DNA of 64,000 bases, taken from an uncultured Atopobiaceae bacterium (GTDB lineage Bacteria; Actinomycetota; Coriobacteriia; Coriobacteriales; Atopobiaceae). Where the stretch lies: NCBI GenBank assembly GCA_947625405.1, contig CANQOF010000003.1, positions 62,001 to 126,000 on the forward strand. The letters are read 5' to 3'. How positions within the stretch are numbered: the first letter of the stretch is position 1; each line of letters opens with the position of its first letter. Below, in pieces: positions 1 to 64,000 of this stretch. The notes beneath the pieces were generated by a model. It ran no database searches and had not been told where the DNA came from. It saw only the letters and a program-made list of their open reading frames with translations. A program made the translations under genes and the position numbers.

Positions 1-1
1 C

Positions 2-979
<978 letters not shown>

Positions 980-997
980 CCAAGAAAGGCCCAAGAG

Positions 998-3805
998 ATG
1001 CCTGATTCACGAGACAGGGACGACTTCGATCGCGACGACCTCGACGGCCGAGATGAGCGCGATGACGATCTGAGCGATCTCGACGACTACGACTACGACG
1101 GAAACGCCGACGACGACGCGGATGAGGACGTCGACGAGGGCCCTGACGAGGATTTCACCCTCGACGACGTCGAGGTGGATGACGAGGGCCTCGAGGAACT
1201 CGGCGATTCGCGCACCGGCATCCTCTCCGAGGAGGGCGGAAGCCGCCTCACCCTGGAGGACATCCATGGCGGCACGCTCAAGCCCGTGGGGCTTTCCTCC
1301 GAGATGCGCCTGAGCTTCATCGAATACTCGATGTCGGTCATCGTGGCGCGCGCCCTCCCGGACGTCCGCGACGGCTTGAAGCCGGTGCATCGCCGAATCC
1401 TCTACGCCATGAGCGACGCCGGCATCACGCCGAACCGCCCGCACAAGAAGAGCGCGTGGACGGTGGGCGAAGTGATCGGCAAGTACCACCCGCATGGCGA
1501 CGCCTCGGTCTACGACGCGATGGTGCGCCTCGCGCAGGACTTCTCGATGCGCGTGCCCCTCGTGGACGGTCACGGAAACTTCGGCTCGATCGACGGCGAC
1601 CCGCCGGCCGCCATGCGCTACACCGAGGCGCGCCTCGCGCGTCCCGCGATGGAGATGCTGCGCGATCTCAAAGACGATACGGTGGACTGGCAGCCGAACT
1701 ACGACGAATCGGTCACCGAGCCGAGCGTGCTTCCCGCGCGCTTCCCAAACCTGCTGGTAAACGGCTCGTCGGGCATCGCCGTCGGCATGGCCACGAACGT
1801 CCCGCCGCATAATCTCGGCGAGGTGATCGACGCCGTCTGCCTGCGCATCGATCGCCCGGAGTGCACCTTCGACGAGCTCATGGAAGTGCTGCCCGGGCCC
1901 GACTTCCCCACGGGCGGCACGATCATGGGCACGCAGGGCATCCGCGACGCCTACGAGACCGGTCGCGGCTCCATCACCGTGCGCGCGAAGGCCCACATCG
2001 AAAACATCAAGAAGGGCCAGCGCCAGCGCATCGTCGTGACGGAGATCCCCTACCAGGTGAACAAGGGGCTCCTCCAGGAGAAGATCGGTCAGCTCATCAA
2101 CGAGCGCAAGATCGACGGCATCTCCGACATGCGCGACGAATCGAACCGCAAGGGCATGCGCCTCGTGTTTGACCTCAAGCGCGAGGCGATCCCGCAGGTG
2201 GTGCTGAACAACCTCTACAAGCAGTCCCAGCTCCAGACCACCTTCGGGGCGATCGACCTCGCGCTCGTGAACGGCGTGCCGAAGACCCTCTCCCTCACCG
2301 AGCTCATCGACCACTACATCGACCACCAAGTGGACGTGGTCACCCGGCGCACGCGCTTTCGCCTCGAGAAGGCGCAGCGCGAGCTGCACATCCGCGAGGG
2401 CCTGCTCATCGCCGTGGACAACATCGACGAGGTCGTGGCCATCATCCGCAGCTCCTACGACGACGCCGAGGTGAAGGAGCGCTTCCTTGCGCAGTTCGGG
2501 TTGGACGACATCCAATCCACCGCCATCCTCGAGATGCGCCTTCGTCGCCTCACGGGCCTCGAGCGCGAGAACCTCGTGGCGGAGATCGAGAAGCTCACCT
2601 CAGACATCGCCTACCTCCAAGGGCTCCTCGACGACAAAGCCAAGCTCATGGCCCTTATCAAAGACGAGCTCAACGAGATCAAGCAGCGCTACGACACCCC
2701 GCGCCGCACCACCATCTCCAACGAGCCCATCGAGATCTCCGTCGAGGACCTCATCGCCGACGAGGACATGGTCGTCACCATCACCCACGCCGGCTACATC
2801 AAGCGCCTGCCCGTGGCCACCTACCGCTCTCAGCACCGCGGCGGCAAGGGCTTGAAGGGGCTCTCGCTCAAGGACAACGACTTCGTGGAGGAGCTCTTCG
2901 TGGCCTCCACGCACGACTACGTGCTCTTCTTCACGAACTTCGGCAAGATCTACCGCCTGAAGGTGCACGAGCTGCCGATCGGCTCGCGCCAGTCTCGCGG
3001 CAAGGCGCTCGTGAACCTGCTCGCGCTCGAGGAGGGCGAGCACCCCATGGCGGTGCTTCCCACGCGCGAGTTCCCCGAGGACACCTACCTCATGTTTGCC
3101 ACGCGCCAGGGCCTCGTGAAGAAGACCTCGATGGCGGCCTACGATCGCAACCGCACGGGCGGGATGATCGCCATCAAGCTCCGCGCGGGCGACGAGCTCG
3201 TGAGCGTGCGCCGCGTGAGGAGCGGCGAGAAGGTGATTCTCGCCTCGAGCGACGGCCACGCGATCCTCTTCAACGAGGACGACGTGCGGCCCATGGGGCG
3301 CGACACCTCCGGCGTGCGCGGCATCGCGCTGAAGCCGCACGCCACGATGCTCGGCATGGAGATCACGAACGGCAAGGGCGACCTCTTCGTCATCACCGAA
3401 AAGGGCTACGGCAAGCGCACTCCCGTCTCGGATTACCCCGAGCGCAATCGCGGAGCCCAAGGCGTCTACACCATCAAGATGACGCCGCAGAAGGGCGACC
3501 TTGTGGCCATCAAGGTGATCGGCCCGCAGCACGAGCTCATGATCGTCTCCGAGGAGGGCACGGTCATCCGCGTGAAGACCGACGATATCTCGCGTCTCTC
3601 GCGCGTGACTCAGGGCGTGAAGGTGATGAACGTGGCCGAGGGCGACCGCGTGAAGGCCGTCGCGCGCATGGTGGCGAGAAAGCCGCAGGCCGCGCCCTCA
3701 TCCGACGCGCAGGGCGTGCTCGCGCTCGACGTGGAGGATCCGAGCGTTTCGGTGGACATCGGCGGCGAGGAGGCCATCGACGACTCGCTTCTGGACGAGG
3801 AGTAG
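998..3805 (+). CDS. gyrA: DNA gyrase subunit A with acidic N-terminal extension
   Basis: This is the DNA-breaking subunit of gyrase, 935 residues. The catalytic tyrosine is Tyr208 in [10 protein letters not shown], and the GyrA box appears as QHRGGKG in the C-terminal DNA-wrapping domain. The quinolone-pocket stretch reads [10 protein letters not shown], so the position equivalent to E. coli Ser83 is Ala169, as in mycobacteria. Ahead of the conserved start of the core ([15 protein letters not shown], about residue 100) lies a 95-residue leader. Its first 70 residues are very rich in Asp and Glu and are not part of the usual family. The start is supported by AAGAAAGG eight bases upstream of the ATG. 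A strong bidirectional terminator follows the gene. Confidence 0.96.
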
Positions 3806-3822
3806 CAAAGCCTTTTGCCGGC

Positions 3823-3857
3823 GGGGCCGCATCGGAGACGAATTCCGGTGCGGCCCC
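3823..3857. terminator. Hairpin between gyrA and the convergent phosphoesterase gene
   Basis: A 13-bp stem (GGGGCCGCATCGG with CCGGTGCGGCCCC, one T-G pair) has a 9-nt loop and is followed by a T-rich stretch. It sits 17 bp after the gyrA stop and just beyond the stop of the opposing gene, so it probably terminates both. Confidence 0.75.
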
Positions 3858-3874
3858 GTTCTTTCGAAGTGAAT

Positions 3875-4471
3875 TCAGTAGTCGAAGACGTAGTGGTCGT
3901 ACGCGTTGATCACCGTCGTGGGGCCGAGCTCGGTGCGCCTCGGGATCTTGTGGTCGTAGCTCTGGTGGATGTGGCCGTGCACGAAGTATTTTGGCTGGTA
4001 GCGAGCCAAAAGGTCGTTGAAGCACTCGAAGCCCATGTGGGTGTCGGAGTCGAAGTCGTTCACGCCGCGCGCGGGCGCGTGGGTGAGGAGGATGTCGATG
4101 CCCTTGGCCTTGCGGATCTTCCGCCGGAGCTTCCACGCGCGCCAGCGCATCTCCTTCTCCGTGTACATCGACTCGCAGAAATCCTTGTAGCGCACGCATC
4201 CGCCGAGCCCCGCGATGCGAAGCCCCGCCGCCTCCACCACGCGATCCTCCGCGCACTCGCAGCCGCCGGGAGGGTTTCGGATGAGGGCGTCGTCGTGGTT
4301 GCCGCGCACGTAGACGAGCGGCGCGCGCCCAAGCGTCACCAAGAACTCGAGGTACTCGGCGCTGAGGTCGCCGCAGGAGAGGATGAGGTCGAACTCATCC
4401 AAGCAGCCCGGACGGTAGTAGTCGTAGTAGGGCGCGGCGGGCACGTCCGCTATGGCGAGAATCCTCGTCAT
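3875..4471 (-). CDS. Metallophosphoesterase, YfcE/MPE-like
   Basis: This is a 198-residue cytoplasmic calcineurin-like phosphoesterase of unknown substrate. The family blocks are visible in order: an IAD motif with Asp9, SCGDL with Asp35, RGNHDD with Asn58-His59, LTHAPARG, and VHGHIHQ near the C-terminus. The first motif lacks the His of the usual DxH (it reads ADV); I recall this as normal for a subgroup of clostridial and coriobacterial members rather than a loss. The ATG overlaps the stop of the upstream BMP-family gene by 4 bp (ATGA), so translation is probably coupled and the two may work together. The substrate could be a nucleotide, but the sequence does not say. Confidence 0.85.
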   Translation of the reverse strand: MTRILAIADVPAAPYYDYYRPGCLDEFDLILSCGDLSAEYLEFLVTLGRAPLVYVRGNHDDALIRNPPGGCECAEDRVVEAAGLRIAGLGGCVRYKDFCESMYTEKEMRWRAWKLRRKIRKAKGIDILLTHAPARGVNDFDSDTHMGFECFNDLLARYQPKYFVHGHIHQSYDHKIPRRTELGPTTVINAYDHYVFDY

Positions 4472-6384
4472 CCCGCGAGCACCCCCGCGATGCCCACCGT
4501 GGCCTTCGCGTAATCGCTCAGCTCATCCCATGAGGGGATGGCGCCCACGACGTTTTCGTTCAGCCAGTCCATGTTGATGATCTGCCTCGCGGAGAGTGCC
4601 TCGTCGACTGGTATGATCTCTCGCCCTTCCTGCGCTTTGAGGGGGCCGCGGAAGGGCTTCAAGAGCCCCGCGCAGATGCCGCGCTCGAGCATCTTCGCGA
4701 GCTTCATCGTCGCGTCGGGGATCTCGCTGGAGTAGCGCATACCCACCACCCCCGCGCTCATACCCCAGAAGTAGTTCACCGCGCGGCTGGTGGTGTCGTA
4801 CTCGGTTTGCAGGGACCTGTCGCGGTTGCGGCGAATGAGCGTTTCGTAGTAGGCGCCCCAGTACCACATGGGCTGCGCGAGGTTCACCGCGCCGCCTTCG
4901 GTGAGGAGGGTGAGGCCGAAAGCGGCGCCGTCACGATCGGCGAGGCTCTTCTGGTCTTGCGAGGAGACGATCCAAATGCCCTCGTCGGTGAGGCGCTTCT
5001 CGGCCCCCGGCACTCCCTCGCTGTCTTTCAAGCTCGACCATTCGAGGCGGACCTTCGCGAAGGGATTCGCGCAGGCGACCCCGAGGGCAAAGCCGTTGAT
5101 GCCCGCCACCTGGCCGGGGATGGGGTAGTTGCAGATGTAGCCCACGTCGCTCGTGCCGGCGAGCGCTCCCGCGATGATGCCGGCGATGAACTTCGCCTCG
5201 TACATGCGCGGATAGTACGTGCGGATGTAGCGATGCTGCTGGTTGATCGAGCAGTTGAGGATCGTCGCCTTCGGGTGCTCCACCGCGGCGGTGAGGCTCG
5301 CGGGCAAGAGGCGCGGCGAGGTGGTGAAGATCATGGTGCAGCCGTCGGCGATGGCCTCTTCGATCACCGTGAGCGGGTTGCCGTCGAGCGCGTCGAAGTA
5401 CGCGCGAGTCTCGATGCCGTCCTGGAACACTTGCTGCACATACTCGCGCCCCAGTTCATGGCCGTACGTCCAGCCGGAGAGCTCGGGGGTCTCGTCGTGG
5501 ACGAAGGCCACCTTGAGGACCTTCGGGGAAGTCTTCAGGAACGGCACGCTGAGGCGCTTCGCGTCGCCCTCCTCCGGAGCGACCTTCACCTCGATAGGCT
5601 GGTCCTCCTCGATGAGGACGATCTCCTCCCAGATCTTCTCGAGGGAAATGCGAATCTGCGCGATCGTCTCGGTGCGAAGGGTCGCGTAGCCGAAGATCTC
5701 GAGGTAGGCGAGCATGGCGTCGCCGATCGTGGCGTCCACGTCCGCGCCCCCCTCAGCCTCGAAGGCCGCGCGGAACGAGTAGAACGCTCCCTCGAATTCC
5801 AGGCGGTCATCCTCCGTCCAGCGCGTGCCGGGCTTCTTGCCGAGGAGCTCTTGGATGCGAAGGTAGCCGCCAGGGCGGCTGAATTCGAGGTAGTTCACCC
5901 GCGTGTGGGCGTAGAACTCGAGGTACTCCTTGTAGATGGGGTGCTCGTCGAGATTCTTCGGCAGCACGCGGGTCACGTTCGCGTACACCGACGGCGAGCC
6001 GAAGTACTTGAGCACGCTCACGCGCTTATTGCCCTCTTCCACGTAGTAGCGGTTGAGGTACTCGTAGACCTTCACCGGGTCGCGGATGCCCTCGTCGAGG
6101 TGCGCCTCGCAGAGCCGCTCCCACTTGAGCGCAAACTCCGAGGTCTCGGGCATGAGCGGCATGTAGTTTCGCGCGAAGGCCGTCGTGCGCCCCACGGCGC
6201 GCGTGCCCACGATGTGCTCGGTGGGGATGTGCATGAGGCCGAGGTGCGCGCGCTGCACCATCTCCTCTTTGGAAACGAAATCGTCGAGCACGGGCAAATA
6301 GGGATACTGCCCCTTGCCCGTGTAGCGACGAAACGCACGCTGCCCGAGCTTGAGGGCACTGCGATAGTCGGAGGACTCCGCCAT
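4468..6384 (-). CDS. Cytoplasmic BMP-family (PnrA-like) binding protein with extra N-terminal region
   Basis: A 638-residue protein. From about residue 285 (LKVAFVHDETPELSGW) to about 540 it has the fold signature of basic membrane protein (BMP/PnrA) nucleoside-binding proteins, including the GYICNYPIPGQVAGINGFALG stretch. It has no signal peptide and no lipobox, so it cannot be an ordinary lipoprotein receptor. The first 230 residues carry a ParB-like segment (DPVKVYEYLNRYYVEEGNKRV) of a kind I recall in other cytoplasmic BMP proteins; that assignment is inference. It lies downstream of the DUF151 gene and overlaps the phosphoesterase gene by 4 bp. No permease or ATPase is adjacent. A cytoplasmic nucleoside or ligand sensor is possible. 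Confidence 0.75.
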   Translation of the reverse strand: MAESSDYRSALKLGQRAFRRYTGKGQYPYLPVLDDFVSKEEMVQRAHLGLMHIPTEHIVGTRAVGRTTAFARNYMPLMPETSEFALKWERLCEAHLDEGIRDPVKVYEYLNRYYVEEGNKRVSVLKYFGSPSVYANVTRVLPKNLDEHPIYKEYLEFYAHTRVNYLEFSRPGGYLRIQELLGKKPGTRWTEDDRLEFEGAFYSFRAAFEAEGGADVDATIGDAMLAYLEIFGYATLRTETIAQIRISLEKIWEEIVLIEEDQPIEVKVAPEEGDAKRLSVPFLKTSPKVLKVAFVHDETPELSGWTYGHELGREYVQQVFQDGIETRAYFDALDGNPLTVIEEAIADGCTMIFTTSPRLLPASLTAAVEHPKATILNCSINQQHRYIRTYYPRMYEAKFIAGIIAGALAGTSDVGYICNYPIPGQVAGINGFALGVACANPFAKVRLEWSSLKDSEGVPGAEKRLTDEGIWIVSSQDQKSLADRDGAAFGLTLLTEGGAVNLAQPMWYWGAYYETLIRRNRDRSLQTEYDTTSRAVNYFWGMSAGVVGMRYSSEIPDATMKLAKMLERGICAGLLKPFRGPLKAQEGREIIPVDEALSARQIINMDWLNENVVGAIPSWDELSDYAKATVGIAGVLAG

Positions 6385-6480
6385 GGCCTACCTCGTCTCT
6401 CGACGCATGATTCCGAGCGAGTCTTTACCCAACACCCTTTTGAGCGAACGGGCCCGCTTGCGGTGAAAAACGAGTAAGCC

Positions 6481-7068
6481 CTAGTTCAGAGGGGTGAAAT
6501 CGTCGGGGGAGACGTCCTCGAGGAAGGCTTTGAACTCGGCGAATTCCTTCTCGACCTCCTCGCGACGCACGCTCTCGAAGTCCGGCACCGAGGCCGTCTG
6601 CAGCACCTTCGAATCACAGAACACCGGCGCCTTCACGCGGAGCGCGAGCGCGATCGCGTCAGAGGGACGCGCGTCCATCACGAGATGGCGGCCGTCGGGG
6701 CACACGAGGTTGAGCTTCGCGAAGAACGTCGTGCCGTCGACGTCGGAGATCACCACGTTGGAGACCGTCACGCCGAGCTCGCGAAGCACGTTCTGGAAGA
6801 GATCATGGGTCATCGGGCGCGAGACCTTGGGGTTGTTCACCCCCATCGCGATCCCCGCCGCCTCGGTGATGCCCAGGCGGATGGGGAGCGGCTGATAATG
6901 CTCGACCTCGGGGTTCTCGCGTGCGGAAAGCTCTTCCACGTGCGCGGAGGCGTCATCGATCGAGGGGGTGCGTGGCGCCGCGGCGTTCCGCGGTTTGAGC
7001 ACGATGAGCGAGGCCACGGGGCCGCTTCCCACGACGACGGTTTCCACGTCCACGCGCACCAAACTCAT
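6481..7068 (-). CDS. Bifunctional nuclease family (DUF151) protein
   Basis: A 195-residue protein with the DUF151 (BFN) core. The diagnostic blocks are LPIRLGITEAAGIA, the MTHDLFQNVL helix, and MDARPSDAIALALRVKAPVF, in the usual order. Plant and archaeal relatives have DNase/RNase activity; the bacterial role is unclear. The conserved part ends near residue 165 and is followed by an acidic helical tail. It is the first gene of a minus-strand set with the BMP-family protein (97 bp downstream) and the phosphoesterase. The start ATG is preceded by GGAAGGGGG, a good ribosome binding site. Confidence 0.88.
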   Translation of the reverse strand: MSLVRVDVETVVVGSGPVASLIVLKPRNAAAPRTPSIDDASAHVEELSARENPEVEHYQPLPIRLGITEAAGIAMGVNNPKVSRPMTHDLFQNVLRELGVTVSNVVISDVDGTTFFAKLNLVCPDGRHLVMDARPSDAIALALRVKAPVFCDSKVLQTASVPDFESVRREEVEKEFAEFKAFLEDVSPDDFTPLN

Positions 7069-7184
7069 GGCAGCCCCCTTCCTCGCCGTCCGTTCCGTAG
7101 CGCTCGTACACGATGAGCCGCTTGCGGTTTTGTATCTACCGCTCGCGGCTTCTCCTCCGCCGCCCAGGCTTTTAAAATCGCCAG

Positions 7185-7214
7185 TTGACTATCGGGTGCA
7201 AAGACCATAGCATA
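7185..7214 (+). promoter_or_regulatory. Promoter for tRNA-Ile
   Basis: TTGACT (7185-7190) and TAGCAT (7209-7214) are separated by 18 bp and end about 16 bp before the tRNA 5' end, which fits a sigma-70-type promoter. The region is AT-richer than its surroundings. Confidence 0.6.
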
Positions 7215-7229
7215 AGCCATTGCACCATG

Positions 7230-7305
7230 GGCCCATAGCTCAGTTGGTTAGAGCGTCCGGCTGATAACCGGGAGGTCACAAGTTCGAATCTTGTTGGGCC
7301 CACCA
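7230..7305 (+). tRNA. tRNA-Ile (GAT)
   Basis: Acceptor strands GGGCCCA and TGGGCCC pair. The D-arm (GCTCAGTTGGTTAGAGC), the anticodon loop CTGATAA and the T-arm with TTCGAAT are all present, and CCA is encoded. The anticodon GAT reads Ile. It lies alone rather than in an rRNA spacer and has its own promoter and terminator. The ends may be off by a base. Confidence 0.95.
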
Positions 7306-7312
7306 CCTCGCA

Positions 7313-7359
7313 ATAATCGCCCCAGTGTGAGCTGAGTCGCCGCTGGGGCGGTTATTTTT
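7313..7359 (+). terminator. Rho-independent terminator after tRNA-Ile
   Basis: CGCCCCAG pairs with CTGGGGCG around a 16-nt loop, with flanking ATAA/TTAT pairing, and a run of six T follows. This is a normal terminator 8 bp after the tRNA. Confidence 0.85.
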
Positions 7360-7461
7360 TCACGAGGCCGCCATAGAGCCGCCATGGTTTCGCCATGACG
7401 CCACCGGCCGAGACGAGCCCGCCGGCCCGCGATTGGCCTACACTCTTGCGCAGCCTCACAC

Positions 7462-7537
7462 GGGGATGTAGCTCAGCTGGGAGAGCGCGGGCTTTGCAAG
7501 CCTGAGGTCGTGGGTTCGAGCCCCATCATCTCCACCA
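7462..7537 (+). tRNA. tRNA-Ala (TGC)
   Basis: The acceptor GGGGATG pairs with CATCTCC (one G-T). The D-arm is GCTCAGCTGGGAGAGC, the anticodon loop contains TTTGCAA (anticodon TGC, Ala), the T-arm is GTGGGTTCGAGCCCCAT, and CCA is encoded. A TACACT -10-like hexamer lies at 7439-7444. The 3' third of this gene is repeated in inverted orientation just downstream. Confidence 0.96.
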
Positions 7538-7600
7538 ACGGAAAACTGGCCCGGCAACGCCGGGCCTTTTCCGTTGGTGGAGATGATGGGGCTCGAACCC
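7512..7600 (+). repeat. Fold-back: terminator flanked by inverted copy of the tRNA-Ala 3' end
   Basis: The 34 bases 7512-7545 (T-arm, 3' acceptor strand, CCA and 8 more bases) recur exactly as the reverse complement at 7567-7600. Between them GGCCCGGC (7548-7555) pairs with GCCGGGCC (7559-7566) around an AAC loop, leaving only a 2-nt CT bulge. The inner hairpin plus TTTT is a usable terminator. The outer arm is complementary to the tRNA itself. The copy stops at the T-stem and continues with GAGAGGGCAA. Confidence 0.9.
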
Positions 7601-7763
7601 GAGAGGGCAAGGCAAACGGCACCGCAAGCGGGCTCGTGCGGGAGAATGTAAGGAGAAACCTGAAAGCAGCCTAAGAAATGCCTGCTAAGGGCGAGGGTAT
7701 GTACCCCGCATCGAGCGGGGTGCGCAGCGAAAGCCCGCGCTACATGCCCGAGAGGAGACCACG
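7601..7763 (+). other. Gene-free leader of the glycosyltransferase operon, possible structured RNA
   Basis: There is no plausible ORF. The stretch begins with GAGAGGGCAA, includes a purine-rich part near 7640-7690, and has a hairpin ACCCCGC-ATCGA-GCGGGGT at 7703-7721 about 45 bp before the start codon. I cannot match it to a known riboswitch class by eye. GAGGAGA just before ATG 7764 is the ribosome binding site. Confidence 0.4.
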
Positions 7764-9017
7764 ATGAAATTCGCGTTTGTGTGCGACGACCTGTCCGGCC
7801 ACGGCAACGGCACGTCCGTGACGGCGTATCGCTTCGCCGAGCAGCTCCGCGAGCTCGGGCACGAGGTTCACATGGTGGGCGTGGGCGCGAGCGGCAAGGA
7901 CGCGTTCCCCGTCCCCGAAAAGCGCATCCCCGTGGTGACGAAGGTGTCCCACACCTGCGGTTTTCGCTTCGGCGAGCCCGACGAGGACGTGTTTGGCCGC
8001 GCGTTTGACGGCGTGGACCTCATCCATCTCTTCCTCCCGTTCGAGCTCGAGCGCGCGGCGCTCGCCTGGGCGCGCGTGCACCATGTGCCCGTGAGTGCCG
8101 CCTTCCATCTCCAGCCCGAGAACGTGACCTACAACGCGCGCATCGGCCGCGCGCCCCTCATCTCGAGCGCGCTCTACGCGCACTTCCGCCACGTGCTCTA
8201 CGACCGCGTGCGTCACGTGCACTGCCCCTCGACGATGATCGCGAACGAGCTTCGCCGTCACGGCTATCGCGCGAACCTGCACGTGATCTCGAACGGCGTG
8301 CCCGAGCTCTTCCACGCGCGCAGGGACGCCGCGCCTTTGATCGACGCGGCGGGAAAGATCCAGATCCTCTCCGTGGGGCGCCTCGGCAAGGAAAAGGACC
8401 AGGCCACGATCATCAGGGCCATCTCGCGCTCGCGGTTCAAGGAGCAGATCACCCTCCACCTCGCGGGACAGGGCTACATGAAAAAGCGCCTGATGGCGCT
8501 CGCCGATCGCCTCGGCGTGTCCATGACGATCGGCTACTACGACGAGGAATCGCTCGCCGAGGTCATGCGTTGCTGCCCGCTCACCATCCACGCGTCGGTG
8601 GCCGACATCGAGGCCATCTCCGTGCTCGAGGCCTTCGCGTCGGGCTCGGTGGCCATCGTCGCGCAGTCGCCGATGAGCGCGCCCTCGAAGTACGCGGTCG
8701 ACTCGCACTGCCTCTTCGCCGCACGCGACGTGGACGGCCTCGCGAGCGTGATCGACTGGTGGGCGGAGCACCCCGAGGCCCTCGCGCCCACGCGAGAGCT
8801 CTACCTCCTCGAGGCCAAGAGCCTGCGCCTTCGCAAGAGCGCCGAGGCATTCGAGCGCATGGCCGCCCAGGCGGTGGCCGACGACGAGCTCGCCTATGGG
8901 CTCCGCGGCTCCTCCGTGGTGGCGCGCGGGGCCTCCTCGATCGCATTTACCCCTGAAATGGCGCACGGCATGGCCGCGATGGCGCTCGGCGCCTCGGGTG
9001 CGAAGGGAGCCCGGTGA
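7764..9017 (+). CDS. GT4-family glycosyltransferase, diacylglycerol glucosyltransferase-like
   Basis: A 417-residue soluble or peripheral GT-B glycosyltransferase. The N-terminal half starts MKFAFVCDDLSGHGNGTS, the acceptor-side Rossmann fold with its glycine-rich loop. The C-terminal half has the ILSVGRLGKEKDQ and ADIEAISVLEAFASG blocks that bind the nucleotide sugar in family GT4. Together with the acyltransferase that overlaps its stop by 4 bp (GTGA), the best guess is a glycolipid step, glucosylating diacylglycerol or an anchor lipid. The last 45 residues are low-complexity Ala/Gly/Ser. The acceptor is not proven by sequence. Confidence 0.82.
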   Translation: MKFAFVCDDLSGHGNGTSVTAYRFAEQLRELGHEVHMVGVGASGKDAFPVPEKRIPVVTKVSHTCGFRFGEPDEDVFGRAFDGVDLIHLFLPFELERAALAWARVHHVPVSAAFHLQPENVTYNARIGRAPLISSALYAHFRHVLYDRVRHVHCPSTMIANELRRHGYRANLHVISNGVPELFHARRDAAPLIDAAGKIQILSVGRLGKEKDQATIIRAISRSRFKEQITLHLAGQGYMKKRLMALADRLGVSMTIGYYDEESLAEVMRCCPLTIHASVADIEAISVLEAFASGSVAIVAQSPMSAPSKYAVDSHCLFAARDVDGLASVIDWWAEHPEALAPTRELYLLEAKSLRLRKSAEAFERMAAQAVADDELAYGLRGSSVVARGASSIAFTPEMAHGMAAMALGASGAKGAR

Positions 9018-10039
9018 ACCGCACGGCGAACATCACCCGCGCAACCGCGCCCACGCGTGAGGCTTCGACTCAGCCTCGGCCGACGCCGCGAGAGATCCGG
9101 AAGGTCTCGCGTGCCGCGACTCGCGCCGAGAAAGACCTCACGCGGGCGCTCGTGATGGAGATGCGCGCCGAAGAGCGGGCAAAGGCCCGGCCGAGCGCGC
9201 GTGCGTATCGCGCACACGATCGCGCGCGGCGAGCCCGCGCGAAAGCCGAAACGCGCCAGCTTGCCATGGCCGCCGAGGCCGAGCGCTTCGCCCAGGCCCA
9301 CGGCCTTTCCCTCGAGCCAAACGGCGAGTTCTTTCCGCAGGTGGCGCATCTCAATCCCGAGCCGAGCGAGGAAACGGACCGGCGCCGGCGCGCGTTCTAT
9401 CGCGCGGTCGTCCCCATCCTCCGCGCGGTCGTGCGGCTCACGTACGGCGCGCACGTGGTGCACGACGGGCCGAGCAAAACGCCCGCGGGAAGCGTCGTGG
9501 TGATCAACCACGTGAGCTACCTCGATAGCGTGATGGCGGCGGTGGCACTCTGGCCGCATCGCCTGCGCTTTCTCGCGCTCGCGAGCAACGGCTACGGGCA
9601 CGTGTGGGGGCCGCTCGTGCGGGCGCTCGGCACGATCTTCGTGGGCCACACGCTCGCCGAGACCCGAGAGATGATGGCGCGCCAGGAAGAGGCGCTCGCC
9701 GCGGGCGACGACCTCGCGATCTTCCCCGAGGGCGATCTCATCCCCTACAACCCCGAGCTCCAGCCCTTCAAGCGCGGCGCGTTCCAGATCGCGGCTACGC
9801 ACCACGCGCCCGTGGTGCCCGTGACGCTCGTGCAGGCGCCGGGCGAGGGCATCCTGAAGAGCCTTCTCGCGAAGCCGGGATTCGTGGTGCACGTGGGCGA
9901 GCCCATCTACGCGCCCGAGGGCATGGGCACGCATAAGGCGGCTCTCTACCTGCAAGAACACGCACAGCGGGCGATGCAAGCAGCCCTAGAGACGGATCCT
10001 CTCTTTGATCTCACCTACGCCGATGCTGCGGCACTCTGA
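9014..10039 (+). CDS. plsC: 1-acyl-sn-glycerol-3-phosphate acyltransferase family protein
   Basis: A 341-residue protein of the PlsC/AGPAT family. The catalytic H-x4-D motif is in INHVSYLDS, the second block is around GTIFVGHT, FPEGDLIPYN is the glycerol-phosphate-binding motif, and PVVPVTLVQAP is the last block. The first 115 residues are a basic Arg/Ala-rich extension beyond the usual 210-250-residue enzyme. The GTG start overlaps the glycosyltransferase stop, so both are translated together and probably act in membrane phospholipid or glycolipid synthesis. The last three codons and stop lie inside a 27-bp repeat that recurs 148 bp downstream, so the C-terminus may come from a repeat insertion. 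Confidence 0.85.
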   Translation: MNRTANITRATAPTREASTQPRPTPREIRKVSRAATRAEKDLTRALVMEMRAEERAKARPSARAYRAHDRARRARAKAETRQLAMAAEAERFAQAHGLSLEPNGEFFPQVAHLNPEPSEETDRRRRAFYRAVVPILRAVVRLTYGAHVVHDGPSKTPAGSVVVINHVSYLDSVMAAVALWPHRLRFLALASNGYGHVWGPLVRALGTIFVGHTLAETREMMARQEEALAAGDDLAIFPEGDLIPYNPELQPFKRGAFQIAATHHAPVVPVTLVQAPGEGILKSLLAKPGFVVHVGEPIYAPEGMGTHKAALYLQEHAQRAMQAALETDPLFDLTYADAAAL

Positions 10040-10054
10040 TGCACCCGATCTGCG
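10028..10054 (+). repeat. 27-bp direct repeat, copy 1 (overlaps plsC stop)
   Basis: Begins GCGGCACTCTGATGCACCC and is identical to 10176-10202. It supplies the last Ala-Ala-Leu codons and the TGA of the acyltransferase gene. Confidence 0.85.
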
Positions 10055-10057
10055 CGC

Positions 10058-10102
10058 GATTTTGGCTACTTACGTAGCGAAGTACGCTACGTAGCCAAAA
10101 TC
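10058..10102. repeat. Large palindromic hairpin between the two 27-bp repeats
   Basis: GATTTTGGCTAC (10058-10069) pairs with GTAGCCAAAATC (10091-10102). The stem continues with GTAGC/GCTAC after a 4-nt bulge, giving 17 pairs and a short loop. It may terminate the plsC transcript or be part of a mobile repeat. Confidence 0.8.
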
Positions 10103-10175
10103 CCCCGCATCTCGGGCACCTCAGAGCGCCTCGCTGACGTTTCGCGGATCCCCTGACTCTTCGCCTGTTGCGAGG

Positions 10176-10202
10176 GCGGCACTCTGATGCACCCGATCTG
10201 CG
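10176..10202 (+). repeat. 27-bp direct repeat, copy 2
   Basis: Exact copy of 10028-10054, followed by another short hairpin-like stretch (GTGCGTCGGTTTTTGCAC). It lies in the 398-bp gap between plsC and the surface-protein island; no gene is seen in that gap. Confidence 0.85.
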
Positions 10203-10321
10203 AGGTGCGTCGGTTTTTGCACATTGGAGCCGTTTCGGGGCGCGAATCCATGAGTTCCACAAGGGCGTGGAGCACTCGTGATGAAGAATAAAGTACGAGC
10301 TAGAGGGCCTTTTCTTAAAGA

Positions 10322-10350
10322 CTTTTCAGGTAAACTTCCAAGTTGAAAAG
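10322..10350. promoter_or_regulatory. AT-rich palindrome upstream of the protease operon
   Basis: CTTTTCA (10322-10328) and TGAAAAG (10344-10350) enclose AACTT-CC-AAGTT. This nested dyad lies in an unusually AT-rich patch about 90 bp before the first gene of the island and could be an operator. It is unlike a coding or terminator sequence, since no T run follows. Confidence 0.4.
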
Positions 10351-10437
10351 ACTATGCCGTTTGCCCGCGGGAGCGTCCTCGGGCAGGGCGTCGCTTTGCT
10401 TCGGCACGAGGGGGAGGGCCAAAGGCCCAGCTAGAAC

Positions 10438-10905
10438 ATGGTGAAGGTGCGTGAACATCGCACGGCGTGGCTCATCGCCGCGGGGGTGGCCGCTCTCGCG
10501 GTGGTCATCGCCGTCGTGTGGGGCGCGTCCGCCATGCCCGGCACCTCGAGCGCTCCGATGAACGCGGCGCCGGGCGCCACGAGTGCCGAGGGGACGAGCC
10601 TGCCCGACGCGGCCACGACCGGATTGGACGACGACACCGCCATGCAGGAGCAGGAAGTGACGGAGTACGTGCCGAACGAGGTCCTCGTGAACATCGAGGA
10701 TCCCGCCCTGCTGGAGACGCTCGTGCCAGGGGCGGAGCTTGCGGGCGGCACGATCGTCTCCGTCGAGAAGGTCACGGAGAGCGACGACGGCACGGGCGTC
10801 GTGAAGGTCACGTTCGAGGGAGACGCGACCGAGGACGACGTCGTGAGCGCGCTTGGCAAGATGGGCGCGAGCGCTCAGAAGAACTTTGTCTATCACCTGA
10901 TGTAG
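10438..10905 (+). CDS. Secreted stand-alone subtilase propeptide-like protein
   Basis: A 155-residue protein with an N-terminal membrane segment (about residues 10-31), a Pro/Ala/Ser-rich spacer, and a C-terminal domain (about 72-155). That domain matches the propeptide of the subtilase at 21946. Shared features are the LAGGTIVSVEKV and LAGATVEDVQIV strands, the helix before the end, and an ending of AQKNFVYHLM against AQPNFVYHLL. The protein stops exactly where a propeptide would be cut. It lies 21 bp upstream of the giant subtilase gene, which lacks this domain. Subtilase propeptides (I9 type) act as folding helpers and inhibitors, so a trans-acting chaperone/inhibitor is inferred. The start lacks a clear ribosome binding site; a TAG lies two codons upstream. 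Confidence 0.8.
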   Translation: MVKVREHRTAWLIAAGVAALAVVIAVVWGASAMPGTSSAPMNAAPGATSAEGTSLPDAATTGLDDDTAMQEQEVTEYVPNEVLVNIEDPALLETLVPGAELAGGTIVSVEKVTESDDGTGVVKVTFEGDATEDDVVSALGKMGASAQKNFVYHLM

Positions 10906-10926
10906 AGAGCCATTGGGGAGAGATCG

Positions 10927-13900
10927 ATGAACACGAAACCGACGCTTGCCCAGAAGATCTTCGTCGCCTTCATGACGGCGTCGATGGTGCTCGGCATGTG
11001 CCCGTTGCAAGCCATCGCCGACGAGCTCTACGGCCACGAGGACGCCATCACGCTCGAAAACGACGACGTGACGATCGTGGACGGGGAACCAATCCTCGGC
11101 GCGACCGAAGACGAGGTCGCCGAGCTCGGCGAGCCCTCTGGCGATTCCGCCGCGAGCGACGAGGCCGCTTCCGTGGAGGACACGGCCATCTCCACCATGA
11201 GCACCCTGGCCACGCAGGCAAAGGGCCCCGAGAACATCAGCGTCGACGGCACCGAGGGCTCCGACTGGGTCTACGACGAGGCGAGTGACACCATCACCAT
11301 CAAGAGGGGCGGGCACTATAAGATCTCGCGTCCCCGCACGTGGAGCCCCAACCACACCACGCTCATCATCAACGCCAACTCCGACGTGACGATCGACCTC
11401 ACCAACGTCGACCTCGACGCGCGCACCCTCACGGACGAGGAAGCGAAGCGCCTGCTCTTCATCGACGGCGAAGACGGCAAGAAGAAGTGGAACCCCTCGC
11501 AGGCCTACGCGCAGGCGATGGAGGACGAGGACCTCAAGGCGAAGGTCACCGCCCAAGGCCGCGCGGGCATCGAAATCTCCAAGGACATGAAGTACCCGGT
11601 GACCCTCAACCTCGAATCCCTTGCGGACAACAAGGGCACCGAGCAGAACATCCATATTTACGGCGGCAACTACCGCGCGGGCATCGAGAAGAACAATGCC
11701 GCGCAGCTCACCATCAACCTCAAGGGCCGCGTAAATGTCTACGCCGGCCTCGGCAACTACGATAAGCGCTCCGGCGCCGCCGCCATCGGCAGCGTCGATG
11801 GCAAGGACGTGAGCAACATCAAGATCGTCGGCAACGTCGACATGAAGAACCCCGGCAACCTCAACGCGGGGACGACTACGGAGATCATCCCCCAGTCGAA
11901 CGACTTCGGCGCGGCCATCGGCTCCGGCTCGCACGCGAACGTGACCAACCTTGAGATCACGGGCCCCGACTACGACTACTACGACGAAAGCCAAAGCGCG
12001 ATGTTCACCAACGTGAAGGGCACGTCGTGCCAAGGCTCCGCCATCGGCGCGGGCTACATGTCCACGGGCAAGAGCAGCGTCACCATCAAAGGCGGCGCGG
12101 TCAACGCGATGACGTATGGCTACCAGGCGCTCGGCTCGGCGGTGGGCGTCTCCGTCCACTACCTCGAAAGCGAGATCACGAAAAAGCCCGCCTATGGCCA
12201 GGCGTATTGCGACGTGAAGCTCGAGGACGGCTTCCTCAATCCGCAGTCCTACATGGGTCCGGGCATCGTGTGCGGCGATCAGGGCACCTACACGCAGGTG
12301 GACGGCATCGTGCATGTGGACGGCGGCTACATGTCCGACTTCTTCAACTTCGAGACGCGCGATAACGCCATCGGTCTCTATGCCAAGAAGGTGGACATCG
12401 GCTCGGGAATGAGCGACGAGGCGATCAAGCAGGGTCGCGACTGGGCGGGCTACGTGAGCGCCGACACCTCGTTTGGCATCGTGGCGCTCGAATCCATGAC
12501 CTTCCACAAGGGCATGATGAACGTCTTCGGCTCGAACTACACCAACAAGGTGAAGAACGCGCAGGGCATCTACACCAAATCTCTCATAGTGGAAGGCGGA
12601 GACCTCTACTCCAACTCCGGCATCCTCCTCGAAAAGGGTGGCGAGCTGAAGCAGACGGCGGGCATCCTCACCTCCATCGGCGCGCGCAGCACCGACCTCG
12701 GCGGCCTCCTCGACCCCGAGAACCACGAGGAAGACACCCCGCAGAAGGCCGCCATCGGCGTGGAGCCGGGAGGCGGGGCGACCATCAGCATCACCAACGG
12801 CGCGAAGTGCGAGACGCTCGGCGGCTTCGACGCGGGAAGCGGCACGATCACCATCGACGGGGGCAACACCTACGTCCGCGCCATCACGGGCCAGCTCGTG
12901 GGCGCGAAGAACGAGTCGATCAACCTCGACGGCTTCAACGCGAGCAAGATCAACATCAACAACGGCAAGGTCATCGGCTTCGTGGCGAGCACCGGCAACG
13001 ACGTGCGCCCGAGCTCGCTCGAGGGCGACTCCGACCACTTCGGCGTGGACGTGCGCAAGCTCGAGCGCCAGTCGGTGGTGGCGGAAGGCGAGACGGGCGA
13101 GGACGTGGTCGTAGCCGAGCCGCGCACCGCGCGAGACGACGCCTCGGCGAAGACGACGAGCTCGAAGGCTACGACCATGGCGGAGGACGCCACCGCCTTC
13201 GCCATCCAGCCGACAATCGCCACCAGCGGCTACGTGCACGCCATCAGCGCCTCCAAGAGCTCGTCGGGCCCCACGAGCATCGTGCAGGACAACGACGACC
13301 TCACCCAGTACAAGTGGGTCGAGATCGGCCCGGAGCTCACCATCAGCCCCTATAGCGGAAAAGAGGTGACGGTCCCGCTTAGCCAGAGGACGGCGAGTTT
13401 CAAGGCCACTACGAGCCCCTCAAACGCACTCGTCGTCTACACCTCCTCCGACCCCGAGGTGCTCTCATTCGAGAACGAGAACGTGGGCACGGCCACGCTC
13501 CACCACGCGGGGCAGGTGGACGTCACGGCGTCGCCCGCCGGCAACTACCTGGGCAAATCCCAGAGCATCCACGTGATCATCACGAAGGCAGAGCTCACCG
13601 AGGGCACGATCGAGATCGCCGACTGGACCTTCGGCGAGCCGGGCAACACCCCGAAGTTCACCTCGAAGGCGCTCGATGCCGAGGATTACGACATCACCTA
13701 CGACTGGGCGCCCAAGGCGAGGGCGGATGAAGAGGACGCCTATCAATCTTGGGATGAGGTGAAGCCGACGGCCGCCGGCACCTACGTGGCGAGGGCGCAC
13801 GTGCCCGCCTCCGCGGACTTCAGTGCCTCGGCCATCTCGAAGGACTTCGAGATCAAGAAGGCGGCGGGCACCATCACGATGCCGCACGGCGGCACCTCGT

Positions 13901-16900
13901 TCAACGTGGCAAAGAACCAAGAAAACCGGATCACCGTCCTTGTGAAGGGCGATGGCGATCTCACGGCGACGAACTACGACTCCAATGTGGTGAGCGTCGC
14001 GCTCGCGGCGCAGGGTGGCCACACCAACGGCCAGAAGAACGGCACCAACGTGTGGGTTGTCACGGTGACCCCGAAGGAGGGCGCCACTGCGACGAGCGCG
14101 CAGATGACACTCCACCTCGACGCGTGCGATAACTTCACGGAATCCACCTCCAAGCCGATCACGCTGAACCTCGTCGACAACGTGCAGGGCGTCGACAAGC
14201 CCGCGGCCATCACGGACGCGGGCAAGCTCATGTACGACGGCACGCCGAAGGTGGGCTACAACACGAAGAACGCCGCGGGCCACGTGCATATCTCCGGCGA
14301 TCTCGAGGCGACGGAGCCCGGCACCTACACGACGATCTTCAAGCTCGACCCCGGCTATAAGTGGAACCAGGGTGGCGGCACGGAGGACGTGGAAGTCAAG
14401 TGGACGATCACGCCGAAATCGCTCGATAGCTGCGATTACTCCGTCGTGAAGCTCATCGAGAACAGGCAGGAAGTTCCCTATCGCTATTCCGGCGAAGAAA
14501 TCACCCCGAAGGTCGTCCTCTCCTACACGCCCGCGAAGGCGTCCAAGGTGGAGCTCGTCGAGGGCGTGGACTACGAGATCGAGGGCTACGACAACAATGT
14601 GACGCCGGGAACGGCGTACATCAAGGTAAAGGCCGTCGAGGGCAGCGCACACTACACGGGCAACGCGCGCATCTCCTTCCAGATCGAGCAGGCGCGCTTC
14701 AGGTTGTGCCCGAGCCCGAGCAGCAACGAACTCGTCTACAACGGCGAGGCGCAGGTCCCCGACTACATCTTCTACAACGAGGTGTCGGGCAAGCAGCTCG
14801 AGCTGGGCAAGGACTACCGAAAAGTCGTCACGAACCCGAACACCGTCGAGGCGAAGCCCAGGGGCGAGAACGGCAGGTGGGAACTCTACCGCGACAACCT
14901 CTACTTCGAGGGCATGGGGTACTACACCAGCGACAAAGTGACCGTGAACTACGCCATCAAGCCCGCCGAGATGAAAGACCTCATCATCCAAGGCGTGAAG
15001 GCCACGAAGCTCGTGAACGGGAGCGCCACGCCGAAAATCACAGTCGTGAACGATGACGGCATCACGATCCCCGAGACCGATTACACCGTCACCTACGCCG
15101 ACAACCACACGACGGGCACGGGATCCATCATCGTCAAGGGCAGCGGCAAGAACGTGACGGGCGAGAAGACGGTCACGTTCCAGATCTACGACGACTCGAA
15201 CGCCCCACAGGTGATCGGCAAGCCCGCCGAAAACGCCAAGGGCCGCGCGCTCTCCTACAACGGGCAGGAGCAGTGCTACGTGGAGCCGGGCACGGGCTAC
15301 ACGCTCTCCGGCACGTGGAAGGCGACGGAGCCCGGCGAGTACGTGGCATGGGCGACCCCGAACGCCGGCTACATGTGGAATGAGGATGGCGACACCTCCC
15401 CCCAGCGCTATACGTGGTCGATCGAGCGCATCGACCTCAGCAAGGCAAAGCTCGAGGGTATCCAAGACAAGGTCCCCTACGTGGAGCCCGTCCTCGATAG
15501 CAAGGGGAACACGCCGGGCATCACGCAGAACGTGAAGGTCACCTACGACGGCTACACGCTCAGCAACGAGGACTACTACGTCACCTACGAGAACAACATG
15601 GGAGTGGGCACCGCGACCCTCACCGTACGGCCCACGGCGGACTACGACGTCGACGGCAAGTTTGGCAAAGAAGAGCGCTACAACCGCCACGTGAGGAACA
15701 CGCAGAGCGCGAAATTCGAGATCGTGCGCGGGAACGCCTCCGTGAGCTCGAGCATCTACACCTCGGTGCAGATCAAAGACGGGCGCCTCCTCAAGGGCGA
15801 GTTGCCCATCTCCGTGAAGGCCGACGGCACCATCACCGTGACCTCAGACGACGCGTCGATCGCCACGGGCGTCGTTATCGATCCAAAGGATTCGCAGGTG
15901 GCCTCGGGCAAGGCGCAAGCGCTCACCGCGCTGAACCTCTCCGCGCTGGACATCGGGATCGGCGAGGATCGCACGAACAAGATCGTGCAGATCACCCCGA
16001 AGCGCCGCGGCACGACCACGCTGCACGTGCTGGTGGGCAATGACGGGGTGAATTACGGTGAGGCGAGCCAGACCATCTACGTCAACGTGTACGAGACGGT
16101 AGGCGGCCAGAAGCTCGTCGACAAGCCCATCGGGCTGAACCTGCCCTACACCGGCGGGTCTCAGGTGGGCGTGGCCTACGACGCCGAGGGCGTCGAGCTC
16201 GTGAGCGATTACTCGGGCGTCGCGCCAAACACCTACACGGCCATCGTGAAGCCCAAGAAGGGCTACGTGTGGAGCGACACGAAGGGCACGGAGGAGAAGG
16301 AGGTCCCGTGGTCCATCGTGGCGCCGACCTCGCATCTCCTTGCCGCAGTTGACGAGAACGGATCGCTCATCACCACGAGCCTCGACGAGGCGATCGACCT
16401 CACCCAGTACAACCTCGCCGAGGTGAGGAAGCCGAAAGAGTACCGCTTCACCTATCAGGCCGAAAGCGAGCTCGAGGTGTCGTGCGACACCTCCGGCGTG
16501 GTGGAGCTAAGCGGGCAGACCCTCACGAAGGATCCGACGGACAGCTTCTACCACCTGAGCGTGACGCCCAAGAAGGTGGGCTCGACCCTCATCACCGTCA
16601 AGGCGAAGAGCTACGAATCGGACGACATCCAGCCGATGATCAGCTTCTACGCCACGGTCTTCGAGGGTGATGTGAGCTCGAAGAGCGTGACGGTGCCCGA
16701 GGCGACCTTCTCCTACACCGGAAGCGAGCACGTGGGCATTCCCGCGAGCGAGAGCTATACGCTCGAGGGGCCGTCGGTGGTGAAGAGCGTGGAGGACGGC
16801 GAGAGCGCGGTGCGCAACGTCGGGGCCTCCGTGGGCGTGAACGCGGGAACGTACTACGTGAAGGTCACACCGAACGAGGGCTACACATGGGCGGGCTCCC

Positions 16901-19900
16901 AGGGCCGCGAGACCCGTACGGTGGCGTGGACCATCACGCCCGCGAATCTCGCGAGTGCCACCATCACCGACCTCGACACCTTCGTCGCCGATGGCGAAAC
17001 CATGTTCTATCAGGAGAACCTCAAGGTGCTCTACCAGGGCAACGAGGTGAACCCGGCGGAGTACGTCGTGAGCTACGACGGAGACCAGAAGTCCCCGTCC
17101 TCCGACACCGTCACGCAGAAGGTGATCGTGACCGCGGCCGAAAACCGCAACTTCACCGACTCTAAAGAGCAGGCCTACACCATCACCGACCCCGACGCCG
17201 CATCGGGCGCGGCTACGCAAGTGATGGCTGTCTCCGGAACGCAGGAGATGGGCGCGCAATCCGTGGCCGCTGCGAGCGAGAGCGGGAGCGCGACGATCAT
17301 GGCCGATGACGCCATGACGAACGACTCACTGCTGAGCGAGCAGTACTACCTCGGCCCGTACGTGGATAACTCGGGCTCGTTCGCGGGCACCGGCACGAGC
17401 ACCACCACGGGGACGACCGGCACCACAACGAGTGAACCCCACGTGAAGACCGCCTCCGGCGCGAACCTCTTCGAGGCATGGAAGGCGGTGGCCGACAAGC
17501 TCGAGAATGGCCAGCGCGAGAAGGTGACGGTGGCCGTCATCGACACGGGTTGCCTCATGAACCACCCCGACCTCGTGCCCAACCTCGAGAGCGATCTTGC
17601 GAAGGACACCTACCACGACAACTACCCCGTGGGCGCGAACTACATGGAGGACTCCGTCGGCCACGGCACGCACGTGGCGGGCATCATCGCCGCCGTCGCC
17701 AACAACGAAGAGGGTGTCGCCGGCGCCTCGTACAACTGCAAGGTGCTGCCAATCCGCTCGTTCGACGACTACGGCTACACCACGAGCGAGGACCTCTACC
17801 AAGCCTTCGAGTACATCGAGAAGCTCATCAATGAGGGCCACACCGACATCAAGGTCATTAACATGAGCCTTGGCGGCTACGACTGGGAGACGGAGCCCGA
17901 GTCAAACGACCAACTGCTCCTGAAGAAGATCGAGACTCTGCGCAATGAGCACGACGTGCTCACGATCGCGGCGGGCGGTAACGGCGACGCGAACGGCACG
18001 CCGATCACGGCGCCCTGCTTCCCGAGCGACTTCCCGAACGTGCTCTCCGTGACCTCGCTGAACCGCTACGGCGCGGACTCCTCGTGGTCTGATTACAACA
18101 TCTATAAGGACGTGAGCGCGCCGGGCGAGGAGATCGTCTCCACGTACCTCACGAAGGACTACGCGTCGCTTTCCGGCACCTCCATGGCGACGCCGCTCGT
18201 CTCGGGTATCGCCGCGCTGCTCTACTCCGTGGAGCCCGGCGCCTCGGCAACCGACATCGAGAACGCCATCGTCACTTCCGGCCACAAGATCGAGAACCGC
18301 GGCAGGCGCACGCAGGCCATGAACACGCGCCACCTGAGCGGAAACACCGTCGACGGCACTGCGGTCTACGGCCAGCCCGTGCTCGCGGTGGACGCGTTCG
18401 AGGCGTGGAAGGCGCTCGAGGCGCAATACGGCGAGGCCCAATACTTCATGGGCGAGTGCACGGTCGGGAACATTCCCGTCCAGCTCTACACGGGAAGCGC
18501 GATCGAGCCGAAGCCCACGGTGACGAACAAGGACGGTACGGTCGTCGACCCGAGCCAGTACGAGATCACCTACGAGAACAACACCAAGGTCGGCACGGCG
18601 ACGATCGTGATCACTGGCGTGAAGGGCCAGTCGGGTGACACCACGCACGTCTATCGCGGCACCATCCGCAAGTCCTTCGAGATCAAGTACGATCTCGCCT
18701 CCAAGAGCGCGATCGCGTTCGTCGAGGCGCCCACCTCCGGCACGAGCGGCGCGACCGAGCTGCAGCCGAAGGTCACCTACGAGGGCAAGGTGCTCACGCC
18801 CGGGCGCGACTACACGATCGAATACCTGGAAAGCACCGAGGCGGGCACTCCACAGGTGGTCGTCAAGGGCAAGGGCGACTACGAGGGCACGCTCACGAGC
18901 AACTACAAGGCGGGCGCGGGCGGCACGGTGCAGGTGCCCACTCCCGCGCAAAACCTCGTCTACAACGGCCAGGAGCAGATCGGCGTGCCCGAGAGCCCGA
19001 ACTACACCATCACGAGCAATACCGGACGCGACGCGAAGACCTACACCGCGCACCTCACGCTCAAGGGGGACGCGACGTGGTCCGACAACTCGAAAGGAGC
19101 GAAGGACATCCAATGGACGATCGCTCCCGCGACGCCGAAGCTCTCCGCCTCGCCCTCGACGATCGCCCTCAATCTCGGGGGTTCGAGGTCTCGCGAGGTC
19201 ACGGTTTCCTACGGCGGCACGGGCACGCTCAGCGTGGAGACGAGTAGCGAAGACGTGGCCAGCGTGAGCACCGTGGCGAACGGCAAGTTCACCGTCACCG
19301 CCGGCACGAAAACGGGCTCCACCACCATCACGGTGAAGGCCACCGCCGGCATGAACTACACGGAGGCCTCGCTCCCGATCCAGGTCTTCGTGGAGGGTGC
19401 GGAAGTCGACCCCACGAGCTCCCTGCCGAATGAAACCATCAAACTCGATTACGCGAGCCAAGACCTCACCGCGGTGCTCGCGGGCGACGGCTACGTGCTC
19501 TCCGATCCCAGCGATGGGGCGAGGATCGAGGACGGCAACCTCATCGTGCGCGAGGTGGGCGACTACACCGTCAAGGCGACGCCGGTGGATTACGCGAACT
19601 ACGGCACGGGCGCCCTCGCCTCCGAGGCGCTCGGGGCAGACGGCGCGAAGACGATCACCGTCCAGGTGCAGCCCATCAAGGCGGAGCGCCTCACCATCAC
19701 GCCCGTCACGGGCCAGGTCTACACCGGAAGCGCACTCACGCCGCCCCTTGCGGTCACGTTCAAGAAGGGCATGGCGCAGCTTGAGGCCGGCAAGGATTAC
19801 AAGGCGACCTACACCAAGAACGTGAACGCCGGCACGGCCGAGGTGGCCCTCGACTTCGCGGGTCTCTCCAAGGCGTACGACGGCACTCGCACGGTGAAGT

Positions 19901-21765
19901 TCACCATCGACAAGGCGCAAAGCTCACTGCAAACGCTCGAGCCCATCACGATCGACCTCTCGAAGATGACGGACGGAACGCAGACCTTCCCCGTCTCCTA
20001 CCGCGACCCCGCTGAGCTCACGCTTGATGCGAGCGGGGTGAGCGATTTTGCCACCGTGACGCTCGGGAAGACGGGCGAAGGCAACGCCTACGAGCTCAAG
20101 GTCACCCCGAAGAACCTGCCAGGAGCAGGCGCGATCACCATCACGGCCCCAGGGGATGAAAACCACTATGGCAACTCGATCACAGCCGCCTTCGCCGTCG
20201 TCCAAGACACGGCGGAGGAACCCGTGGTGGCAACGGATCTCTCCTACACGGGCGCGGCGCAGACGGGCGTGAAGACGGGCAAGGGTTATAAGCTCGAGAT
20301 CAACGCGGGTAGCGAGTCCGCGGGTGCGGAGCTCGACAGCCAAGGCAACGCGGTGGCCACGAACGCGGGCGCGTACAAGGTGACCGCGAAGCTCGATCGC
20401 GGTTTTGGCTGGCCCGACAAGTCGAGCGGGGACAAGCAGCTCTCCTTCACCATCAGCAAGGCGCCCTCGGCGATCACGCTCAGCCACATCTCTCTCTCGA
20501 ACAACACGCTCTCGCTGAAGACCACGAGCGCCGCGACGAACGTGAAAGTGGAGGCGCTTGGCAAGGTGTGGATCGACGCGACGCAAACCGATCTCCAAGA
20601 CGTGGTGAGCGCCGAGGTCGTGGAGGTCGACGGAGCGTTTGAGCTTCAGATCTCCGCGCCGAGCAAGACCGGTACGGCGAAGATCGTGCTCCTGAGCGAA
20701 GGCGACGACAATCACAGCGGCGCGACCGCGACGCTCACCGTGAGCGTCACCTCGCCGTCCACCGGTGGTGGCGGTGGTGGTGGCTCCGCGGGCGGCGGCG
20801 GGGGTGGCAGCGTGCCGACGCCGCCCACGCCTCCGGTGGAGGAGTCGACTGAGGCCGAGGAAGTCCAGCAAGAGGTGGCTTCCGGCAGCACGGTGGACGA
20901 GGTGAACAAGCAGGCGGGCGACGTGGCGACCGTCACGGCGACCAAGGAAACCGGCTCCACCGAGGAAGACAACGCGAACGTCACCTGGACGATCGCGATC
21001 GCCGACGCGGAAGCCCCCACGCAAGACGTGGCCAAGGGCCCCGTGGCGGGCATCGTGAACGCGCTCCAGAAGTCGAAGGCGCAGAAGGCCACGCTTGTCG
21101 GCAACAGCGCGATCTCCATCAACCTCGATTTCGCCTCGCAGCAGGCGATCGAGAGCTTCTGCCAGAAGTGCGTGGACGCGGCGCTCAAGGCCGCGCGGTC
21201 GATGGCGAACGAGGACGAGGAGGTGGCCGAGGATCTCGCCGGCACCTCCTTCAAGCTCGAGATCAGCTGCTCCGACGGCTCAAGCGCCATCCACACGTTC
21301 CGCTTCACGGCGCCCGGCGTGGTGCCCGCGGGAAGCGTCGCGGTCTATCGCCTCTACAACCAGTGGAGCTATGAGCACCTCTACACGACCAAGGAGGACG
21401 AGAAGAACGAGCTCGTCGGCATTGGTTGGACGTACGAGAACGTGGCGTGGTACGCGCCCGAAAGCGGGATCGGCGTCTACCGCCTCTACAACCCCTACAG
21501 CTACGACCACTACTACACGAAGAACAAGAGTGAAGCCGACGGGCTCGTGGATCTCGGCTGGCAGTGGGATAACAATGCCAACCCCATCTTCTACAGCGTG
21601 GCGAACGGGACGAATCCGGTCTACCAGCTCTTCAACCCCTACGAGATAAAGGGCACGCACTTCTGGACCCCGGACGTCAACGAATATCGCAACTGCCAAG
21701 ACCAAGGGTGGAAAGGCGAAAACGCCGTCTTCTTTGCGACGGCGATTCCGGAAACCGCGAAGTAA
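10927..21765 (+). CDS. Giant secreted beta-helix/Ig-like/subtilase (S8) surface protein
   Basis: A 3612-residue exported protein. A signal peptide (MNTKPTLAQKIFVAFMTA..., cut near AIA-DE, residue 32) is followed by a right-handed beta-helix-like region (about 95-700, with AAIGSG/SAIGAG turns). Next come many Ig-like YTG/DYxVxYxNN repeats (about 790-2110). A peptidase S8 domain at about 2190-2460 has Asp2206 (VIDTG), His2246 (GHGTHVAG), Asn2352 and Ser2419 (GTSMATP), and looks active. More Ig-like repeats, a Gly-rich linker (about 3277-3295), a domain with FCQKC shared with the next gene, and three RLYN/FNPY-type repeats (3470-3612) complete it. No LPXTG is present. No propeptide precedes the S8 domain; one is encoded by the gene upstream. 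GGGGAGAG is the ribosome binding site. Confidence 0.9.
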   Translation: MNTKPTLAQKIFVAFMTASMVLGMCPLQAIADELYGHEDAITLENDDVTIVDGEPILGATEDEVAELGEPSGDSAASDEAASVEDTAISTMSTLATQAKGPENISVDGTEGSDWVYDEASDTITIKRGGHYKISRPRTWSPNHTTLIINANSDVTIDLTNVDLDARTLTDEEAKRLLFIDGEDGKKKWNPSQAYAQAMEDEDLKAKVTAQGRAGIEISKDMKYPVTLNLESLADNKGTEQNIHIYGGNYRAGIEKNNAAQLTINLKGRVNVYAGLGNYDKRSGAAAIGSVDGKDVSNIKIVGNVDMKNPGNLNAGTTTEIIPQSNDFGAAIGSGSHANVTNLEITGPDYDYYDESQSAMFTNVKGTSCQGSAIGAGYMSTGKSSVTIKGGAVNAMTYGYQALGSAVGVSVHYLESEITKKPAYGQAYCDVKLEDGFLNPQSYMGPGIVCGDQGTYTQVDGIVHVDGGYMSDFFNFETRDNAIGLYAKKVDIGSGMSDEAIKQGRDWAGYVSADTSFGIVALESMTFHKGMMNVFGSNYTNKVKNAQGIYTKSLIVEGGDLYSNSGILLEKGGELKQTAGILTSIGARSTDLGGLLDPENHEEDTPQKAAIGVEPGGGATISITNGAKCETLGGFDAGSGTITIDGGNTYVRAITGQLVGAKNESINLDGFNASKININNGKVIGFVASTGNDVRPSSLEGDSDHFGVDVRKLERQSVVAEGETGEDVVVAEPRTARDDASAKTTSSKATTMAEDATAFAIQPTIATSGYVHAISASKSSSGPTSIVQDNDDLTQYKWVEIGPELTISPYSGKEVTVPLSQRTASFKATTSPSNALVVYTSSDPEVLSFENENVGTATLHHAGQVDVTASPAGNYLGKSQSIHVIITKAELTEGTIEIADWTFGEPGNTPKFTSKALDAEDYDITYDWAPKARADEEDAYQSWDEVKPTAAGTYVARAHVPASADFSASAISKDFEIKKAAGTITMPHGGTSFNVAKNQENRITVLVKGDGDLTATNYDSNVVSVALAAQGGHTNGQKNGTNVWVVTVTPKEGATATSAQMTLHLDACDNFTESTSKPITLNLVDNVQGVDKPAAITDAGKLMYDGTPKVGYNTKNAAGHVHISGDLEATEPGTYTTIFKLDPGYKWNQGGGTEDVEVKWTITPKSLDSCDYSVVKLIENRQEVPYRYSGEEITPKVVLSYTPAKASKVELVEGVDYEIEGYDNNVTPGTAYIKVKAVEGSAHYTGNARISFQIEQARFRLCPSPSSNELVYNGEAQVPDYIFYNEVSGKQLELGKDYRKVVTNPNTVEAKPRGENGRWELYRDNLYFEGMGYYTSDKVTVNYAIKPAEMKDLIIQGVKATKLVNGSATPKITVVNDDGITIPETDYTVTYADNHTTGTGSIIVKGSGKNVTGEKTVTFQIYDDSNAPQVIGKPAENAKGRALSYNGQEQCYVEPGTGYTLSGTWKATEPGEYVAWATPNAGYMWNEDGDTSPQRYTWSIERIDLSKAKLEGIQDKVPYVEPVLDSKGNTPGITQNVKVTYDGYTLSNEDYYVTYENNMGVGTATLTVRPTADYDVDGKFGKEERYNRHVRNTQSAKFEIVRGNASVSSSIYTSVQIKDGRLLKGELPISVKADGTITVTSDDASIATGVVIDPKDSQVASGKAQALTALNLSALDIGIGEDRTNKIVQITPKRRGTTTLHVLVGNDGVNYGEASQTIYVNVYETVGGQKLVDKPIGLNLPYTGGSQVGVAYDAEGVELVSDYSGVAPNTYTAIVKPKKGYVWSDTKGTEEKEVPWSIVAPTSHLLAAVDENGSLITTSLDEAIDLTQYNLAEVRKPKEYRFTYQAESELEVSCDTSGVVELSGQTLTKDPTDSFYHLSVTPKKVGSTLITVKAKSYESDDIQPMISFYATVFEGDVSSKSVTVPEATFSYTGSEHVGIPASESYTLEGPSVVKSVEDGESAVRNVGASVGVNAGTYYVKVTPNEGYTWAGSQGRETRTVAWTITPANLASATITDLDTFVADGETMFYQENLKVLYQGNEVNPAEYVVSYDGDQKSPSSDTVTQKVIVTAAENRNFTDSKEQAYTITDPDAASGAATQVMAVSGTQEMGAQSVAAASESGSATIMADDAMTNDSLLSEQYYLGPYVDNSGSFAGTGTSTTTGTTGTTTSEPHVKTASGANLFEAWKAVADKLENGQREKVTVAVIDTGCLMNHPDLVPNLESDLAKDTYHDNYPVGANYMEDSVGHGTHVAGIIAAVANNEEGVAGASYNCKVLPIRSFDDYGYTTSEDLYQAFEYIEKLINEGHTDIKVINMSLGGYDWETEPESNDQLLLKKIETLRNEHDVLTIAAGGNGDANGTPITAPCFPSDFPNVLSVTSLNRYGADSSWSDYNIYKDVSAPGEEIVSTYLTKDYASLSGTSMATPLVSGIAALLYSVEPGASATDIENAIVTSGHKIENRGRRTQAMNTRHLSGNTVDGTAVYGQPVLAVDAFEAWKALEAQYGEAQYFMGECTVGNIPVQLYTGSAIEPKPTVTNKDGTVVDPSQYEITYENNTKVGTATIVITGVKGQSGDTTHVYRGTIRKSFEIKYDLASKSAIAFVEAPTSGTSGATELQPKVTYEGKVLTPGRDYTIEYLESTEAGTPQVVVKGKGDYEGTLTSNYKAGAGGTVQVPTPAQNLVYNGQEQIGVPESPNYTITSNTGRDAKTYTAHLTLKGDATWSDNSKGAKDIQWTIAPATPKLSASPSTIALNLGGSRSREVTVSYGGTGTLSVETSSEDVASVSTVANGKFTVTAGTKTGSTTITVKATAGMNYTEASLPIQVFVEGAEVDPTSSLPNETIKLDYASQDLTAVLAGDGYVLSDPSDGARIEDGNLIVREVGDYTVKATPVDYANYGTGALASEALGADGAKTITVQVQPIKAERLTITPVTGQVYTGSALTPPLAVTFKKGMAQLEAGKDYKATYTKNVNAGTAEVALDFAGLSKAYDGTRTVKFTIDKAQSSLQTLEPITIDLSKMTDGTQTFPVSYRDPAELTLDASGVSDFATVTLGKTGEGNAYELKVTPKNLPGAGAITITAPGDENHYGNSITAAFAVVQDTAEEPVVATDLSYTGAAQTGVKTGKGYKLEINAGSESAGAELDSQGNAVATNAGAYKVTAKLDRGFGWPDKSSGDKQLSFTISKAPSAITLSHISLSNNTLSLKTTSAATNVKVEALGKVWIDATQTDLQDVVSAEVVEVDGAFELQISAPSKTGTAKIVLLSEGDDNHSGATATLTVSVTSPSTGGGGGGGSAGGGGGGSVPTPPTPPVEESTEAEEVQQEVASGSTVDEVNKQAGDVATVTATKETGSTEEDNANVTWTIAIADAEAPTQDVAKGPVAGIVNALQKSKAQKATLVGNSAISINLDFASQQAIESFCQKCVDAALKAARSMANEDEEVAEDLAGTSFKLEISCSDGSSAIHTFRFTAPGVVPAGSVAVYRLYNQWSYEHLYTTKEDEKNELVGIGWTYENVAWYAPESGIGVYRLYNPYSYDHYYTKNKSEADGLVDLGWQWDNNANPIFYSVANGTNPVYQLFNPYEIKGTHFWTPDVNEYRNCQDQGWKGENAVFFATAIPETAK

Positions 21766-21778
21766 ACGACCTACCGAG

Positions 21779-21816
21779 CGGCTCGGGAGCGGGGCTTGCG
21801 CCCTGCTCCCGGGCCG
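21779..21816 (+). terminator. Long hairpin after the giant subtilase gene
   Basis: A 17-bp stem with two wobble pairs and a TTGC loop starts 13 bp after the stop. There is no T run, so it may terminate weakly or protect the mRNA 3' end. The rest of the gap to the next start (21817-21945) is GC-rich and shows no gene. Confidence 0.6.
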
Positions 21817-21945
21817 CTCCCGGCGCGTTCGTGCCCCCTCGCGCGGCACTCGCGCCCCGTCCGCGCGCCTCGATCGCCCAACGAGCGCCGCGACCACTAA
21901 GCTCAGAAGCACCTCGCATACCCCTTGGGCGCTGAAAGGAATCCC

Positions 21946-24900
21946 ATGCTCCTTCGGGATGTGAAATCCTCGCGCACGCGGCGCCGCACGACGCTCCTCG
22001 CCGCCTGCGCCGCGGCCCTCGCCGCACTCGCGCTCGGCATCGCGTTCACGGCCGAGCCCGCCGATCTTTCGGCCTCGCTTCCGGATGCCGCGTATCCCCA
22101 GGCGGCGCTCCTCGACGAACAGGCCACTGCGCCTCCGTCTGATCCCGCGAATATCGCGAGCTCAGAGGCCTCGGACATGCCGGACACAAACCCCGATGCC
22201 CCGTACTACGACGCCGAGGGACACCTCATCGAAGACGAGCAAATCGTGGGCGACGTGATCGTGACGGCCGAGCCTGGCGAGGCGCTTCCCGAGGAGGGGA
22301 GCACGCTCGCGGGCGCCACGGTGGAAGACGTGCAGATCGTCGCGGACGCCGGCAGCGAGACCGTCGCCAAGCTCACCATCTCCGACGGCGAGGCCACGGA
22401 CGCCGCGATGGCCGAGCTCGAGGCCGCGGGCCTCGAAGCGCAGCCGAACTTCGTCTACCACCTGCTCGACGACGTCGAAGCGTCGCCCTCGTCCGAGCAA
22501 GCCGAAGCCGCGGACGTGGACGTGCGGTACAAAACGAATGACCCGTTGTTTGACGAAGCCTCGAACTCCTATCACCTCTATCCCTACGAAGCCAATGAAA
22601 GCGGCTACCGTGGCGCGAACCTGATCGGCGCGTGGGATGTGGCGCGCGCGGATGACGAGGTGCTCGTGGCCACCATCGACACGGGGTGCTATGTGGATCA
22701 CCCCGACCTCAAGGGCCGCATCGATCTCGAGCACATGACCGACGTCTACTACAACCCCACGAATCCGAAGCCAGGGACGATGTCTGACGTCCATGGCCAT
22801 GGCACGCACGTAGCGGGCATCATCGCGGCCACCGCAGACAACGGCATCGGTGCCGCGGGCACGAGCTACAACGCCAAGGTGCTTCCCATCAAGGTGTTTG
22901 ATAGTCGCGGAGGTGGCTCCACTTCCACCGACAAGATGGTGGCCGCCTATACCTACCTCGACACCTATCTCGAAGCGGGCGAGCTCGAGAATTTGCACGT
23001 GATCAACATGAGCCTCGGCGGATACGGCACGAAGTCGAAGGATGACGAGGCGCTCGAGAGGCAAATCATCCACTTCAAGGATGTCCACCGCATCCTCACT
23101 GTGTGCGCGGGCGGCAATGGCGACGACTACGGCAAGCCGCTCACGCAGGCTTCCTATCCGTCCGATTTCGACGCGTGCCTGTCGGTGACCGCGCTCTCGA
23201 AGTCCGGCAATGACATGTACTGGTCCGACTACAACCAGGCGAAGGACATCTCCGCGCCTGGCGAGAAGATCTACTCCACCTATAACGACGGGAGCTATGC
23301 GAATCTCTCGGGTACGTCGATGGCCTCCCCGCTCGTAGCGGGCATCACCTCGATACTCTTCGCCGAGGTAGACGGCATCACGCCTGACGAGGTCATCACC
23401 ATCGTGAAGGCCACCGCCAAGCAGATCCCCGTGGAGGGAAACCACGTAGTGCGCCAAGGGGAGACCGGGAGCGCGGGCGCGATCGACGCCGAGGCGGCCC
23501 TCAAGAAGGCGCTGGTAGATCATAAGATCGTTGAGGGCATGGACCATTTCATCTCCGCGGACGAGGTGAGCGTCGCCGGAAGCGATCGCGTGGAATACGA
23601 CGGAACGCACAAAGAGCCCGAGGTGACCGTCGTGCACGATGGCACGCAGCTCGTGCGAGACAAGGACTACACCGTCGAATACAAGAAAAACGTGAAGCCT
23701 GGGCAGGCAACCGTCACCGTGCGTGGTATCAAGGGCTACGGTGGCTACATCGACAAGCACTTCACGATCTGGATCGACGAGAACGACCGCATCCCCATTA
23801 CCCTGGATACCATCGCCGTCACCGGTATCCCCGAGAGCGTGGTGTACGCGTGTGCGTACTTCACGCCAGAGCCGACGATCCGACAGAGCGGCCAAGACCT
23901 CGTCCTCGGCGAGGACTACACGCTTTCCTACGAGAACAACAAGGACGCGAGCCACGAAAACGACGCGAAGGTCATCATCAAGGGGATTGGCGTCTACACC
24001 GGGGAGCGCGAAGAGCATTTCCGAATCGAGCAGGCGGATGGTTGGCTGAGCCTTGATTCCCAAGTGCACCACGAGACGATCAACCTCGTGGGCGCGGGAG
24101 ATGCCTACGAGGAGCACATCTTTTCATCGCCCGAGATGAAATACAAAGTTTCGACCAGTGCCCCTGGCGTGGCGACCGCTGAATGCGTCTCGCAGTACCA
24201 GAACCTTGCAAAGTTCTACTACAACTTCATCCGCATCACCCCGCATGGCGCGGGCGATGCGCAGCTTACCCTCGAGGTGGAGCCGTCAGGGAACTACAAG
24301 CCGGTGGATCCGATTGTGATCAAGGTGCACGTGCGCAACCCGAACACCGACCTCTCGAGCGCAACGATTGAGGACATTCCGCCTCAGCACTACACCGGAA
24401 GCATCATCAAGCCCACGCCCGCCGTGAGGATCGGTGACACGATTCTCCAGGAAGGGCGTGATTTCACCTACTCCTACTCGAATGCAGTCAGCGCGGGTAC
24501 GGGGTACGTGAGTGCGAACGGCATCGGCGACTACACCGGAAGGGCGGTGAAGAGCTTCACCATTCTTCCCGCCGATGCGCGTCTCACGGTAACCCCCGCA
24601 AAACTGGAACTCGGCAAGGGCGGCAGCGCCTCCGCGAGCATCTCCTATCAGGGCCAGGAGGGCATGATCCCCTTGATCAATGCCACGAATCTGAACCCCG
24701 AGGTTGCGACGATCGACTATACGACGGGCTACCCGCATCAGATCTCCGTGACGGCGAAGGAGGCCGGCACCGCCGTGGTGAAGCTTCATGCGTATGCCAC
24801 GTCGAACTTTGGCAGCGCCGATGCGACGCTTGTGGTGGTGGTTGAAGGCGGTGTGGTGGAGGTCGGATCCGTGGCCGTCGAACCGAGTGACGTCTCGCTC

Positions 24901-26664
24901 AAGGTGGGCCAGTCCACAAAGCTCGCGGCGATAATCACCCCTGCAAACGCGACTGACCAGCACGTCGAATGGAAGTCGAGCGAGGGTGGCGTGGCTACGG
25001 TGGATTCGACGGGCAAGGTGGAGGCGCTCTCCGCGGGTAGCACGCAGGTCACGGCGACCGTCGGCGGGAAGAGCGGTTCATGCACTGTGCGCGTCGAGGG
25101 GGATGCCGAGCCTGGGACGAAACCCGATGTGTCAAAGGCCGTCGTTTGGCTGAAGCCGCAGGAATTCACGTATACCGGCGCCCAATGCGCGCCCGTGCCC
25201 GAGGTAGTGCTGAATGGTGGGGTCCTCAAGAAGGGCATCGACTACACGCTCATCTATGGCCCGAATATCGACGCGGGCATCGGCACCGTCGAAATCTACG
25301 GCGTGGGGAACTATCGCGGCCAGAAGCTCGTGACCTTCACCATCAACAGGGCGCCCACCGAGCTCTCGACGAGCACTTCGTGGACGGGCGGTCTTGAGGT
25401 GGGCACCACTGGCACCATCACCGTCTCGGGCGCGAGCACGGCGCTTGCCGCGACGAGCGATCATCCCGCGTTTGCCACGGTGAAGGTCGAGGGCACGAAC
25501 ACCGTGCGCGTGACGCCCGTTGCCGCGGGCACCGCCACGATCACCATCACGTGCCCCGCGGCCGACGCGAACCACCTGAGCGGCTCCACCACCGTCGAGG
25601 TGACGGTCGTGGCGGCGAGCTCCGGCGGGAGCGGTGGAAGCGGCGGGAGTGGCGGAAGCACGACGCCGGGCGGAAGTGGCGGCTCAAGCGGCGGCTCTAG
25701 CGGGAGCGGGAGCACTACGCCCGCGCCACCGGTGAATCCGCCCGAGCAGGAGCCGACGGACGTCGAGGAGATCCAGCGCAACGTGGTGGCCAAAGACACC
25801 GTGGACGAGATCAACGAGGCCGCCGGCGAGGTGGCAACCGTCTCGGCGTCGGCGGGCTCGGAGGAGAACGCGGGCGACGTCGTGTGGACCGTGGCGATTT
25901 CCGACGCAGAGGCCCCGACCTCGGGTGTGGTGGAGGGCCCGGTGAAGGGCATCGTGAGCGCCCTCCAGAGCGCGAAAGCGAAGCGCGCCGTGCTCGTGGG
26001 CAACCGCGCGATCTCCCTCAACCTCGACTACGCCTCGCCGCAGGCGATCGAAAGCTTCTGCCAGAAGTGCGTGGATGCGGCGCTCAAGGCCGCGCGCACG
26101 CTCGACGCCACCGAGCCCACCGCGGCGGATCTCGCGAACACGAGCTTCCAGTTGGAGATCACCGGCGCTGACAACACCACCGCCATCCACACGCTCCGCT
26201 TCACGGCGCCCGGCGTGGTGCCCGCGGGAAGCGTCGCGGTCTATCGCCTCTACAACCCCTACACCTACGAGCACTTCTACGTGACGAGCGAAACCGAGAA
26301 GAGCGTCCTCTTGGGCGGGGGCTGGAACGACGAGAAGGTCGCGTGGTACGCGCCCGAAAGCGGGACGGGCGTCTATCGCCTCTTCAACCCGTACACCGAC
26401 GAGCACTACTACACGACGAACAAAGGCGAGGCCGATGGGCTCGTGGACCTTGGCTGGCGGTGGGACAACGACGCCAACCCCGTCTTCTACAGCCTCGAGA
26501 GCGGCGGCTACGGCATCTACCAGCTCTTCAACCCCTACGAAACGAAGAACACGCACTTCTGGACGGCGGGCGAGGAGGAATACCGCGTGTGCCAGCGCCA
26601 AGGCTGGAGCGGCGAGGACGTGAAGCTCCGCGCGACCGCCCTGCCCCCGGAGGCGGGGGCGTAG
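21946..26664 (+). CDS. Secreted subtilase (S8) with fused propeptide, Ig-like repeats and RLYN repeat domain
   Basis: A 1572-residue exported serine protease. The ATG at 21946 is chosen over an upstream TTG because GAAAGGA lies five bases before it. An Arg-rich signal sequence (to about residue 40) is followed by an I9-like propeptide (about 95-173, ending NFVYHLL). The S8 domain has Asp245 (IDTG), His285 (GHGTHVAG), Asn391 and Ser458 (GTSMASP). Ig-like YTG repeats follow, then a Big_2 domain (about 972-1048), a Gly/Ser linker (about 1225-1262), the FCQKC domain and three RLYN-type repeats at the C-terminus. The last 300 residues are close to those of the giant protein upstream, including a 60-nt identical run. 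Probably a cell-surface protease; no LPXTG. Confidence 0.92.
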   Translation: MLLRDVKSSRTRRRTTLLAACAAALAALALGIAFTAEPADLSASLPDAAYPQAALLDEQATAPPSDPANIASSEASDMPDTNPDAPYYDAEGHLIEDEQIVGDVIVTAEPGEALPEEGSTLAGATVEDVQIVADAGSETVAKLTISDGEATDAAMAELEAAGLEAQPNFVYHLLDDVEASPSSEQAEAADVDVRYKTNDPLFDEASNSYHLYPYEANESGYRGANLIGAWDVARADDEVLVATIDTGCYVDHPDLKGRIDLEHMTDVYYNPTNPKPGTMSDVHGHGTHVAGIIAATADNGIGAAGTSYNAKVLPIKVFDSRGGGSTSTDKMVAAYTYLDTYLEAGELENLHVINMSLGGYGTKSKDDEALERQIIHFKDVHRILTVCAGGNGDDYGKPLTQASYPSDFDACLSVTALSKSGNDMYWSDYNQAKDISAPGEKIYSTYNDGSYANLSGTSMASPLVAGITSILFAEVDGITPDEVITIVKATAKQIPVEGNHVVRQGETGSAGAIDAEAALKKALVDHKIVEGMDHFISADEVSVAGSDRVEYDGTHKEPEVTVVHDGTQLVRDKDYTVEYKKNVKPGQATVTVRGIKGYGGYIDKHFTIWIDENDRIPITLDTIAVTGIPESVVYACAYFTPEPTIRQSGQDLVLGEDYTLSYENNKDASHENDAKVIIKGIGVYTGEREEHFRIEQADGWLSLDSQVHHETINLVGAGDAYEEHIFSSPEMKYKVSTSAPGVATAECVSQYQNLAKFYYNFIRITPHGAGDAQLTLEVEPSGNYKPVDPIVIKVHVRNPNTDLSSATIEDIPPQHYTGSIIKPTPAVRIGDTILQEGRDFTYSYSNAVSAGTGYVSANGIGDYTGRAVKSFTILPADARLTVTPAKLELGKGGSASASISYQGQEGMIPLINATNLNPEVATIDYTTGYPHQISVTAKEAGTAVVKLHAYATSNFGSADATLVVVVEGGVVEVGSVAVEPSDVSLKVGQSTKLAAIITPANATDQHVEWKSSEGGVATVDSTGKVEALSAGSTQVTATVGGKSGSCTVRVEGDAEPGTKPDVSKAVVWLKPQEFTYTGAQCAPVPEVVLNGGVLKKGIDYTLIYGPNIDAGIGTVEIYGVGNYRGQKLVTFTINRAPTELSTSTSWTGGLEVGTTGTITVSGASTALAATSDHPAFATVKVEGTNTVRVTPVAAGTATITITCPAADANHLSGSTTVEVTVVAASSGGSGGSGGSGGSTTPGGSGGSSGGSSGSGSTTPAPPVNPPEQEPTDVEEIQRNVVAKDTVDEINEAAGEVATVSASAGSEENAGDVVWTVAISDAEAPTSGVVEGPVKGIVSALQSAKAKRAVLVGNRAISLNLDYASPQAIESFCQKCVDAALKAARTLDATEPTAADLANTSFQLEITGADNTTAIHTLRFTAPGVVPAGSVAVYRLYNPYTYEHFYVTSETEKSVLLGGGWNDEKVAWYAPESGTGVYRLFNPYTDEHYYTTNKGEADGLVDLGWRWDNDANPVFYSLESGGYGIYQLFNPYETKNTHFWTAGEEEYRVCQRQGWSGEDVKLRATALPPEAGA

Positions 26665-26737
26665 CGGGTCCGTTAGCACGAACGCGGGCTTTTACGCGTG
26701 GTGCTTCCGTGGTTAGTTCGTGAACCCCGGTTACTGG

Positions 26738-26767
26738 TTGCGGGATGCCGCTCGCGTTGCCTACACT
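26738..26767 (+). promoter_or_regulatory. Candidate promoter for the third surface-protein gene
   Basis: TTGCGG (26738-26743) and TACACT (26762-26767) are 18 bp apart, 127 bp before the GTG start. The 230-bp gap is otherwise empty of genes. Confidence 0.4.
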
Positions 26768-26894
26768 GCGCATATTCCAAAGAGCGTGTCGGGGCGAAAA
26801 GAGCCTCGGCACGCGAGTGCTCGCGGAGCTGGGCGGTTTTCCGCGGTGCTCGTCGCAAGACCCATATCCCAAACGCTCCAAGAGAGGAGCACCA

Positions 26895-29800
26895 GTGAAA
26901 CGCATGAAGAAAGCGCTTCTCGCGATCTGCGCCGCCGCGTTCGCGGGAGCCCTCGGCTTCACCGCCCTCGAAGCCCCCACCCCCGCCGAAGCGGAAACGG
27001 GGCCAGATTCGGGCGTTACGTCCGTTTCGGCCGAAGAGAATTCCGCAAGCGCGTTAGCTTGGGCGGATGCGAGCGTGACGAGCATCGACTACGGGACGCT
27101 CACCTATGGCACGGCCCAAGAGGTCTCCGCTGACGTGACGTTTTCCTTGTCCGAGTCGTGCACTGAGGCCATCACGTTCAACAAAACGGGGGCTCCGCGC
27201 TATGGTTTGGAGGGCTATCCCGAACGTGTCGAACTCAGCCCGAGCCATCGGAGCGCGACCTATACCATCAAGTTCGCGTATAACGGGAGCAATCCCGGCG
27301 TAGGGTCGTATACCGATTACGTTCAGTACATGTGCACCGACCGCGGTGTTCGCAATATAGAAGTCAAGTTCAAGGTCCAGTCAGGCGATGCCATCAAGAT
27401 CGCGAGCATCGACGAGGTCGTGAAGCAGTGGGGCGAAACGGTTTCGCCGAACAACGTGACCGTGCGTGATGACTCGGGCAACAAGTACACGCTTGCGGAT
27501 TTCGGCCTCACCTCAAACGGCCTCGGCCCAAATGTGAACGTGAGCACGTCAACGTATGCCGTCAAGGAGTCTGGGGCAACGGGCAACCTGAGCTTCGAGG
27601 GAAGCGTGTCCGATCTCCCGCAGCTCAAGGTAACCGTGACCAAGCAAGCGCCTTCGCTCGCGGATTCGGCGCAGGCGGAGCGTGAAATCGAATCCGGCCA
27701 GCCCATCTCCGCAGCTGGCATCAAGGTCACGGTGCGTGACCGGTTTACCCGCCAGCCGATTGAAGGCACTGCGAAGTGGGATCAGGAAAACACCGCGCCG
27801 AAGGTTACGGGCTTCGCCTCGACGAACCGTTACCCCTACACGTTCAGGCCCACGGACCAAGATCACTACGAGGATGTGCACGGGTACGCCTACATCACCA
27901 TTAACCCGCAGAAGCACGCGCAGTCCGACCCCGGCATCACCATCACGGCTCCGAACGTGACCTACGATGGCGAGACGCACCCTGCGAAGGTCTCCCTCCG
28001 CTACGGGAACGGGGCTGTCTCCATCACGTACAACGGTTTGAAGGACAAGCCGAAGGATGCGGGCACGTACCTCGTACGCGTGGAAGTGGCTGAGGACACT
28101 TCGGCCAGCGTCGCCGCGGGTAGCAAGGAGACGACCTTCACCATCAGCCAAAAGGAGGCAACGTTCTCCGTCCCCCAGGCTCAAAAGTTCTATGGCCAAG
28201 AGTTCCCGTTCTCCTCTAGCTATCAGGTCGTGTCTGGCGTCGTTGACGGCAAGGCCGTCTACGCCCAAAACATCAATAGCGAAGGCGCCAAATCGGATGC
28301 CGATGTGAGCTCAGGCGGCTACGCGATCGATGCGACCTCGAGCGACTCGAACTACAAGGTGGTGTGCCTCAATAGGCTCGTGGTGAAGCCCGCCACTCCT
28401 AGCCTCAAGAACCTCTCCGCGGGATCTGCGAGCACGGACATGAAGCTTAGGGACCTCACCATCACGGGCGATGCGACCAACCCGTTCACGGGCGCGACCA
28501 TCGAAGGCGACTTCGAATGGATCTCCCCGGATACGCAAGTGCAATCCGGGCAGCATTCCTATTCCGCCAAGTTCGTGCCCAAGGGCGCGGACCAGTCGCG
28601 CTACGTCGAGGCTTCGGTCAACGTGAGCATCAACGGCTCCACGAAGCCCGTGGTAAACCTCACCGTGGACCAGCAAAGCACGAATCAGGTCTACGACGGC
28701 TCCGAGAAGAAGATCACGGCGAGGTCGGAGACCTCGGGAGCCACCGTGAAGATCGAGTACCAAGTGAATGGAAGTTGGTCGACGACGGGCCCCACCAACG
28801 CGGGGAGCTATTCCTATCGCGTGACCGCTTCCTCGTCTGACCCGAATCTCGCGGAAAACAGGCATGAGGGCACCCTCATCATTGAAAAGGCTCCCGTGAC
28901 GGGCGGGGTCACGGTCACGGGTAGCGGCACTACGCTTGCTGGCTACACGCTGCACGGAGATTTCGTCGGCATCGGGCAGACGGTTCATGGGAGCCTGGAC
29001 TGGGTCGACAGTCGCTCGACCGAGGTCAAGGAGGGCGTTGCCTACGCTTGGAAGTTCACGCCGAGCAACCAGAACTTCAAGGAGTTCACGGGCGAACATG
29101 TCGTGAAGCCGAAGTCGGATGCGGAGCACGTCGACTACACCAAGCTCGGGAAACTTGCGGAGGAAGCGCAAGCGCTTCGCAAGCAGACGACGATTTCCGC
29201 GGACGGAAGCGATGTGCCCACCAACAAGCAGTGGGTGACGCAGGAGGTGGAAAACACCCTGCTCGCAGCCATCGAGCATGCGAACAACCATCTCAGCTCC
29301 GCGACCCAGCAGCAGGTGGATCACGCCTACGATGAGCTCCTGAAGGCCATCAATTCCTATAAGGCATCGATGAGCTGGGGCACGCAGAAGAGCAGCGGTG
29401 GCGGTGGCGGCGGTGGCGGCACGACCGTGCCCCCCACACCCCAGAAAAAGCAATCCACCATCAAGCTGAGTGAGAGCACCATCAGCGTGCGCCCGGGCGA
29501 AGACCCCAAGATCGTGACGGTGTCCGGCGAGGGCGATGGCCAGATCTTCGCCATCGGGGATAACGACAAGATCGCGTTCGTCGACATGCGCGGCTCGACG
29601 CTCCACGTGACGGGACTTCGACAGGGCACGTGCGAGGTGCGCGTCGTGCGCTCGGCTACGGAGAACTACGCCGAGGCCTCGGCGGTCCTCGTGGTGAACG
29701 TGGGCGAGCCGCTGCCTGGCTTTGACCCCGACGCGGTCAATCCCGAGCCCGAGATCGACGGCAGGAGCACGTATCGCCTCTACAACCCCTTTAGCGGGGC

Positions 29801-30164
29801 GCACCTCTTCACGAAGGACCCGAACGAGGTCGAGGGCCTCAGGGCGCTGGGCTGGACGTTCGAAGGCAGCCACGCGATGCCCGATCATTCGAGCACCCCG
29901 GTCTATCGCCTCTATAACCCGTGGTCGTACGACCACCACTACACAACCAATCCAGACGAGTACGCGACATGTGTGGAGAATGGCTGGTCGGGCGAGGGGA
30001 TCATCTTTTATTCGGATGACGACAAGGCCGTGCCCGTGTACCGCCTATTCAATCCCTACGTGACCGAGGGCACGCACCACTACACCGAAGACGAGGACGA
30101 GTTCAAGACGCTCCTCGCGGCTGGTTGGGAGGACGAGGGAATCGGCTGGCACTACATGAGCTAG
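26895..30164 (+). CDS. Secreted Ig-like repeat protein with C-terminal RLYN repeat domain
   Basis: A 1089-residue exported protein without a protease domain. The GTG at 26895 is chosen because GAGAGGAG precedes it and a signal peptide starts there (VKRMKKALLAICAAAFAGAL, cut after AEA near residue 34). The middle holds MBG-type/Ig-like repeats with YDG(S/E) starts, a helical FIVAR-like segment (about 745-825), a run of nine Gly near residue 835, and another Ig-like domain. Three RLYN-type repeats (about 959-1089) close it, as in the two subtilases just upstream. It lacks the FCQKC domain and LPXTG. A surface adhesin or a partner/substrate of the proteases is possible; function is not shown. 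Confidence 0.85.
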   Translation: MKRMKKALLAICAAAFAGALGFTALEAPTPAEAETGPDSGVTSVSAEENSASALAWADASVTSIDYGTLTYGTAQEVSADVTFSLSESCTEAITFNKTGAPRYGLEGYPERVELSPSHRSATYTIKFAYNGSNPGVGSYTDYVQYMCTDRGVRNIEVKFKVQSGDAIKIASIDEVVKQWGETVSPNNVTVRDDSGNKYTLADFGLTSNGLGPNVNVSTSTYAVKESGATGNLSFEGSVSDLPQLKVTVTKQAPSLADSAQAEREIESGQPISAAGIKVTVRDRFTRQPIEGTAKWDQENTAPKVTGFASTNRYPYTFRPTDQDHYEDVHGYAYITINPQKHAQSDPGITITAPNVTYDGETHPAKVSLRYGNGAVSITYNGLKDKPKDAGTYLVRVEVAEDTSASVAAGSKETTFTISQKEATFSVPQAQKFYGQEFPFSSSYQVVSGVVDGKAVYAQNINSEGAKSDADVSSGGYAIDATSSDSNYKVVCLNRLVVKPATPSLKNLSAGSASTDMKLRDLTITGDATNPFTGATIEGDFEWISPDTQVQSGQHSYSAKFVPKGADQSRYVEASVNVSINGSTKPVVNLTVDQQSTNQVYDGSEKKITARSETSGATVKIEYQVNGSWSTTGPTNAGSYSYRVTASSSDPNLAENRHEGTLIIEKAPVTGGVTVTGSGTTLAGYTLHGDFVGIGQTVHGSLDWVDSRSTEVKEGVAYAWKFTPSNQNFKEFTGEHVVKPKSDAEHVDYTKLGKLAEEAQALRKQTTISADGSDVPTNKQWVTQEVENTLLAAIEHANNHLSSATQQQVDHAYDELLKAINSYKASMSWGTQKSSGGGGGGGGTTVPPTPQKKQSTIKLSESTISVRPGEDPKIVTVSGEGDGQIFAIGDNDKIAFVDMRGSTLHVTGLRQGTCEVRVVRSATENYAEASAVLVVNVGEPLPGFDPDAVNPEPEIDGRSTYRLYNPFSGAHLFTKDPNEVEGLRALGWTFEGSHAMPDHSSTPVYRLYNPWSYDHHYTTNPDEYATCVENGWSGEGIIFYSDDDKAVPVYRLFNPYVTEGTHHYTEDEDEFKTLLAAGWEDEGIGWHYMS

Positions 30165-30195
30165 CCCTCCCACGCTGGCTCCATTGCGTAAACCC

Positions 30196-30228
30196 GGCCC
30201 CCGCGGCGGCATGTGCCCTGCGGGGGTC
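30196..30228 (+). terminator. Hairpin after the surface-protein island
   Basis: CCCCCGC (30198-30204) pairs with GCGGGGG (30220-30226), 32 bp after the stop of the third surface protein. No clear T run follows. Confidence 0.5.
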
Positions 30229-30280
30229 GTGCGTGGTGCGCTACCCTCGAGGGAAGCGCGACGGGAGTGAAGGAGCGGTA

Positions 30281-30763
30281 ATGGCTGAGCAGGGAGCGGT
30301 GAGCGCGCGGCTGGACGGGCTTGCAACCACCCTCATCGGCGAGGCGCTCGACGCGCTCGCGGAGACGGGCGAGCTCGGCGTGGTCGCGAGCGTCGTGGAC
30401 GCCGCCGATGAGCGGCTCACCTTCGGTTCCGCGGACGCGCCGGTGGACGAGGGCCTCGAATGGGCGCGGAGCTGGGTGGAGGGCCTCGCCGCGGGCACCC
30501 TCGACCGCGAGGCGCTCAGAGAGCCCGTGGCGTGGGCGATCTGCTATCTCGGCGCCGTCGCCGCGAGCGAGGTGGCCGAGGACGCGCCCGACGCCGCGCC
30601 GGCGCTTTCCCCGGGCTACCACGACGCGCTCATCTGCGAGTTCGGCGAAAAGGGCGCGCCCGCCGCCTGGAGCTCCTACCAGCTCGTCTCTGGCCTCGGC
30701 AAGGGCGACGACTTCGCCTTTACCGATCCTCTTCCCGCGGGCGAGGTCGAACCGCTCATCTAG
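30281..30763 (+). CDS. Hypothetical acidic protein
   Basis: A 160-residue acidic, Ala-rich, soluble protein that I do not recognise. The ATG at 30281 follows GAAGGAG at good spacing, so the gene is real. The sequence is mostly predicted helix, with no signal peptide, membrane segment or cysteine motif. It lies between the surface-protein island and typA, with an 87-bp gap to typA, and may be a separate unit. No function is assigned. Confidence 0.65.
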   Translation: MAEQGAVSARLDGLATTLIGEALDALAETGELGVVASVVDAADERLTFGSADAPVDEGLEWARSWVEGLAAGTLDREALREPVAWAICYLGAVAASEVAEDAPDAAPALSPGYHDALICEFGEKGAPAAWSSYQLVSGLGKGDDFAFTDPLPAGEVEPLI

Positions 30764-30850
30764 CTCGGCATTCACCACTATTCCATGCGCGAGCCGGCGC
30801 GTGGCCATTCGTTGCCCTACCATTCCCGAGGACAAAACGAGGGAGGCATC

Positions 30851-32713
30851 GTGCTTCAGGAGCAGCTTAGAAACGTCGCCATCATCGCGCATGTGGATCA
30901 CGGCAAGACCACGCTCGTGGACCAGCTGCTCCGCGCGACCGGCGCCTATCGCGAAAACCAGCAGGTGACGGAGCGCGTGCTCGATTCGAACGACCAGGAG
31001 CGCGAGCGCGGCATCACGATCCTCGCGAAGAACATCTCCATCACCTACGACGGCGTGAAGATCAACGTCATCGACACGCCGGGCCACGCCGACTTCGGCG
31101 GCGAGGTGGAGCGCGTGCTCAAGATGGCGGATTCGGCGCTGCTTCTCGTGGACGCCTACGAGGGCCCCATGCCGCAGACGCGCTTCGTGCTGCGCCACGC
31201 CATCGACGCGGGGCTCCAGGTGCTCCTCGTGGTAAACAAGATCGATCGCGACGGGGCAGATCCCGATCGCGCGGTGAACTCGTCGCTCGACCTCATGATG
31301 GACCTCGGCGCGAGCGACGAGCAGCTGGAATTCGCCCTCGAGCACGTGGTCTACACCTCGGCCGCGCGCGGCTACGCGCGTCTCGAGCCCGACGACGGCA
31401 ACATGGACATGCTGCCGCTCCTCGACACCATCATCGAGTGGCTGCCCGCCCCCGACGCCGACCCCGCGGCGCCGCTCGCGATGCAGGTGATGACGGTGGA
31501 CCACTCGAGCTACGTGGGCAGGATCGGCATCGGCCGCGTGTTTTCCGGCACCGTGCACGCGGGCGAGGGCGTGCTCGTGCTCAAAAACGACGGCGCGCGC
31601 GAGAGCGCCACCGTGAAGCAGCTCTCCACCTTCGACTACCTCGGCCGAAGGGACGCAAGCGAGGTGGAGGCGGGCGACATCTGCGCCGTCGTGGGCATCG
31701 ACGGCGTCGACATCGGCGACGTGCTCACGAGCCCCGAGGCCCCTCAGGAGCTCGCCCCCATTCGCATCGACCCTCCCACCATGGCGGTGATCTTCGAAGC
31801 CTCCACCTCGCCGCTCGTGGGGCGCGAGGGCTCGATCGTCGGCGGCCGCCAGCTCCGCGATCGACTCCTCCGCGAGGCGGAGAACAACGTGACGATGGAG
31901 ATCAGCGAGGTGGACGGCGAGGTCGCGGGCGGTGGCGTCGGCGGCATCGAGGTGAAGGGGCGCGGCATCCTCCATCTCTCCGTGCTCATGGAAACGCTTC
32001 GCCGCGAGGGCTTCGAGTTCCAGGTGGCCCGCCCGCGCGTGCTCTTCGCGAAGGGCGAGCACGGCGAGCGCCTCGAGCCGATCGAGCAGGCCGTCATCGA
32101 GTGCCCCGACGACGTCTCGGGCAAGATGATCGAGATCCTTGGCGGCGCGGGCGGCCAGCTCGTCTCCATGGCGTCGAACGGCACCACGTGCCACCTCGAG
32201 TTTTCCATTCCCACCCGCGGCATCCTCGGCCTCAAGAACCGCATCTTGAACGCGAGTCACGGCGAGGGCGTCTTCTACCACACGTTCCTCGAGTACGGCC
32301 CCTACGCAGGCGAGTTCGAGAAGCGCGCGAACGGCGCGATGATCTCGATGGCCACGGAGAAGGCGGTGGCCTACGCGCTCGGCACGCTCCAGGAACGCGG
32401 CCAGCTCTTCGTGGGCCCCGGCGATGAGTGCTACGAGGGCATGATCGTGGGCGAGCGCTCGCGCGCGGGCGATATGACCGTGAACGTCGCGCGCACGAAG
32501 AACCTCGGCAACCAGCGCTCCTCCACCGCCGATATCGCCGTCCAGCTCACCCCTCCGCGCACGTTCACGCTGGAAGAGGCCCTCGAATACATCGCCGACG
32601 ACGAGCTCGTGGAGATCACCCCCGAGAGCATCCGCCTCCGCAAGCGCATCCTCGACACCAACGAGCGCAAGAAGGACAACGTACGCAGGGGCCGGGTCGC
32701 GAAGCTGGCTTGA
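30851..32713 (+). CDS. typA: Translational GTPase TypA/BipA
   Basis: A 620-residue ribosome-associated GTPase of the EF-G/LepA class that helps 50S assembly and growth under stress. The G motifs are AHVDHGKTT (G1), RGITI (G2), DTPGHADF (G3), NKIDR (G4) and TSAA (G5). The TypA-specific C-terminal part (RGILGLKNRILNASHGEGV) is intact. GTG 30851 is chosen because AGGGAGG precedes it and translation from there begins just before the G1 motif; the longer open frame upstream has no family similarity. Length is normal. Confidence 0.95.
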   Translation: MLQEQLRNVAIIAHVDHGKTTLVDQLLRATGAYRENQQVTERVLDSNDQERERGITILAKNISITYDGVKINVIDTPGHADFGGEVERVLKMADSALLLVDAYEGPMPQTRFVLRHAIDAGLQVLLVVNKIDRDGADPDRAVNSSLDLMMDLGASDEQLEFALEHVVYTSAARGYARLEPDDGNMDMLPLLDTIIEWLPAPDADPAAPLAMQVMTVDHSSYVGRIGIGRVFSGTVHAGEGVLVLKNDGARESATVKQLSTFDYLGRRDASEVEAGDICAVVGIDGVDIGDVLTSPEAPQELAPIRIDPPTMAVIFEASTSPLVGREGSIVGGRQLRDRLLREAENNVTMEISEVDGEVAGGGVGGIEVKGRGILHLSVLMETLRREGFEFQVARPRVLFAKGEHGERLEPIEQAVIECPDDVSGKMIEILGGAGGQLVSMASNGTTCHLEFSIPTRGILGLKNRILNASHGEGVFYHTFLEYGPYAGEFEKRANGAMISMATEKAVAYALGTLQERGQLFVGPGDECYEGMIVGERSRAGDMTVNVARTKNLGNQRSSTADIAVQLTPPRTFTLEEALEYIADDELVEITPESIRLRKRILDTNERKKDNVRRGRVAKLA

Positions 32714-32840
32714 CGCTGCCTACAAACTTCCCACCTCTGACGTAAGACGGAAGAACCGTCCCCGATGTCTTGCCTCAAGGATTCGTGAACGGTTTTTGGC
32801 TGAAACAGCGCCCAGCCTCGCGGCTGGGATTCTGTAGCGG
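32714..32840. other. Gene-free segment after typA with small dyads
   Basis: Contains GACGG-AAGAA-CCGTC within AAGAC...GTCTT (about 32744-32772), and the hairpin CCCAGCC-TCGC-GGCTGGG at 32811-32828. The AGAACCGTCCCC core resembles REP-like repeats I recall from other Gram-positives. No gene is seen. Confidence 0.4.
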
Positions 32841-32976
32841 GCGGAGGAGGGTGGATTCGACGCATAAAACGCTTCGCGATTTTTGCCGGGCTTCGCGGCC
32901 CTCGGCGCGCTCCGCCCCGAAAAGAGCCACAAGGGCTCTTTTTGCCCTCTCGGGTTCGAATCCCCCCCTCCTCTGC
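32841..32976. repeat. Element bounded by inverted tRNA-Ser-3'-end-like sequences
   Basis: The left end GCGGAGGAGGGTGGATTCGA (32841-32860) and the right end TCGAATC...CTCCTCTGC (32956-32976) are imperfect inverted repeats. Both resemble the T-arm and acceptor end of the neighbouring tRNA-Ser. The 95-bp centre is GC-rich and includes a terminator-like hairpin. No ORF. It may be a tRNA-derived repeat unit. Confidence 0.65.
32920..32943. terminator. Terminator hairpin inside the tRNA-like repeat element
   Basis: AAAAGAGCC-ACAAG-GGCTCTTTTT has a 9-bp stem with A and T tracts on both sides, so it can act in both directions. It would stop typA transcription on the plus strand. Confidence 0.75.
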
Positions 32977-33054
32977 GAGAAACAAAAAGCCGGCCAAAAG
33001 GCCGGCGTTTTGTTTCTGGCGGAGGAGGGGGGATTCGAACCCCCGTGACGCGAA
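32950..33054 (-). repeat. Fold-back: terminator flanked by inverted copy of the tRNA-Ser(CGA) 3' end
   Basis: In transcription order, tRNA-Ser(CGA) ends at 33017. A terminator hairpin follows (GCCGGCC-TTTT-GGCCGGC, about 32988-33006, with AGAAAC/GTTTCT flanks). Then comes an imperfect inverted copy of the tRNA's own T-arm and acceptor end (32951-32976, a few mismatches and one extra base). The copy ends at the T-stem and runs into GAGAGGGCAA, as after tRNA-Ala. Confidence 0.8.
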
Positions 33055-33107
33055 AGGCGCCAAACGGTTTTCGAGACCGCCGCATTCAACCGCTCTGCCA
33101 CCCCTCC
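33017..33107 (-). tRNA. tRNA-Ser (CGA)
   Basis: The acceptor GGAGGGG pairs with CTCCTCC (one G-T), the discriminator is G and CCA is encoded. The anticodon loop CTCGAAA gives CGA. A long serine-type variable arm (TTTGGCGCCTTTCGCGTCA region) and the TTCGAAT T-loop are present. It lies downstream of tRNA-Ser(GGA) on the same strand. Confidence 0.95.
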
Positions 33108-33120
33108 GTTGAGGTAGCAC

Positions 33121-33146
33121 GCGGCGCCCCCGCGCGGAGGCGCCGC
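33121..33146 (-). terminator. Hairpin between the two tRNA-Ser genes
   Basis: GCGGCGCC pairs with GGCGCCGC around a 10-nt loop. No T run follows, so it may be a processing site or weak terminator rather than a full stop. Confidence 0.5.
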
Positions 33147-33155
33147 GATGTTGGC

Positions 33156-33246
33156 TGGCGGAGAGTCAGGGATTTGAACCCTGGAGACGCTTGAGGCGCC
33201 TACACGATTTCCAGTCGTGCTCCTTCGACCACTCGGACAACTCTCC
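33156..33246 (-). tRNA. tRNA-Ser (GGA)
   Basis: The acceptor GGAGAGT pairs with the 3' strand, and encoded CCA follows a G discriminator. The anticodon stem-loop GACTGGAAATC gives anticodon GGA. A long variable arm and TTCAAAT T-loop are present. This is the promoter-proximal one of two minus-strand tRNA-Ser genes. Confidence 0.95.
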
Positions 33247-33317
33247 CTAAGCGCTGAAAGAGTATAGCCTACTCTCAGCTGAACGATCCCAAATCCACAT
33301 CAAGCATGGGAGACGTC

Positions 33318-34280
33318 ATGGAGGAGCTGCTCAAGCACATATTCACCACGATGGAGCCCACCAACACCGACCTCGTCATGCCGGCGTGGCTCGACATCGC
33401 CGCCATCCTCGTCGGCGCTGCGTTCGGTTCGCTCTCGGCGAAGGAGCACAAGCTCGACCTCCTGGGCTCGGTGGCGATGGGCATCATGTGCGGCCTCGGC
33501 GGCGGCCTCATCCGCGACATGATCCTCCAGCGAGGCGGGGTCTACATGATCTCCTCGCCCATCGCCATCCCGCTCTGCTTGATCGCGACGCTCATCGTGT
33601 TCTTCTTCAGCGGGTTCGTGATGAAGCTCGAGAGGTTCCTGCCCTGGGTGGACATCCTCTCGGTGGTGCTCTTCGCGGCGTCGGGCACCGAGAAGGCCGT
33701 GCTCTACTCGCTCTCCATCTTCGCGAGCGTGATGCTCGGCACGATGACGGCCGTGGGCGGAGGAATGCTCCGCGATATGGTGCTCGGCGAGGTGCCGAAG
33801 ATCTTTCGACGCGGGAACTTCTACGCGCTCTGCGCGGTGGCGGGGTCGTTTGCCTACTACGTGTGCGTGCACGCGGGCATGGTGAAGGAAACGGCGTGCT
33901 TCATCTGCGTGGTGATCGGCATGGGGCTCTGGTGGCTCTCGAAGAAGTACGACTGGCTCTCGCCGCAGGCGGTGGATCTCTCGCCCATCGTGGTGAAGCC
34001 GGTGAAGCGCATCGTGGAGGCGACGCCTGTGGTGAGGAACGTGGCGAGCGCGGTGGCGAGCGTCGGGCGCGGGATGGAGGCCGCGGGAGCCGACGTGGAG
34101 AGGGGCGCCGAGGACGTGGGGCATGGCGTCGCGCATGGCGCCGAGGACGTGGGCCACGCGGCCGAGGACGTGGGCCACGCGGTGGCGAGCGTCGGGCGCG
34201 ACGTGGCCGAGGGCGTCGCCGCGCGCGACCCCGGCGTCAAGTCGCCCGCGGAAGGCTCCGAGGACGAGGACTCGCGCTAG
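33318..34280 (+). CDS. TRIC-type cation channel / UPF0126 (YicG-like) membrane protein
   Basis: A 320-residue inner-membrane protein. It has the duplicated three-helix unit of the bacterial TRIC/UPF0126 family, with GGGLIRDM in the first half and GGGMLRDMVLGEVP in the second. The family forms trimeric potassium-permeable channels; some members have been linked to amino-acid transport. ATG 33318 is preferred over the in-frame ATG at 33306, because GGGAG lies five bases before it. The membrane part ends near residue 215. A 100-residue tail with repeated AEDVGHA-like units (amphipathic helix) is not part of the family. Confidence 0.85.
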   Translation: MEELLKHIFTTMEPTNTDLVMPAWLDIAAILVGAAFGSLSAKEHKLDLLGSVAMGIMCGLGGGLIRDMILQRGGVYMISSPIAIPLCLIATLIVFFFSGFVMKLERFLPWVDILSVVLFAASGTEKAVLYSLSIFASVMLGTMTAVGGGMLRDMVLGEVPKIFRRGNFYALCAVAGSFAYYVCVHAGMVKETACFICVVIGMGLWWLSKKYDWLSPQAVDLSPIVVKPVKRIVEATPVVRNVASAVASVGRGMEAAGADVERGAEDVGHGVAHGAEDVGHAAEDVGHAVASVGRDVAEGVAARDPGVKSPAEGSEDEDSR

Positions 34281-34313
34281 AGTGGATCTGCCCGTTCTCG
34301 AGGGGAGATCTCC

Positions 34314-34841
34314 ATGTGCGAACACGCCCATCATCATCTGAACAACCAAAACGTGAACGACATGTGCTTCGTGTGCGGCACGGACAACGTGGCCGGGCTC
34401 AAGGCGCAGTTCGTGGAAGATCACGAGAAGCACGAGCTCACGTGCGTCTTCGAGGGGCGCGACGAGCACCAGTCCTACCAAGGCAGGCTCCACGGCGGCA
34501 TCGCCTCCGCCGTGATCGACGAGACGGTGGGGCGCGCGTACCTCGTGGACCATCCAGGCCTTTGGGGCGTGACGGTGAAGCTCGAGACCCGCTACCACAA
34601 GCCGACGCCGCTCGGCGAGCCGCTCTATTGCCGCGCGCACATCACGCGCGAGACGCGACGCCTCTTCGAGGGCGAGGGCAGGATCGAGACGGCCGACGGC
34701 ACGGTGTGCGTGACGGGCAAGGCCACCTACTTCCTCGCTCCCGTGGAGAAGATCATCAACGAGATGGGCGGCGAGGGCGGCTACGTGTGGGAGCCCGACC
34801 CGCGCGAGATCCCGGAGGCGCTCGAGGAGCTCGAGGCGTAG
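34314..34841 (+). CDS. PaaI-family hotdog thioesterase
   Basis: A 175-residue cytoplasmic protein with the hotdog thioesterase core. LHGGIASAVIDETVGRA carries the usual HGG and the catalytic-helix Asp/Glu, and the following strands (GVTVKLETRYHKPTPLGEPL) match the PaaI/4HBT group. It probably hydrolyses acyl-CoA; the substrate is unknown. The N-terminus has a His-rich start and two Cys (MCFVCG), which may bind metal. The last 35 residues are an acidic tail. AGGGGAGAT precedes the ATG. Confidence 0.85.
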   Translation: MCEHAHHHLNNQNVNDMCFVCGTDNVAGLKAQFVEDHEKHELTCVFEGRDEHQSYQGRLHGGIASAVIDETVGRAYLVDHPGLWGVTVKLETRYHKPTPLGEPLYCRAHITRETRRLFEGEGRIETADGTVCVTGKATYFLAPVEKIINEMGGEGGYVWEPDPREIPEALEELEA

Positions 34842-34944
34842 GGGAGAGCCCCGAGCGGAGAGCGGCTCAGGTGGGCGAGCGTGCGGGGCACTTCGCCCGC
34901 TCGGCGTGGAGCGGGTGAGAAGAATCGCGTGGCGAGATAGAGCG

Positions 34945-34981
34945 CGTTTCCCGCGGGGGATAAACCCCCGCATGGGAAACG
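34945..34981. terminator. Strong hairpin downstream of the thioesterase gene
   Basis: CGTTTCCC and GCGGGGG pair with CCCCCGC and GGGAAACG around an ATAAA loop, giving a 15-bp stem with a 2-nt bulge. No T run follows. It lies 43 bp before the next start and could cap or protect the downstream mRNA. Confidence 0.6.
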
Positions 34982-35023
34982 ACGCGTGCCCGCGCTGCGG
35001 GCCGCCAAGCGAAAGGAACCACC

Positions 35024-35479
35024 ATGAGCTACGAGGATACGCCGCGGCATCTGGAGCACGAGGTGCGTCGCGAGGCGCGCCATGACGCGCGCGAGGAGCG
35101 TCATGACGAGCGGAAGTACGCCCGCGTCGAGCACGCACAGGAGCGCGAGGAGGCTCGCGCTGAGCGCAAGGGCGAGCGCGAGGATCGCAAGATCGAGCGC
35201 CATGACGAGCGCGAGGTGCGCCACGAGGAGCGCGAGTTCGCGCACGACGATCGCGTGGAGGCGCGCGAGCTGCATCGCGAGGGCCTTCGCGAGGAGCACA
35301 TCGAGAACGTCATCGACCGCAAGGTGAGGGAAGCCGCCGAGGTGGAGGACTATGCCCGCCGCAAGGTGGCGAAGATCGAGGACGATGCCGCACTCAAGGT
35401 CGAGCGCATCGAGGATCGCGCGGATGAGATCGCCGCGAGGCTCATCGACGACGCCTACGAGGAGGCCGACAAGCTCTAG
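35024..35479 (+). CDS. Highly charged helical protein
   Basis: A 151-residue protein made almost only of Glu, Arg, Asp, His, Lys and Ala. Residues 1-90 alternate acidic and basic residues (HDEREVRHEEREF type), as in a single alpha helix or long coiled coil. The end (about 100-151) is a more regular coiled coil (KIEDDAALKVERIEDRADEI). There is no signal peptide or membrane segment. CGAAAGGAACCACC before the ATG is a good ribosome binding site. I do not recognise a family; the low complexity makes any match by composition unsafe. It stands just upstream of the DUF4013 gene. Confidence 0.7.
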   Translation: MSYEDTPRHLEHEVRREARHDAREERHDERKYARVEHAQEREEARAERKGEREDRKIERHDEREVRHEEREFAHDDRVEARELHREGLREEHIENVIDRKVREAAEVEDYARRKVAKIEDDAALKVERIEDRADEIAARLIDDAYEEADKL

Positions 35480-35573
35480 CCGTTGCCGGAGCGCATGGGG
35501 CGCGCGGCGAGCCGGGGCCTAGAATGGCGAGGACCCGGCCCGCGAGGCCGCGCGCTTTCCGAAGGAGCAACCC

Positions 35574-37349
35574 ATGCCCGACACCATGCTCTACAACGGC
35601 AGCTACCTCTCTAGGTCGTGGCGCATGCTCACGCAGGATTCGGGCTGGTACAAGCCGATCCTCGTGCTCGCGATCGTGGGGTTCGTGCCCCTCCTCGGGC
35701 CCATCGCCATGCTCGGCTACTACCTCGGCTGGGCGCGTCTCAGCGCGTGGGGGATCGATTCGGCTCCCAAGCAGCGAAACGTGGGCGTGGGCGCGTGCAT
35801 CGCCGGCGGCTGGAAGGGCTTCGTGGTCCAGTTCGTGTGGGGGCTCGTGGGAGGCCTCATCGCCGGGCTCGTCATCGGGCTCACCGGCCCGTGGCTCCTC
35901 TGGCTCGTGTGGTTCGGCATCGCCATCTACTCGCTCGTCGCGAACGTGGCGGTGCTTCGTTCGGCCATCTACCAGCACATCGGCCCGGGCTTCGGCGTCT
36001 CGCAGGTCTTCACCATGGCCGGCCGCGACTTCGGCGGCATCATGAAGATCTTCTTGATCGAGCTCCTCCGCGCGGCGGTGATGATCGCGCTCATGCTCAT
36101 CGTGGTCCTCATCGTCACGCTCTCCCTCGCGGGGCCGATCGCGCAGATGTCCACGCTCTACTACTACTCGGGAAATCCCGAGTTCCTCCTCTCGAACGGG
36201 GTCTCGCTCCTGAGCGCGGCCATATCGTGGCTGGGACCGCTCGTGGTGCTTTGCTCCTACGCGGGAAGCCTCATCTCAGTCGTCTTCGACCTGCTCACCT
36301 ACAACGCGCTCGCCTTGTGGATGCGGCAGTTCAACGTGCCCGCGTGGGGCGCTCCGGCGGACCCCGTGCCGGCGAGCATCCCCTCGGCGCCGCTTCCCGG
36401 CCAGGGAGCGTGGAACCCTCCCGCGCAGCCCATGAACCAGGCGCAATGGGTACAACCTCAAGAGCCACCCGCTCAAGATCCTTGGAAAGGAGCGAGCCCC
36501 ATGAACACGCCCTCCACTCCGAACAACTCCGTGCCTCCCGCGCAGCCCCCGCAGGGAGAGGCCGCCCCCTCCTCCCCTGAGTACGTGGGAGAGCCCGTCG
36601 TGCCGCCCACGCCGGAGGACCTCTACGACGACGCGACGAAGGCCACGACCGAGTGGACCGACGTGGTGAACCCCACCCCCGAGGCCACCTTCCACATGGC
36701 TTGGCCCGCGAATGGCGCCACGAGGGAGCCCGAGCGCGCCGACGAGCACGGCGTGCGACCGCCCTCGGCTCCCGAGCTCTACACGGAGGTTTCCGGCGAG
36801 GTGGCGAGGACGTGGCCCGACATCGATCTCCAGACCCAGGACGCCACTCCCGCCATGGACACGCCGGAGATGGCGGAGGCCGTGAACGAGGACATCGACG
36901 ACGCGGCGCGCGAGCTCGGCGTGAAGGCGCCGGCCCCCGAGGTGGCGGCCGTGTGCGCGCCCGAGGAGCCGAAGGCCGAGGTCGCGCAAACACCCGTCAC
37001 CCCTCCCTCGCCAGAGGATCTCTATAGCACGGCCACCAAGGCCACCACGCGCTGGACGGAGGTCGTAACGCCCCCAGAGCCCGGTACGGGCCACCTCGGT
37101 GTGCCGAAGATTGAAGAAAGCGTGAAGTTCGCGGACGACGCCCCCACCGAGGCCGAGGAGGAGCCGGGCGAGCGCGAGGTCTACGGCGAGGTCTCCGCCG
37201 AGGTGGCGAGGACGTGGCCCGACATCGATCTCCAATCGAAGAACGCCGTGCCCTCCATCGACTCTTCCGAGGTGAAGGAGGCCGTGGACGAGGCCATCGC
37301 CCAGGCGGACGCGAACGACGGCGACGAGCACGTGGACCATCTCATCTAG
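35574..37349 (+). CDS. DUF4013 membrane protein with disordered duplicated tail
   Basis: A 591-residue protein. The first 260 residues are a DUF4013-type membrane domain, with several hydrophobic segments and the opening SRSWRMLTQDSGWYKPIL. The remaining 330 residues are Pro/Glu/Thr-rich and probably disordered in the cytoplasm. The tail holds two copies of one unit: PEDLYDDATKATTEWTDVV then GEVARTWPDIDLQTQDATP (about 343-445), and PEDLYSTATKATTRWTEVV then AEVARTWPDIDLQSKNAVP (about 480-570). This duplication suggests two binding sites for a partner. AGGAG precedes ATG 35574. The function of the family is unknown. Confidence 0.75.
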   Translation: MPDTMLYNGSYLSRSWRMLTQDSGWYKPILVLAIVGFVPLLGPIAMLGYYLGWARLSAWGIDSAPKQRNVGVGACIAGGWKGFVVQFVWGLVGGLIAGLVIGLTGPWLLWLVWFGIAIYSLVANVAVLRSAIYQHIGPGFGVSQVFTMAGRDFGGIMKIFLIELLRAAVMIALMLIVVLIVTLSLAGPIAQMSTLYYYSGNPEFLLSNGVSLLSAAISWLGPLVVLCSYAGSLISVVFDLLTYNALALWMRQFNVPAWGAPADPVPASIPSAPLPGQGAWNPPAQPMNQAQWVQPQEPPAQDPWKGASPMNTPSTPNNSVPPAQPPQGEAAPSSPEYVGEPVVPPTPEDLYDDATKATTEWTDVVNPTPEATFHMAWPANGATREPERADEHGVRPPSAPELYTEVSGEVARTWPDIDLQTQDATPAMDTPEMAEAVNEDIDDAARELGVKAPAPEVAAVCAPEEPKAEVAQTPVTPPSPEDLYSTATKATTRWTEVVTPPEPGTGHLGVPKIEESVKFADDAPTEAEEEPGEREVYGEVSAEVARTWPDIDLQSKNAVPSIDSSEVKEAVDEAIAQADANDGDEHVDHLI

Positions 37350-37516
37350 CGCGATCGCGAGGCCCGGCGGTGCTCGTGTTGGGTTTTTGACAGCCCCCGG
37401 CCAGCTCGACGGCCCATTTTCGCAAGGCGCGCCCCCTACGCTTCCATCAACCGGATTTCGCGGGATGGGCGAAGGGGGCGCGATCCTTGTGCTAGGATGA
37501 CCGTCTTGACCTTCTG

Positions 37517-37543
37517 CCTCGGGCACACCTTCATGTCCCGGGG
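37517..37543 (+). promoter_or_regulatory. Candidate S6:S18 autoregulatory leader upstream of rpsF
   Basis: CCTCGGG (37517-37523) pairs with CCCGGGG (37537-37543). An inner ACA/TGT closure and a CCTTCA loop follow, about 27 bp before the rpsF start. Leaders bound by the S6:S18 complex are known upstream of rpsF in many bacteria. A TAGGAT -10-like box is at 37493-37498. The exact match to the published motif is not checked. Confidence 0.45.
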
Positions 37544-37570
37544 CCGCAAAGCCCAGAGGAGGTGAACGTT

Positions 37571-37858
37571 GTGAAGGCTTATGAACTGCTGTTCATACTC
37601 GATCCCAACCTCACAGACGAGACTCGCGCCGCCACGATGGCGCGCATCGACTCCGCCATCACCGGAGTGGGTGGCAAGGTGGAGGATGTGGACGAGTGGG
37701 GCCGGCGTAAGCTCGCCTACGAGATCGACCATCTGCAGGAAGGCGACTACACCCTCATTAAGTTCCAGGCGGATCCGGACCAGATCGAAGAGCTTGAGCG
37801 CATCCTGCGCATCACGGATGCGGTCAAGCGGTCCATGATCACCCGCGCGAGCGCGTAG
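37571..37858 (+). CDS. rpsF: 30S ribosomal protein S6
   Basis: 95 residues, normal length for S6, which pairs with S18 on the platform of the small subunit. The sequence KAYELLFILDPNLTDE and the YEIDHLQEGDYTLIKF strand are typical. GTG 37571 is chosen over GTG 37562, because AGGAGG (37556-37561) is at the right distance for the former. First gene of the rpsF-ssb-rpsR-rplI operon. Confidence 0.95.
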   Translation: MKAYELLFILDPNLTDETRAATMARIDSAITGVGGKVEDVDEWGRRKLAYEIDHLQEGDYTLIKFQADPDQIEELERILRITDAVKRSMITRASA

Positions 37859-37906
37859 CGGGTGCTGCCCGCGGGGCAATTGGCCTCGCGAAAGAGAGGT
37901 GTACGC

Positions 37907-38503
37907 ATGAGCATCAACCGCGTCCTGATCACCGGCAATCTCACCCGTGATCCGCAACTTCGCATGACCACGAACGGCACCCGCGTGATGAACTTCGGAG
38001 TGGCCGTGAACGATCGGCGTCGCAACCAGCAGACTGGTGAGTGGGAGGACTTCCCGAACTTCATCGACTGCGTGCTCTTCGGTCAGCGCGCCGATTCGCT
38101 TTCGCGCTTCCTCACGAAGGGCACGAAGGTGGCGATCGAGGGCAAGCTGCGCTACAGCACTTGGGAATCCCAAGAGGGCCAGCGTCGCTCGAAGATCGAA
38201 GTGGTCGTGGATGACCTCGACTTCCTCTCGCGCCGAAACGACGGGCAGGGTCGAGGCGGCTACCAGAGCGGTCAGGGCGGCCAGGGCTACCAAGGGGGCC
38301 AGGGCTACCAGGGTGGTCAGGGCTATGGCGCGCAAAACCGCGGCTACGGAAGCGAAAACTCCGGCGGCTACGGCTCCGCGCCCAGCTATTCGGTGCCGGC
38401 GCCCGCGAGCGCGGACATCGACGACGGAATGTCGGCAGGCTCTTCCCCGGCGGCGCCCCTGCCGCCCGAGGGAGCGGTCTACGACGAGGACATCCCCTTC
38501 TAA
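37907..38503 (+). CDS. ssb: Single-stranded DNA-binding protein
   Basis: A 198-residue SSB protecting single-stranded DNA in replication and repair. The OB-fold (about 1-110, starting SINRVLITGNLTRDPQL) is standard. It is followed by a Gly/Gln/Tyr-rich linker with repeated GYQGGQ units, and the conserved acidic tip DEDIPF that recruits partner proteins. AGAGAGG precedes the ATG. It lies between rpsF and rpsR, the usual order in Gram-positives. Confidence 0.96.
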   Translation: MSINRVLITGNLTRDPQLRMTTNGTRVMNFGVAVNDRRRNQQTGEWEDFPNFIDCVLFGQRADSLSRFLTKGTKVAIEGKLRYSTWESQEGQRRSKIEVVVDDLDFLSRRNDGQGRGGYQSGQGGQGYQGGQGYQGGQGYGAQNRGYGSENSGGYGSAPSYSVPAPASADIDDGMSAGSSPAAPLPPEGAVYDEDIPF

Positions 38504-38512
38504 GGAAGCAGC

Positions 38513-38800
38513 ATGCCACGTAAAGTTCGTTCAAAGACCTCTGGCGACTACCAGAGGCAGCCGCGTCGCAAGGTGTGCCAGTTTTGCCGCGACGGCGTGA
38601 AGGAAATCGACTACAAAGACACGCAACTCCTGCGCAAGTACGTCACGGATCGCGGCAAGATCAAGCCACGCCGCGTGACCGGCGCGTGCCGTCAGCACCA
38701 GAACATGGTCCAGAACGCCATCAAGCGCGCGCGCACGATGGCCCTCATGCCCTACGCCGTGCCCGTGGTCACCAATCGTGGCGCCCGGAGGCGCGACTAA
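38513..38800 (+). CDS. rpsR: 30S ribosomal protein S18
   Basis: 95 residues. The [11 protein letters not shown] stretch carries a CxxC pair of the zinc-binding (C+) type. The [25 protein letters not shown] core is the S18 signature. AAGGAAGCAGC lies before the ATG. It binds with S6 on the 30S platform and is co-transcribed with ssb. Confidence 0.96.
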
Positions 38801-38815
38801 CCGAAGGAGCCGAAC

Positions 38816-39403
38816 ATGAACGTAATCCTGTTGACCGAGCTCCGCGGGAAGGGCGGCGAGGGTGACGTGATCGACGTGGCCCAGGGCTACGCCGAGAACT
38901 ACCTCTTCCGCCAGGGCATCGCCGTGCCCGCCACCAAGGGCAACCTGAAGCAGCTCGAGGAGCGCCGCCACAACATCCAGAAGCGCGAGATTCGCCGCGT
39001 GGAGGACGCCGAGGCCGTGCGCGACATCCTCGAGGGCAAGCTCATCTCCATCGAAGACGTGCGCGTGGGCGAGGAGGGCCAGCTCTACGGCTCCGTGACC
39101 TCAACCATGATCTCGGACGCCATCGCGAGCCAGCTGAAGGTGACGATCGATCGCCGCCGCGTGGAGCTCAAGACCCCCATCAAGCAGGCCGGCCTGCACG
39201 TGGTGGACGTGAACCTCTACCGCGACATCACCGCCTCGCTGAACGTGCAGGTGGGCAAGCCCGAGGACCTTCCCGCGCCTGAGGAGGCCGCGGAGGACGA
39301 GGCGCTTGCCACCGAGGCCGACCTCGAGGGCGCGGAGCTCGCCGAGGACGCGCGCGATCTCGAGGTGGCGGAGGGGGAAGCCGCCGAGGTCTCCGAGATC
39401 TAA
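38816..39403 (+). CDS. rplI: 50S ribosomal protein L9 with acidic C-terminal extension
   Basis: 195 residues; the family is usually about 150. The N-terminal domain (MNVILLTELRGKGGEGDVIDV, AENYLFRQGIAVPAT), the connecting helix and the C-terminal RNA-binding domain (LYGSVTSTMISDAI) are intact. The last 45 residues are an added Glu/Ala-rich tail. It is the last gene of the rpsF operon, and a terminator lies about 130 bp downstream. Confidence 0.95.
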   Translation: MNVILLTELRGKGGEGDVIDVAQGYAENYLFRQGIAVPATKGNLKQLEERRHNIQKREIRRVEDAEAVRDILEGKLISIEDVRVGEEGQLYGSVTSTMISDAIASQLKVTIDRRRVELKTPIKQAGLHVVDVNLYRDITASLNVQVGKPEDLPAPEEAAEDEALATEADLEGAELAEDARDLEVAEGEAAEVSEI

Positions 39404-39532
39404 GGCGAAGGGGAGGTCCCCGTCCTCGCCGCTGGGCGATGCGGGGTTGCATCCTCGCAACGGGGACTTTCGACATACCCTTTCGCGAGCGACAGCTCGA
39501 GAACACGTCGAAATACCTGCGAAACCACAACG

Positions 39533-39568
39533 AAAGGCCGTTCGTCAAGCGAGACGAACGGCCTTTTT
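39533..39568 (+). terminator. Rho-independent terminator after rplI
   Basis: AAAGGCCGTTCGTC pairs with GACGAACGGCCTTT around AAGCGA, and the run ends TTTTT. This is a textbook terminator for the rpsF-rplI operon. Confidence 0.92.
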
Positions 39569-39879
39569 ATGCATCCACTTTTGGTGAATACGGCAATCTA
39601 CCTGCGGTTTTGCCAGATCGAAAAACTGGAATGCAGAGTAAGCCCATGTAGATGGGCATGTCTTCACAAATGTGAACTTTTGGTGAAGCGTGTTCAAAAC
39701 CTCTCGTCGAAAAATCTCGAAATTTGTAGAGAACGTTGAAAAGTCTTGTTTCGCGGGAAAGCGTAAAGGGACTTTGCACATACCCGAGTCGAGAGCCGCG
39801 AGGGGCCCAAAGTGGCTCTCATTGTTGTTGGATTTCGGGTCTACCATCCCTCTCAAACGTCGTAGCGAGTGGAGTGCGC
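39569..39879. other. AT-rich gene-free region upstream of dnaB with short repeats
   Basis: No credible gene is seen. The base composition is far less GC-rich than the rest of the window. ACTTTTGGTGAA occurs twice exactly (39577-39588 and 39676-39687), and CTTCAC...GTGAAG with an inner TTCAC/GTGAA dyad lies at about 39662-39688. It should contain the dnaB promoter and perhaps a regulatory RNA or a remnant of an inserted sequence. Confidence 0.5.
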
Positions 39880-41319
39880 ATGCCCGAATTTGCGGAAAGG
39901 CCACGGTTGAGCGAGGTGCCGGCGAGCGCCGCGCGAAGGGGGCTCGTGCTGAATAGCGGCCAGGCCCCCGAGCTCATCCTCCCCCATGATGCCAAGGCGG
40001 AGAGCTCGGTGCTCGCCGCCATGATCACCTCCGAGGACGTCCTCCACGAGTGCCTCATCGAGCTCAAGAGGGAGGACTTCTACCTCGAGCGCAACCGCAT
40101 TGTCTTCGAGGCGCTCGACGCCCTCTCCGCGCGGAGCTATCCCACCGACCCCATCTCCCTCGTGAGCCACCTCAAGAGCCAGGGCACGCTCGAGCGCGCG
40201 GGCGGCGCCTCCTACGTGAACGACCTCGCGAACCAGCTCTTCTCGCTCGTGTCGTGGAAGCACCACGCTGAGCTCGTGAAGCGCGACAGCCTGTTGCGCT
40301 CGATGATGGTGGCCGCCGCCAACATCACGGCCCTCGCGGCGGACGCCCCGGAGGATCCCAAGGAGGTCGTGGACGCCGCCGAGGAGCTCCTCTTCAAGGC
40401 CACGGAAAACAACGTGAGCGACGCGACCATCTCCGTCGGCGACGCGATGATCAAGCTCTACGAGGACATCCAAACGCGCCGCGAGGCGGGCGGCTCCCTC
40501 CTCGGCATCACCACCGGCTACGAGCGCCTCGACGAGACGCTCATGGGCCTTCGCGGCGGGCAGCTCATCGTCGTGGGCGCGCGCCCGGCCGTGGGCAAGA
40601 CCTCCTTCGCGCTGAACCTCGCCGTCGAGGCGGCAAACCCCGACAAGCCCGACGCGCAGGCCTCCGTCCTCATCTTCTCCCTGGAGATGAGCTCGCTCGA
40701 GATCGCGCAGCGCCTGCTCTCGAGCGCCTCGAACGTGAGCCACTCCTCCATCGCCAAAGGGCAGATCTCCAGCTCGGAATGGCCGGTCCTCACCTCCGCG
40801 AGCCAGCACCTCTCGCGCCTCGACATCGCGATCGACGACACCCCCGGCACCTCCGTCACGGAGATCCGCGCGAAGGCGCGCCGGCACTTCCGCAACAAGA
40901 ACCGCGGGCTCGTGATCGTGGACTACCTCCAGCTTCTCACCTCGGGCAAGCGCTACTCCGACAACCGCGCGAACGAGGTGGCGGAGATGAGCCGCGGCTT
41001 GAAGATCATGGCGAAGGACCTCGACGTTCCGGTGATCGCCCTCTCGCAGCTGAACCGCCAATCCGCCAATGCCACGCCCCGGCGCCCGCAGCTCTACGAC
41101 CTCCGCGAGAGCGGCGCCATCGAGCAGGACGCCGACGTCGTCATCCTCATGGACAAGTCGAACTCTCCCGAGGAGGCCGAGAAGCCCGATCGCCCGGACA
41201 AGAACATGACGGACTTCATCATCGCGAAGAACCGCTCCGGCCCCACGAACATCATCACCATGGGCTTCCTCGACCGCATCACGAAGTTCTTCGAGATCGA
41301 CCATCGCCACGAGGAGTGA
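39880..41319 (+). CDS. dnaB: Replicative DNA helicase DnaB
   Basis: A 479-residue hexameric replication-fork helicase. ATG 39880 is chosen because GGAG lies five bases before it, and the N-terminal domain (PHDAKAESSVLAAMI) starts shortly after. The RecA-like domain has Walker A GARPAVGKTS, Walker B LVIVDYLQLL, QLNRQSA and DLRESGAIEQDADVV. There is no intein. Length is normal. It is separated from the rpsF operon by a terminator and an AT-rich stretch. Confidence 0.95.
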   Translation: MPEFAERPRLSEVPASAARRGLVLNSGQAPELILPHDAKAESSVLAAMITSEDVLHECLIELKREDFYLERNRIVFEALDALSARSYPTDPISLVSHLKSQGTLERAGGASYVNDLANQLFSLVSWKHHAELVKRDSLLRSMMVAAANITALAADAPEDPKEVVDAAEELLFKATENNVSDATISVGDAMIKLYEDIQTRREAGGSLLGITTGYERLDETLMGLRGGQLIVVGARPAVGKTSFALNLAVEAANPDKPDAQASVLIFSLEMSSLEIAQRLLSSASNVSHSSIAKGQISSSEWPVLTSASQHLSRLDIAIDDTPGTSVTEIRAKARRHFRNKNRGLVIVDYLQLLTSGKRYSDNRANEVAEMSRGLKIMAKDLDVPVIALSQLNRQSANATPRRPQLYDLRESGAIEQDADVVILMDKSNSPEEAEKPDRPDKNMTDFIIAKNRSGPTNIITMGFLDRITKFFEIDHRHEE

Positions 41320-41384
41320 TCGACGCGCGCGTGCGGACGTTTCGTGAGCGCGTTGATGAAAGGGCTGTTGCGCGCCCTCGGGCA

Positions 41385-41415
41385 TTGAACTCGGGCGAGA
41401 AAGCTCTTCTATACT
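41385..41415 (+). promoter_or_regulatory. Promoter for purA
   Basis: TTGAAC (41385-41390) and TATACT (41410-41415) have a 19-bp spacer, 73 bp before the purA start. The spacer is slightly long but the boxes are good. Confidence 0.6.
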
Positions 41416-41488
41416 TGGGGCCGCGGACGGCGCGGGGCGGCGCCGGCCGAAACGACGAGCGTAGGCCAATGCGATAGAGGAGAGAGCC

Positions 41489-42775
41489 ATGGGCGTGACC
41501 GTGCTCGTGGGCACCCAGTGGGGTGACGAGGGAAAAGGCAAGGTCACGGACCTCATCTCCGGGGACTTTGACGTCGTCTGCCGCTATCAAGGCGGCGCGA
41601 ACGCCGGCCACACCGTCATCGTGGGAGACCAGGCGCTCGCCCTCCACCAGGTGCCATCGGGGGTGATGTATCCCGGCGTCGTGCCCGTCATCGGCAACGG
41701 CTGCATCGTGGACCCCGAGATCCTCGTGAGCGAGATGGACACGCTCGAGGCCGACGGCGTCTCCTGCGAGCTCCTCAAGATCTCCGGCAACGCGCACCTC
41801 GTGATGCCCTACCACAAGGACCTCGACGGCGCGAACGAGCGGCGCCTCGGCAAGAACCTCATCGGCACCACGCGGCGCGGCGTGGGGCCGTGCTACGCGG
41901 ACAAGGCGTCGCGCCTGGGGCTTCGCGTGCAGGACCTCCTCGACGAGAAGGTCTTCCGCGAGAAGCTCGAGACGGCGCTCGCGGAGAAGAACCCGATCCT
42001 CGAGTGCATCTACGGCCTGCCGACCTACACGGTGGACGAGATCACCGAGCGCTACCGCCCCTTCGCGAAGCGCCTCGCGCCCTACATCGTGGAATCCTCG
42101 CGCTTCCTGAACGACGCGATCGACGCCGGCCAGTCTGTCCTCTTCGAGGGCGCGCAGGCCACGATGCTCGACATCGACCACGGCACCTACCCCTTCGTCA
42201 CGAGCTCGAACTGCACCGCGGGCGGCGCCGCCACCGGCTCGGGTGTGGGCCCGGTGGCCATCGATCGCGTGCTCGGCATCGCGAAGGCCTACCTCACGCG
42301 CGTGGGCTCCGGCCCCTTCCTCACGGAGCTCCCCCCGGGAGACGAGATCGGCGAGAAGCTCTGCGAAGTGGGGCACGAGTACGGCGTCACCACGGGGAGA
42401 AAGCGTCGTTGCGGCTGGTACGACGCCGTGGTCGTGAACTACGCCGCGCGCGTGAACGGTCTCACCGACCTCGCGATCACCAAGCTTGACGTGCTCGGCT
42501 GCCTGGACGAGATCAAGATCTGCGTGGCCTACGAGGCGGACGGCGTGCGCTACACGACCGTCCCCGAGCACCAGTCGGTGTTCTACAAGGCGAAGCCCGT
42601 CTACCTCACCGTCCCCGGCTGGAAATGTGACATCAGCGGCTGCCGCACGTTCTTCGACCTCCCGCGCGAGGCGAAGGACTACATCGACCTCATCGAGCAA
42701 CTCGCGGGAGTGCGCGTCTCCATCGTGGCCGTGGGGCCCGATCGCGAACAGACCATCGATCGCCACTGGCGCTGA
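41489..42775 (+). CDS. purA: Adenylosuccinate synthetase
   Basis: 428 residues. It joins IMP and aspartate using GTP, the first step from IMP to AMP. The GTP-binding loop GTQWGDEGKGK, with the catalytic Asp, is at residue 8 on. The IMP-site block QGGANAGHT, GTTRRGVGP, and TTGRKRRCGWYDAV follow in normal order. GAGGAGAGAGCC precedes ATG. It heads a run of genes including purD, purE, purF, purM and purN, though other functions are mixed in. Confidence 0.96.
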   Translation: MGVTVLVGTQWGDEGKGKVTDLISGDFDVVCRYQGGANAGHTVIVGDQALALHQVPSGVMYPGVVPVIGNGCIVDPEILVSEMDTLEADGVSCELLKISGNAHLVMPYHKDLDGANERRLGKNLIGTTRRGVGPCYADKASRLGLRVQDLLDEKVFREKLETALAEKNPILECIYGLPTYTVDEITERYRPFAKRLAPYIVESSRFLNDAIDAGQSVLFEGAQATMLDIDHGTYPFVTSSNCTAGGAATGSGVGPVAIDRVLGIAKAYLTRVGSGPFLTELPPGDEIGEKLCEVGHEYGVTTGRKRRCGWYDAVVVNYAARVNGLTDLAITKLDVLGCLDEIKICVAYEADGVRYTTVPEHQSVFYKAKPVYLTVPGWKCDISGCRTFFDLPREAKDYIDLIEQLAGVRVSIVAVGPDREQTIDRHWR

Positions 42776-42786
42776 GGTCGAGCGGC

Positions 42787-43713
42787 ATGACCCACCCCTT
42801 CGCCATCGTCTGCGATAGCTGCGCCGACCTCGCCCGCACGTGGTACGAGGCCAACGACGTGACGGTCGTGCCGTTCAAGCTGCGATTCAACCAAAGCGTC
42901 TACGACGACGTCCTGGAGCTCACCCCGGCCGACGCGAGCAACCTCCTCGCCCTCGGCACGCAACTCTCCGTGCTCGCCCCCTCCGTGGCGGATTTCCGCG
43001 TGTGCTTCCAGCGCCTCGCGGCCGAGGGGGCCTCGCGCGTCGTGTGCGTGTGCGCGTCCTCGGCGCTCACGAACACGTGCACCTCGGCGCGTCTCGCCGT
43101 GCAGGGGCTCGATCCCGAGCTCGGGGTGGAGATCGAGATCATCGACACGCGCGCGGTGTCCGTGGGCGAGGGGATGATCGTGTGCGACCTCGTGCGCACG
43201 CGCATCGCCGGTCTCGCCTACGAGGAGGCGCTCGCCCACGCGCGCGAGCTCGCGGAGCACCTCTCCATGCTCATGGTCTCGAGCCCGCGAAACGCGTTTT
43301 CGCTCGCCCCCTCCTTCACCTTCACGCAGCGCCTGCGCTCGAAGCTCGATAAGCCGCTCGGGCTCTGGAGCCTTTGGGCCTTCGACTCCCAGGGCGCGCC
43401 GGACATGGTGGCGAGCACGCAGGACCCCGCCCAGCTCGTGGCACTCGTGACGAACCTCGTGACGGTGGATTGCGAGCGCGAGGGCTTCATGGTGCACGCG
43501 GGCTACCTCGCCGGCGCCCCCGAGGTTGCCGTGCTCCTCAAGGACGCCGTGTCCTCGACGCTCAACGAGAGTCGCTCTCTCGGCACCGTGCAGGCCTCGG
43601 GCGTGGTGGCGTTCCGCGCGGGGCTCGGCGGCTTCGGCCTCGCCTACGTGCCCGAGCGCTACCTCTACCTCCGAGACGATCTGCCCAGGCTCGTGCCCGA
43701 GCCCGTCATCTAA
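42787..43713 (+). CDS. DegV family fatty-acid-binding protein
   Basis: A 308-residue cytoplasmic protein of the DegV/FakB type, which holds fatty acids for phosphorylation by FakA. AIVCDSCADL at the start is the DegV signature, and CVCASSALTNTCTSARLA is the expected fatty-acid-site segment (usually SSxLSGTxNxA). No fakA gene is in the window. It starts 11 bp after purA and may be co-transcribed with it. Confidence 0.88.
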   Translation: MTHPFAIVCDSCADLARTWYEANDVTVVPFKLRFNQSVYDDVLELTPADASNLLALGTQLSVLAPSVADFRVCFQRLAAEGASRVVCVCASSALTNTCTSARLAVQGLDPELGVEIEIIDTRAVSVGEGMIVCDLVRTRIAGLAYEEALAHARELAEHLSMLMVSSPRNAFSLAPSFTFTQRLRSKLDKPLGLWSLWAFDSQGAPDMVASTQDPAQLVALVTNLVTVDCEREGFMVHAGYLAGAPEVAVLLKDAVSSTLNESRSLGTVQASGVVAFRAGLGGFGLAYVPERYLYLRDDLPRLVPEPVI

Positions 43714-43774
43714 CGCGCGAGCGCACGCTCGCGCGCCACCTTTGCCCATCCACGCCCTACGCGAAAGGGGAGCC

Positions 43775-45085
43775 ATGACCACCGCAGCCGAGAGCACGAA
43801 GAACGTCCTCGTCTTGGGTTCGGGCGGACGCGAGCACGCGATCCTCGCGAAGCTCGCCGTCTCGCCGAGCATCGGGCGGCTCTGGGCGGCCCCCGGAAAC
43901 GGCGGCACGTCGCGCATCGCCACCTCCGTGGCGCTTCCCATCGAGGATGGCGCGGCCGTGGCCGGCTTCGCCAAGGAGAACGACATCGACCTCGTGGTCG
44001 TGGGCCCCGAGGCTCCGCTCGTGGCCGGCGTGGCCGACGCGTGCCGCGCGAAGGGCATCCCCGTCTTCGGCCCCTCGGCCGCCGCGGCGCGCCTCGAGGG
44101 CTCGAAGACCTTCGCCAAGGAGGTCATGGAGGCGGCCGACGTGCCCACCGCGCGCTGGGAGAGCTTCACGAACGCCGAGGAGGCCATCGCCTTCGCGCGC
44201 GAGTTCGAAGACGGGTGCGTGGTGAAGGCCGACGGGCTCTGCGGCGGCAAGGGCGTGGTCGTGGCGTCGAGCGCGGAGGAGGCCGAGGAGGCCATCCGCT
44301 CCTGCTTCGACGGCGCGTTCGGCGAGGCGGGCAACGTGGTCGTGGTGGAGGAGCGGCTGCGCGGACCCGAGTGCTCGCTCCTCTCGCTCACGGATGGCAC
44401 CACCGTCGTCGCGCTCGCCACGTCGCAGGACCACAAGCGCGCGCTCGAGGGCGATCTCGGCCCGAACACGGGCGGCATGGGCGTGTACTCGCCCGTGCCG
44501 GTGGCCTCCGAGGCCGACGTGGTGGCGATGGTCGAGGTGAACGAGCGTGTGGTCGCCGAGATGGCGCGCGAGGGCACCCCCTACGTCGGCTGCCTCTACG
44601 GCGGCTTCATGCTCACCCAGGACGGCCCGAAGGTCCTCGAGTTCAACTGCCGCTTCGGCGACCCCGAGACTCAGGTGGTGCTGCCGAGGATGGATTGCGA
44701 CTTCGTGGAGGTGCTCTACGCGTGCGCGACGGGCACTCTCGACCCGCAGATGATCACCTGGGACAACGGCTGGGCGCTCTCCGTGGTGCTCACGAGCGCG
44801 GGCTACCCCGGCTCCTATGAGACCGGCAAGGCCATCACCGGCGTCGAGGACGCCGAGAAGGTGGAGGGCGTGACCGTCTTCCACGCCGGCACCACGCGCT
44901 CCGAGGCGGGCGAGCTCCTCACCTCCGGCGGCCGCGTGCTCAACGTGACGGCGCAGGCTCCGAGCTTCGAGGAGGCCCGTGAGCTCGCGTATCGCGCGGC
45001 CGACCTCATCCGCTTCGAGGGAAAGACCCTTCGCAAGGACATCGGCCATCGCGCCATGCGCTCGAAGGAGGCGTGGGACGAGTGA
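43775..45085 (+). CDS. purD: Phosphoribosylamine-glycine ligase
   Basis: 436 residues of the ATP-grasp family, the second step of purine synthesis. LVLGSGGREHAI is at the start. KADGLCGGKGVVV, QDHKRALEGDLGPNTGGMG and VLEFNCRFGDPE are the family blocks. The ATG at 43775 has AAAGGGG ahead of it; a longer open frame upstream has no similarity. The Nudix gene overlaps the stop by 4 bp. Confidence 0.96.
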   Translation: MTTAAESTKNVLVLGSGGREHAILAKLAVSPSIGRLWAAPGNGGTSRIATSVALPIEDGAAVAGFAKENDIDLVVVGPEAPLVAGVADACRAKGIPVFGPSAAAARLEGSKTFAKEVMEAADVPTARWESFTNAEEAIAFAREFEDGCVVKADGLCGGKGVVVASSAEEAEEAIRSCFDGAFGEAGNVVVVEERLRGPECSLLSLTDGTTVVALATSQDHKRALEGDLGPNTGGMGVYSPVPVASEADVVAMVEVNERVVAEMAREGTPYVGCLYGGFMLTQDGPKVLEFNCRFGDPETQVVLPRMDCDFVEVLYACATGTLDPQMITWDNGWALSVVLTSAGYPGSYETGKAITGVEDAEKVEGVTVFHAGTTRSEAGELLTSGGRVLNVTAQAPSFEEARELAYRAADLIRFEGKTLRKDIGHRAMRSKEAWDE

Positions 45086-45777
45086 CGCCCATCGACCCCA
45101 TTCCCGAAGAGCCGATCCTCGAACCCGAGGCGCATGGCTTCGTGCGCGGGGGAGACGCGGCGCTCGATCCCACGCTCGCGGAGACGATCGTGGGCGAGCA
45201 GCCACTCTTCTCGGGCCTCATCTTCAACGTGGCTCGCATCGACGCGACGCTTCCCTCGGGCGCTCCCGCCCAACGCGACATCGTGCGGCATCCCGGCGCC
45301 GTGGCGGTGCTCGCCGTCACGGAGCACGGCGAGATCTACCTCGTGCGCCAATACCGCGTGGCGCTTGATCGCGTGACGGTGGAGATCCCCGCGGGAAAGC
45401 TCGATCCCGGCGAGGACCCCCTTGCCGCGGCGCGGCGCGAGCTCGCTGAGGAAACGGGCCTCGAGGCGGCCTCGATGGCGCGCATCCTCACCATCGCCAC
45501 GAGCGTGGGCTTCTCCGACGAGCTCATCCACCTCTACCTCGCCACGGGCCTCACGCGCGGCGCCGCGCATCCCGACGAGGACGAGTTCCTGAACGTGGAC
45601 GTGGTGCCCGTGGCGGACTTCGTGGACGCGGTGCTCGACGGCCAGGTGGAGGACGCGAAGACCGTGGTGGGCGCGCTCGCCCTCGACGCCATCTCGCGCA
45701 GGCTCGCTCCGAGCGGCCTTGCGGACGCCGCCCTCGACGAGGTCATCGTCGAGGAGGCCCTCGAGGACGAGGCCTAG
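45082..45777 (+). CDS. Nudix hydrolase, ADP-ribose pyrophosphatase-like
   Basis: 231 residues. The full Nudix box GKLDPGEDP...RRELAEETGLE (Gx5Ex7REUxEExGU) is present. The preceding VRQYRVALDRVTVEIPAG and the downstream SDELIHLYLA place it with ADP-ribose pyrophosphatases (NudF-like). GTG 45082 is chosen: AAGGAGG ends 10 bp before it, and it overlaps the purD stop as GTGA. The alternative GTG 45073 is too close to the ribosome binding site. Confidence 0.88.
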   Translation: MTPIDPIPEEPILEPEAHGFVRGGDAALDPTLAETIVGEQPLFSGLIFNVARIDATLPSGAPAQRDIVRHPGAVAVLAVTEHGEIYLVRQYRVALDRVTVEIPAGKLDPGEDPLAAARRELAEETGLEAASMARILTIATSVGFSDELIHLYLATGLTRGAAHPDEDEFLNVDVVPVADFVDAVLDGQVEDAKTVVGALALDAISRRLAPSGLADAALDEVIVEEALEDEA

Positions 45778-45781
45778 ACCC

Positions 45782-47602
45782 TTGGCACCCTCCGAGAAGG
45801 CGAAGGGGCCTTGGGCCATCTTCTTCGGCTATTTCCGCGCGCAGCTGCCGCTCTTCTGGGCGGACAGCCTTTGCGCCGTCGTGCAAGCGGGCTGCGACCT
45901 CGCCTTCCCGCTCATCCTCCGCACGCTCGCCGACGGCCTCTTCAAGGAGGGCTCCGAGGAGATCCTCGGCGCTCTGTGGATGGTCTGCCTCGGGCTCGTG
46001 GCCCTCTACCTCGTGCGCTACGTGTGCAAGTGGTTCGTGTCGAAGTGGGGCCACATCATGGGCGCGCGCATCGAGAGCGCCATGCGCGAGGACCTCTTCG
46101 ACCAATACGAGCGCCTCTCATTCTCGTATTTCGACGAGCACGACACGGGTGACCTCGCGAGCCGACTCGTGAACGACCTCTTCGACATCTCCGAGGCCGC
46201 GCACCACGGCCCCGAGTTCGTGATCGTCTGCGGGCTCGAGATCATCGGCTCCTACGCCATCATGTTCTCCATCAACTGGCAGCTCGCGGGCGCGATGGCG
46301 CTCGTCACGGCGGTGCTCGTGGCCTATAACTTCCACGCGAACCGCAAGATGCGCGAGGTCTTCAACGACAACCGGCGAAAGATCGCCGGGGTGAACGTGC
46401 AGCTCTCCGATTCGCTTGCGGGCGCGCGCGTGGTCAAGAGCTTCGCGAACGAGGACGTGGAGCGAAGGAAGTTCCGTCGCTCGAACGACGCGTTCCTTGA
46501 TTCCAAGGCGCGCATGTACGGCGCCATGGGCTCCTACCAGGCCATGGCGGCGCTGCTCTCGGGGATCCTCTACACGATCATCATCGTCTTCGGCGGCTAC
46601 CTCATCGCGCGCGGGCAGATGAACGCGACCGACCTCGCCACCTACGCCCTCTACGTGAGCCTCTTCGTGTCGCCGGTGGAGACGCTCATCAACTTCACGG
46701 AGACCTTCCAAAAGGCGCGCGCGGGCTTCGCGCGCTTCCTTGAGATCCTCGGCACGAAGCCGGAGATCGAGGACGCGCCCGACGCGAAGCCGATCGACGT
46801 GCGCGAGGGCGCCATCCGCTACCACGACGTGCACTTTTCCTACCACGAGGGAGAGCCGGTGCTGAACGGCCTTTCGCTCGAGCTCGCGCCCGGCAAGACG
46901 TACGCGCTCGTGGGGCCCTCGGGCGCGGGCAAGTCCACGACGTGCGCGCTGCTCCCGCGCTTCTACGACGTGGATTCGGGCTCGATCGAGATCGACGGCC
47001 AAGACGTGCGAAGCGTCACGCAGGAAAGCCTCAGGCAGGCGATCGGCATCGTGCAGCAAGACGTCTACCTCTTCAACGGCACCATCGCGGAAAACATCGC
47101 CTACGGGCGCGCGGACGCGAGTTTCGAGGACGTGGTGGCCGCGGCGAAGCGCGCGCAGATCCACGGCTACATCGCCTCGCTTCCCGAGGGCTACGACACG
47201 CGGGTGGGCGAGCGGGGCTCGCACCTCTCGGGCGGCCAGCGCCAGCGCATCGCCATCGCGCGCGTCTTCCTCAAGGATCCGAAGATCCTCGTGCTCGACG
47301 AGGCCACGAGCGCGCTCGACAACGAGAGCGAACGGGCGGTGCAGCGCTCGCTCTTCGAGCTCGCCGCGGGGCGCACGACGCTCATCATCGCCCATCGACT
47401 TTCCACGATCCGCTTCGCGGACACCATCTGCGCGCTCGAAGATGGCAGGGTGGTGGAGATGGGCACGCACGACGAGCTCCTCGCCGCGGGCGGGCTCTAC
47501 GCGCGCTACCAGGCCATGTACGTCGAAGGTATGGTGGGCGAGCGGGATGCGGATGCCGAGGTGCGCGAGCGTGGGGGAGGGGTGAGCCATGGCGAGGCGT
47601 AA
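45782..47602 (+). CDS. ABC exporter, fused membrane and ATPase domains
   Basis: A 606-residue half-transporter, which works as a dimer. The N-terminal part has six predicted membrane helices (about 15-310). The ATPase has Walker A GPSGAGKST near residue 378, LSGGQ near 482, Walker B ILVLDEATS and the switch His in IIAHRLST. This is the multidrug/lipid exporter (MsbA/LmrA) type; the substrate is unknown. TTG 45782 is the likely start, as the frame upstream lies inside the Nudix gene; a GAGGACGAGG sequence lies upstream. The start is less sure than the rest. It overlaps the next gene by 14 bp. Confidence 0.88.
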   Translation: MAPSEKAKGPWAIFFGYFRAQLPLFWADSLCAVVQAGCDLAFPLILRTLADGLFKEGSEEILGALWMVCLGLVALYLVRYVCKWFVSKWGHIMGARIESAMREDLFDQYERLSFSYFDEHDTGDLASRLVNDLFDISEAAHHGPEFVIVCGLEIIGSYAIMFSINWQLAGAMALVTAVLVAYNFHANRKMREVFNDNRRKIAGVNVQLSDSLAGARVVKSFANEDVERRKFRRSNDAFLDSKARMYGAMGSYQAMAALLSGILYTIIIVFGGYLIARGQMNATDLATYALYVSLFVSPVETLINFTETFQKARAGFARFLEILGTKPEIEDAPDAKPIDVREGAIRYHDVHFSYHEGEPVLNGLSLELAPGKTYALVGPSGAGKSTTCALLPRFYDVDSGSIEIDGQDVRSVTQESLRQAIGIVQQDVYLFNGTIAENIAYGRADASFEDVVAAAKRAQIHGYIASLPEGYDTRVGERGSHLSGGQRQRIAIARVFLKDPKILVLDEATSALDNESERAVQRSLFELAAGRTTLIIAHRLSTIRFADTICALEDGRVVEMGTHDELLAAGGLYARYQAMYVEGMVGERDADAEVRERGGGVSHGEA

Positions 47603-48401
47603 GCCGCTCTCCGCCGAGGAGGCCGAGAAGCTCTTCGCAACCGTCGACGAGACGGGCCACGCAAACGCCGCCGAAGCCGAACGCGAGCGCGAGAGCCGGA
47701 GGAAGTTCGGCGTCGGGCGCACCGTGGACCCGCTCTCCGGGCTCGACCCCTCCGGCTCGAACGTCGGCATCGTGATGGCCCGTGCCTCCGTGCTCCTCGT
47801 GGCCGCGTTCGTGGCGGTGGTCGTGCTCACGCAAATCTCGAGCGGCTGCGTGCGCCGCGACGCCACCGCCGCCCTCGCGCGCGAGGCGAACCTCCACACC
47901 GTGACGGTCGCCCTTAAGGACGGCGTGGAGTGGGGGACGGGCTTCACGCAGTTCCCGCAGGACTTCACCGTGCAGGAAGCCGACCAATCCACCGGCACCA
48001 TCGAGGTGTCCGTGATCGACACCCGCTACGCCACCGAGGTGGAGGCCCTCGCCGCGGGGCAAATCCAGGCGGCCGCGCTCTCCGTGAACGCGCTCATGAA
48101 TCCGAGCATCAACACCGTCATCTACAAGGTGAACGTGCACGTGGACGATGAGGGGAACCTCCTCCACGCCACCCTCTTCGACTTCCTCGAGCCGGCGGGC
48201 CAGGTGAAGCCCTTTGCCACGTTCACGTGGTCGAAGCAGGTGACGGAGGCGGGCGACATCAGCCTCTCATGCTCCATCACCGGCATTGACGCCGAGACGA
48301 CCGCGCGCCTGAAGGACCTCATCACCGGCGCCGACACCCCGCTCCTCGGGACCTTCGGCGGTCTTGGGGCGGACATCGTCGGAGATGAGGCAACGCGCTA
48401 A
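47589..48401 (+). CDS. Hypothetical single-pass membrane protein
   Basis: A 270-residue protein. A charged cytoplasmic N-terminus (1-58) is followed by one membrane helix (about 60-84, ARASVLLVAAFVAVVVLTQI) and an extracytoplasmic domain of about 185 residues, mostly beta strand. I do not recognise the outer domain. A Cys (SGC) follows the helix, but the long basic N-terminus does not look like a lipoprotein signal. The start overlaps the ABC exporter gene by 14 bp and GGGGGAGGGG precedes it, so the two are co-translated and the protein may help the exporter. Confidence 0.7.
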   Translation: MARRKPLSAEEAEKLFATVDETGHANAAEAERERESRRKFGVGRTVDPLSGLDPSGSNVGIVMARASVLLVAAFVAVVVLTQISSGCVRRDATAALAREANLHTVTVALKDGVEWGTGFTQFPQDFTVQEADQSTGTIEVSVIDTRYATEVEALAAGQIQAAALSVNALMNPSINTVIYKVNVHVDDEGNLLHATLFDFLEPAGQVKPFATFTWSKQVTEAGDISLSCSITGIDAETTARLKDLITGADTPLLGTFGGLGADIVGDEATR

Positions 48402-48464
48402 GGCGCCCCTGCCCCCGTATGGGTTTTACGGGGAAGGGGCGGGTTTGCTTGTTGCGGAAAGGCT

Positions 48465-49358
48465 CTATGCCTCGGCTTTCGCGCTTGCGGGGACGAGCGT
48501 TGCCACCTCGCCGAGCAGGGGCTCGAACGAGACGCCTCGAACCTCGTAATCCGGCTGCGTGGGCGTGAAGGCCATCGCGTCGCGCACGAACTCCGAGGCG
48601 AATCGCACCGCCTCGAGGAGGGTCTTTCCGCAGAGCACCGCCGCGAGGAGCGTCGAGCAGTAGAGATCTCCCGTGCCGTGGAGCATGTAGGGCAAGAGCT
48701 CGCCCGCCACCTCGGCGCGCTCGAGGTCGGCCCCCGCCACGTAGTTCCTCACGAGGCCGTCCTCGCGGGCGATGCCCTTGAGCACGACGACCTTCGCGCC
48801 CGCGGCTACGAGGGCCTCGAGCTGGGCGTTCACGTAGTCGTCGTCCACGTTTTGCCCGGCGTAGGGGATGCCCGTGATGATCGAGGCCTCCGTGAGGTTC
48901 GGCGTGAGGAGGTCGGCCCCCGCCACGAGGCCGCGCATGGCGTCGCAGAGCTCGGGGGTGTAGGTGGGGTAGGTTTGGCCCGCGTCGCCCATCACGGGGT
49001 CGACGACGCGAAGCGCCCTCGGGTGCTCCTCGTAGAGGCGCTTTATGGAGGCTACCTGCTCGGCCGCGCCGAGGAAGCCCGAGTAGACGGCGTTGAGCTC
49101 GATGCCCTCCTCCACCCATGCGTCGAGGTATCTCTCGAGCATGGGGGTGGTGTCGTACATATAGAACTTCGGGAACTTCGTGTGCGCCGAGAAGAGCGAG
49201 GTCGGCACGGGGCAGGCGTCGCAGCCGGCGGCGGAGAGGACGGGGATGGCGACGCCGAGCGAGCACTTTCCGTAGCCGCAGAGGTCGTGCACGCAGGCCA
49301 CGCGCGGGATCACGGCGCCATTTCGCTCGAAGAGCCGAAGCGTGTTGGGATTTTGCAT
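48465..49358 (-). CDS. pdxY: Pyridoxal/pyridoxamine kinase (PdxY-like)
   Basis: A 297-residue ribokinase-like kinase that phosphorylates vitamin B6 vitamers. The beginning (PRVACVHDLCGYGKCSLGVAIPVLSAAG) and DPVMGDAG, the TPNLTEA block, and LPYMLHGTGDLYCSTLLA with the catalytic Asp in GTGD are all present. Position in the family (PdxY rather than hydroxymethylpyrimidine kinase) is by overall look. It is divergent from purE, with about 137 bp between them holding both promoters; TATACT at 49411-49416 is a likely -10 for purE. Confidence 0.85.
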   Translation of the reverse strand: MQNPNTLRLFERNGAVIPRVACVHDLCGYGKCSLGVAIPVLSAAGCDACPVPTSLFSAHTKFPKFYMYDTTPMLERYLDAWVEEGIELNAVYSGFLGAAEQVASIKRLYEEHPRALRVVDPVMGDAGQTYPTYTPELCDAMRGLVAGADLLTPNLTEASIITGIPYAGQNVDDDYVNAQLEALVAAGAKVVVLKGIAREDGLVRNYVAGADLERAEVAGELLPYMLHGTGDLYCSTLLAAVLCGKTLLEAVRFASEFVRDAMAFTPTQPDYEVRGVSFEPLLGEVATLVPASAKAEA

Positions 49359-49495
49359 GGACGCTTCCTTCCATTGTGGTGGCTCGATAATTGTCGCCGA
49401 ATCCTACCCCTATACTGATTCCAAGCGGGCATCGCGGCGCCTCACCGAGGTATGGCATGGCCGCTACGCTGGGATTATGGCTGAGAGGAGGCCGC

Positions 49496-49954
49496 ATGGC
49501 CGAGCCCTTGGTGGGCATCATCCTCGGCTCCACGTCGGACGAGGCGGCGATGGAGCCTTGCAAGGCCGAGCTCGAGAAGCTTGGCATCGGCTACGACTTC
49601 ATCGTGGCGAGCGCCCACCGCGCGCCCGAGAAGGTGGCCGAGTGGGCGGGCTCCGCGGAGGCGCGCGGGCTTGAGGTGATCATCGCCGCCGCGGGCAAGG
49701 CGGCCGCGCTCCCCGGCGTCGTGGCGTCGCACACGGCGCTTCCCGTGATCGGCGTCCCCATGAAGACGAGCGATCTCGGCGGCCTCGATTCGCTTCTCTC
49801 CATCGTGCAGATGCCGCCCGGAGTGCCGGTGGCGTGCGTGGCGATCAACGGCGCGCGCAACGCCGCGCTCCTCGCCGCGCAGATCATCGCCGCCGCGCAT
49901 CCCGAGGTGAAGGCCGCGTTTCACGCGCTCAAAGAGGAGATGGCCCGCGCCTGA
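49496..49954 (+). CDS. purE: N5-carboxyaminoimidazole ribonucleotide mutase
   Basis: A 152-residue class I PurE. The active-site blocks [21 protein letters not shown] (with His) and [15 protein letters not shown] are present; the family usually has GGAAHLPG, so [10 protein letters not shown] is slightly divergent. ATG 49496 has GAGAGGAGG before it. The sortase gene overlaps the stop (TGATG). purK is not in the window. Confidence 0.93.
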
Positions 49955-50784
49955 TGGCTCGCCCACGGCACATGGCGCCGCCAAGTGCGGAGCCCGGTGG
50001 AGAGCACGGCGGCTCGAGGCGCCGCCTGCCGCGCTGGCTTCCCGTGGCGCTCCTCTGCGCCGCGGCCGTGCTCATCGGCTCCGCCGCGTGGCTCCTCTCG
50101 GACGCGTTCGCGAAGTACTCCGCGCAGGATGCGGTGAATGCCGAGCTCCAGGCCCATGTGACGCTCTCTGATGATCCGAGTGAGGCGCCCCTGGTGGATT
50201 GGGCGGCGCTCGAGGCCGTCGATCCGCGCGTCTGCGCGTGGCTCGAGGTGCCGGGCACGAGCATCAACTACCCCGTCTACCAAGGCGAGGACAACGAGTA
50301 CTACCTGAACACCACCGCCGAGGGCGAATGGGGCATCGGCGGGCAGGTGTTCCTCGATTGCGATAACGCGAACCCCGGGCTCGTGGACGAGCAGACGATC
50401 GTCTACGGCCACCACCTGCAAAACGGCTCGATGTTCGCTCCCGTTGCCGAGCTGGCCGACCAGGAGAAGTTCGATGAGATCGGGCTCATCTGGTACGTCA
50501 CGCGCGAGAGCGCGACCCAGCTCGCGCCGCTGCTCTGCTATCGCACGGTGGGAACGGACGAGAGCGCGCGCACGCTCACGTGGCCGAGCGAGGCGGACTT
50601 CCATCGCGCGCTCCTGGGCCTCGTGGATAAGGCGCAGGCGAAGGCGGAGGGCGCGAGCTCTATGGCCGCGCAGGCGAGCCGCGTGCTCACGCTCTCCACA
50701 TGCAGCTACGAAGAGGACAATGGGCGTACGCTTTTGGTGAGCCTGCCCGCGGGCGAGGCCGCCAAGGCGCGCGCCGAGCTATAG
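49954..50784 (+). CDS. Class B sortase
   Basis: A 276-residue transpeptidase anchored by one N-terminal membrane helix (about 32-52). The catalytic residues are visible: His153 in VYGHHLQNGSMF, Cys250 in LTLSTCSYE and Arg258 in NGRTLLVS. The motif YGHxxxxGxMF points to class B. It overlaps purE by 1 bp and lies 13 bp before purF, an unusual place for a sortase. No protein in this window has a recognisable sorting signal, so its substrates are elsewhere. Confidence 0.9.
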   Translation: MARPRHMAPPSAEPGGEHGGSRRRLPRWLPVALLCAAAVLIGSAAWLLSDAFAKYSAQDAVNAELQAHVTLSDDPSEAPLVDWAALEAVDPRVCAWLEVPGTSINYPVYQGEDNEYYLNTTAEGEWGIGGQVFLDCDNANPGLVDEQTIVYGHHLQNGSMFAPVAELADQEKFDEIGLIWYVTRESATQLAPLLCYRTVGTDESARTLTWPSEADFHRALLGLVDKAQAKAEGASSMAAQASRVLTLSTCSYEEDNGRTLLVSLPAGEAAKARAEL

Positions 50785-50797
50785 AGGAGGGGTATTG

Positions 50798-52348
50798 GTG
50801 AGCGAGAGCACCCAAGCGCCGCGCGAACTCGCGTCCGCGGTGGCCGCTACCCCCGACGAGCTGCACGACGAGTGCGGCGTCTTCGGCGTGTGGGCGCCCG
50901 GGGCGGACGTCTCGCGCCTCACGTACTTCGGGCTTCGCGCCCTCCAGCATCGCGGCCAGGAAAGCGCGGGCATCGCGGTGGGCGATGGCTCCACCGTGCT
51001 CATCCGCAAGGACCTCGGCCTCGTGGAGCAGGTGTTTTCCGAGGCGGATCTCGCCGCGCTCCAGGGAAAGGTGGCGCTCGGGCACGTGCGCTACGGCACG
51101 AGCGGAGGCAAGGACTGGGAGGGCGCGCAGCCGCACCTCTCCGCCATCGACGACGTGATCATCGCGCTCGCGCATAACGGCACCCTCGTGAACACCGAGA
51201 GCATCCGCGACGAGCTCATCGAGCGCCACATCGACTTCCGCTCCACCACCGACACCGAGGTGGCCGCGAAGCTCATCGGCTACTACACGCAGAAGACGCA
51301 TCGCCTGCGCGACGGCATCGCGAAGACGATGGCGCTCATCGAGGGCGCCTACGCGATGGCGCTCATCCGCGAGAACGCACTCTACGCCTTCCGCGACCCC
51401 AACGGCATCCGCCCCCTCGTGCTTGGCGAGCTCGCCGACGCGCGCGGTTGGGTGGTGGCGAGCGAGACGTGCGCGCTCGAGATGGTGGGCGCGCGCTACG
51501 TGCGCGACGTGAATCCCGGCGAGGTCCTGCGCATCTCCGATAGCGGCCTCAAGACGATGCAGGCGCTGCCGCCCGCAATGCCCGCGAACTGCATCTTCGA
51601 GCAGGTGTACTTCGCGCGGCCCGATTCGGTGGTGAATGGGCGCTCGGTCTTCGCCACGCGCTTCGCGATGGGCGAACGGCTCGCGCAGGAGGCTCCCGCC
51701 TCGGCGGACATCGTCGTCGGCGTGCCCGATTCCGGCCTTCCCGGCGCGGAGGGATTCGCGAACGCCTCGGGGCTTCCCGTGAAAACGGGCCTCATCAAGA
51801 ACCGCTATGTGGCGCGCACCTTCATCCAGCCCGACCAAAGCCTCCGCGAGCTTGGCGTGAAGCTCAAGCTGAGCGCGCTCTCCGACGTGCTCGCCGGCCA
51901 GCGCGTGGTGCTCGTGGACGATTCCATCGTCCGCGGCACGACGATGGGGCAGATCGTGAAGCTCTGCCGCGAGGCGGGCGCGGTCGAGGTGCACGTGCGC
52001 ATCAACTCCCCCGAGGTCACGTGGCCGTGCTTCTACGGCATCGACACCGCCACGCAGGACCAGCTCATCTCGGCGAACATGTCCGTCGAGGGCATCCGCG
52101 AGGTCATCGGCGCCGATTCCCTCGCCTTCCTCTCGGTGGGCGGGCTCGTCTCCGCCTGCCCGAGGAGCGCCGGGCATTGCGCGGCGTGCTTCACGGGCGA
52201 GTATCCCGTGGCCATTCCGCCGGCGTTTTCCGAGGGGAGCTTCCTCGAGGGCTTCGAACCGAAGGCCCTCTCGAGACGTCCGGCGAGCTTGCAGATGAGC
52301 CTCGAGGACATCGTTCGCATCGTGGCTGAGAAAGAAGGGGTCGTATGA
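50798..52348 (+). CDS. purF: Amidophosphoribosyltransferase
   Basis: 516 residues, the first step of purine synthesis. After a 25-residue propeptide, the nucleophile is Cys26 in DECGVFG, exposed by self-cleavage. GLRALQHRGQESAGIA follows. The phosphoribosyltransferase loop VVLVDDSIVRGTT is intact, and Cys residues in NCIFEQVYF, WPCFYGID and HCAACF fit the Fe-S-cluster type of Bacillus. GTG 50798 follows GAGGAGGGG; the TTG one codon earlier is less likely. purM overlaps the stop by 4 bp. Confidence 0.96.
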   Translation: MSESTQAPRELASAVAATPDELHDECGVFGVWAPGADVSRLTYFGLRALQHRGQESAGIAVGDGSTVLIRKDLGLVEQVFSEADLAALQGKVALGHVRYGTSGGKDWEGAQPHLSAIDDVIIALAHNGTLVNTESIRDELIERHIDFRSTTDTEVAAKLIGYYTQKTHRLRDGIAKTMALIEGAYAMALIRENALYAFRDPNGIRPLVLGELADARGWVVASETCALEMVGARYVRDVNPGEVLRISDSGLKTMQALPPAMPANCIFEQVYFARPDSVVNGRSVFATRFAMGERLAQEAPASADIVVGVPDSGLPGAEGFANASGLPVKTGLIKNRYVARTFIQPDQSLRELGVKLKLSALSDVLAGQRVVLVDDSIVRGTTMGQIVKLCREAGAVEVHVRINSPEVTWPCFYGIDTATQDQLISANMSVEGIREVIGADSLAFLSVGGLVSACPRSAGHCAACFTGEYPVAIPPAFSEGSFLEGFEPKALSRRPASLQMSLEDIVRIVAEKEGVV

Positions 52349-53418
52349 CCTTCGACGACACTCCTCAAGAGATCACCTACGCCGACGCCGGCGTCGACAC
52401 CGCCGAGGGCGCTCGCGCCGTGGACGCCATCAAAGACGCCGTGGCCAAGACGTCGCGCCCCGGCGTGCTCGAGGGGCTTGGCGGCTTCGGCTGCCTTTTC
52501 GACGGCTCCGTGCTCTTCGGCATGGCGCACCCCATCCTCGTGTCGTCCACCGACGGGGTGGGCACGAAGCTCGCCCTTGCGCAGCGCCTCGGGCGCCCCG
52601 AGGGGGTGGGCCAGGACCTCGTGGCCATGTGCGCGGACGACGTGGTGGTGTGCGGCGCGGAGCCGCTCTTCTTCCTCGACTACGTGGCCATCGGCAAGCT
52701 CGAGGCGCCGGTCATGGCGAAAATCGTGGGCGGCATCGCGAAGGGGTGCGAGCTCGCGGGGTGCGCGCTCATCGGCGGGGAGATGGCCGAGCATCCGGGC
52801 GTGATGGCTCCCACCGACTACGACCTCGCGGGGTTCTGCGTGGGCGCGGTGGACGAGGAGCGGCTCCTCGGGCCCGCGCGCGTGCGGGAGGGCGACGTGA
52901 TCCTCGGCCTTCCCTCCTCGGGCATCCACTCGAACGGCTACTCCCTCGTGCGCGCCGCGCTCACCGATCGCATGAGCGACGAGGAGCTCCTCGAGCCGCG
53001 CGCCGAGCTCAACGGAGAATCGCTCGCGGACGCGCTCCTCACCCCCACGACGATTTACGCGAAGCCGCTCATCCGCATGCTCAAGGAGGGCGTGCCCATC
53101 CACGCCCTCGCGCACATCACGGGCGGCGGCATTACGGAAAACCTCAATCGCCTGCTCCCGGACGATCTCGACGCCGAGGTGGACTGGGGCGGCGGGACCC
53201 CCGGCTGGAGCATGCCGCCGGTGATCGGCTATGTCTGCGAGGCCGCGCAGCTCTCCGCGGTGGAGGCGTGGAAGACCTTCAACATGGGGGTGGGAATGGC
53301 GCTTGCCTGCGCCTCGAAGGACGAGACTGAGGTTGTGGCCGCGCTTCGCACCCAGGGCATCTCCCCCTTCTCGATCGGGCGCGTGGTGAGGGGTTCTGGA
53401 AAGGTGGTCTACGCATGA
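52345..53418 (+). CDS. purM: Phosphoribosylformylglycinamidine cyclo-ligase
   Basis: 357 residues; makes AIR from FGAM with ATP. The motifs STDGVGTKL, CADDVVVCGAEPLFFLDY, GGEMAEHPG, LPSSGIHSNGYSLVR and HITGGGITENLNRLLP are in normal order. The ATG overlaps the purF stop (ATGA), and purN overlaps its own stop, so purF-purM-purN are translationally coupled. Confidence 0.96.
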   Translation: MTFDDTPQEITYADAGVDTAEGARAVDAIKDAVAKTSRPGVLEGLGGFGCLFDGSVLFGMAHPILVSSTDGVGTKLALAQRLGRPEGVGQDLVAMCADDVVVCGAEPLFFLDYVAIGKLEAPVMAKIVGGIAKGCELAGCALIGGEMAEHPGVMAPTDYDLAGFCVGAVDEERLLGPARVREGDVILGLPSSGIHSNGYSLVRAALTDRMSDEELLEPRAELNGESLADALLTPTTIYAKPLIRMLKEGVPIHALAHITGGGITENLNRLLPDDLDAEVDWGGGTPGWSMPPVIGYVCEAAQLSAVEAWKTFNMGVGMALACASKDETEVVAALRTQGISPFSIGRVVRGSGKVVYA

Positions 53419-54050
53419 GCCTCAAGCTGGGCGTGCTCATCAGCGGAAGCGGTACGAACCTCCAGGCCCTCATCGACGAGATCGAGGCGGGCCGCCTCGA
53501 CGCCACGATCGAGCTCGTGGTGTCGTCGCGCGCCGACGCCTACGGCCTCCAGCGCGCGAACGCCGCGGGCATCCCCACCCTCACCATCTCGAGGGACCTC
53601 TACGCAGAGCCCGGCGTGGCGGATCAAGTGATCGCGACCGAGCTCAAGCGCGCCGGCGTGGAGCTCGTGGTGCTCGCGGGCTACATGCGCAAGGTCGGCC
53701 TCGCGGTGCTCCTCACCTGGCCGGACAAGGTGGTGAACCTCCATCCGGCGCTCCTGCCGAGCTTCCCCGGCGCCCACGGCATCGAGGACGCCTGGCGCCG
53801 TGGCGTGAAGGTCACCGGCGTGACGGTGCACATCGCCAACGCCGACTACGACGCGGGCCCCATCGTGGCGCAGGAGCCCGTGCGCATCCTCGAAGGCTGG
53901 AGTGTGGATGAGCTCGAGGCGCGCATCCACGAGGTGGAGCACCGTCTCCTTCCCGCCACCATCCAGCTCTTCGCCGAGGGGCGCGTGGAGGTGCTTCCCG
54001 ATCGCCGCGTGAGGATCGCGCCTGCGGCTTCGGCGAGCGAGGAGGCGTAG
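53415..54050 (+). CDS. purN: Phosphoribosylglycinamide formyltransferase
   Basis: 211 residues, folate-dependent. The binding loop [12 protein letters not shown] is at the start. [20 protein letters not shown] carries the catalytic Asn and His, and the downstream [13 protein letters not shown] holds the catalytic Asp. Length is normal. It overlaps purM by 4 bp, with folE 4 bp after, linking purine and folate supply. Confidence 0.95.
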
Positions 54051-54054
54051 CTCG

Positions 54055-54633
54055 ATGGATCGTGAGCGGATCGAAGAGGGCGTCCGCCTCATCCTCGAGG
54101 GGGTGGGGGAGGATCCCTCGCGCGAGGGCATTCGCGAGACCCCGCGTCGCGTGGCGCGGGCGCTCGAGGAGTGCCTCGCCGGTATGACGCAGGATCCCAC
54201 CGGGCTCTTCAAGGTGAGCTTCGACGCCGACTGCCACGACATCGTGGTCGTGCGCGACATCCCCTTCTTCTCTCTCTGCGAGCACCACCTGCTGCCGTTT
54301 TTCGGCTCGGCGCACGTGGCCTACATCCCGGGGGAGACCGGGCGCGTGTGCGGCATCTCCAAGCTCGCGCGCACGGTGGACGTCTTCGCCCGGCGCCTCC
54401 AGCTCCAAGAGCGCCTCTGCGCGCAGGTGGCGGACGCGGTGAACGAGGCGCTCCATCCGCTCGGTGTGCTCGTGGTGATGGAGGCCGAGCACCTCTGCAT
54501 GACGATGCGCGGCGTGAAGAAGCCCGGCTCCGTGACCACCACCTCTGCCGTGCGCGGGGCCTTCGCGAAGAAATCCGCTACGCGCGCCGAGGCCATGAAG
54601 CTCATCTTCGACGGCAAGGCCTCGGGGCTCTAG
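54055..54633 (+). CDS. folE: GTP cyclohydrolase I
   Basis: 192 residues; makes dihydroneopterin triphosphate from GTP, the first step of folate synthesis. The zinc-binding Cys and His are in [13 protein letters not shown] and the later ...[14 protein letters not shown]. The enzyme starts directly at [21 protein letters not shown], as usual. It starts 4 bp after purN and precedes the folP-folK fusion. Confidence 0.96.
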
Positions 54634-54708
54634 GGACGCCGAGACGATAGGCGAGGGGCCGGCGAGCCCGCGGGGGCCGCGGCAGCCACACGCCCGAGGA
54701 GGAAGACG

Positions 54709-56286
54709 ATGCCTCGACGCAACGAGACGATCTGGCACATCGGCAACGCGGAGCTCTCGCTCGAGCGTCCGCGCGTGATGGGCGTGGTGAACGTCACGCC
54801 CGATTCGTTTTCCGACGGGGGCGAGTCCTTCGACGAGAAGGCGGCGCTCGATCGCGCGTTCGAGCTGCTCGACGAGGGCGCCGACATCATCGACGTCGGC
54901 GGCGAGTCCACGCGCCCCGGCTTTTCGCCCCTCACCCCCGAAGAGGAGTCGGGTCGCATCGTGGGCGTGGTGCGCGAGCTCCTCGCGGCCGGTGCCATCG
55001 TGTCGGTGGATACGCGCCACGCGCCGACGGCCAAGCTGTGCGCGCGCCTCGGCGTCCACATCGTGAACGACGTCACGGGCTTCATCGATCCCGCGATGGT
55101 GGCCATGGCGGCTGAGACGGACTGTGGTCTCATCGTCTGTCGAAGCGTGATGGCGCCCGCGCGCACCGCCTCCACGGGGAGGCGCCGTCGCGCCTACCTC
55201 GACACGGACCCACGCTCCCGCATGGCACACGCGGCCGCGGAGGCGGAGGCCGAGGCCTCGCTTTTCCCCGATCTTCCCGCCGAGCCCGAGGCGCCCGCGG
55301 ACGAGGACGCGCTCGCCGCGCTCATGGATGAGGACGCGCGTCGCACCTCGGGGATCATGGGCGTGCATCGTCCGATCAACCGCCGCTTCCCCATGCCGGA
55401 ACCCGCTCCCGTCATGCGCCAGGTGATGGGGTTTCTCGGCGACCAAGCGCGCATCCTCAGGCGCGAGGGCGTCGAGGCCGATCGCATCGCCCTTGATCCC
55501 GGCGCGGGCTTCGGCACCACCACCGACGAGGACGTGATCATCTGCCGCGCCATGGGGCAGATGGCCTCCATGGGCTATCCGCTCGTGTGCGCCGTGTCGC
55601 GCAAGCGCTTCGTGGGGGCGATCTCCGGCGTGAGCGCGCCCGCGGATCGCGATGCCGCGAGCTTGGGCGTGGCGCTCGCCGCGGTGGAGGCGGGGGCGCG
55701 GATCGTGCGCACCCACGACGTGGCCGCGCTCGTGCAAGCGCTCGACGCGTGGCGCGCCATATCGACGGAATCCATCGCGCGCGCCTTCATCTCCCTTGGC
55801 TCGAACGTGGGAGACCGCGTGGCCTATCTCTCCCGCGCGGTGAAGCTCATCGACGAACTGCCCATGACCTGCGTGTTCTCCGTCTCGAACGCCTACGAGA
55901 GCGATCCCGCGCTCGGCATCGCCACCCCCGTGGCGAACGCCGTCTGCGAGATCCGCACCGAGCTCGAGCCTCGCGTGCTCCTCGGGCATCTCCTCGACAT
56001 CGAGCGCACGCTCGGGCGCATCCGCAAGCCGGGCGTGGGCGGCGCGCAGCCGCGCACGATCGATCTCGACCTCGTGTTCTACGAGGACGAGCGCTCAGCC
56101 GGCAAGCGCCTCACGCTCCCGCACCCCGGCCTTGCCGAGCGCGATTTCGTGCTCGTGCCGATGGAGGACCTCATGAGCGATCCCGAACGCTATTTCGCGA
56201 GCTTCGGCATCTCCGTGGCTCCGCGCGAGGAGCGCATCGGCATCGTCCGCGCCGACCTCGGCCCCATCATCTGGGACGAGGCATAG
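54709..56286 (+). CDS. folKP: Fused dihydropteroate synthase / HPPK (FolP-FolK)
   Basis: A 525-residue bifunctional enzyme for two folate steps. The DHPS half (1-355) has GVVNVTPDSFSDGG, DVGGESTRPG, SVDTRH, VNDVTG, ALDPGAGFGTT, SRKRF and RTHDV. Between LIVC and VMRQVMGFL (about residues 145-240) the usual MHMRGTP segment is replaced by about 80 residues of Arg/Ala/Glu-rich, probably disordered sequence. The HPPK half (about 363-525) starts FISLGSNVGDR and has QPRTIDLDLVFYED. GAGGAAG precedes ATG. folB is not seen and may lie elsewhere. This order (DHPS first) is a fusion; other bacteria encode them separately. Confidence 0.92.
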   Translation: MPRRNETIWHIGNAELSLERPRVMGVVNVTPDSFSDGGESFDEKAALDRAFELLDEGADIIDVGGESTRPGFSPLTPEEESGRIVGVVRELLAAGAIVSVDTRHAPTAKLCARLGVHIVNDVTGFIDPAMVAMAAETDCGLIVCRSVMAPARTASTGRRRRAYLDTDPRSRMAHAAAEAEAEASLFPDLPAEPEAPADEDALAALMDEDARRTSGIMGVHRPINRRFPMPEPAPVMRQVMGFLGDQARILRREGVEADRIALDPGAGFGTTTDEDVIICRAMGQMASMGYPLVCAVSRKRFVGAISGVSAPADRDAASLGVALAAVEAGARIVRTHDVAALVQALDAWRAISTESIARAFISLGSNVGDRVAYLSRAVKLIDELPMTCVFSVSNAYESDPALGIATPVANAVCEIRTELEPRVLLGHLLDIERTLGRIRKPGVGGAQPRTIDLDLVFYEDERSAGKRLTLPHPGLAERDFVLVPMEDLMSDPERYFASFGISVAPREERIGIVRADLGPIIWDEA

Positions 56287-56322
56287 CCTCAAGAGCGCGC
56301 GCAAAAGGGCTGGATGGAGCCA

Positions 56323-57087
56323 CTACGCCCCGAGGGCGAGGAGGCGGATGCCGCGAAGGGTGAGGTCGGGGTCGACGGCGGAGAAGCAGCGCGCCGCCTC
56401 GCCCACCGTGCGGGCAAGGCCCCCGGTGGCCACCACGGGGCAGCCCTCGATGCCAAGCTCCTCCTGGATCCTCGACACAAGCCCCTCCGCCTCGGCCGCG
56501 GCGCCCACCACGAGGCCAGCCTGCACGGCTTCCTCCGTGGTTTGGGCCGCCACCCTCGGCGGGCACTTGATGGCCACGTTGGCGAGGAGCGCGGCGCGCG
56601 AGAAGAGGGCGTCCGCGGAGAGCATGAGCCCCGGGCTGATGACGCCGCCCACGAAGCGACGCTCGGCGTCGACGATGTCGATGTTGGTGGCGGTGCCGAA
56701 ATCCACCACGAGGACGGGCGCGCCGTAGCGCTCGACGGCGGCAACGGCGTTCGCGAGGCGATCGGTGCCAAGCCCCGCGGGGTTGGCGATGGCCACCTCC
56801 ACCGACGCGGGCATCGTGGAGCTGATCACGCACGTCCTCTCGAAGAGGCGCTCGACCACCCGACGCCAGCCGCGCTCGAGCGCGGGCACCACCGAGGCCA
56901 CCGCCGCCCGCTCCACGTCGCGCGGGCCAAAGCCACCCATCTGCAGGTAGCCTCGAAGGCGAAGCTCGAGCTCGTCGCTCGTTTCCTTTGGGTTGCTCTG
57001 GCAGCGCCAGATCGCGGCGGAATTTCCCTCTGAGTCCATGAGCCCGAAGGTGGTCTGGCTGTTGCCGACGTCGATGGCGAGGAACAT
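56323..57087 (-). CDS. coaX: Type III pantothenate kinase
   Basis: 254 residues; the first step of coenzyme A synthesis. FLAIDVGNSQTTFGL is the phosphate-binding start, GTDRLANAVAA the pantothenate-side block, and VVDFGTATNIDIV the second phosphate motif. The ATG at 57087 is chosen, with AGGAGG before it; the open frame extends upstream but shows no homology. It converges on the folP-folK fusion with 36 bp between. Confidence 0.94.
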   Translation of the reverse strand: MFLAIDVGNSQTTFGLMDSEGNSAAIWRCQSNPKETSDELELRLRGYLQMGGFGPRDVERAAVASVVPALERGWRRVVERLFERTCVISSTMPASVEVAIANPAGLGTDRLANAVAAVERYGAPVLVVDFGTATNIDIVDAERRFVGGVISPGLMLSADALFSRAALLANVAIKCPPRVAAQTTEEAVQAGLVVGAAAEAEGLVSRIQEELGIEGCPVVATGGLARTVGEAARCFSAVDPDLTLRGIRLLALGA

Positions 57088-57178
57088 GGCGCCTCCTGTG
57101 AACGAACGTTGATGGCCGCTAGTGTGCATCATTCGCGCTGCGTACGGCGCGCTTCGCGTGCTATCATCGTCGGGCTTC

Positions 57179-57199
57179 GCCTTGGTCGGAAACCAAGGC
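57179..57199 (+). promoter_or_regulatory. Hairpin leader upstream of rpmE
   Basis: GCCTTGG pairs with CCAAGGC around TCGGAAA, and the stem ends 18 bp before the rpmE ATG. L31 autoregulatory leaders have been described, including, as I recall, a Coriobacteria class. The site and size fit, but the motif match is not checked. TATCAT at 57162-57167 may be the -10 box. Confidence 0.45.
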
Positions 57200-57217
57200 A
57201 ATGAGGAAGGACACGCC

Positions 57218-57742
57218 ATGAAACCCAACATCCACCCCAAGTACATGGAGTGCACGGTCCGCTGTAGCTGCGGCAACACGTGGAAGACTCGCGCCACCGT
57301 GCCGAACATGACCCTCGACCTCTGCAACAAGTGCCACCCGTTCTACACCGGCACGCAGAAGCTCGTGGACACCGGCGGTCGCGTGCAGCGCTTCGCCAAT
57401 AAGTTCGGCAGTGCCGCCGAGAACCAGCTCAAGCGCGAGGCTGCCGCCAAGGCCGCGCGCGCCGAGGCTGCCGCCAAGGCCGACGCCGAGCGCCACCAGA
57501 GGATGGAGGCACGCGCCGCCGAGAAGGCCGCTCGCGCCAAGCGCTTTGCCGAGGAGCAGGAGGCCAAGAAGCGTCTCGCCGAGGACGCCGCGAAGGCCGC
57601 CGCCGAGAAGGCCGAGCTCGAGGCTGGCACCGCCTCCACCGAATCGCCCGCGGCCGCTCCCGCCATCGCCGACGCGCCGAAGCCCGAGGTGGCAAAGCCC
57701 GAGGCCGCCAAGGACGACCTTGGCGAGGCCTCCGAGGCGTAA
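57218..57742 (+). CDS. rpmE: 50S ribosomal protein L31 with long helical extension
   Basis: 174 residues; L31 is usually about 70. The N-terminal 70 residues are standard: [16 protein letters not shown], zinc-binding Cys in CSCGNTW and [10 protein letters not shown], then [13 protein letters not shown]. The rest (about 75-174) is an Ala/Lys/Glu-rich helix and a Pro/Ala/Glu tail. GAGGAAGGA precedes the ATG. A hairpin leader lies upstream. It is convergent with the trigger-factor-like gene, 11 bp apart. Confidence 0.93.
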
Positions 57743-57753
57743 CGCTCGAAAAC

Positions 57754-58596
57754 CTAGACCAGGTGCAGATCGGGGCCCTCGGGCGCATCGCCCGAGGGCC
57801 CCTTTTGCCGCGCCACGCGATCCCTCGCCTGCGCGAGGGTGTCGCGCATCGTCTGGAGGCGCTTGGCGGTGTCTTCGGGGGATTCGGGCACGTAGACGCA
57901 CGTGGCCTCCGTGGCCACGACGCGCGCGGCCTTCGTGACGAGGCACTGCGCGCGAATGCCCGCGAGCGCGCCTTGCCGCTTGGCCTGCTCGAGATAGGCG
58001 GCGCCGCGCACGGGATCTTGGCCCATGAGGTAGGGGATCTCGGTTTCGTCCACGGAGAGCTTGCGCTCGGAGGCGAAGGCCGAGAGCGCCGCGTCGCGCT
58101 CGGCGGCGAGCCGCGCCTGCTCCTCGAGGGTGCGATCGAACTCCGCGCGGCTTGTGCCGAGCTTGTTCAGGAGGTCGTCGAGCGAGAGCCCGAGCGCCCC
58201 CGCGTCGAGCTCGTTCGAGCGAAGGAGCATCGCGCGATAGCGCGCGATCTCGCCTTCGGGCACCTTCTGGCCGAGGCGCTTCGCGAGTTCGTTGATCGCC
58301 GCGGTGTAGCGCGCCTCCTCGGCGCGGCTCGCGACGGCGCGATCGCGCTCGCGGGCGAGCGAGGCCTTGAGCTCGTCGAGCGACGGTGCGCCGACGTGCT
58401 CGCGCACCCATTCGTCGGTGAGCGCCTCCACATCGGCGCCCGCGTCGATCGCGAGCGATTCCAGCGTGAGGTCGATCTCGGCGTCGCTCGGGCTCTCCAC
58501 CTTCACCTCGATCTTCACGGGCTCGTAGCTCGAGAGGGTGTAGAGGTAGCGGTCGCCGAGGCGGATCGGCTCGGGCTTGGCGATTTCGATGCCCAT
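57754..58596 (-). CDS. Trigger-factor-like protein, C-terminal chaperone domain only
   Basis: A 280-residue cytoplasmic protein. From about residue 60 it looks like the helical C-terminal arm domain of trigger factor (ELKASLARERDRAVASRAEEARYTAAINELAKRLG, VPEGEIARYRAML). It lacks the ribosome-binding signature (GFRKGKxP) and the peptidyl-prolyl isomerase domain. It could be a divergent holdase or a relative of SurA. The ATG at 58596 has AAGGGACG before it. It is divergent from prfA and convergent with rpmE, whose terminator lies within its 3' end. Confidence 0.65.
   Translation of the reverse strand: MGIEIAKPEPIRLGDRYLYTLSSYEPVKIEVKVESPSDAEIDLTLESLAIDAGADVEALTDEWVREHVGAPSLDELKASLARERDRAVASRAEEARYTAAINELAKRLGQKVPEGEIARYRAMLLRSNELDAGALGLSLDDLLNKLGTSRAEFDRTLEEQARLAAERDAALSAFASERKLSVDETEIPYLMGQDPVRGAAYLEQAKRQGALAGIRAQCLVTKAARVVATEATCVYVPESPEDTAKRLQTMRDTLAQARDRVARQKGPSGDAPEGPDLHLV
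57772..57806 (+). terminator. rpmE terminator embedded in the 3' end of the opposing gene
   Basis: A perfect 14-bp stem (57772-57785 with 57789-57802), loop CAT, followed by TTTT. It lies 30 bp after the rpmE stop but inside the coding sequence of the trigger-factor-like gene, whose residues GPSGDAPEGP it encodes. Confidence 0.85.
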
Positions 58597-58700
58597 GAAA
58601 CGTCCCTTCGTCGTGGGGTTTCGAGGATTGCGCGAGGGGCGGCGCGTGGCGCGAATCCCCATGGTACTATGCAGGGTTGGCTAGCCGGAAAGGTCGAGGT

Positions 58701-59768
58701 ATGGACGACAAACTCCAAAAACTTCTCGATGCCTACGCGGAGCTCACCTCCAAGCTCTCCGATCCCGCGGTCTATAACGACCAGAAGGAGTATGCCCGCT
58801 TGGCGAAGGAGCATGCGCGCCAGGCGCCACTCGTGGAGAAGGCCGAGGTCTATCTCGGCGCGCAGGCCGACATCAAAGCCGCGAAGGAGCTCCTGAGGGA
58901 GGAGACCGATCCCGAGGCCAAGGCCATGCTCCAAGCCGACATCGAGGCGAACGAGGCCATCCTCCCCGCGCTCGAGGATGAGATCAAGGTCATGCTCATC
59001 CCGGGCGATCCAAACGACGAGAAGGACACGATCGTCGAGATCCGCGCCGGGGTCGGCGGCGACGAGGCGGCCATCTTCGCGGGCGACCTCTTCAAGATGT
59101 ACGAGCGCTTCGCCCAGCTTCACGGCTGGAAGGTGGAGGTGCTCTCGAGCTCGCCCTCCGAGGCCGGCGGCTTCAAGACGATCGAGTTCAAGGTCACGGG
59201 CGACCAGGTGTACTCGATCATGAAGTACGAGAGCGGCGTCCACCGCGTGCAGCGCGTGCCAAAGACCGAGAGCCAGGGCCGCATCCAAACCTCCACGGCC
59301 ACGGTGGCGGTGCTCCCCGAGGCCGACGAGATTGACATCCAGATCGATCCCTCCGAGCTGCGCATCGACACGTACTGCGCGAGCGGCCCGGGCGGCCAGT
59401 GCGTGAACACCACGTACTCCGCCGTGCGCATCACGCACCTCCCCACGAACACCGTCGTGCAGTCGCAGGACCAGCGCTCGCAGATCCAGAACCGCGAAGT
59501 GTGCATGCAGATGCTCCGCGCGCGCCTCTATGAGCGCGAGCTCGAGCGCCAGCAGGCGGAGATGGGCGCGGAGCGCCAAAGCCAGATCGGCCATGGCAAC
59601 AGGTCTGAGAAGATCCGCACCTACAACCAACCGCAGGACCGCGTGACGGATCACCGGGTGGGCTTCAACGGCACCTACAACGGGGTCCTTCTCGGCGACA
59701 CGCTTCCGAGCGTGATCGAGGCGCTCGCGGCGGCTGATCGGGCCGAGCGGCTCGCGGCGGCGGTCTGA
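58701..59768 (+). CDS. prfA: Peptide chain release factor 1
   Basis: 355 residues; ends translation at UAA and UAG. The GGQ motif is in GPGGQCVNTTYSAVRITHLP, as in other Actinobacteria. The codon-recognition tripeptide, PAT in E. coli (RVPATES), reads PKT here (RVPKTES). Otherwise it is standard. The ATG follows AAAGGTCGAGGT. prmC, which methylates the GGQ glutamine, starts 14 bp downstream. Confidence 0.95.
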   Translation: MDDKLQKLLDAYAELTSKLSDPAVYNDQKEYARLAKEHARQAPLVEKAEVYLGAQADIKAAKELLREETDPEAKAMLQADIEANEAILPALEDEIKVMLIPGDPNDEKDTIVEIRAGVGGDEAAIFAGDLFKMYERFAQLHGWKVEVLSSSPSEAGGFKTIEFKVTGDQVYSIMKYESGVHRVQRVPKTESQGRIQTSTATVAVLPEADEIDIQIDPSELRIDTYCASGPGGQCVNTTYSAVRITHLPTNTVVQSQDQRSQIQNREVCMQMLRARLYERELERQQAEMGAERQSQIGHGNRSEKIRTYNQPQDRVTDHRVGFNGTYNGVLLGDTLPSVIEALAAADRAERLAAAV

Positions 59769-59782
59769 GCCGGGGCACGCGC

Positions 59783-60679
59783 GTGGTGACAGGCGATACC
59801 CTCGGTGAATCACTCTTTAAAACGTTGCGCACGCTCGAGGCCGCGGGTGACGAGCACGCCGAGGTGAGTGCCGAGTGGCTGCTCGAGTGGGTGAGCGGCA
59901 AGAATCGCGCCGAGCTCCATCGCGATGCCGATGAGCCCCTTGACCTCGCAAAACGCTTTCAGCTCATGGCGGCGACGGCGAGGAGGTCGGCGGGCGAGCC
60001 GCTCCAGTACATCACGGGGAGCGCTCCCTTTCGCCGCTTTGAGATAGCCTGCGAGGAGGGCGTGCTCATCCCGCGCCCAGAGACCGAGCTCCTCGTGGAG
60101 TTCGCGCTTGAGGCGCTTCGCGGGCGCGCGGGCGAGGAGCTTCGCGTGCTCGATCTTTGCACGGGCACGGGCTGCGTCGCGTGCGCCATCGCGGCGGAGG
60201 AGCCACGCGCGCGTGTGTGGGCGACCGACGTCGCGCCCGAGGCGGTGGCGCTCGCGCGACGAAACGCCGAGGCGCTCGGTGTGGCCTCGCGCGTGAGCGT
60301 GCTCGAGGGCGATCTCGCACACGCGCTTCCGGCTGCGTTCTTCGGCACCCTCGACCTCGTGGTTTCCAATCCTCCCTACGTGCCCAGCGAAGTCGTGGAC
60401 ACCCTCCCCGAGGAGGTGCGCGACCACGAGCCGCGCCTTGCGCTCGACGGGGGAGAAGACGGGCTCGGCGTCGTGCGGAGGATCGTGGCCGAGGCGCCGA
60501 CGCTCCTCGCACCGGATGGCCTTCTCGCGCTCGAGCTCTTCGAGGACCACGCTGAGGCGGCGCGCGAGCTCGTGGAATCGGCGCCAGACGCCCAAGGGGC
60601 GCCGGCGTTTGCACAGGTGCGCGTGGAGCGCGACCTCGCGCTTCGACCGCGTTACCTCCTCGCGAGGAGGCGCGCGTGA
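59783..60679 (+). CDS. prmC: Release factor glutamine methyltransferase
   Basis: 298 residues; SAM-dependent enzyme that N5-methylates the Gln of the GGQ in RF1 and RF2. VLDLCTGTGCVACAIA is the SAM-binding motif. VVSNPPYVPS is the substrate-amide-binding motif. The N-terminal helical domain is present. The Sua5-family gene overlaps the stop by 4 bp (GTGA). Confidence 0.95.
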   Translation: MVTGDTLGESLFKTLRTLEAAGDEHAEVSAEWLLEWVSGKNRAELHRDADEPLDLAKRFQLMAATARRSAGEPLQYITGSAPFRRFEIACEEGVLIPRPETELLVEFALEALRGRAGEELRVLDLCTGTGCVACAIAAEEPRARVWATDVAPEAVALARRNAEALGVASRVSVLEGDLAHALPAAFFGTLDLVVSNPPYVPSEVVDTLPEEVRDHEPRLALDGGEDGLGVVRRIVAEAPTLLAPDGLLALELFEDHAEAARELVESAPDAQGAPAFAQVRVERDLALRPRYLLARRRA

Positions 60680-61320
60680 GCCACCCCACCCGTCGCATCT
60701 CCCTCCTGGGGGCCGAGGGCGACCACGCGTCATTGGCGCGAAGGCTCGCGCGCGGGCTCATATCGCAAGACGTGGCCATCATCCCCACTGATTCGGTCTA
60801 CGGCATCGGTTGCGCGATGGGGGCCGATGGGGCGCTTGCGCGAATCTTCGAGCTCAAGGGCCGCGAGAGGAGCCAAGCGCTCCCGCTCGTGCTCGGGGAC
60901 GCGGCCGATCTCGCGCGCTACGCGAAGGATCTCGAGCCCTACGCGCCTCGCCTTGCGGAGCGCTTCTGGCCGGGGGCCCTCACGCTCGTCGTGCGCGCGT
61001 CGGACGAGGTGCCCGAGCCCTACCGCGCGGCGGATGGCACGGTGGGCCTCCGCGTGCCGGACCACGCCTTCGTGCGCGCGCTCTGCTCGGCGGTTGGCCA
61101 CCCCCTCGCGCTCACCAGCGCAAACCTTCACGGCGAACCCGCGGCGCGCAGCGTCGAAGAGCTGAATCCCCAGCTCGCGGATGCCGTGGACTGGGTAGTG
61201 GACGGCGGGGCCGCGCCGCTTGGCGTCGCCTCGACGGTGGTGGACGCCACGGGCGAGATCCCGCGAATCCTTCGCGAGGGCGCCGTGGGCGAGGCGGAGA
61301 TCCTCGAGGCGATTTCCTAG
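60676..61320 (+). CDS. tsaC: L-threonylcarbamoyladenylate synthase (Sua5/YrdC/TsaC)
   Basis: 214 residues; makes threonylcarbamoyl-AMP for the t6A modification of tRNAs. TDSVYGIGC, KGRERSQALPLVL (KxRxxxxP-type) and LTSANLHGEPA are the family blocks. It lacks the Sua5 extension, so it is the short YrdC/TsaC type. The prfA-prmC-tsaC order is common in Gram-positives, where rpiB and upp often follow, as here after a 244-bp gap. Confidence 0.93.
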   Translation: MSHPTRRISLLGAEGDHASLARRLARGLISQDVAIIPTDSVYGIGCAMGADGALARIFELKGRERSQALPLVLGDAADLARYAKDLEPYAPRLAERFWPGALTLVVRASDEVPEPYRAADGTVGLRVPDHAFVRALCSAVGHPLALTSANLHGEPAARSVEELNPQLADAVDWVVDGGAAPLGVASTVVDATGEIPRILREGAVGEAEILEAIS

Positions 61321-61364
61321 GCTTCCGCTCGGCGAGTCGATCCCTCGTCGAAACAGAACATATC

Positions 61365-61384
61365 TATAATCATCGAACGGTTCG
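61365..61384 (+). promoter_or_regulatory. -10 box and adjacent palindrome upstream of the glpK-rpiB-upp ORF
   Basis: TATAAT (61365-61370) is a perfect -10 hexamer; no good -35 is seen. CGAAC-G-GTTCG (61374-61384) is a dyad right at the expected start site, suggesting an operator. Confidence 0.5.
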
Positions 61385-61473
61385 CAGCAGCCCTTCGCAC
61401 GCCGGGCGTCGACCATGGTCGTGCCCCGTCCACGTGTCGCGTGCCCCCGTCCGGCATGTGCGAAGGGCGCTGC
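61384..61473 (+). ncRNA. Structured leader RNA upstream of glpK-rpiB-upp
   Basis: A long-range stem is formed by GCAGC (61384-61388) with GCTGC (61469-61473), GCCCTTCGCAC (61390-61400) with GTGCGAAGGGC (61458-61468), and GCCGG (61401-61405) with CCGGC (61451-61455). That gives 21 pairs, with only one A and one AT bulged. The enclosed 45 nt hold two small hairpins (CGAC-CATG-GTCG and CACG-TGTCG-CGTG), so a three-way junction is likely. It begins just after the promoter palindrome and ends 91 bp before the start codon. The class is unknown to me; a riboswitch or protein-binding leader is possible. Confidence 0.6.
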
Positions 61474-61564
61474 GGGCTATTTGTTGTGGGGCCGTGGGTT
61501 CACACTAGTGGCGATGAAGCGCGGCGTCTCCTCCCGTCCGCGCGCGGCCGATTGGAGAACCCCC

Positions 61565-64000
61565 ATGGCACCCCAAGACATGGAAGATCGTGGCTACATT
61601 CTCTCGCTCGACGCGGGAACCTCCAGCGTGCGGGCCATTCTCTACGATTCCTTCGGCGTGGCCGTGGCCATGGCGCAGCGCCCGCTTCGCCTGGGCTTCC
61701 CCCAGGCGGGATGGGTGTCGCAGGACGCGATGGAGATCCTCTCGCGCTCCATCGCCTGCATGGTGGAAGTACAGGTGGAAAGCGGCATCCACTCCGACGA
61801 GATCCGCGCGGTGGGCATCGCGAACCAACGCGAGACGGTGGTCGTGTGGGATAAGGCCTCCGGCCAGCCGATCGCCGACGCCATCGTATGGCAGTGTCGT
61901 CGCACGGCGCCCGAGGTGAAGGAGCTCGTCAACGCGGGGTACGGCCCCTTCGTGCAGGAGCGCACGGGTCTCGTCATCGACCCCTATTTCTCCGCCACGA
62001 AGATCGCGTGGATCCTCGACCACGTGGAGGGGGCGAGGGAGCGCGCGGAGCATGGCGAGCTCCTCGCTGGCACGGTGGACACGTGGCTCGTCTACAACTT
62101 CACGCACGGCGCGGTGCACGCCACCGACTACACGAACGCCTCGCGCACGATGCTCTTCGACATCCACACGCTCTCGTGGTCGGACGAGCTCTGCGAGCTC
62201 TTCCGCGTACCGAGGCGCATGCTCGGCGAGGCGCTCCCCTCGGACGGCGATTTCGGGCGTGTGAGCTCGGACATCTTCTCGCACCATCCTCCCATCGCCG
62301 GAGTCGTGGGAGACCAGCAATCCTCGCTCTTCGGGCATCTCTGCTTCGACCCCGGCATGGCGAAGAACACCTACGGCACGGGGTGCTTCCTGCTCATGAA
62401 CGTGGGCCGCGAGCCGGTGCTCTCCTCCCATGGCCTCCTCTGCACCGTGGGCATCGCCGCGGGAGGCGAGGTGTCCTACGCGCTCGAGGGCTCCGTCTTC
62501 CAAGCCGGAAGCGTCGTCCAATGGCTTCGCGACGAGCTCGGCCTCATCAAGAGCGCCGAGGAGAGTGCCGAGGTCGCGCGCTCTGTGCCTTCCACGAACG
62601 GCTGCTACCTCGTGCCCGCCTTCACGGGGCTCGGCGCGCCGTGGTGGTCGAGTGACGCGCGCGGCACCCTCACGGGGCTCACGCGCGCGACCAATGGCGC
62701 GGAGATCGTGCGCGCGGGGCTCGAATCGATCGCCTACCAATCCGCTGACGTGCTCCGCGCGATGGAAGCGGATTGCGGCATGCCGGTGAGCGAGCTTCGC
62801 GTGGATGGCGGCGCCGCCACGAACGATTTCCTCATGGGTTTCCAAGCCGATATCCTCACGCGTCCGGTGGTGCGGCCGGGCGCGGCGGAACGCACGGCGC
62901 TCGGAGCCGCCTACCTCGCGGGGCTTTCCGTGGGCTATTGGCAAAGCGTGGACGACCTCGCCGCGCGCCAGGCGGGCGAGCACCGCTGGGAGCCCTCGAT
63001 GTCCGCCGAGGAGCGCGATGCGCTCCTTGCCGGCTGGAATGAAGCCGTACATCGCACCCTCGCCCAACCCCCTCATCTCTTCGAAGGAGTCGCCATGAAG
63101 ATCGCCATCGCCTCCGATCACGCGGGCTTCGAGCAGAAGGCCCAGCTCGCGCCTTGGCTTGCCGAGGAGGGCTACGAGGTTCTCGACTTCGGGCCCGAGA
63201 ACGAGGATCGAGTCGACTATCCGGACTTCGCGTACAAGGTGGCGAGCGCCGTCGCGGCCGGCGAGGCGGACCGCGGCGTCCTCGTCTGCGGCACTGGCCT
63301 CGGCATGGAAATGGGCGCGAACAAAGTGCCCGGCATCCGCGCCGCCGCCGTGCAAACTCCCGAGTTTGCCGAGCTCATGCGCGCGCATAACGACGCGAAC
63401 GTCCTCTGCCTCTCCGGGCGTTTCGTGGGCCTCGAGACGAACGAGGATCTTTGCAAGATCTTCCTCACGACCCCCTTCGAGGGAGGACGCCACGCCGGCC
63501 GCACCGCAAAGCTCGATCGCGGCTGCCTGCTCGAGCCGCGCGTGCAGGTGGTGAGGCATCCCCTCGTGGCGCACAAGCTCTCGATCCTTCGCAGCCAGGA
63601 CACGCCGACCAAGCTCTTCCGCGAGCTCATTCGCGAGCTCGCGCTCTTCCTCGGCTACGAGGCCACGCGCGATTTCCCGCTCGAGGACGTGGAGGTTACG
63701 ACGCCGCTCGAGACGATGACCGCCAAGCGCGTCGCCGGTAAGAAGGTGGCCGTGGTGCCGATCCTTCGCGCGGGCCTCGGCATGGTGGACGGCCTCCTCA
63801 CGCTCATCCCGTCGGCGAAGGTGGGTCACATCGGCATGTACCGCGACGAGGAGACCCACGAGCCACACGAGTACTATTGCAAGCTCCCGCCCGACGTGGA
63901 CCAGCGCACCTGCCTCGTCGTGGATCCGATGCTCGCCACCGGCGGCTCCGCCACCATGGCCATCGAGTTCCTTCGCAAGGCGGGTGTCTGCGATGTGCGG
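61565..64000 (+). CDS. glpK: Fused glycerol kinase - ribose-5-phosphate isomerase B - uracil phosphoribosyltransferase ORF, 3' end outside window
   Basis: One frame is open for 812 codons from ATG 61565 to the end of the window. Residues 1-about 500 are an FGGY glycerol kinase: [51 protein letters not shown] and [19 protein letters not shown]. From Met511 follows Rpi[23 protein letters not shown] with the catalytic Cys, [13 protein letters not shown] and EGGRH. From about residue 656 follows [36 protein letters not shown] and the PRPP loop [10 protein letters not shown] (Asp787). There is no stop before RpiB and no start codon between RpiB and UPRT. Each part keeps its active-site motifs. The predicted roles are glycerol uptake, pentose phosphate and uracil salvage. 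Codons were checked one by one. Confidence 0.88.
63095..64000 (+). CDS. rpiB-upp: Possible internally initiated RpiB-UPRT protein, 3' end outside window
   Basis: ATG 63095 (Met511 of the long ORF) is preceded by GAAGGAG at 63083-63089, five bases before it. This is a proper ribosome binding site, and the Met is the normal first residue of RpiB ([11 protein letters not shown]). So a shorter RpiB-UPRT fusion may be made from the same mRNA, as well as or instead of the full-length protein. In many Gram-positives rpiB and upp are separate neighbours after the prfA-prmC-tsaC genes; here they are joined through a linker of about 10 residues. Confidence 0.6.

Follow-up and report, generated by a model that had tools for sequence, protein, structure and literature searches.

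What is the function of a small gene that resembles a subtilase propeptide and lies directly ahead of a giant subtilase? The stretch of DNA analysed here (the window) comprises 64 kb of contig C3 from a genome of 1.72 Mb, and contains three consecutive genes on the forward strand that encode proteins of 155, 3612 and 1572 amino acids. The small gene (10438..10905) is followed by the gene for the giant subtilase (10927..21765) and by that for a second subtilase, P0003 (21946..26664), which has its own fused propeptide (22231-22467) and an S8 domain at 22654-23424. The stop codon of the small gene and the ATG of the giant are separated by a spacer of 21 nt (10906..10926), in which GGGGAG, ahead of the ATG, forms a ribosome binding site for the giant gene. 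A promoter scan of 9950-11100 gave no candidate, and a single terminator-like site ahead of the small gene is no more than expected by chance.

Subtilase propeptides are textbook intramolecular chaperones: they guide folding and then inhibit via C-terminal residues that are laid into the active site. We consider it likely that the small gene encodes such a propeptide acting in trans, as a membrane-anchored folding helper and inhibitor of the giant.

Propeptide domain of the small protein

The C-terminal domain of the small protein was originally predicted to correspond to the propeptide of P0003, and both sequence and profile comparisons bear this out. BLASTP aligns the two at 42% over 59 amino acids (E = 3e-6), with the ends NFVYHLM and NFVYHLL, and a profile of five small orthologues aligns with a profile of 13 fused propeptides over 82 columns, reaching as far as the cleavage end (probability 99.2, E = 6.8e-20). 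The best Pfam match of the small protein is PF22148 (Fervidolysin_NPro-like), at 15.8 bits and thus below the cut-off of 21; its orthologues score between 12.9 and 17.1 bits, and 37 of the 47 propeptide-family sequences match this entry, the best at 4e-13. Inhibitor I9 (PF05922), the family named in the original prediction, is not matched by the small protein at E ≤ 1 and by only one of its 47 relatives (E = 0.098). In the Pfam comparison the nearest domains are PF22148-type prodomains, and the assignment to Inhibitor_I9 does not hold.

The structure of the small protein alone is predicted by AlphaFold2 to have the topology of a propeptide, with β-strands at residues 75-86, 104-114, 120-128 and 145-152 and helices at residues 89-93 and 132-141. 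These elements lie in the C-terminal block that ends at the stop codon (10657..10902), which is also delimited by the alignments and for which the pLDDT is mostly 81-88. A fold search of the PDB with this model returned generic ferredoxin-like matches only (best E = 0.028), and the sole match from sequence searches of the PDB is a weak one to a subtilase chain (9rk9_A, E = 0.004). The block is preceded by a variable acidic linker rich in Ala, Ser, Thr, Glu and Asp (residues 31-73, 10528..10656), as seen from comparison of the orthologues, with a pLDDT below 50. In four orthologues this linker spans 47-49 residues and is net acidic by 8-11. Residues 12-30 (10471..10527) form a hydrophobic segment with a 19-residue Kyte-Doolittle mean of 2.55, and three other complete orthologues have a similar segment. 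As far as can be judged from sequence, this N-terminus may be either a membrane anchor or a cleaved signal peptide.

The C-terminal tail QKNFVYHLM (10876..10902) is found in all five orthologues as QKNF[VI]Y[HR]LM-stop in identical register, and its end would coincide with the cut point of the fused propeptides. Gln147, Asn149 and Tyr152 are near-invariant throughout the family (62 relatives). They may occupy the helix-capping and P4 positions of the BPN' propeptide, a register that we infer from anchoring at the C-terminus, since the direct comparison with the BPN' propeptide is not significant. The position between Gln147 and Asn149 (residue 148; 10879-10881) is Lys or Arg in 6/6 standalone sequences and corresponds to the Pro of a QPN motif in 55 of the 56 fused propeptides; the single exception is a His, in the fused sequence that is sister to the small clade. 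The Fisher p-value for this contrast of ∼1e-7 is an overstatement, because the standalone sequences represent only two independent lineages.

The giant subtilase and a counterpart with a fused propeptide

The S8 catalytic domain of the giant extends over residues 2198-2452 (17518..18282) and is matched by PF00082 with 165.7 bits (cut-off 21.8, E = 1.9e-48). The triad is complete, as predicted, with Asp2206, His2246 and Ser2419 in place together with the oxyanion Asn2352. The chain ends with a DUF5648 domain (PF18885, E = 1.4e-32; 21343..21738). The original prediction also held that this protease lacks a propeptide, and indeed none is detected in the window giant by Pfam, BLASTP or two purpose-built HMMs; the possibility of a propeptide hidden elsewhere in the chain was rejected on the same grounds. 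The HMM of the propeptide family has no match in the giants of four genomes either (the giant of G005 being cut at its C-terminal end). As the same HMM recovers both positive controls, the propeptides of P0003 (5.6e-25) and of the G251 giant (1.3e-11), the absence is genuine at this level of sensitivity.

The second of these controls comes from an uncultured Eggerthellaceae genome of the same MAG series (G251), the giant of which is collinear with that of the window (27% over residues 4-2088 and 43% over residues 2132-2994). The BLASTP alignment breaks at residues 2088/2132 of the window giant and 2109/2280 of the G251 giant. In this gap the G251 giant has its propeptide (residues 2155-2245), while the window giant has a short linker (residues 2089-2131, 17191..17319). 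A second subtilase adjoins the G251 giant, as in the window. In a tree of the catalytic domains the giants pair with the G251 giant (88/90) and the downstream enzymes with the G251 downstream enzyme (100/99), and hence the two loci are syntenic. No standalone propeptide is found in the G251 genome (92% complete), nor in the 258 nt of contig ahead of its giant. The small gene thus accompanies giants without a propeptide and is absent where the giant carries one in cis, which by the logic of a Rosetta-stone fusion argues for a functional link between the two.

In both loci a large open reading frame follows the two subtilase genes (26745-30164 in the window, 1139 amino acids; L066:14558-17998 in G251, at least 1147 amino acids). 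The window protein has Ig-like-looking repeats, terminal repeats that resemble the DUF5648 end of the subtilases, and no protease domain; possibly it is a substrate or a partner.

Other giants were not found among the remaining genomes surveyed (397 in the order, 398 in the class), and in the GTDB contig collection they occur in these lineages only. A survey of the 397 genomes of the order with the propeptide profile gave about 160 matches, nearly all of them inside long subtilase frames. The short-frame matches to PF22148 elsewhere in the phylum were read individually: three are cut by contig ends, two are frameshifted, one is degenerate and one is a real standalone prodomain, lipoprotein-like and with no subtilase as its neighbour. 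These surveys show no wide occurrence of the small gene without a subtilase partner, a finding that favours the original prediction.

Two standalone sequences other than the small gene deserve mention. One genome of the same phylum (G563; L120, oriented 3933-4526) encodes a lipoprotein-like protein (LIIGGC) of 197 residues with a PF22148 prodomain at its end, and no subtilase was seen within the following 5 kb. Independently of the small gene, a genome of the same family (G018; L061:3320-4519, the same frame being present at L062:9345-10544) encodes another standalone propeptide. It has a lipoprotein-like N-terminus (GLAVGCSS) and ends in ...SAQRNHVLHTMG-stop, it adjoins a cluster of subtilases with their own propeptides and it groups with the propeptide of its neighbour (93/91).

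Conservation and recombination of the gene pair

The small gene is a separate open reading frame in five of the six genomes of the genus. A giant follows it in all five at a spacing of 21, 19, 20, 19 and 21 nt, and each of these giants starts with a hydrophobic N-terminus and is preceded by a purine-rich ribosome binding site of its own. All five loci come from MAGs, with the G004 contig stopping just past the start of the giant and the G005 contig within it. The sixth genome (G002, 96% complete) contains neither gene. The two-gene order is thus conserved wherever the small gene occurs.

In the window the small gene and the giant share one frame, but the spacings in the orthologues lead to three different relative frames. 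Together with the separate ribosome binding site of the giant, this agrees with the earlier view that the pair is not a simple nonsense break. As the relative frames vary between species, readthrough, a frameshift between the two genes and a recent stop are all rejected, and a recent nonsense split is likewise incompatible with conservation of the pair in five divergent genomes. The small orthologues diverge down to 44% identity while their frame is kept open and their final residues and stop position stay the same. The domain has a pN/pS of 0.12-0.28 over 0.28-0.42, and in nearly every pair it is lower for the domain than for the N-terminal part.

Those records that contain a giant and bear a name (L070-L073) all belong to one MAG series ('Lapin') and to two families, Atopobiaceae and Eggerthellaceae. 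Three of the five genomes with the small gene are uncultured Atopobiaceae MAGs of this series, the name of which (French for rabbit) we read as rabbit gut. This suggests that the locus has spread within one gut habitat across two bacterial families.

The window locus is a mosaic, in which the small gene and residues 1-90 of the giant (10438-11200) are closest to G001 and G003, residues about 105-3000 (about 11240-19900) are closest to G005 (compare L022, L024 and L025) and the last 250 residues are again fairly close to G001 and G003 (G005 is cut there). This suggests repeated recombination among giant-protease loci, and it is the reason that the small-gene tree and the catalytic-domain tree disagree. 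In a recombinant locus of this kind strict one-to-one co-evolution is not seen; either the partnership of the small protein and the giant can accommodate swaps of this kind, or it is less tight than assumed. Among fused propeptides, the closest to the small domain is that of the G251 downstream enzyme (84/87) and not that of a giant, and residues 8-174 of P0003 match the small profile over its full length. On the basis of these two sequence relationships, the small gene probably arose by partial duplication of a downstream-type subtilase gene.

A probable propeptide acting in trans and its precedents

After export, the small protein would be held at or near the membrane by its hydrophobic N-terminus and flexible acidic linker, and from there it would bind the internal catalytic domain of the giant, following the logic of the CspB prodomain in trans. 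Its C-terminus is ready-made, ending where the matching stretch of the fused propeptides ends, such that no cut in the giant would be needed. As about 2200 residues precede the catalytic domain in the giant, such a cleavage would have to be internal, and a propeptide on its own chain would make it unnecessary. The original prediction that the small protein folds or controls the giant in trans is supported in this form; binding, chaperone or inhibitor activity, location and release are what we infer. Several points weigh against a propeptide in trans. A propeptide is dispensable for the folding of some subtilases. In the window, the giant body stems from another lineage than the small gene and giant residues 1-90, and the closest fused relative of the small domain belongs to a downstream-type enzyme and not to a giant. 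The loci number no more than five, all of them in MAGs and two of them cut by contig ends.

A membrane-anchored inhibitor would account for part of these observations. It would shield the producer from its own exported subtilases or time their release, with folding being independent of it and with the giant, the downstream subtilase or both as the target. The hydrophobic N-terminus would keep such a protein at the cell, the lipoprotein-like standalone propeptide of G018 adjoins subtilases that have their own propeptides and the standalone propeptide-like proteins that are known are inhibitors (PMC6993865). The other subtilases with an inhibitor as partner nevertheless retain the cis propeptide that is missing from the giant, and no standalone gene accompanies the sole giant that carries its propeptide in cis. 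This pattern indicates that a cis function was replaced rather than that an inhibitor was added, and we regard the inhibitor as improbable.

The kinship with the downstream-type enzyme, combined with the separation of the small gene and the giant body by recombination, could also mean that the true partner is P0003 or another subtilase of the cell and that the position ahead of the giant is incidental. P0003 retains a complete propeptide of its own, however, the same downstream subtilase occurs in G251, where the small gene is missing, and within the genus a genome has either both the small gene and the giant or neither of them, which makes such a partnership very improbable. The end-to-end alignment with P0003 and the grouping with the G251 downstream propeptide would equally suit a functionless relic, in which case a subtilase gene would have been duplicated and its 5' end would have remained after insertion of the giant or loss of the giant's propeptide. 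Against this stand the frame that has remained open in five genomes, the constant last residues and stop position and the pN/pS of the domain, and we hold a relic to be very improbable. Returning to the propeptide in trans, an extension of it is conceivable, although unlikely: the small gene and the signal region of the giant may form an exchangeable module, in which one membrane-bound trans-propeptide serves different recombined giant bodies. If true, the separation of helper and protease would let a surface protease diversify while folding and safety control are kept.

The locus offers natural cis and trans versions of one giant protease that can be compared in gut bacteria. Such a comparison addresses the need for tethering of the propeptide, its specificity and the maturation of a protease domain that lies far within a long polypeptide. 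The locus also serves as a warning that the propeptide of a subtilase may be encoded by an adjacent gene when none is annotated in the protease itself.

Separate or membrane-attached partners of secreted enzymes are known from several systems. The lipase-specific foldase Lif is a membrane-based steric chaperone for a secreted enzyme and belongs to the functional class of subtilisin propeptides, but enzyme and chaperone are unrelated to the proteins described here and the working principle alone is alike (PMC3352829). CspB of Clostridium regains its fold when the prodomain is provided in trans, with the C-terminal residues of the prodomain blocking the active site; unlike in the window pair, this prodomain is naturally part of the same polypeptide (PMC3567191). 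The dentilisin operon prcB-prcA-prtP of Treponema denticola has the gene for a small membrane-attached protein ahead of the subtilase that needs it, although PrtP has its own propeptide (residues 19-158) and no homologues of PrcB are reported beyond the oral treponemes (PMC8167434). The standalone propeptide-like inhibitors comprise SUB1-ProM of Plasmodium, TgMIC5, Pleurotus ostreatus proteinase A inhibitor 1 and yeast proteinase B inhibitor (PMC6993865). Like the small gene, SUB1-ProM is a separate propeptide-like gene that adjoins subtilase genes, yet SUB1 keeps its own propeptide and SUB1-ProM is an added inhibitor, whereas the window giant has no propeptide at all (PMC6993865). A target that retains its cis propeptide is thus found in the G018 case and not in the window.

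The closest precedent is the subtilase ASP of Aeromonas sobria, and the trans-helper arrangement is therefore already known in bacteria. ASP is propeptide-deficient and relies on an external chaperone, ORF2, that is encoded by the next gene, the C-terminus of which reaches the catalytic site; ORF2 is required for maturation and inhibits the enzyme with an IC50 of 84 nM (PMC5638518). ASP has been named as an exception in lacking a propeptide (PMC9549277). It shares with the window pair a protease without its own propeptide and a small partner in the adjacent gene, with the roles of the ASP partner being established by experiment. The two systems differ in that ORF2 lies downstream of ASP and the small gene upstream of the giant, and in that the kexin-type P domain of ASP is not detected by Pfam in the window giant. 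The ORF_2_N domain of ORF2 (PF18492) has no match in the six genomes of the genus at E ≤ 10. Unlike ORF2, the partner in the window comes from the propeptide family of the subtilase itself and probably has a membrane anchor, and the same giant is also known in a cis version. To the bacterial case of ASP and ORF2 the window pair would thus add a trans version that is homologous to the cis propeptide rather than unrelated to it.

Follow-up and report, generated by a model that had tools for sequence, protein, structure and literature searches.

Downstream of tRNA genes in Coriobacteriia there is a family of short repeats, each of which copies the end of the tRNA that it follows. At 70 loci, the T-arm is copied in antisense (A') and the 3' half of the tRNA is repeated in direct orientation (A''). 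These loci fall on 22 isoacceptors, nearly all of them in Coriobacteriia, and each fits its own tRNA. Along with the empty sites and arrays described below, this strongly supports the original prediction of a repeat family in which the host tRNA's end is copied. We lean, if only slightly, toward the view that the repeats are an insertion element without genes of its own, which would target the T-loop of the tRNA, renew the tRNA's 3' half along with its terminator, and depend for movement on an unidentified enzyme acting in trans. The findings point toward an inserted element of a self-tailoring kind that has not been described. Its novelty is provisional: no published account of such repeats was found in the open-access papers searched, and subscription papers and preprints were outside the scope of the search.

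The window, i.e., the whole 64,000-nucleotide stretch that was analyzed, corresponds to positions 62001-126000 of contig C3 of a 1.72-Mb genome (G000), and it contains two of these loci (Table 1). At tRNA-Ser(CGA), the anatomy can be read directly along the minus strand, where the gene is followed by a terminator, A', a CCC-GAGA-GGG hairpin, a core, and finally A''. A terminator followed by an imperfect inverted copy of the T-arm and acceptor end had been predicted here, and the coordinates hold. Specifically, the T-arm part of A' (32952-32964) matches its own tRNA at 13/13 positions, and the inverted-repeat arms formed by the tRNA end and A' are paired at 91% over 33 nt and at 100% over 16 nt. 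The 136-bp unit with inverted termini is also real (32841-32976). A third tRNA-like end is indeed present at 32841-32860, but relative to the tRNA gene its orientation is direct, not inverted. This copy, A'', pairs with A' as helix P0. What is copied is the 3' half of tRNA-Ser(CGA) from the T-loop onward, and the direct repeat between the tRNA end and A'' reaches 79% over 39 nt. The hairpin past A'' is inferred to be a candidate for the original terminator. Two long minus-strand open reading frames (32431-33120 and 32720-33085) span the tRNA and the repeat; they are likely spurious, and annotation may call a protein there.

Table 1. Positions of the tRNA genes and repeat features at the two loci of the window
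Feature	Position	Strand	Basis
Host gene tRNA-Ser(CGA)	33017..33107	-	ARAGORN, Rfam
Proximal bidirectional terminator hairpin, GAAACAAAACGCCGGCC-TTTT-GGCCGGCTTTTTGTTTC	32979..33016	-	Sequence, inverted repeat
A', antisense copy of T-arm and acceptor 3' strand of tRNA-Ser(CGA)	32952..32976	-	Repeat/tail comparison
P1 hairpin CCC-GAGA-GGG with GNRA loop, opening the core; holds the GAGAGGG of the original prediction	32945..32954	-	
Core between A' and A'', with hairpins	32861..32951	-	Core family common to several tRNA loci of the genome
A'', direct copy of tRNA 3' half from the T-loop (TCGAATCC..., 18/19)	32842..32860	-	
Distal hairpin CCCAGCC/GGCTGGG past A''	32811..32828	-	Sequence
Host gene tRNA-Ala(TGC), second locus	7462..7537	+	ARAGORN
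Inverted copy, perfect over 34 nt, of the end of tRNA-Ala and the outer stem of the terminator (A' proper, 7588-7600)	7567..7600	+	
GAGAGGGCAA, start of truncated core at tRNA-Ala(TGC)	7601..7610	+	

At tRNA-Ala(TGC), the arms of the inverted repeat (7512-7545 and 7567-7600) are perfect over 34 nt, and no A'' was found at this locus in the window. The inverted copy at both loci was expected to end at the T-stem and to run into GAGAGGGCAA, and the coordinates confirm this; at the Ser(CGA) locus, the 10-mer lies at 32942-32951 on the minus strand, directly past A'. On its own, GAGAGGGCAA is not significant, with 5 matches in the window at one mismatch or fewer versus 4.74 expected. The genome-wide search for the 10-mer beside reverse-complement tRNA ends, which had been proposed as a check, was run with TTCGAACCCGAGAGGGCAA, the 10-mer extended into the T-arm antisense. 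With up to 3 mismatches it returned 6 matches in the genome and none for the reversed control, each of the six being located immediately downstream of a tRNA gene. A chance match of the 10-mer is ruled out as the whole explanation by these extended-pattern matches along with the shuffled-tail control described below. The shared GAGAGGGCAA survives in part: it consists of a T-stem complement plus a GNRA loop, but its final AA is incidental and it is not itself the conserved string. That string is (T-stem complement)-GNRA-(T-stem 5' strand), which reads CCC-GAGA-GGG here.

The same design recurs throughout this genome. We compared the tails of all 46 tRNAs, scoring an antisense T-arm copy at a match of at least 11/13 within 110 nt. 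Eleven tRNAs passed, and the His match was merely the next tRNA's own arm, leaving 10 true carriers: Lys(TTT), Ala(GGC), Ala(CGC), Ala(TGC), Val(TAC), Arg(ACG), Glu(TTC), Leu(TAG), Leu(CAA), and Ser(CGA). In these 10, A' starts 49-59 nt past the tRNA end, behind a terminator, and A'' was also recognized by eye in 7, the exceptions being Ala(TGC), Arg(ACG), and Leu(CAA). Dinucleotide-shuffled tails gave a mean of 0.11 passing tRNAs and a maximum of 1 in 100 runs. The inference from two loci of one design to a repeat family is thus borne out by ten tRNAs in this genome and by the 70 complete loci overall.

Beyond this genome, the dimensions of the repeat are consistent across loci inspected in many genera. 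A' starts 49-62 nt (median, 53) past the tRNA end, the core is 69-112 nt long at complete loci, and the repeat period is 152-197 bp (median, 179). A pattern of T-arm followed by its inverse was found in 144 of 296 genomes of the class, with no match to the reversed control. That figure is an overcount in that neighboring real tRNAs also fit the pattern, and a hand count gave 71/296 genomes with at least three places. The exact core pattern was found in only 2 of the 296 and, in an exact search, in two close relatives, both rabbit-gut Atopobiaceae metagenome-assembled genomes. We rejected a genus-only family: the exact core pattern is genus bound, but the architecture is class wide. Outside the class, six genomes had at least three pattern places, and the loci of three were inspected. 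Five loci from these genomes (L248, L250, L255, L258, and L262; genomes G605, G563, and G477), in the same phylum, have the order tRNA, terminator, A', core, and A'', with cores that are different and larger; the other inspected loci had A' alone or no recognizable tRNA in the stretch. Several of the five have in common an AGGGG(G) that follows A', as well as a stretch resembling GATACCAG. Separately, at tRNA-Arg(TCT) of genome G271 (L093), A' and A'' are present around an apparently unrelated core that has no P1 GNRA hairpin.

Our results reveal that the copies are tailored to their own tRNA. The comparison covered 63 loci, excluding further Lys(TTT) orthologues, and partners were shuffled 2000 times. 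A' matched its own T-arm at 12.25 of 13 positions and shuffled partners at 10.85, while the acceptor part of A'' matched at 10.56 of 11 positions and at 4.94 when shuffled; in neither case did any of the 2000 shuffles reach the observed value. Caution is needed, given that loci were picked by A' similarity, which favors invariant positions, but the search pattern left the variable T-loop positions free, and positions 59-60 were identical to the host tRNA in 59/63 loci. Furthermore, A' positions 2-12 each fit the host in 69-71 of 71 loci, and odd T-stems were followed. (Initially, 71 loci were scored; one, L066, was judged to be a neighboring real tRNA and dropped, and these per-position counts still include it.) The 8 nt on the 5' side of A' agreed with the host's acceptor complement at 7.11 of 8 positions, versus 3.26 when shuffled, at 9 loci of the window's genus, where the copy is long; at 54 loci elsewhere, the corresponding values were 2.89 and 2.31. 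Tailoring extends into P1, where the conserved string becomes CTC-GCGA-GAG or CCT-GAGA-AGG at tRNAs with other T-stems; tRNAs with T-stem GAG or AGG, respectively, can carry these variants. One locus at an AGG-T-stem tRNA (L103) is an exception in which P1 is not adapted.

Linkage to tRNA genes was also evident in searches of whole genomes. Two covariance models were run against four whole genomes and gave 51 match rows, 50 of which were examined, the remaining row repeating a locus. Forty-eight of the 50 lie downstream of a tRNA on the tRNA's strand; of the two exceptions, one is at a contig edge and the other is a weak match on the other strand. First copies sit approximately 50-62 nt past the tRNA, with one at 128, and the remainder are second copies of arrays.

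Comparison across species, which had been suggested as a further check, revealed that units are present in some species and missing at sister loci. In a survey of Lys(TTT) within one genus (43 genomes searched, 30 loci fetched), the distance from the tRNA end to the next gene was 259, 287, and 275 bp with the element (G224, G021, and G046) and 57, 98, 98, and 97 bp without it (G092, G024, G299, and G118). The difference in length is about one period, which is 180-181 at this tRNA. Empty sites have a plain tRNA-terminator layout. Lys(TTT) of G273 looks empty too, although its gene start was not matched. In another member of the genus (G048), the fetched tRNA tails contained no A' at 11/13 or better and had ordinary terminators. 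While the empty sites are observed, gain as their cause is inferred; loss in the empty lineages remains possible. We also observed tandem arrays, truncated copies, and solo A' copies. At Lys(TTT), the two 3' halves are identical past the tRNA end for 33 nt in G224 and for 41 nt in G046, genomes that have different core types, and the identical run is at least 40 nt in 11/68 loci. The right edge of the duplicated stretch varies between loci, and this is not a simple target duplication of fixed length.

Direct repeats of a tRNA 3' half are the normal mark of islands and prophages that integrate at tRNAs. It is conceivable that the repeats are decayed attachment scars of such elements, with A'' as attR and the unit as a remnant, and this typical signature, together with a prophage end beside the Lys(TTT) array in L240, speaks for it. 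Yet, cores of a related kind are found on 22 isoacceptors and their periods are uniform (152-197 bp), an antisense T-arm copy is foreign to the anatomy of attachment sites, and the prophage end in L240 joins at the acceptor end rather than the T-loop. We regard this origin as improbable. At the junction itself (L240:6850-7470), one end of a 37.7-kb viral contig is joined close to the acceptor end of tRNA-Lys(TTT), immediately upstream of the element array. Carriage by phages or plasmids was rejected as well: one f3-type unit (L170) had no blastn match in phage or plasmid collections, and one viral contig turned out to be the prophage end beside the array.

The units have a conserved fold. Among 53 elements that were folded, we found hairpins P1-P4 or variants, most of them closed by A':A'', and the sense fold, on the tRNA strand, was more stable in 52/53. 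Covariation was directly observed: in one alignment (A4; 12 sequences), two-sided changes occurred at 25/33 pairs, with 83 cells two-sided versus 7 one-sided, and in another (A3; 10 sequences) at 12/39 pairs. Four-base loops on the tRNA strand comprised 58 GNRA versus 4 GNYA, along with 69 GNA triloops. Strand preference, loops, covariation, and the complementarity of A' to its own T-arm are what one would expect of a structured RNA, in which read-through past the first terminator would make A', and pairing with the T-arm or A'' would serve as a switch on tRNA maturation or termination. The GNRA rule in particular is an RNA-like sign that is not obviously required by selection on DNA, and it counts against a DNA reading. 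However, G-U pairs made up only 2.3% of pairs on the sense and 2.6% on the antisense strand, compared with 10.0% and 5.7% in 129 tRNAs taken from the same loci. Given that, in contrast to tRNAs, G-U pairs are scarce and show no difference between strands, selection on the pairing looks to be at the DNA level. Moreover, the repeats are dispensable, being absent at sister loci and, as A', from the fetched G048 tails, and they belong to no Rfam family at cut-off. We therefore consider an RNA switch unlikely. The original prediction had left room for a conserved downstream control element in general; this alternative is not excluded, but it is weakened by repeats that are dispensable, that turn over, and whose pairing is not RNA-like.

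Known RNAs do not account for the repeat. No Rfam family other than tRNAs reached its gathering score, apart from an L31-Coriobacteria ribosomal protein leader (RF03128) elsewhere in the window (57179-57208). An sX4 match scored 47.4 bits, below the cut-off of 70, and covers the tRNA. With only tRNAs reaching the gathering score at the repeat, we rejected tmRNA or another known RNA; in our reading, the near-palindromic T-arm is all that makes the plus-strand start resemble tmRNA. We also rejected a gene for a tRNA-like RNA running convergently on the other strand, because the CCA is lost in several A' copies and the stable loops are on the tRNA strand.

Under the insertion reading that we favor, each period (median, 179 bp) would give the host tRNA an equivalent 3' half, from T-loop to acceptor and usually with CCA, and a terminator, followed by A' and a multihairpin core, and the displaced old 3' half of the tRNA would become A''. 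Because the unit supplies a replacement 3' half, insertion would leave the tRNA intact. The stretch from A' to A'' is predicted to fold in a cloverleaf-like manner, closed by A':A'', and the folded single-stranded DNA could be the substrate for a recombinase or transposase acting in trans; both the single-strand step and the enzyme are inferred. Tandem arrays may grow through repeated insertion or unequal exchange, and loss of one period could leave a solo A'. Host sequence would enter A' perhaps by snap-back copying across the terminator hairpin. The perfect fold-back across the terminator at Ala(TGC) suggests such snap-back synthesis from the host, although the copying is inferred. Weighing against the insertion reading are the lack of an identified enzyme, the GNRA loops, the largely vertical inheritance at Lys(TTT), and the variable right edge of the duplicated stretch. 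In its most far-reaching form, the proposal is one of self-tailoring, gene-less mobile DNA, in which one core writes the host tRNA 3' half, sense and antisense, into each T-loop insert, occupies almost any tRNA without killing it, builds integron-like arrays, and is mobilized in trans by way of a folded single strand. We put this forward as a serious but tentative possibility.

The repeats could also have arisen with no enzyme of their own. Slippage during replication, together with switching of templates at the terminator hairpin, could produce snap-back copies and tandem duplications, which gene conversion would homogenize; the perfect Ala(TGC) fold-back speaks for this, and arrays and solo A' copies do exist. 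A common core whose hairpins are conserved from tRNA to tRNA and from genus to genus is difficult to obtain through local slippage, though, and the downstream copy re-enters at the T-loop in 70 complete loci. Slippage as the sole process thus seems very improbable.

With regard to insertion by an enzyme, none has been identified for movement of the element. The Y1 transposase domain PF01797 occurs in 12/20 genomes with repeats and in 5/15 with few or none. It is absent from four carriers, namely, this genome, G290, G154, and G186, and we rejected a Y1/RAYT transposase as the mover on that basis.

By analogy, the repeats appear to work in a way closest to that of integron cassette arrays or of integrative elements at tRNA sites, yet defining features of each fail. 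Integron cassettes (attI/attC, IntI) are also tandem units in one orientation with a single insertion site, a folded hairpin site closed by short complementary boxes, and strand-asymmetric stability; the repeats differ in having no open reading frames, in using the tRNA T-loop as their site, and in carrying a tRNA 3' half and terminator in each unit. Integron attC boxes read GTTRRRY and RYYYAAC. The repeats do not meet them, as their boxes follow the host tRNA: the commonest A'' junctions are GCG|TCGANTCC, GCG|CGANTCC, or GCGG|GANTCC, and A' is GGANTCGAACC. Integrative elements that cross over in the T-loop duplicate the tRNA 3' end directly and restore the tRNA after insertion. The 70 loci likewise have units bounded by a direct repeat of the tRNA 3' end, with empty sites elsewhere, but the unit is ~180 bp and gene-less, a period of 152-197 bp leaves no room for an integrase, and one core family is found on 22 isoacceptors with an extra antisense T-arm copy.

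Other systems share fewer features. REP/BIME repeats associated with RAYT (Y1) transposases are short, noncoding, and palindromic, with strict pairing and presumed movement in trans, all of which has a parallel here; in contrast, the tRNA repeats occur only downstream of tRNAs, contain long host-derived repeats, and are found in four carriers without PF01797. Casposons and Cas1 integrases have target preference and array growth beside a leader. These are analogous, but the tRNA repeat lacks constant terminal repeats and its duplicated stretch has a variable right edge. MITEs are short and gene-less with inverted termini, as are the tRNA repeats, whose termini instead copy the host site and are not constant among copies, without target-site duplication of fixed length.

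To our knowledge, known tRNA-targeting elements are each tuned to one tRNA and carry their own integrase. In the present case, a single short core family is spread over at least 22 isoacceptors and fits the host each time. If mobile, the element must copy host sequence during insertion, a mechanism that we know of in no bacterial element. Why hot spots of integration lie at tRNA ends, an old question, becomes directly testable. More generally, the tRNA tails of these gut bacteria contain additional attachment-like sites and antisense open reading frames, which annotation may misread.

Relationships among cores give a mixed picture. Much inheritance is vertical, with the Lys(TTT) element at the same place in many related species. 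For f1 cores, likeness was 0.737 between different tRNAs of one genome versus 0.676 for the same tRNA across genomes (0.663 without Lys(TTT)). For f3 cores without Lys(TTT), it was 0.769 within a genome versus 0.736 for the same tRNA across genomes; including Lys(TTT) reversed the trend (0.804 for the same tRNA versus 0.769). The Ser and Arg cores of G285 are 92% alike, whereas the Ser cores of G285 and G000 are 73% alike. Finally, among three G285 loci (L041, L043, and L045), the stretch after the core reads TCGACTGTGCGC at two, with the rest of the tRNA end further on, a layout suggestive of a second, short insertion at the T-loop position.
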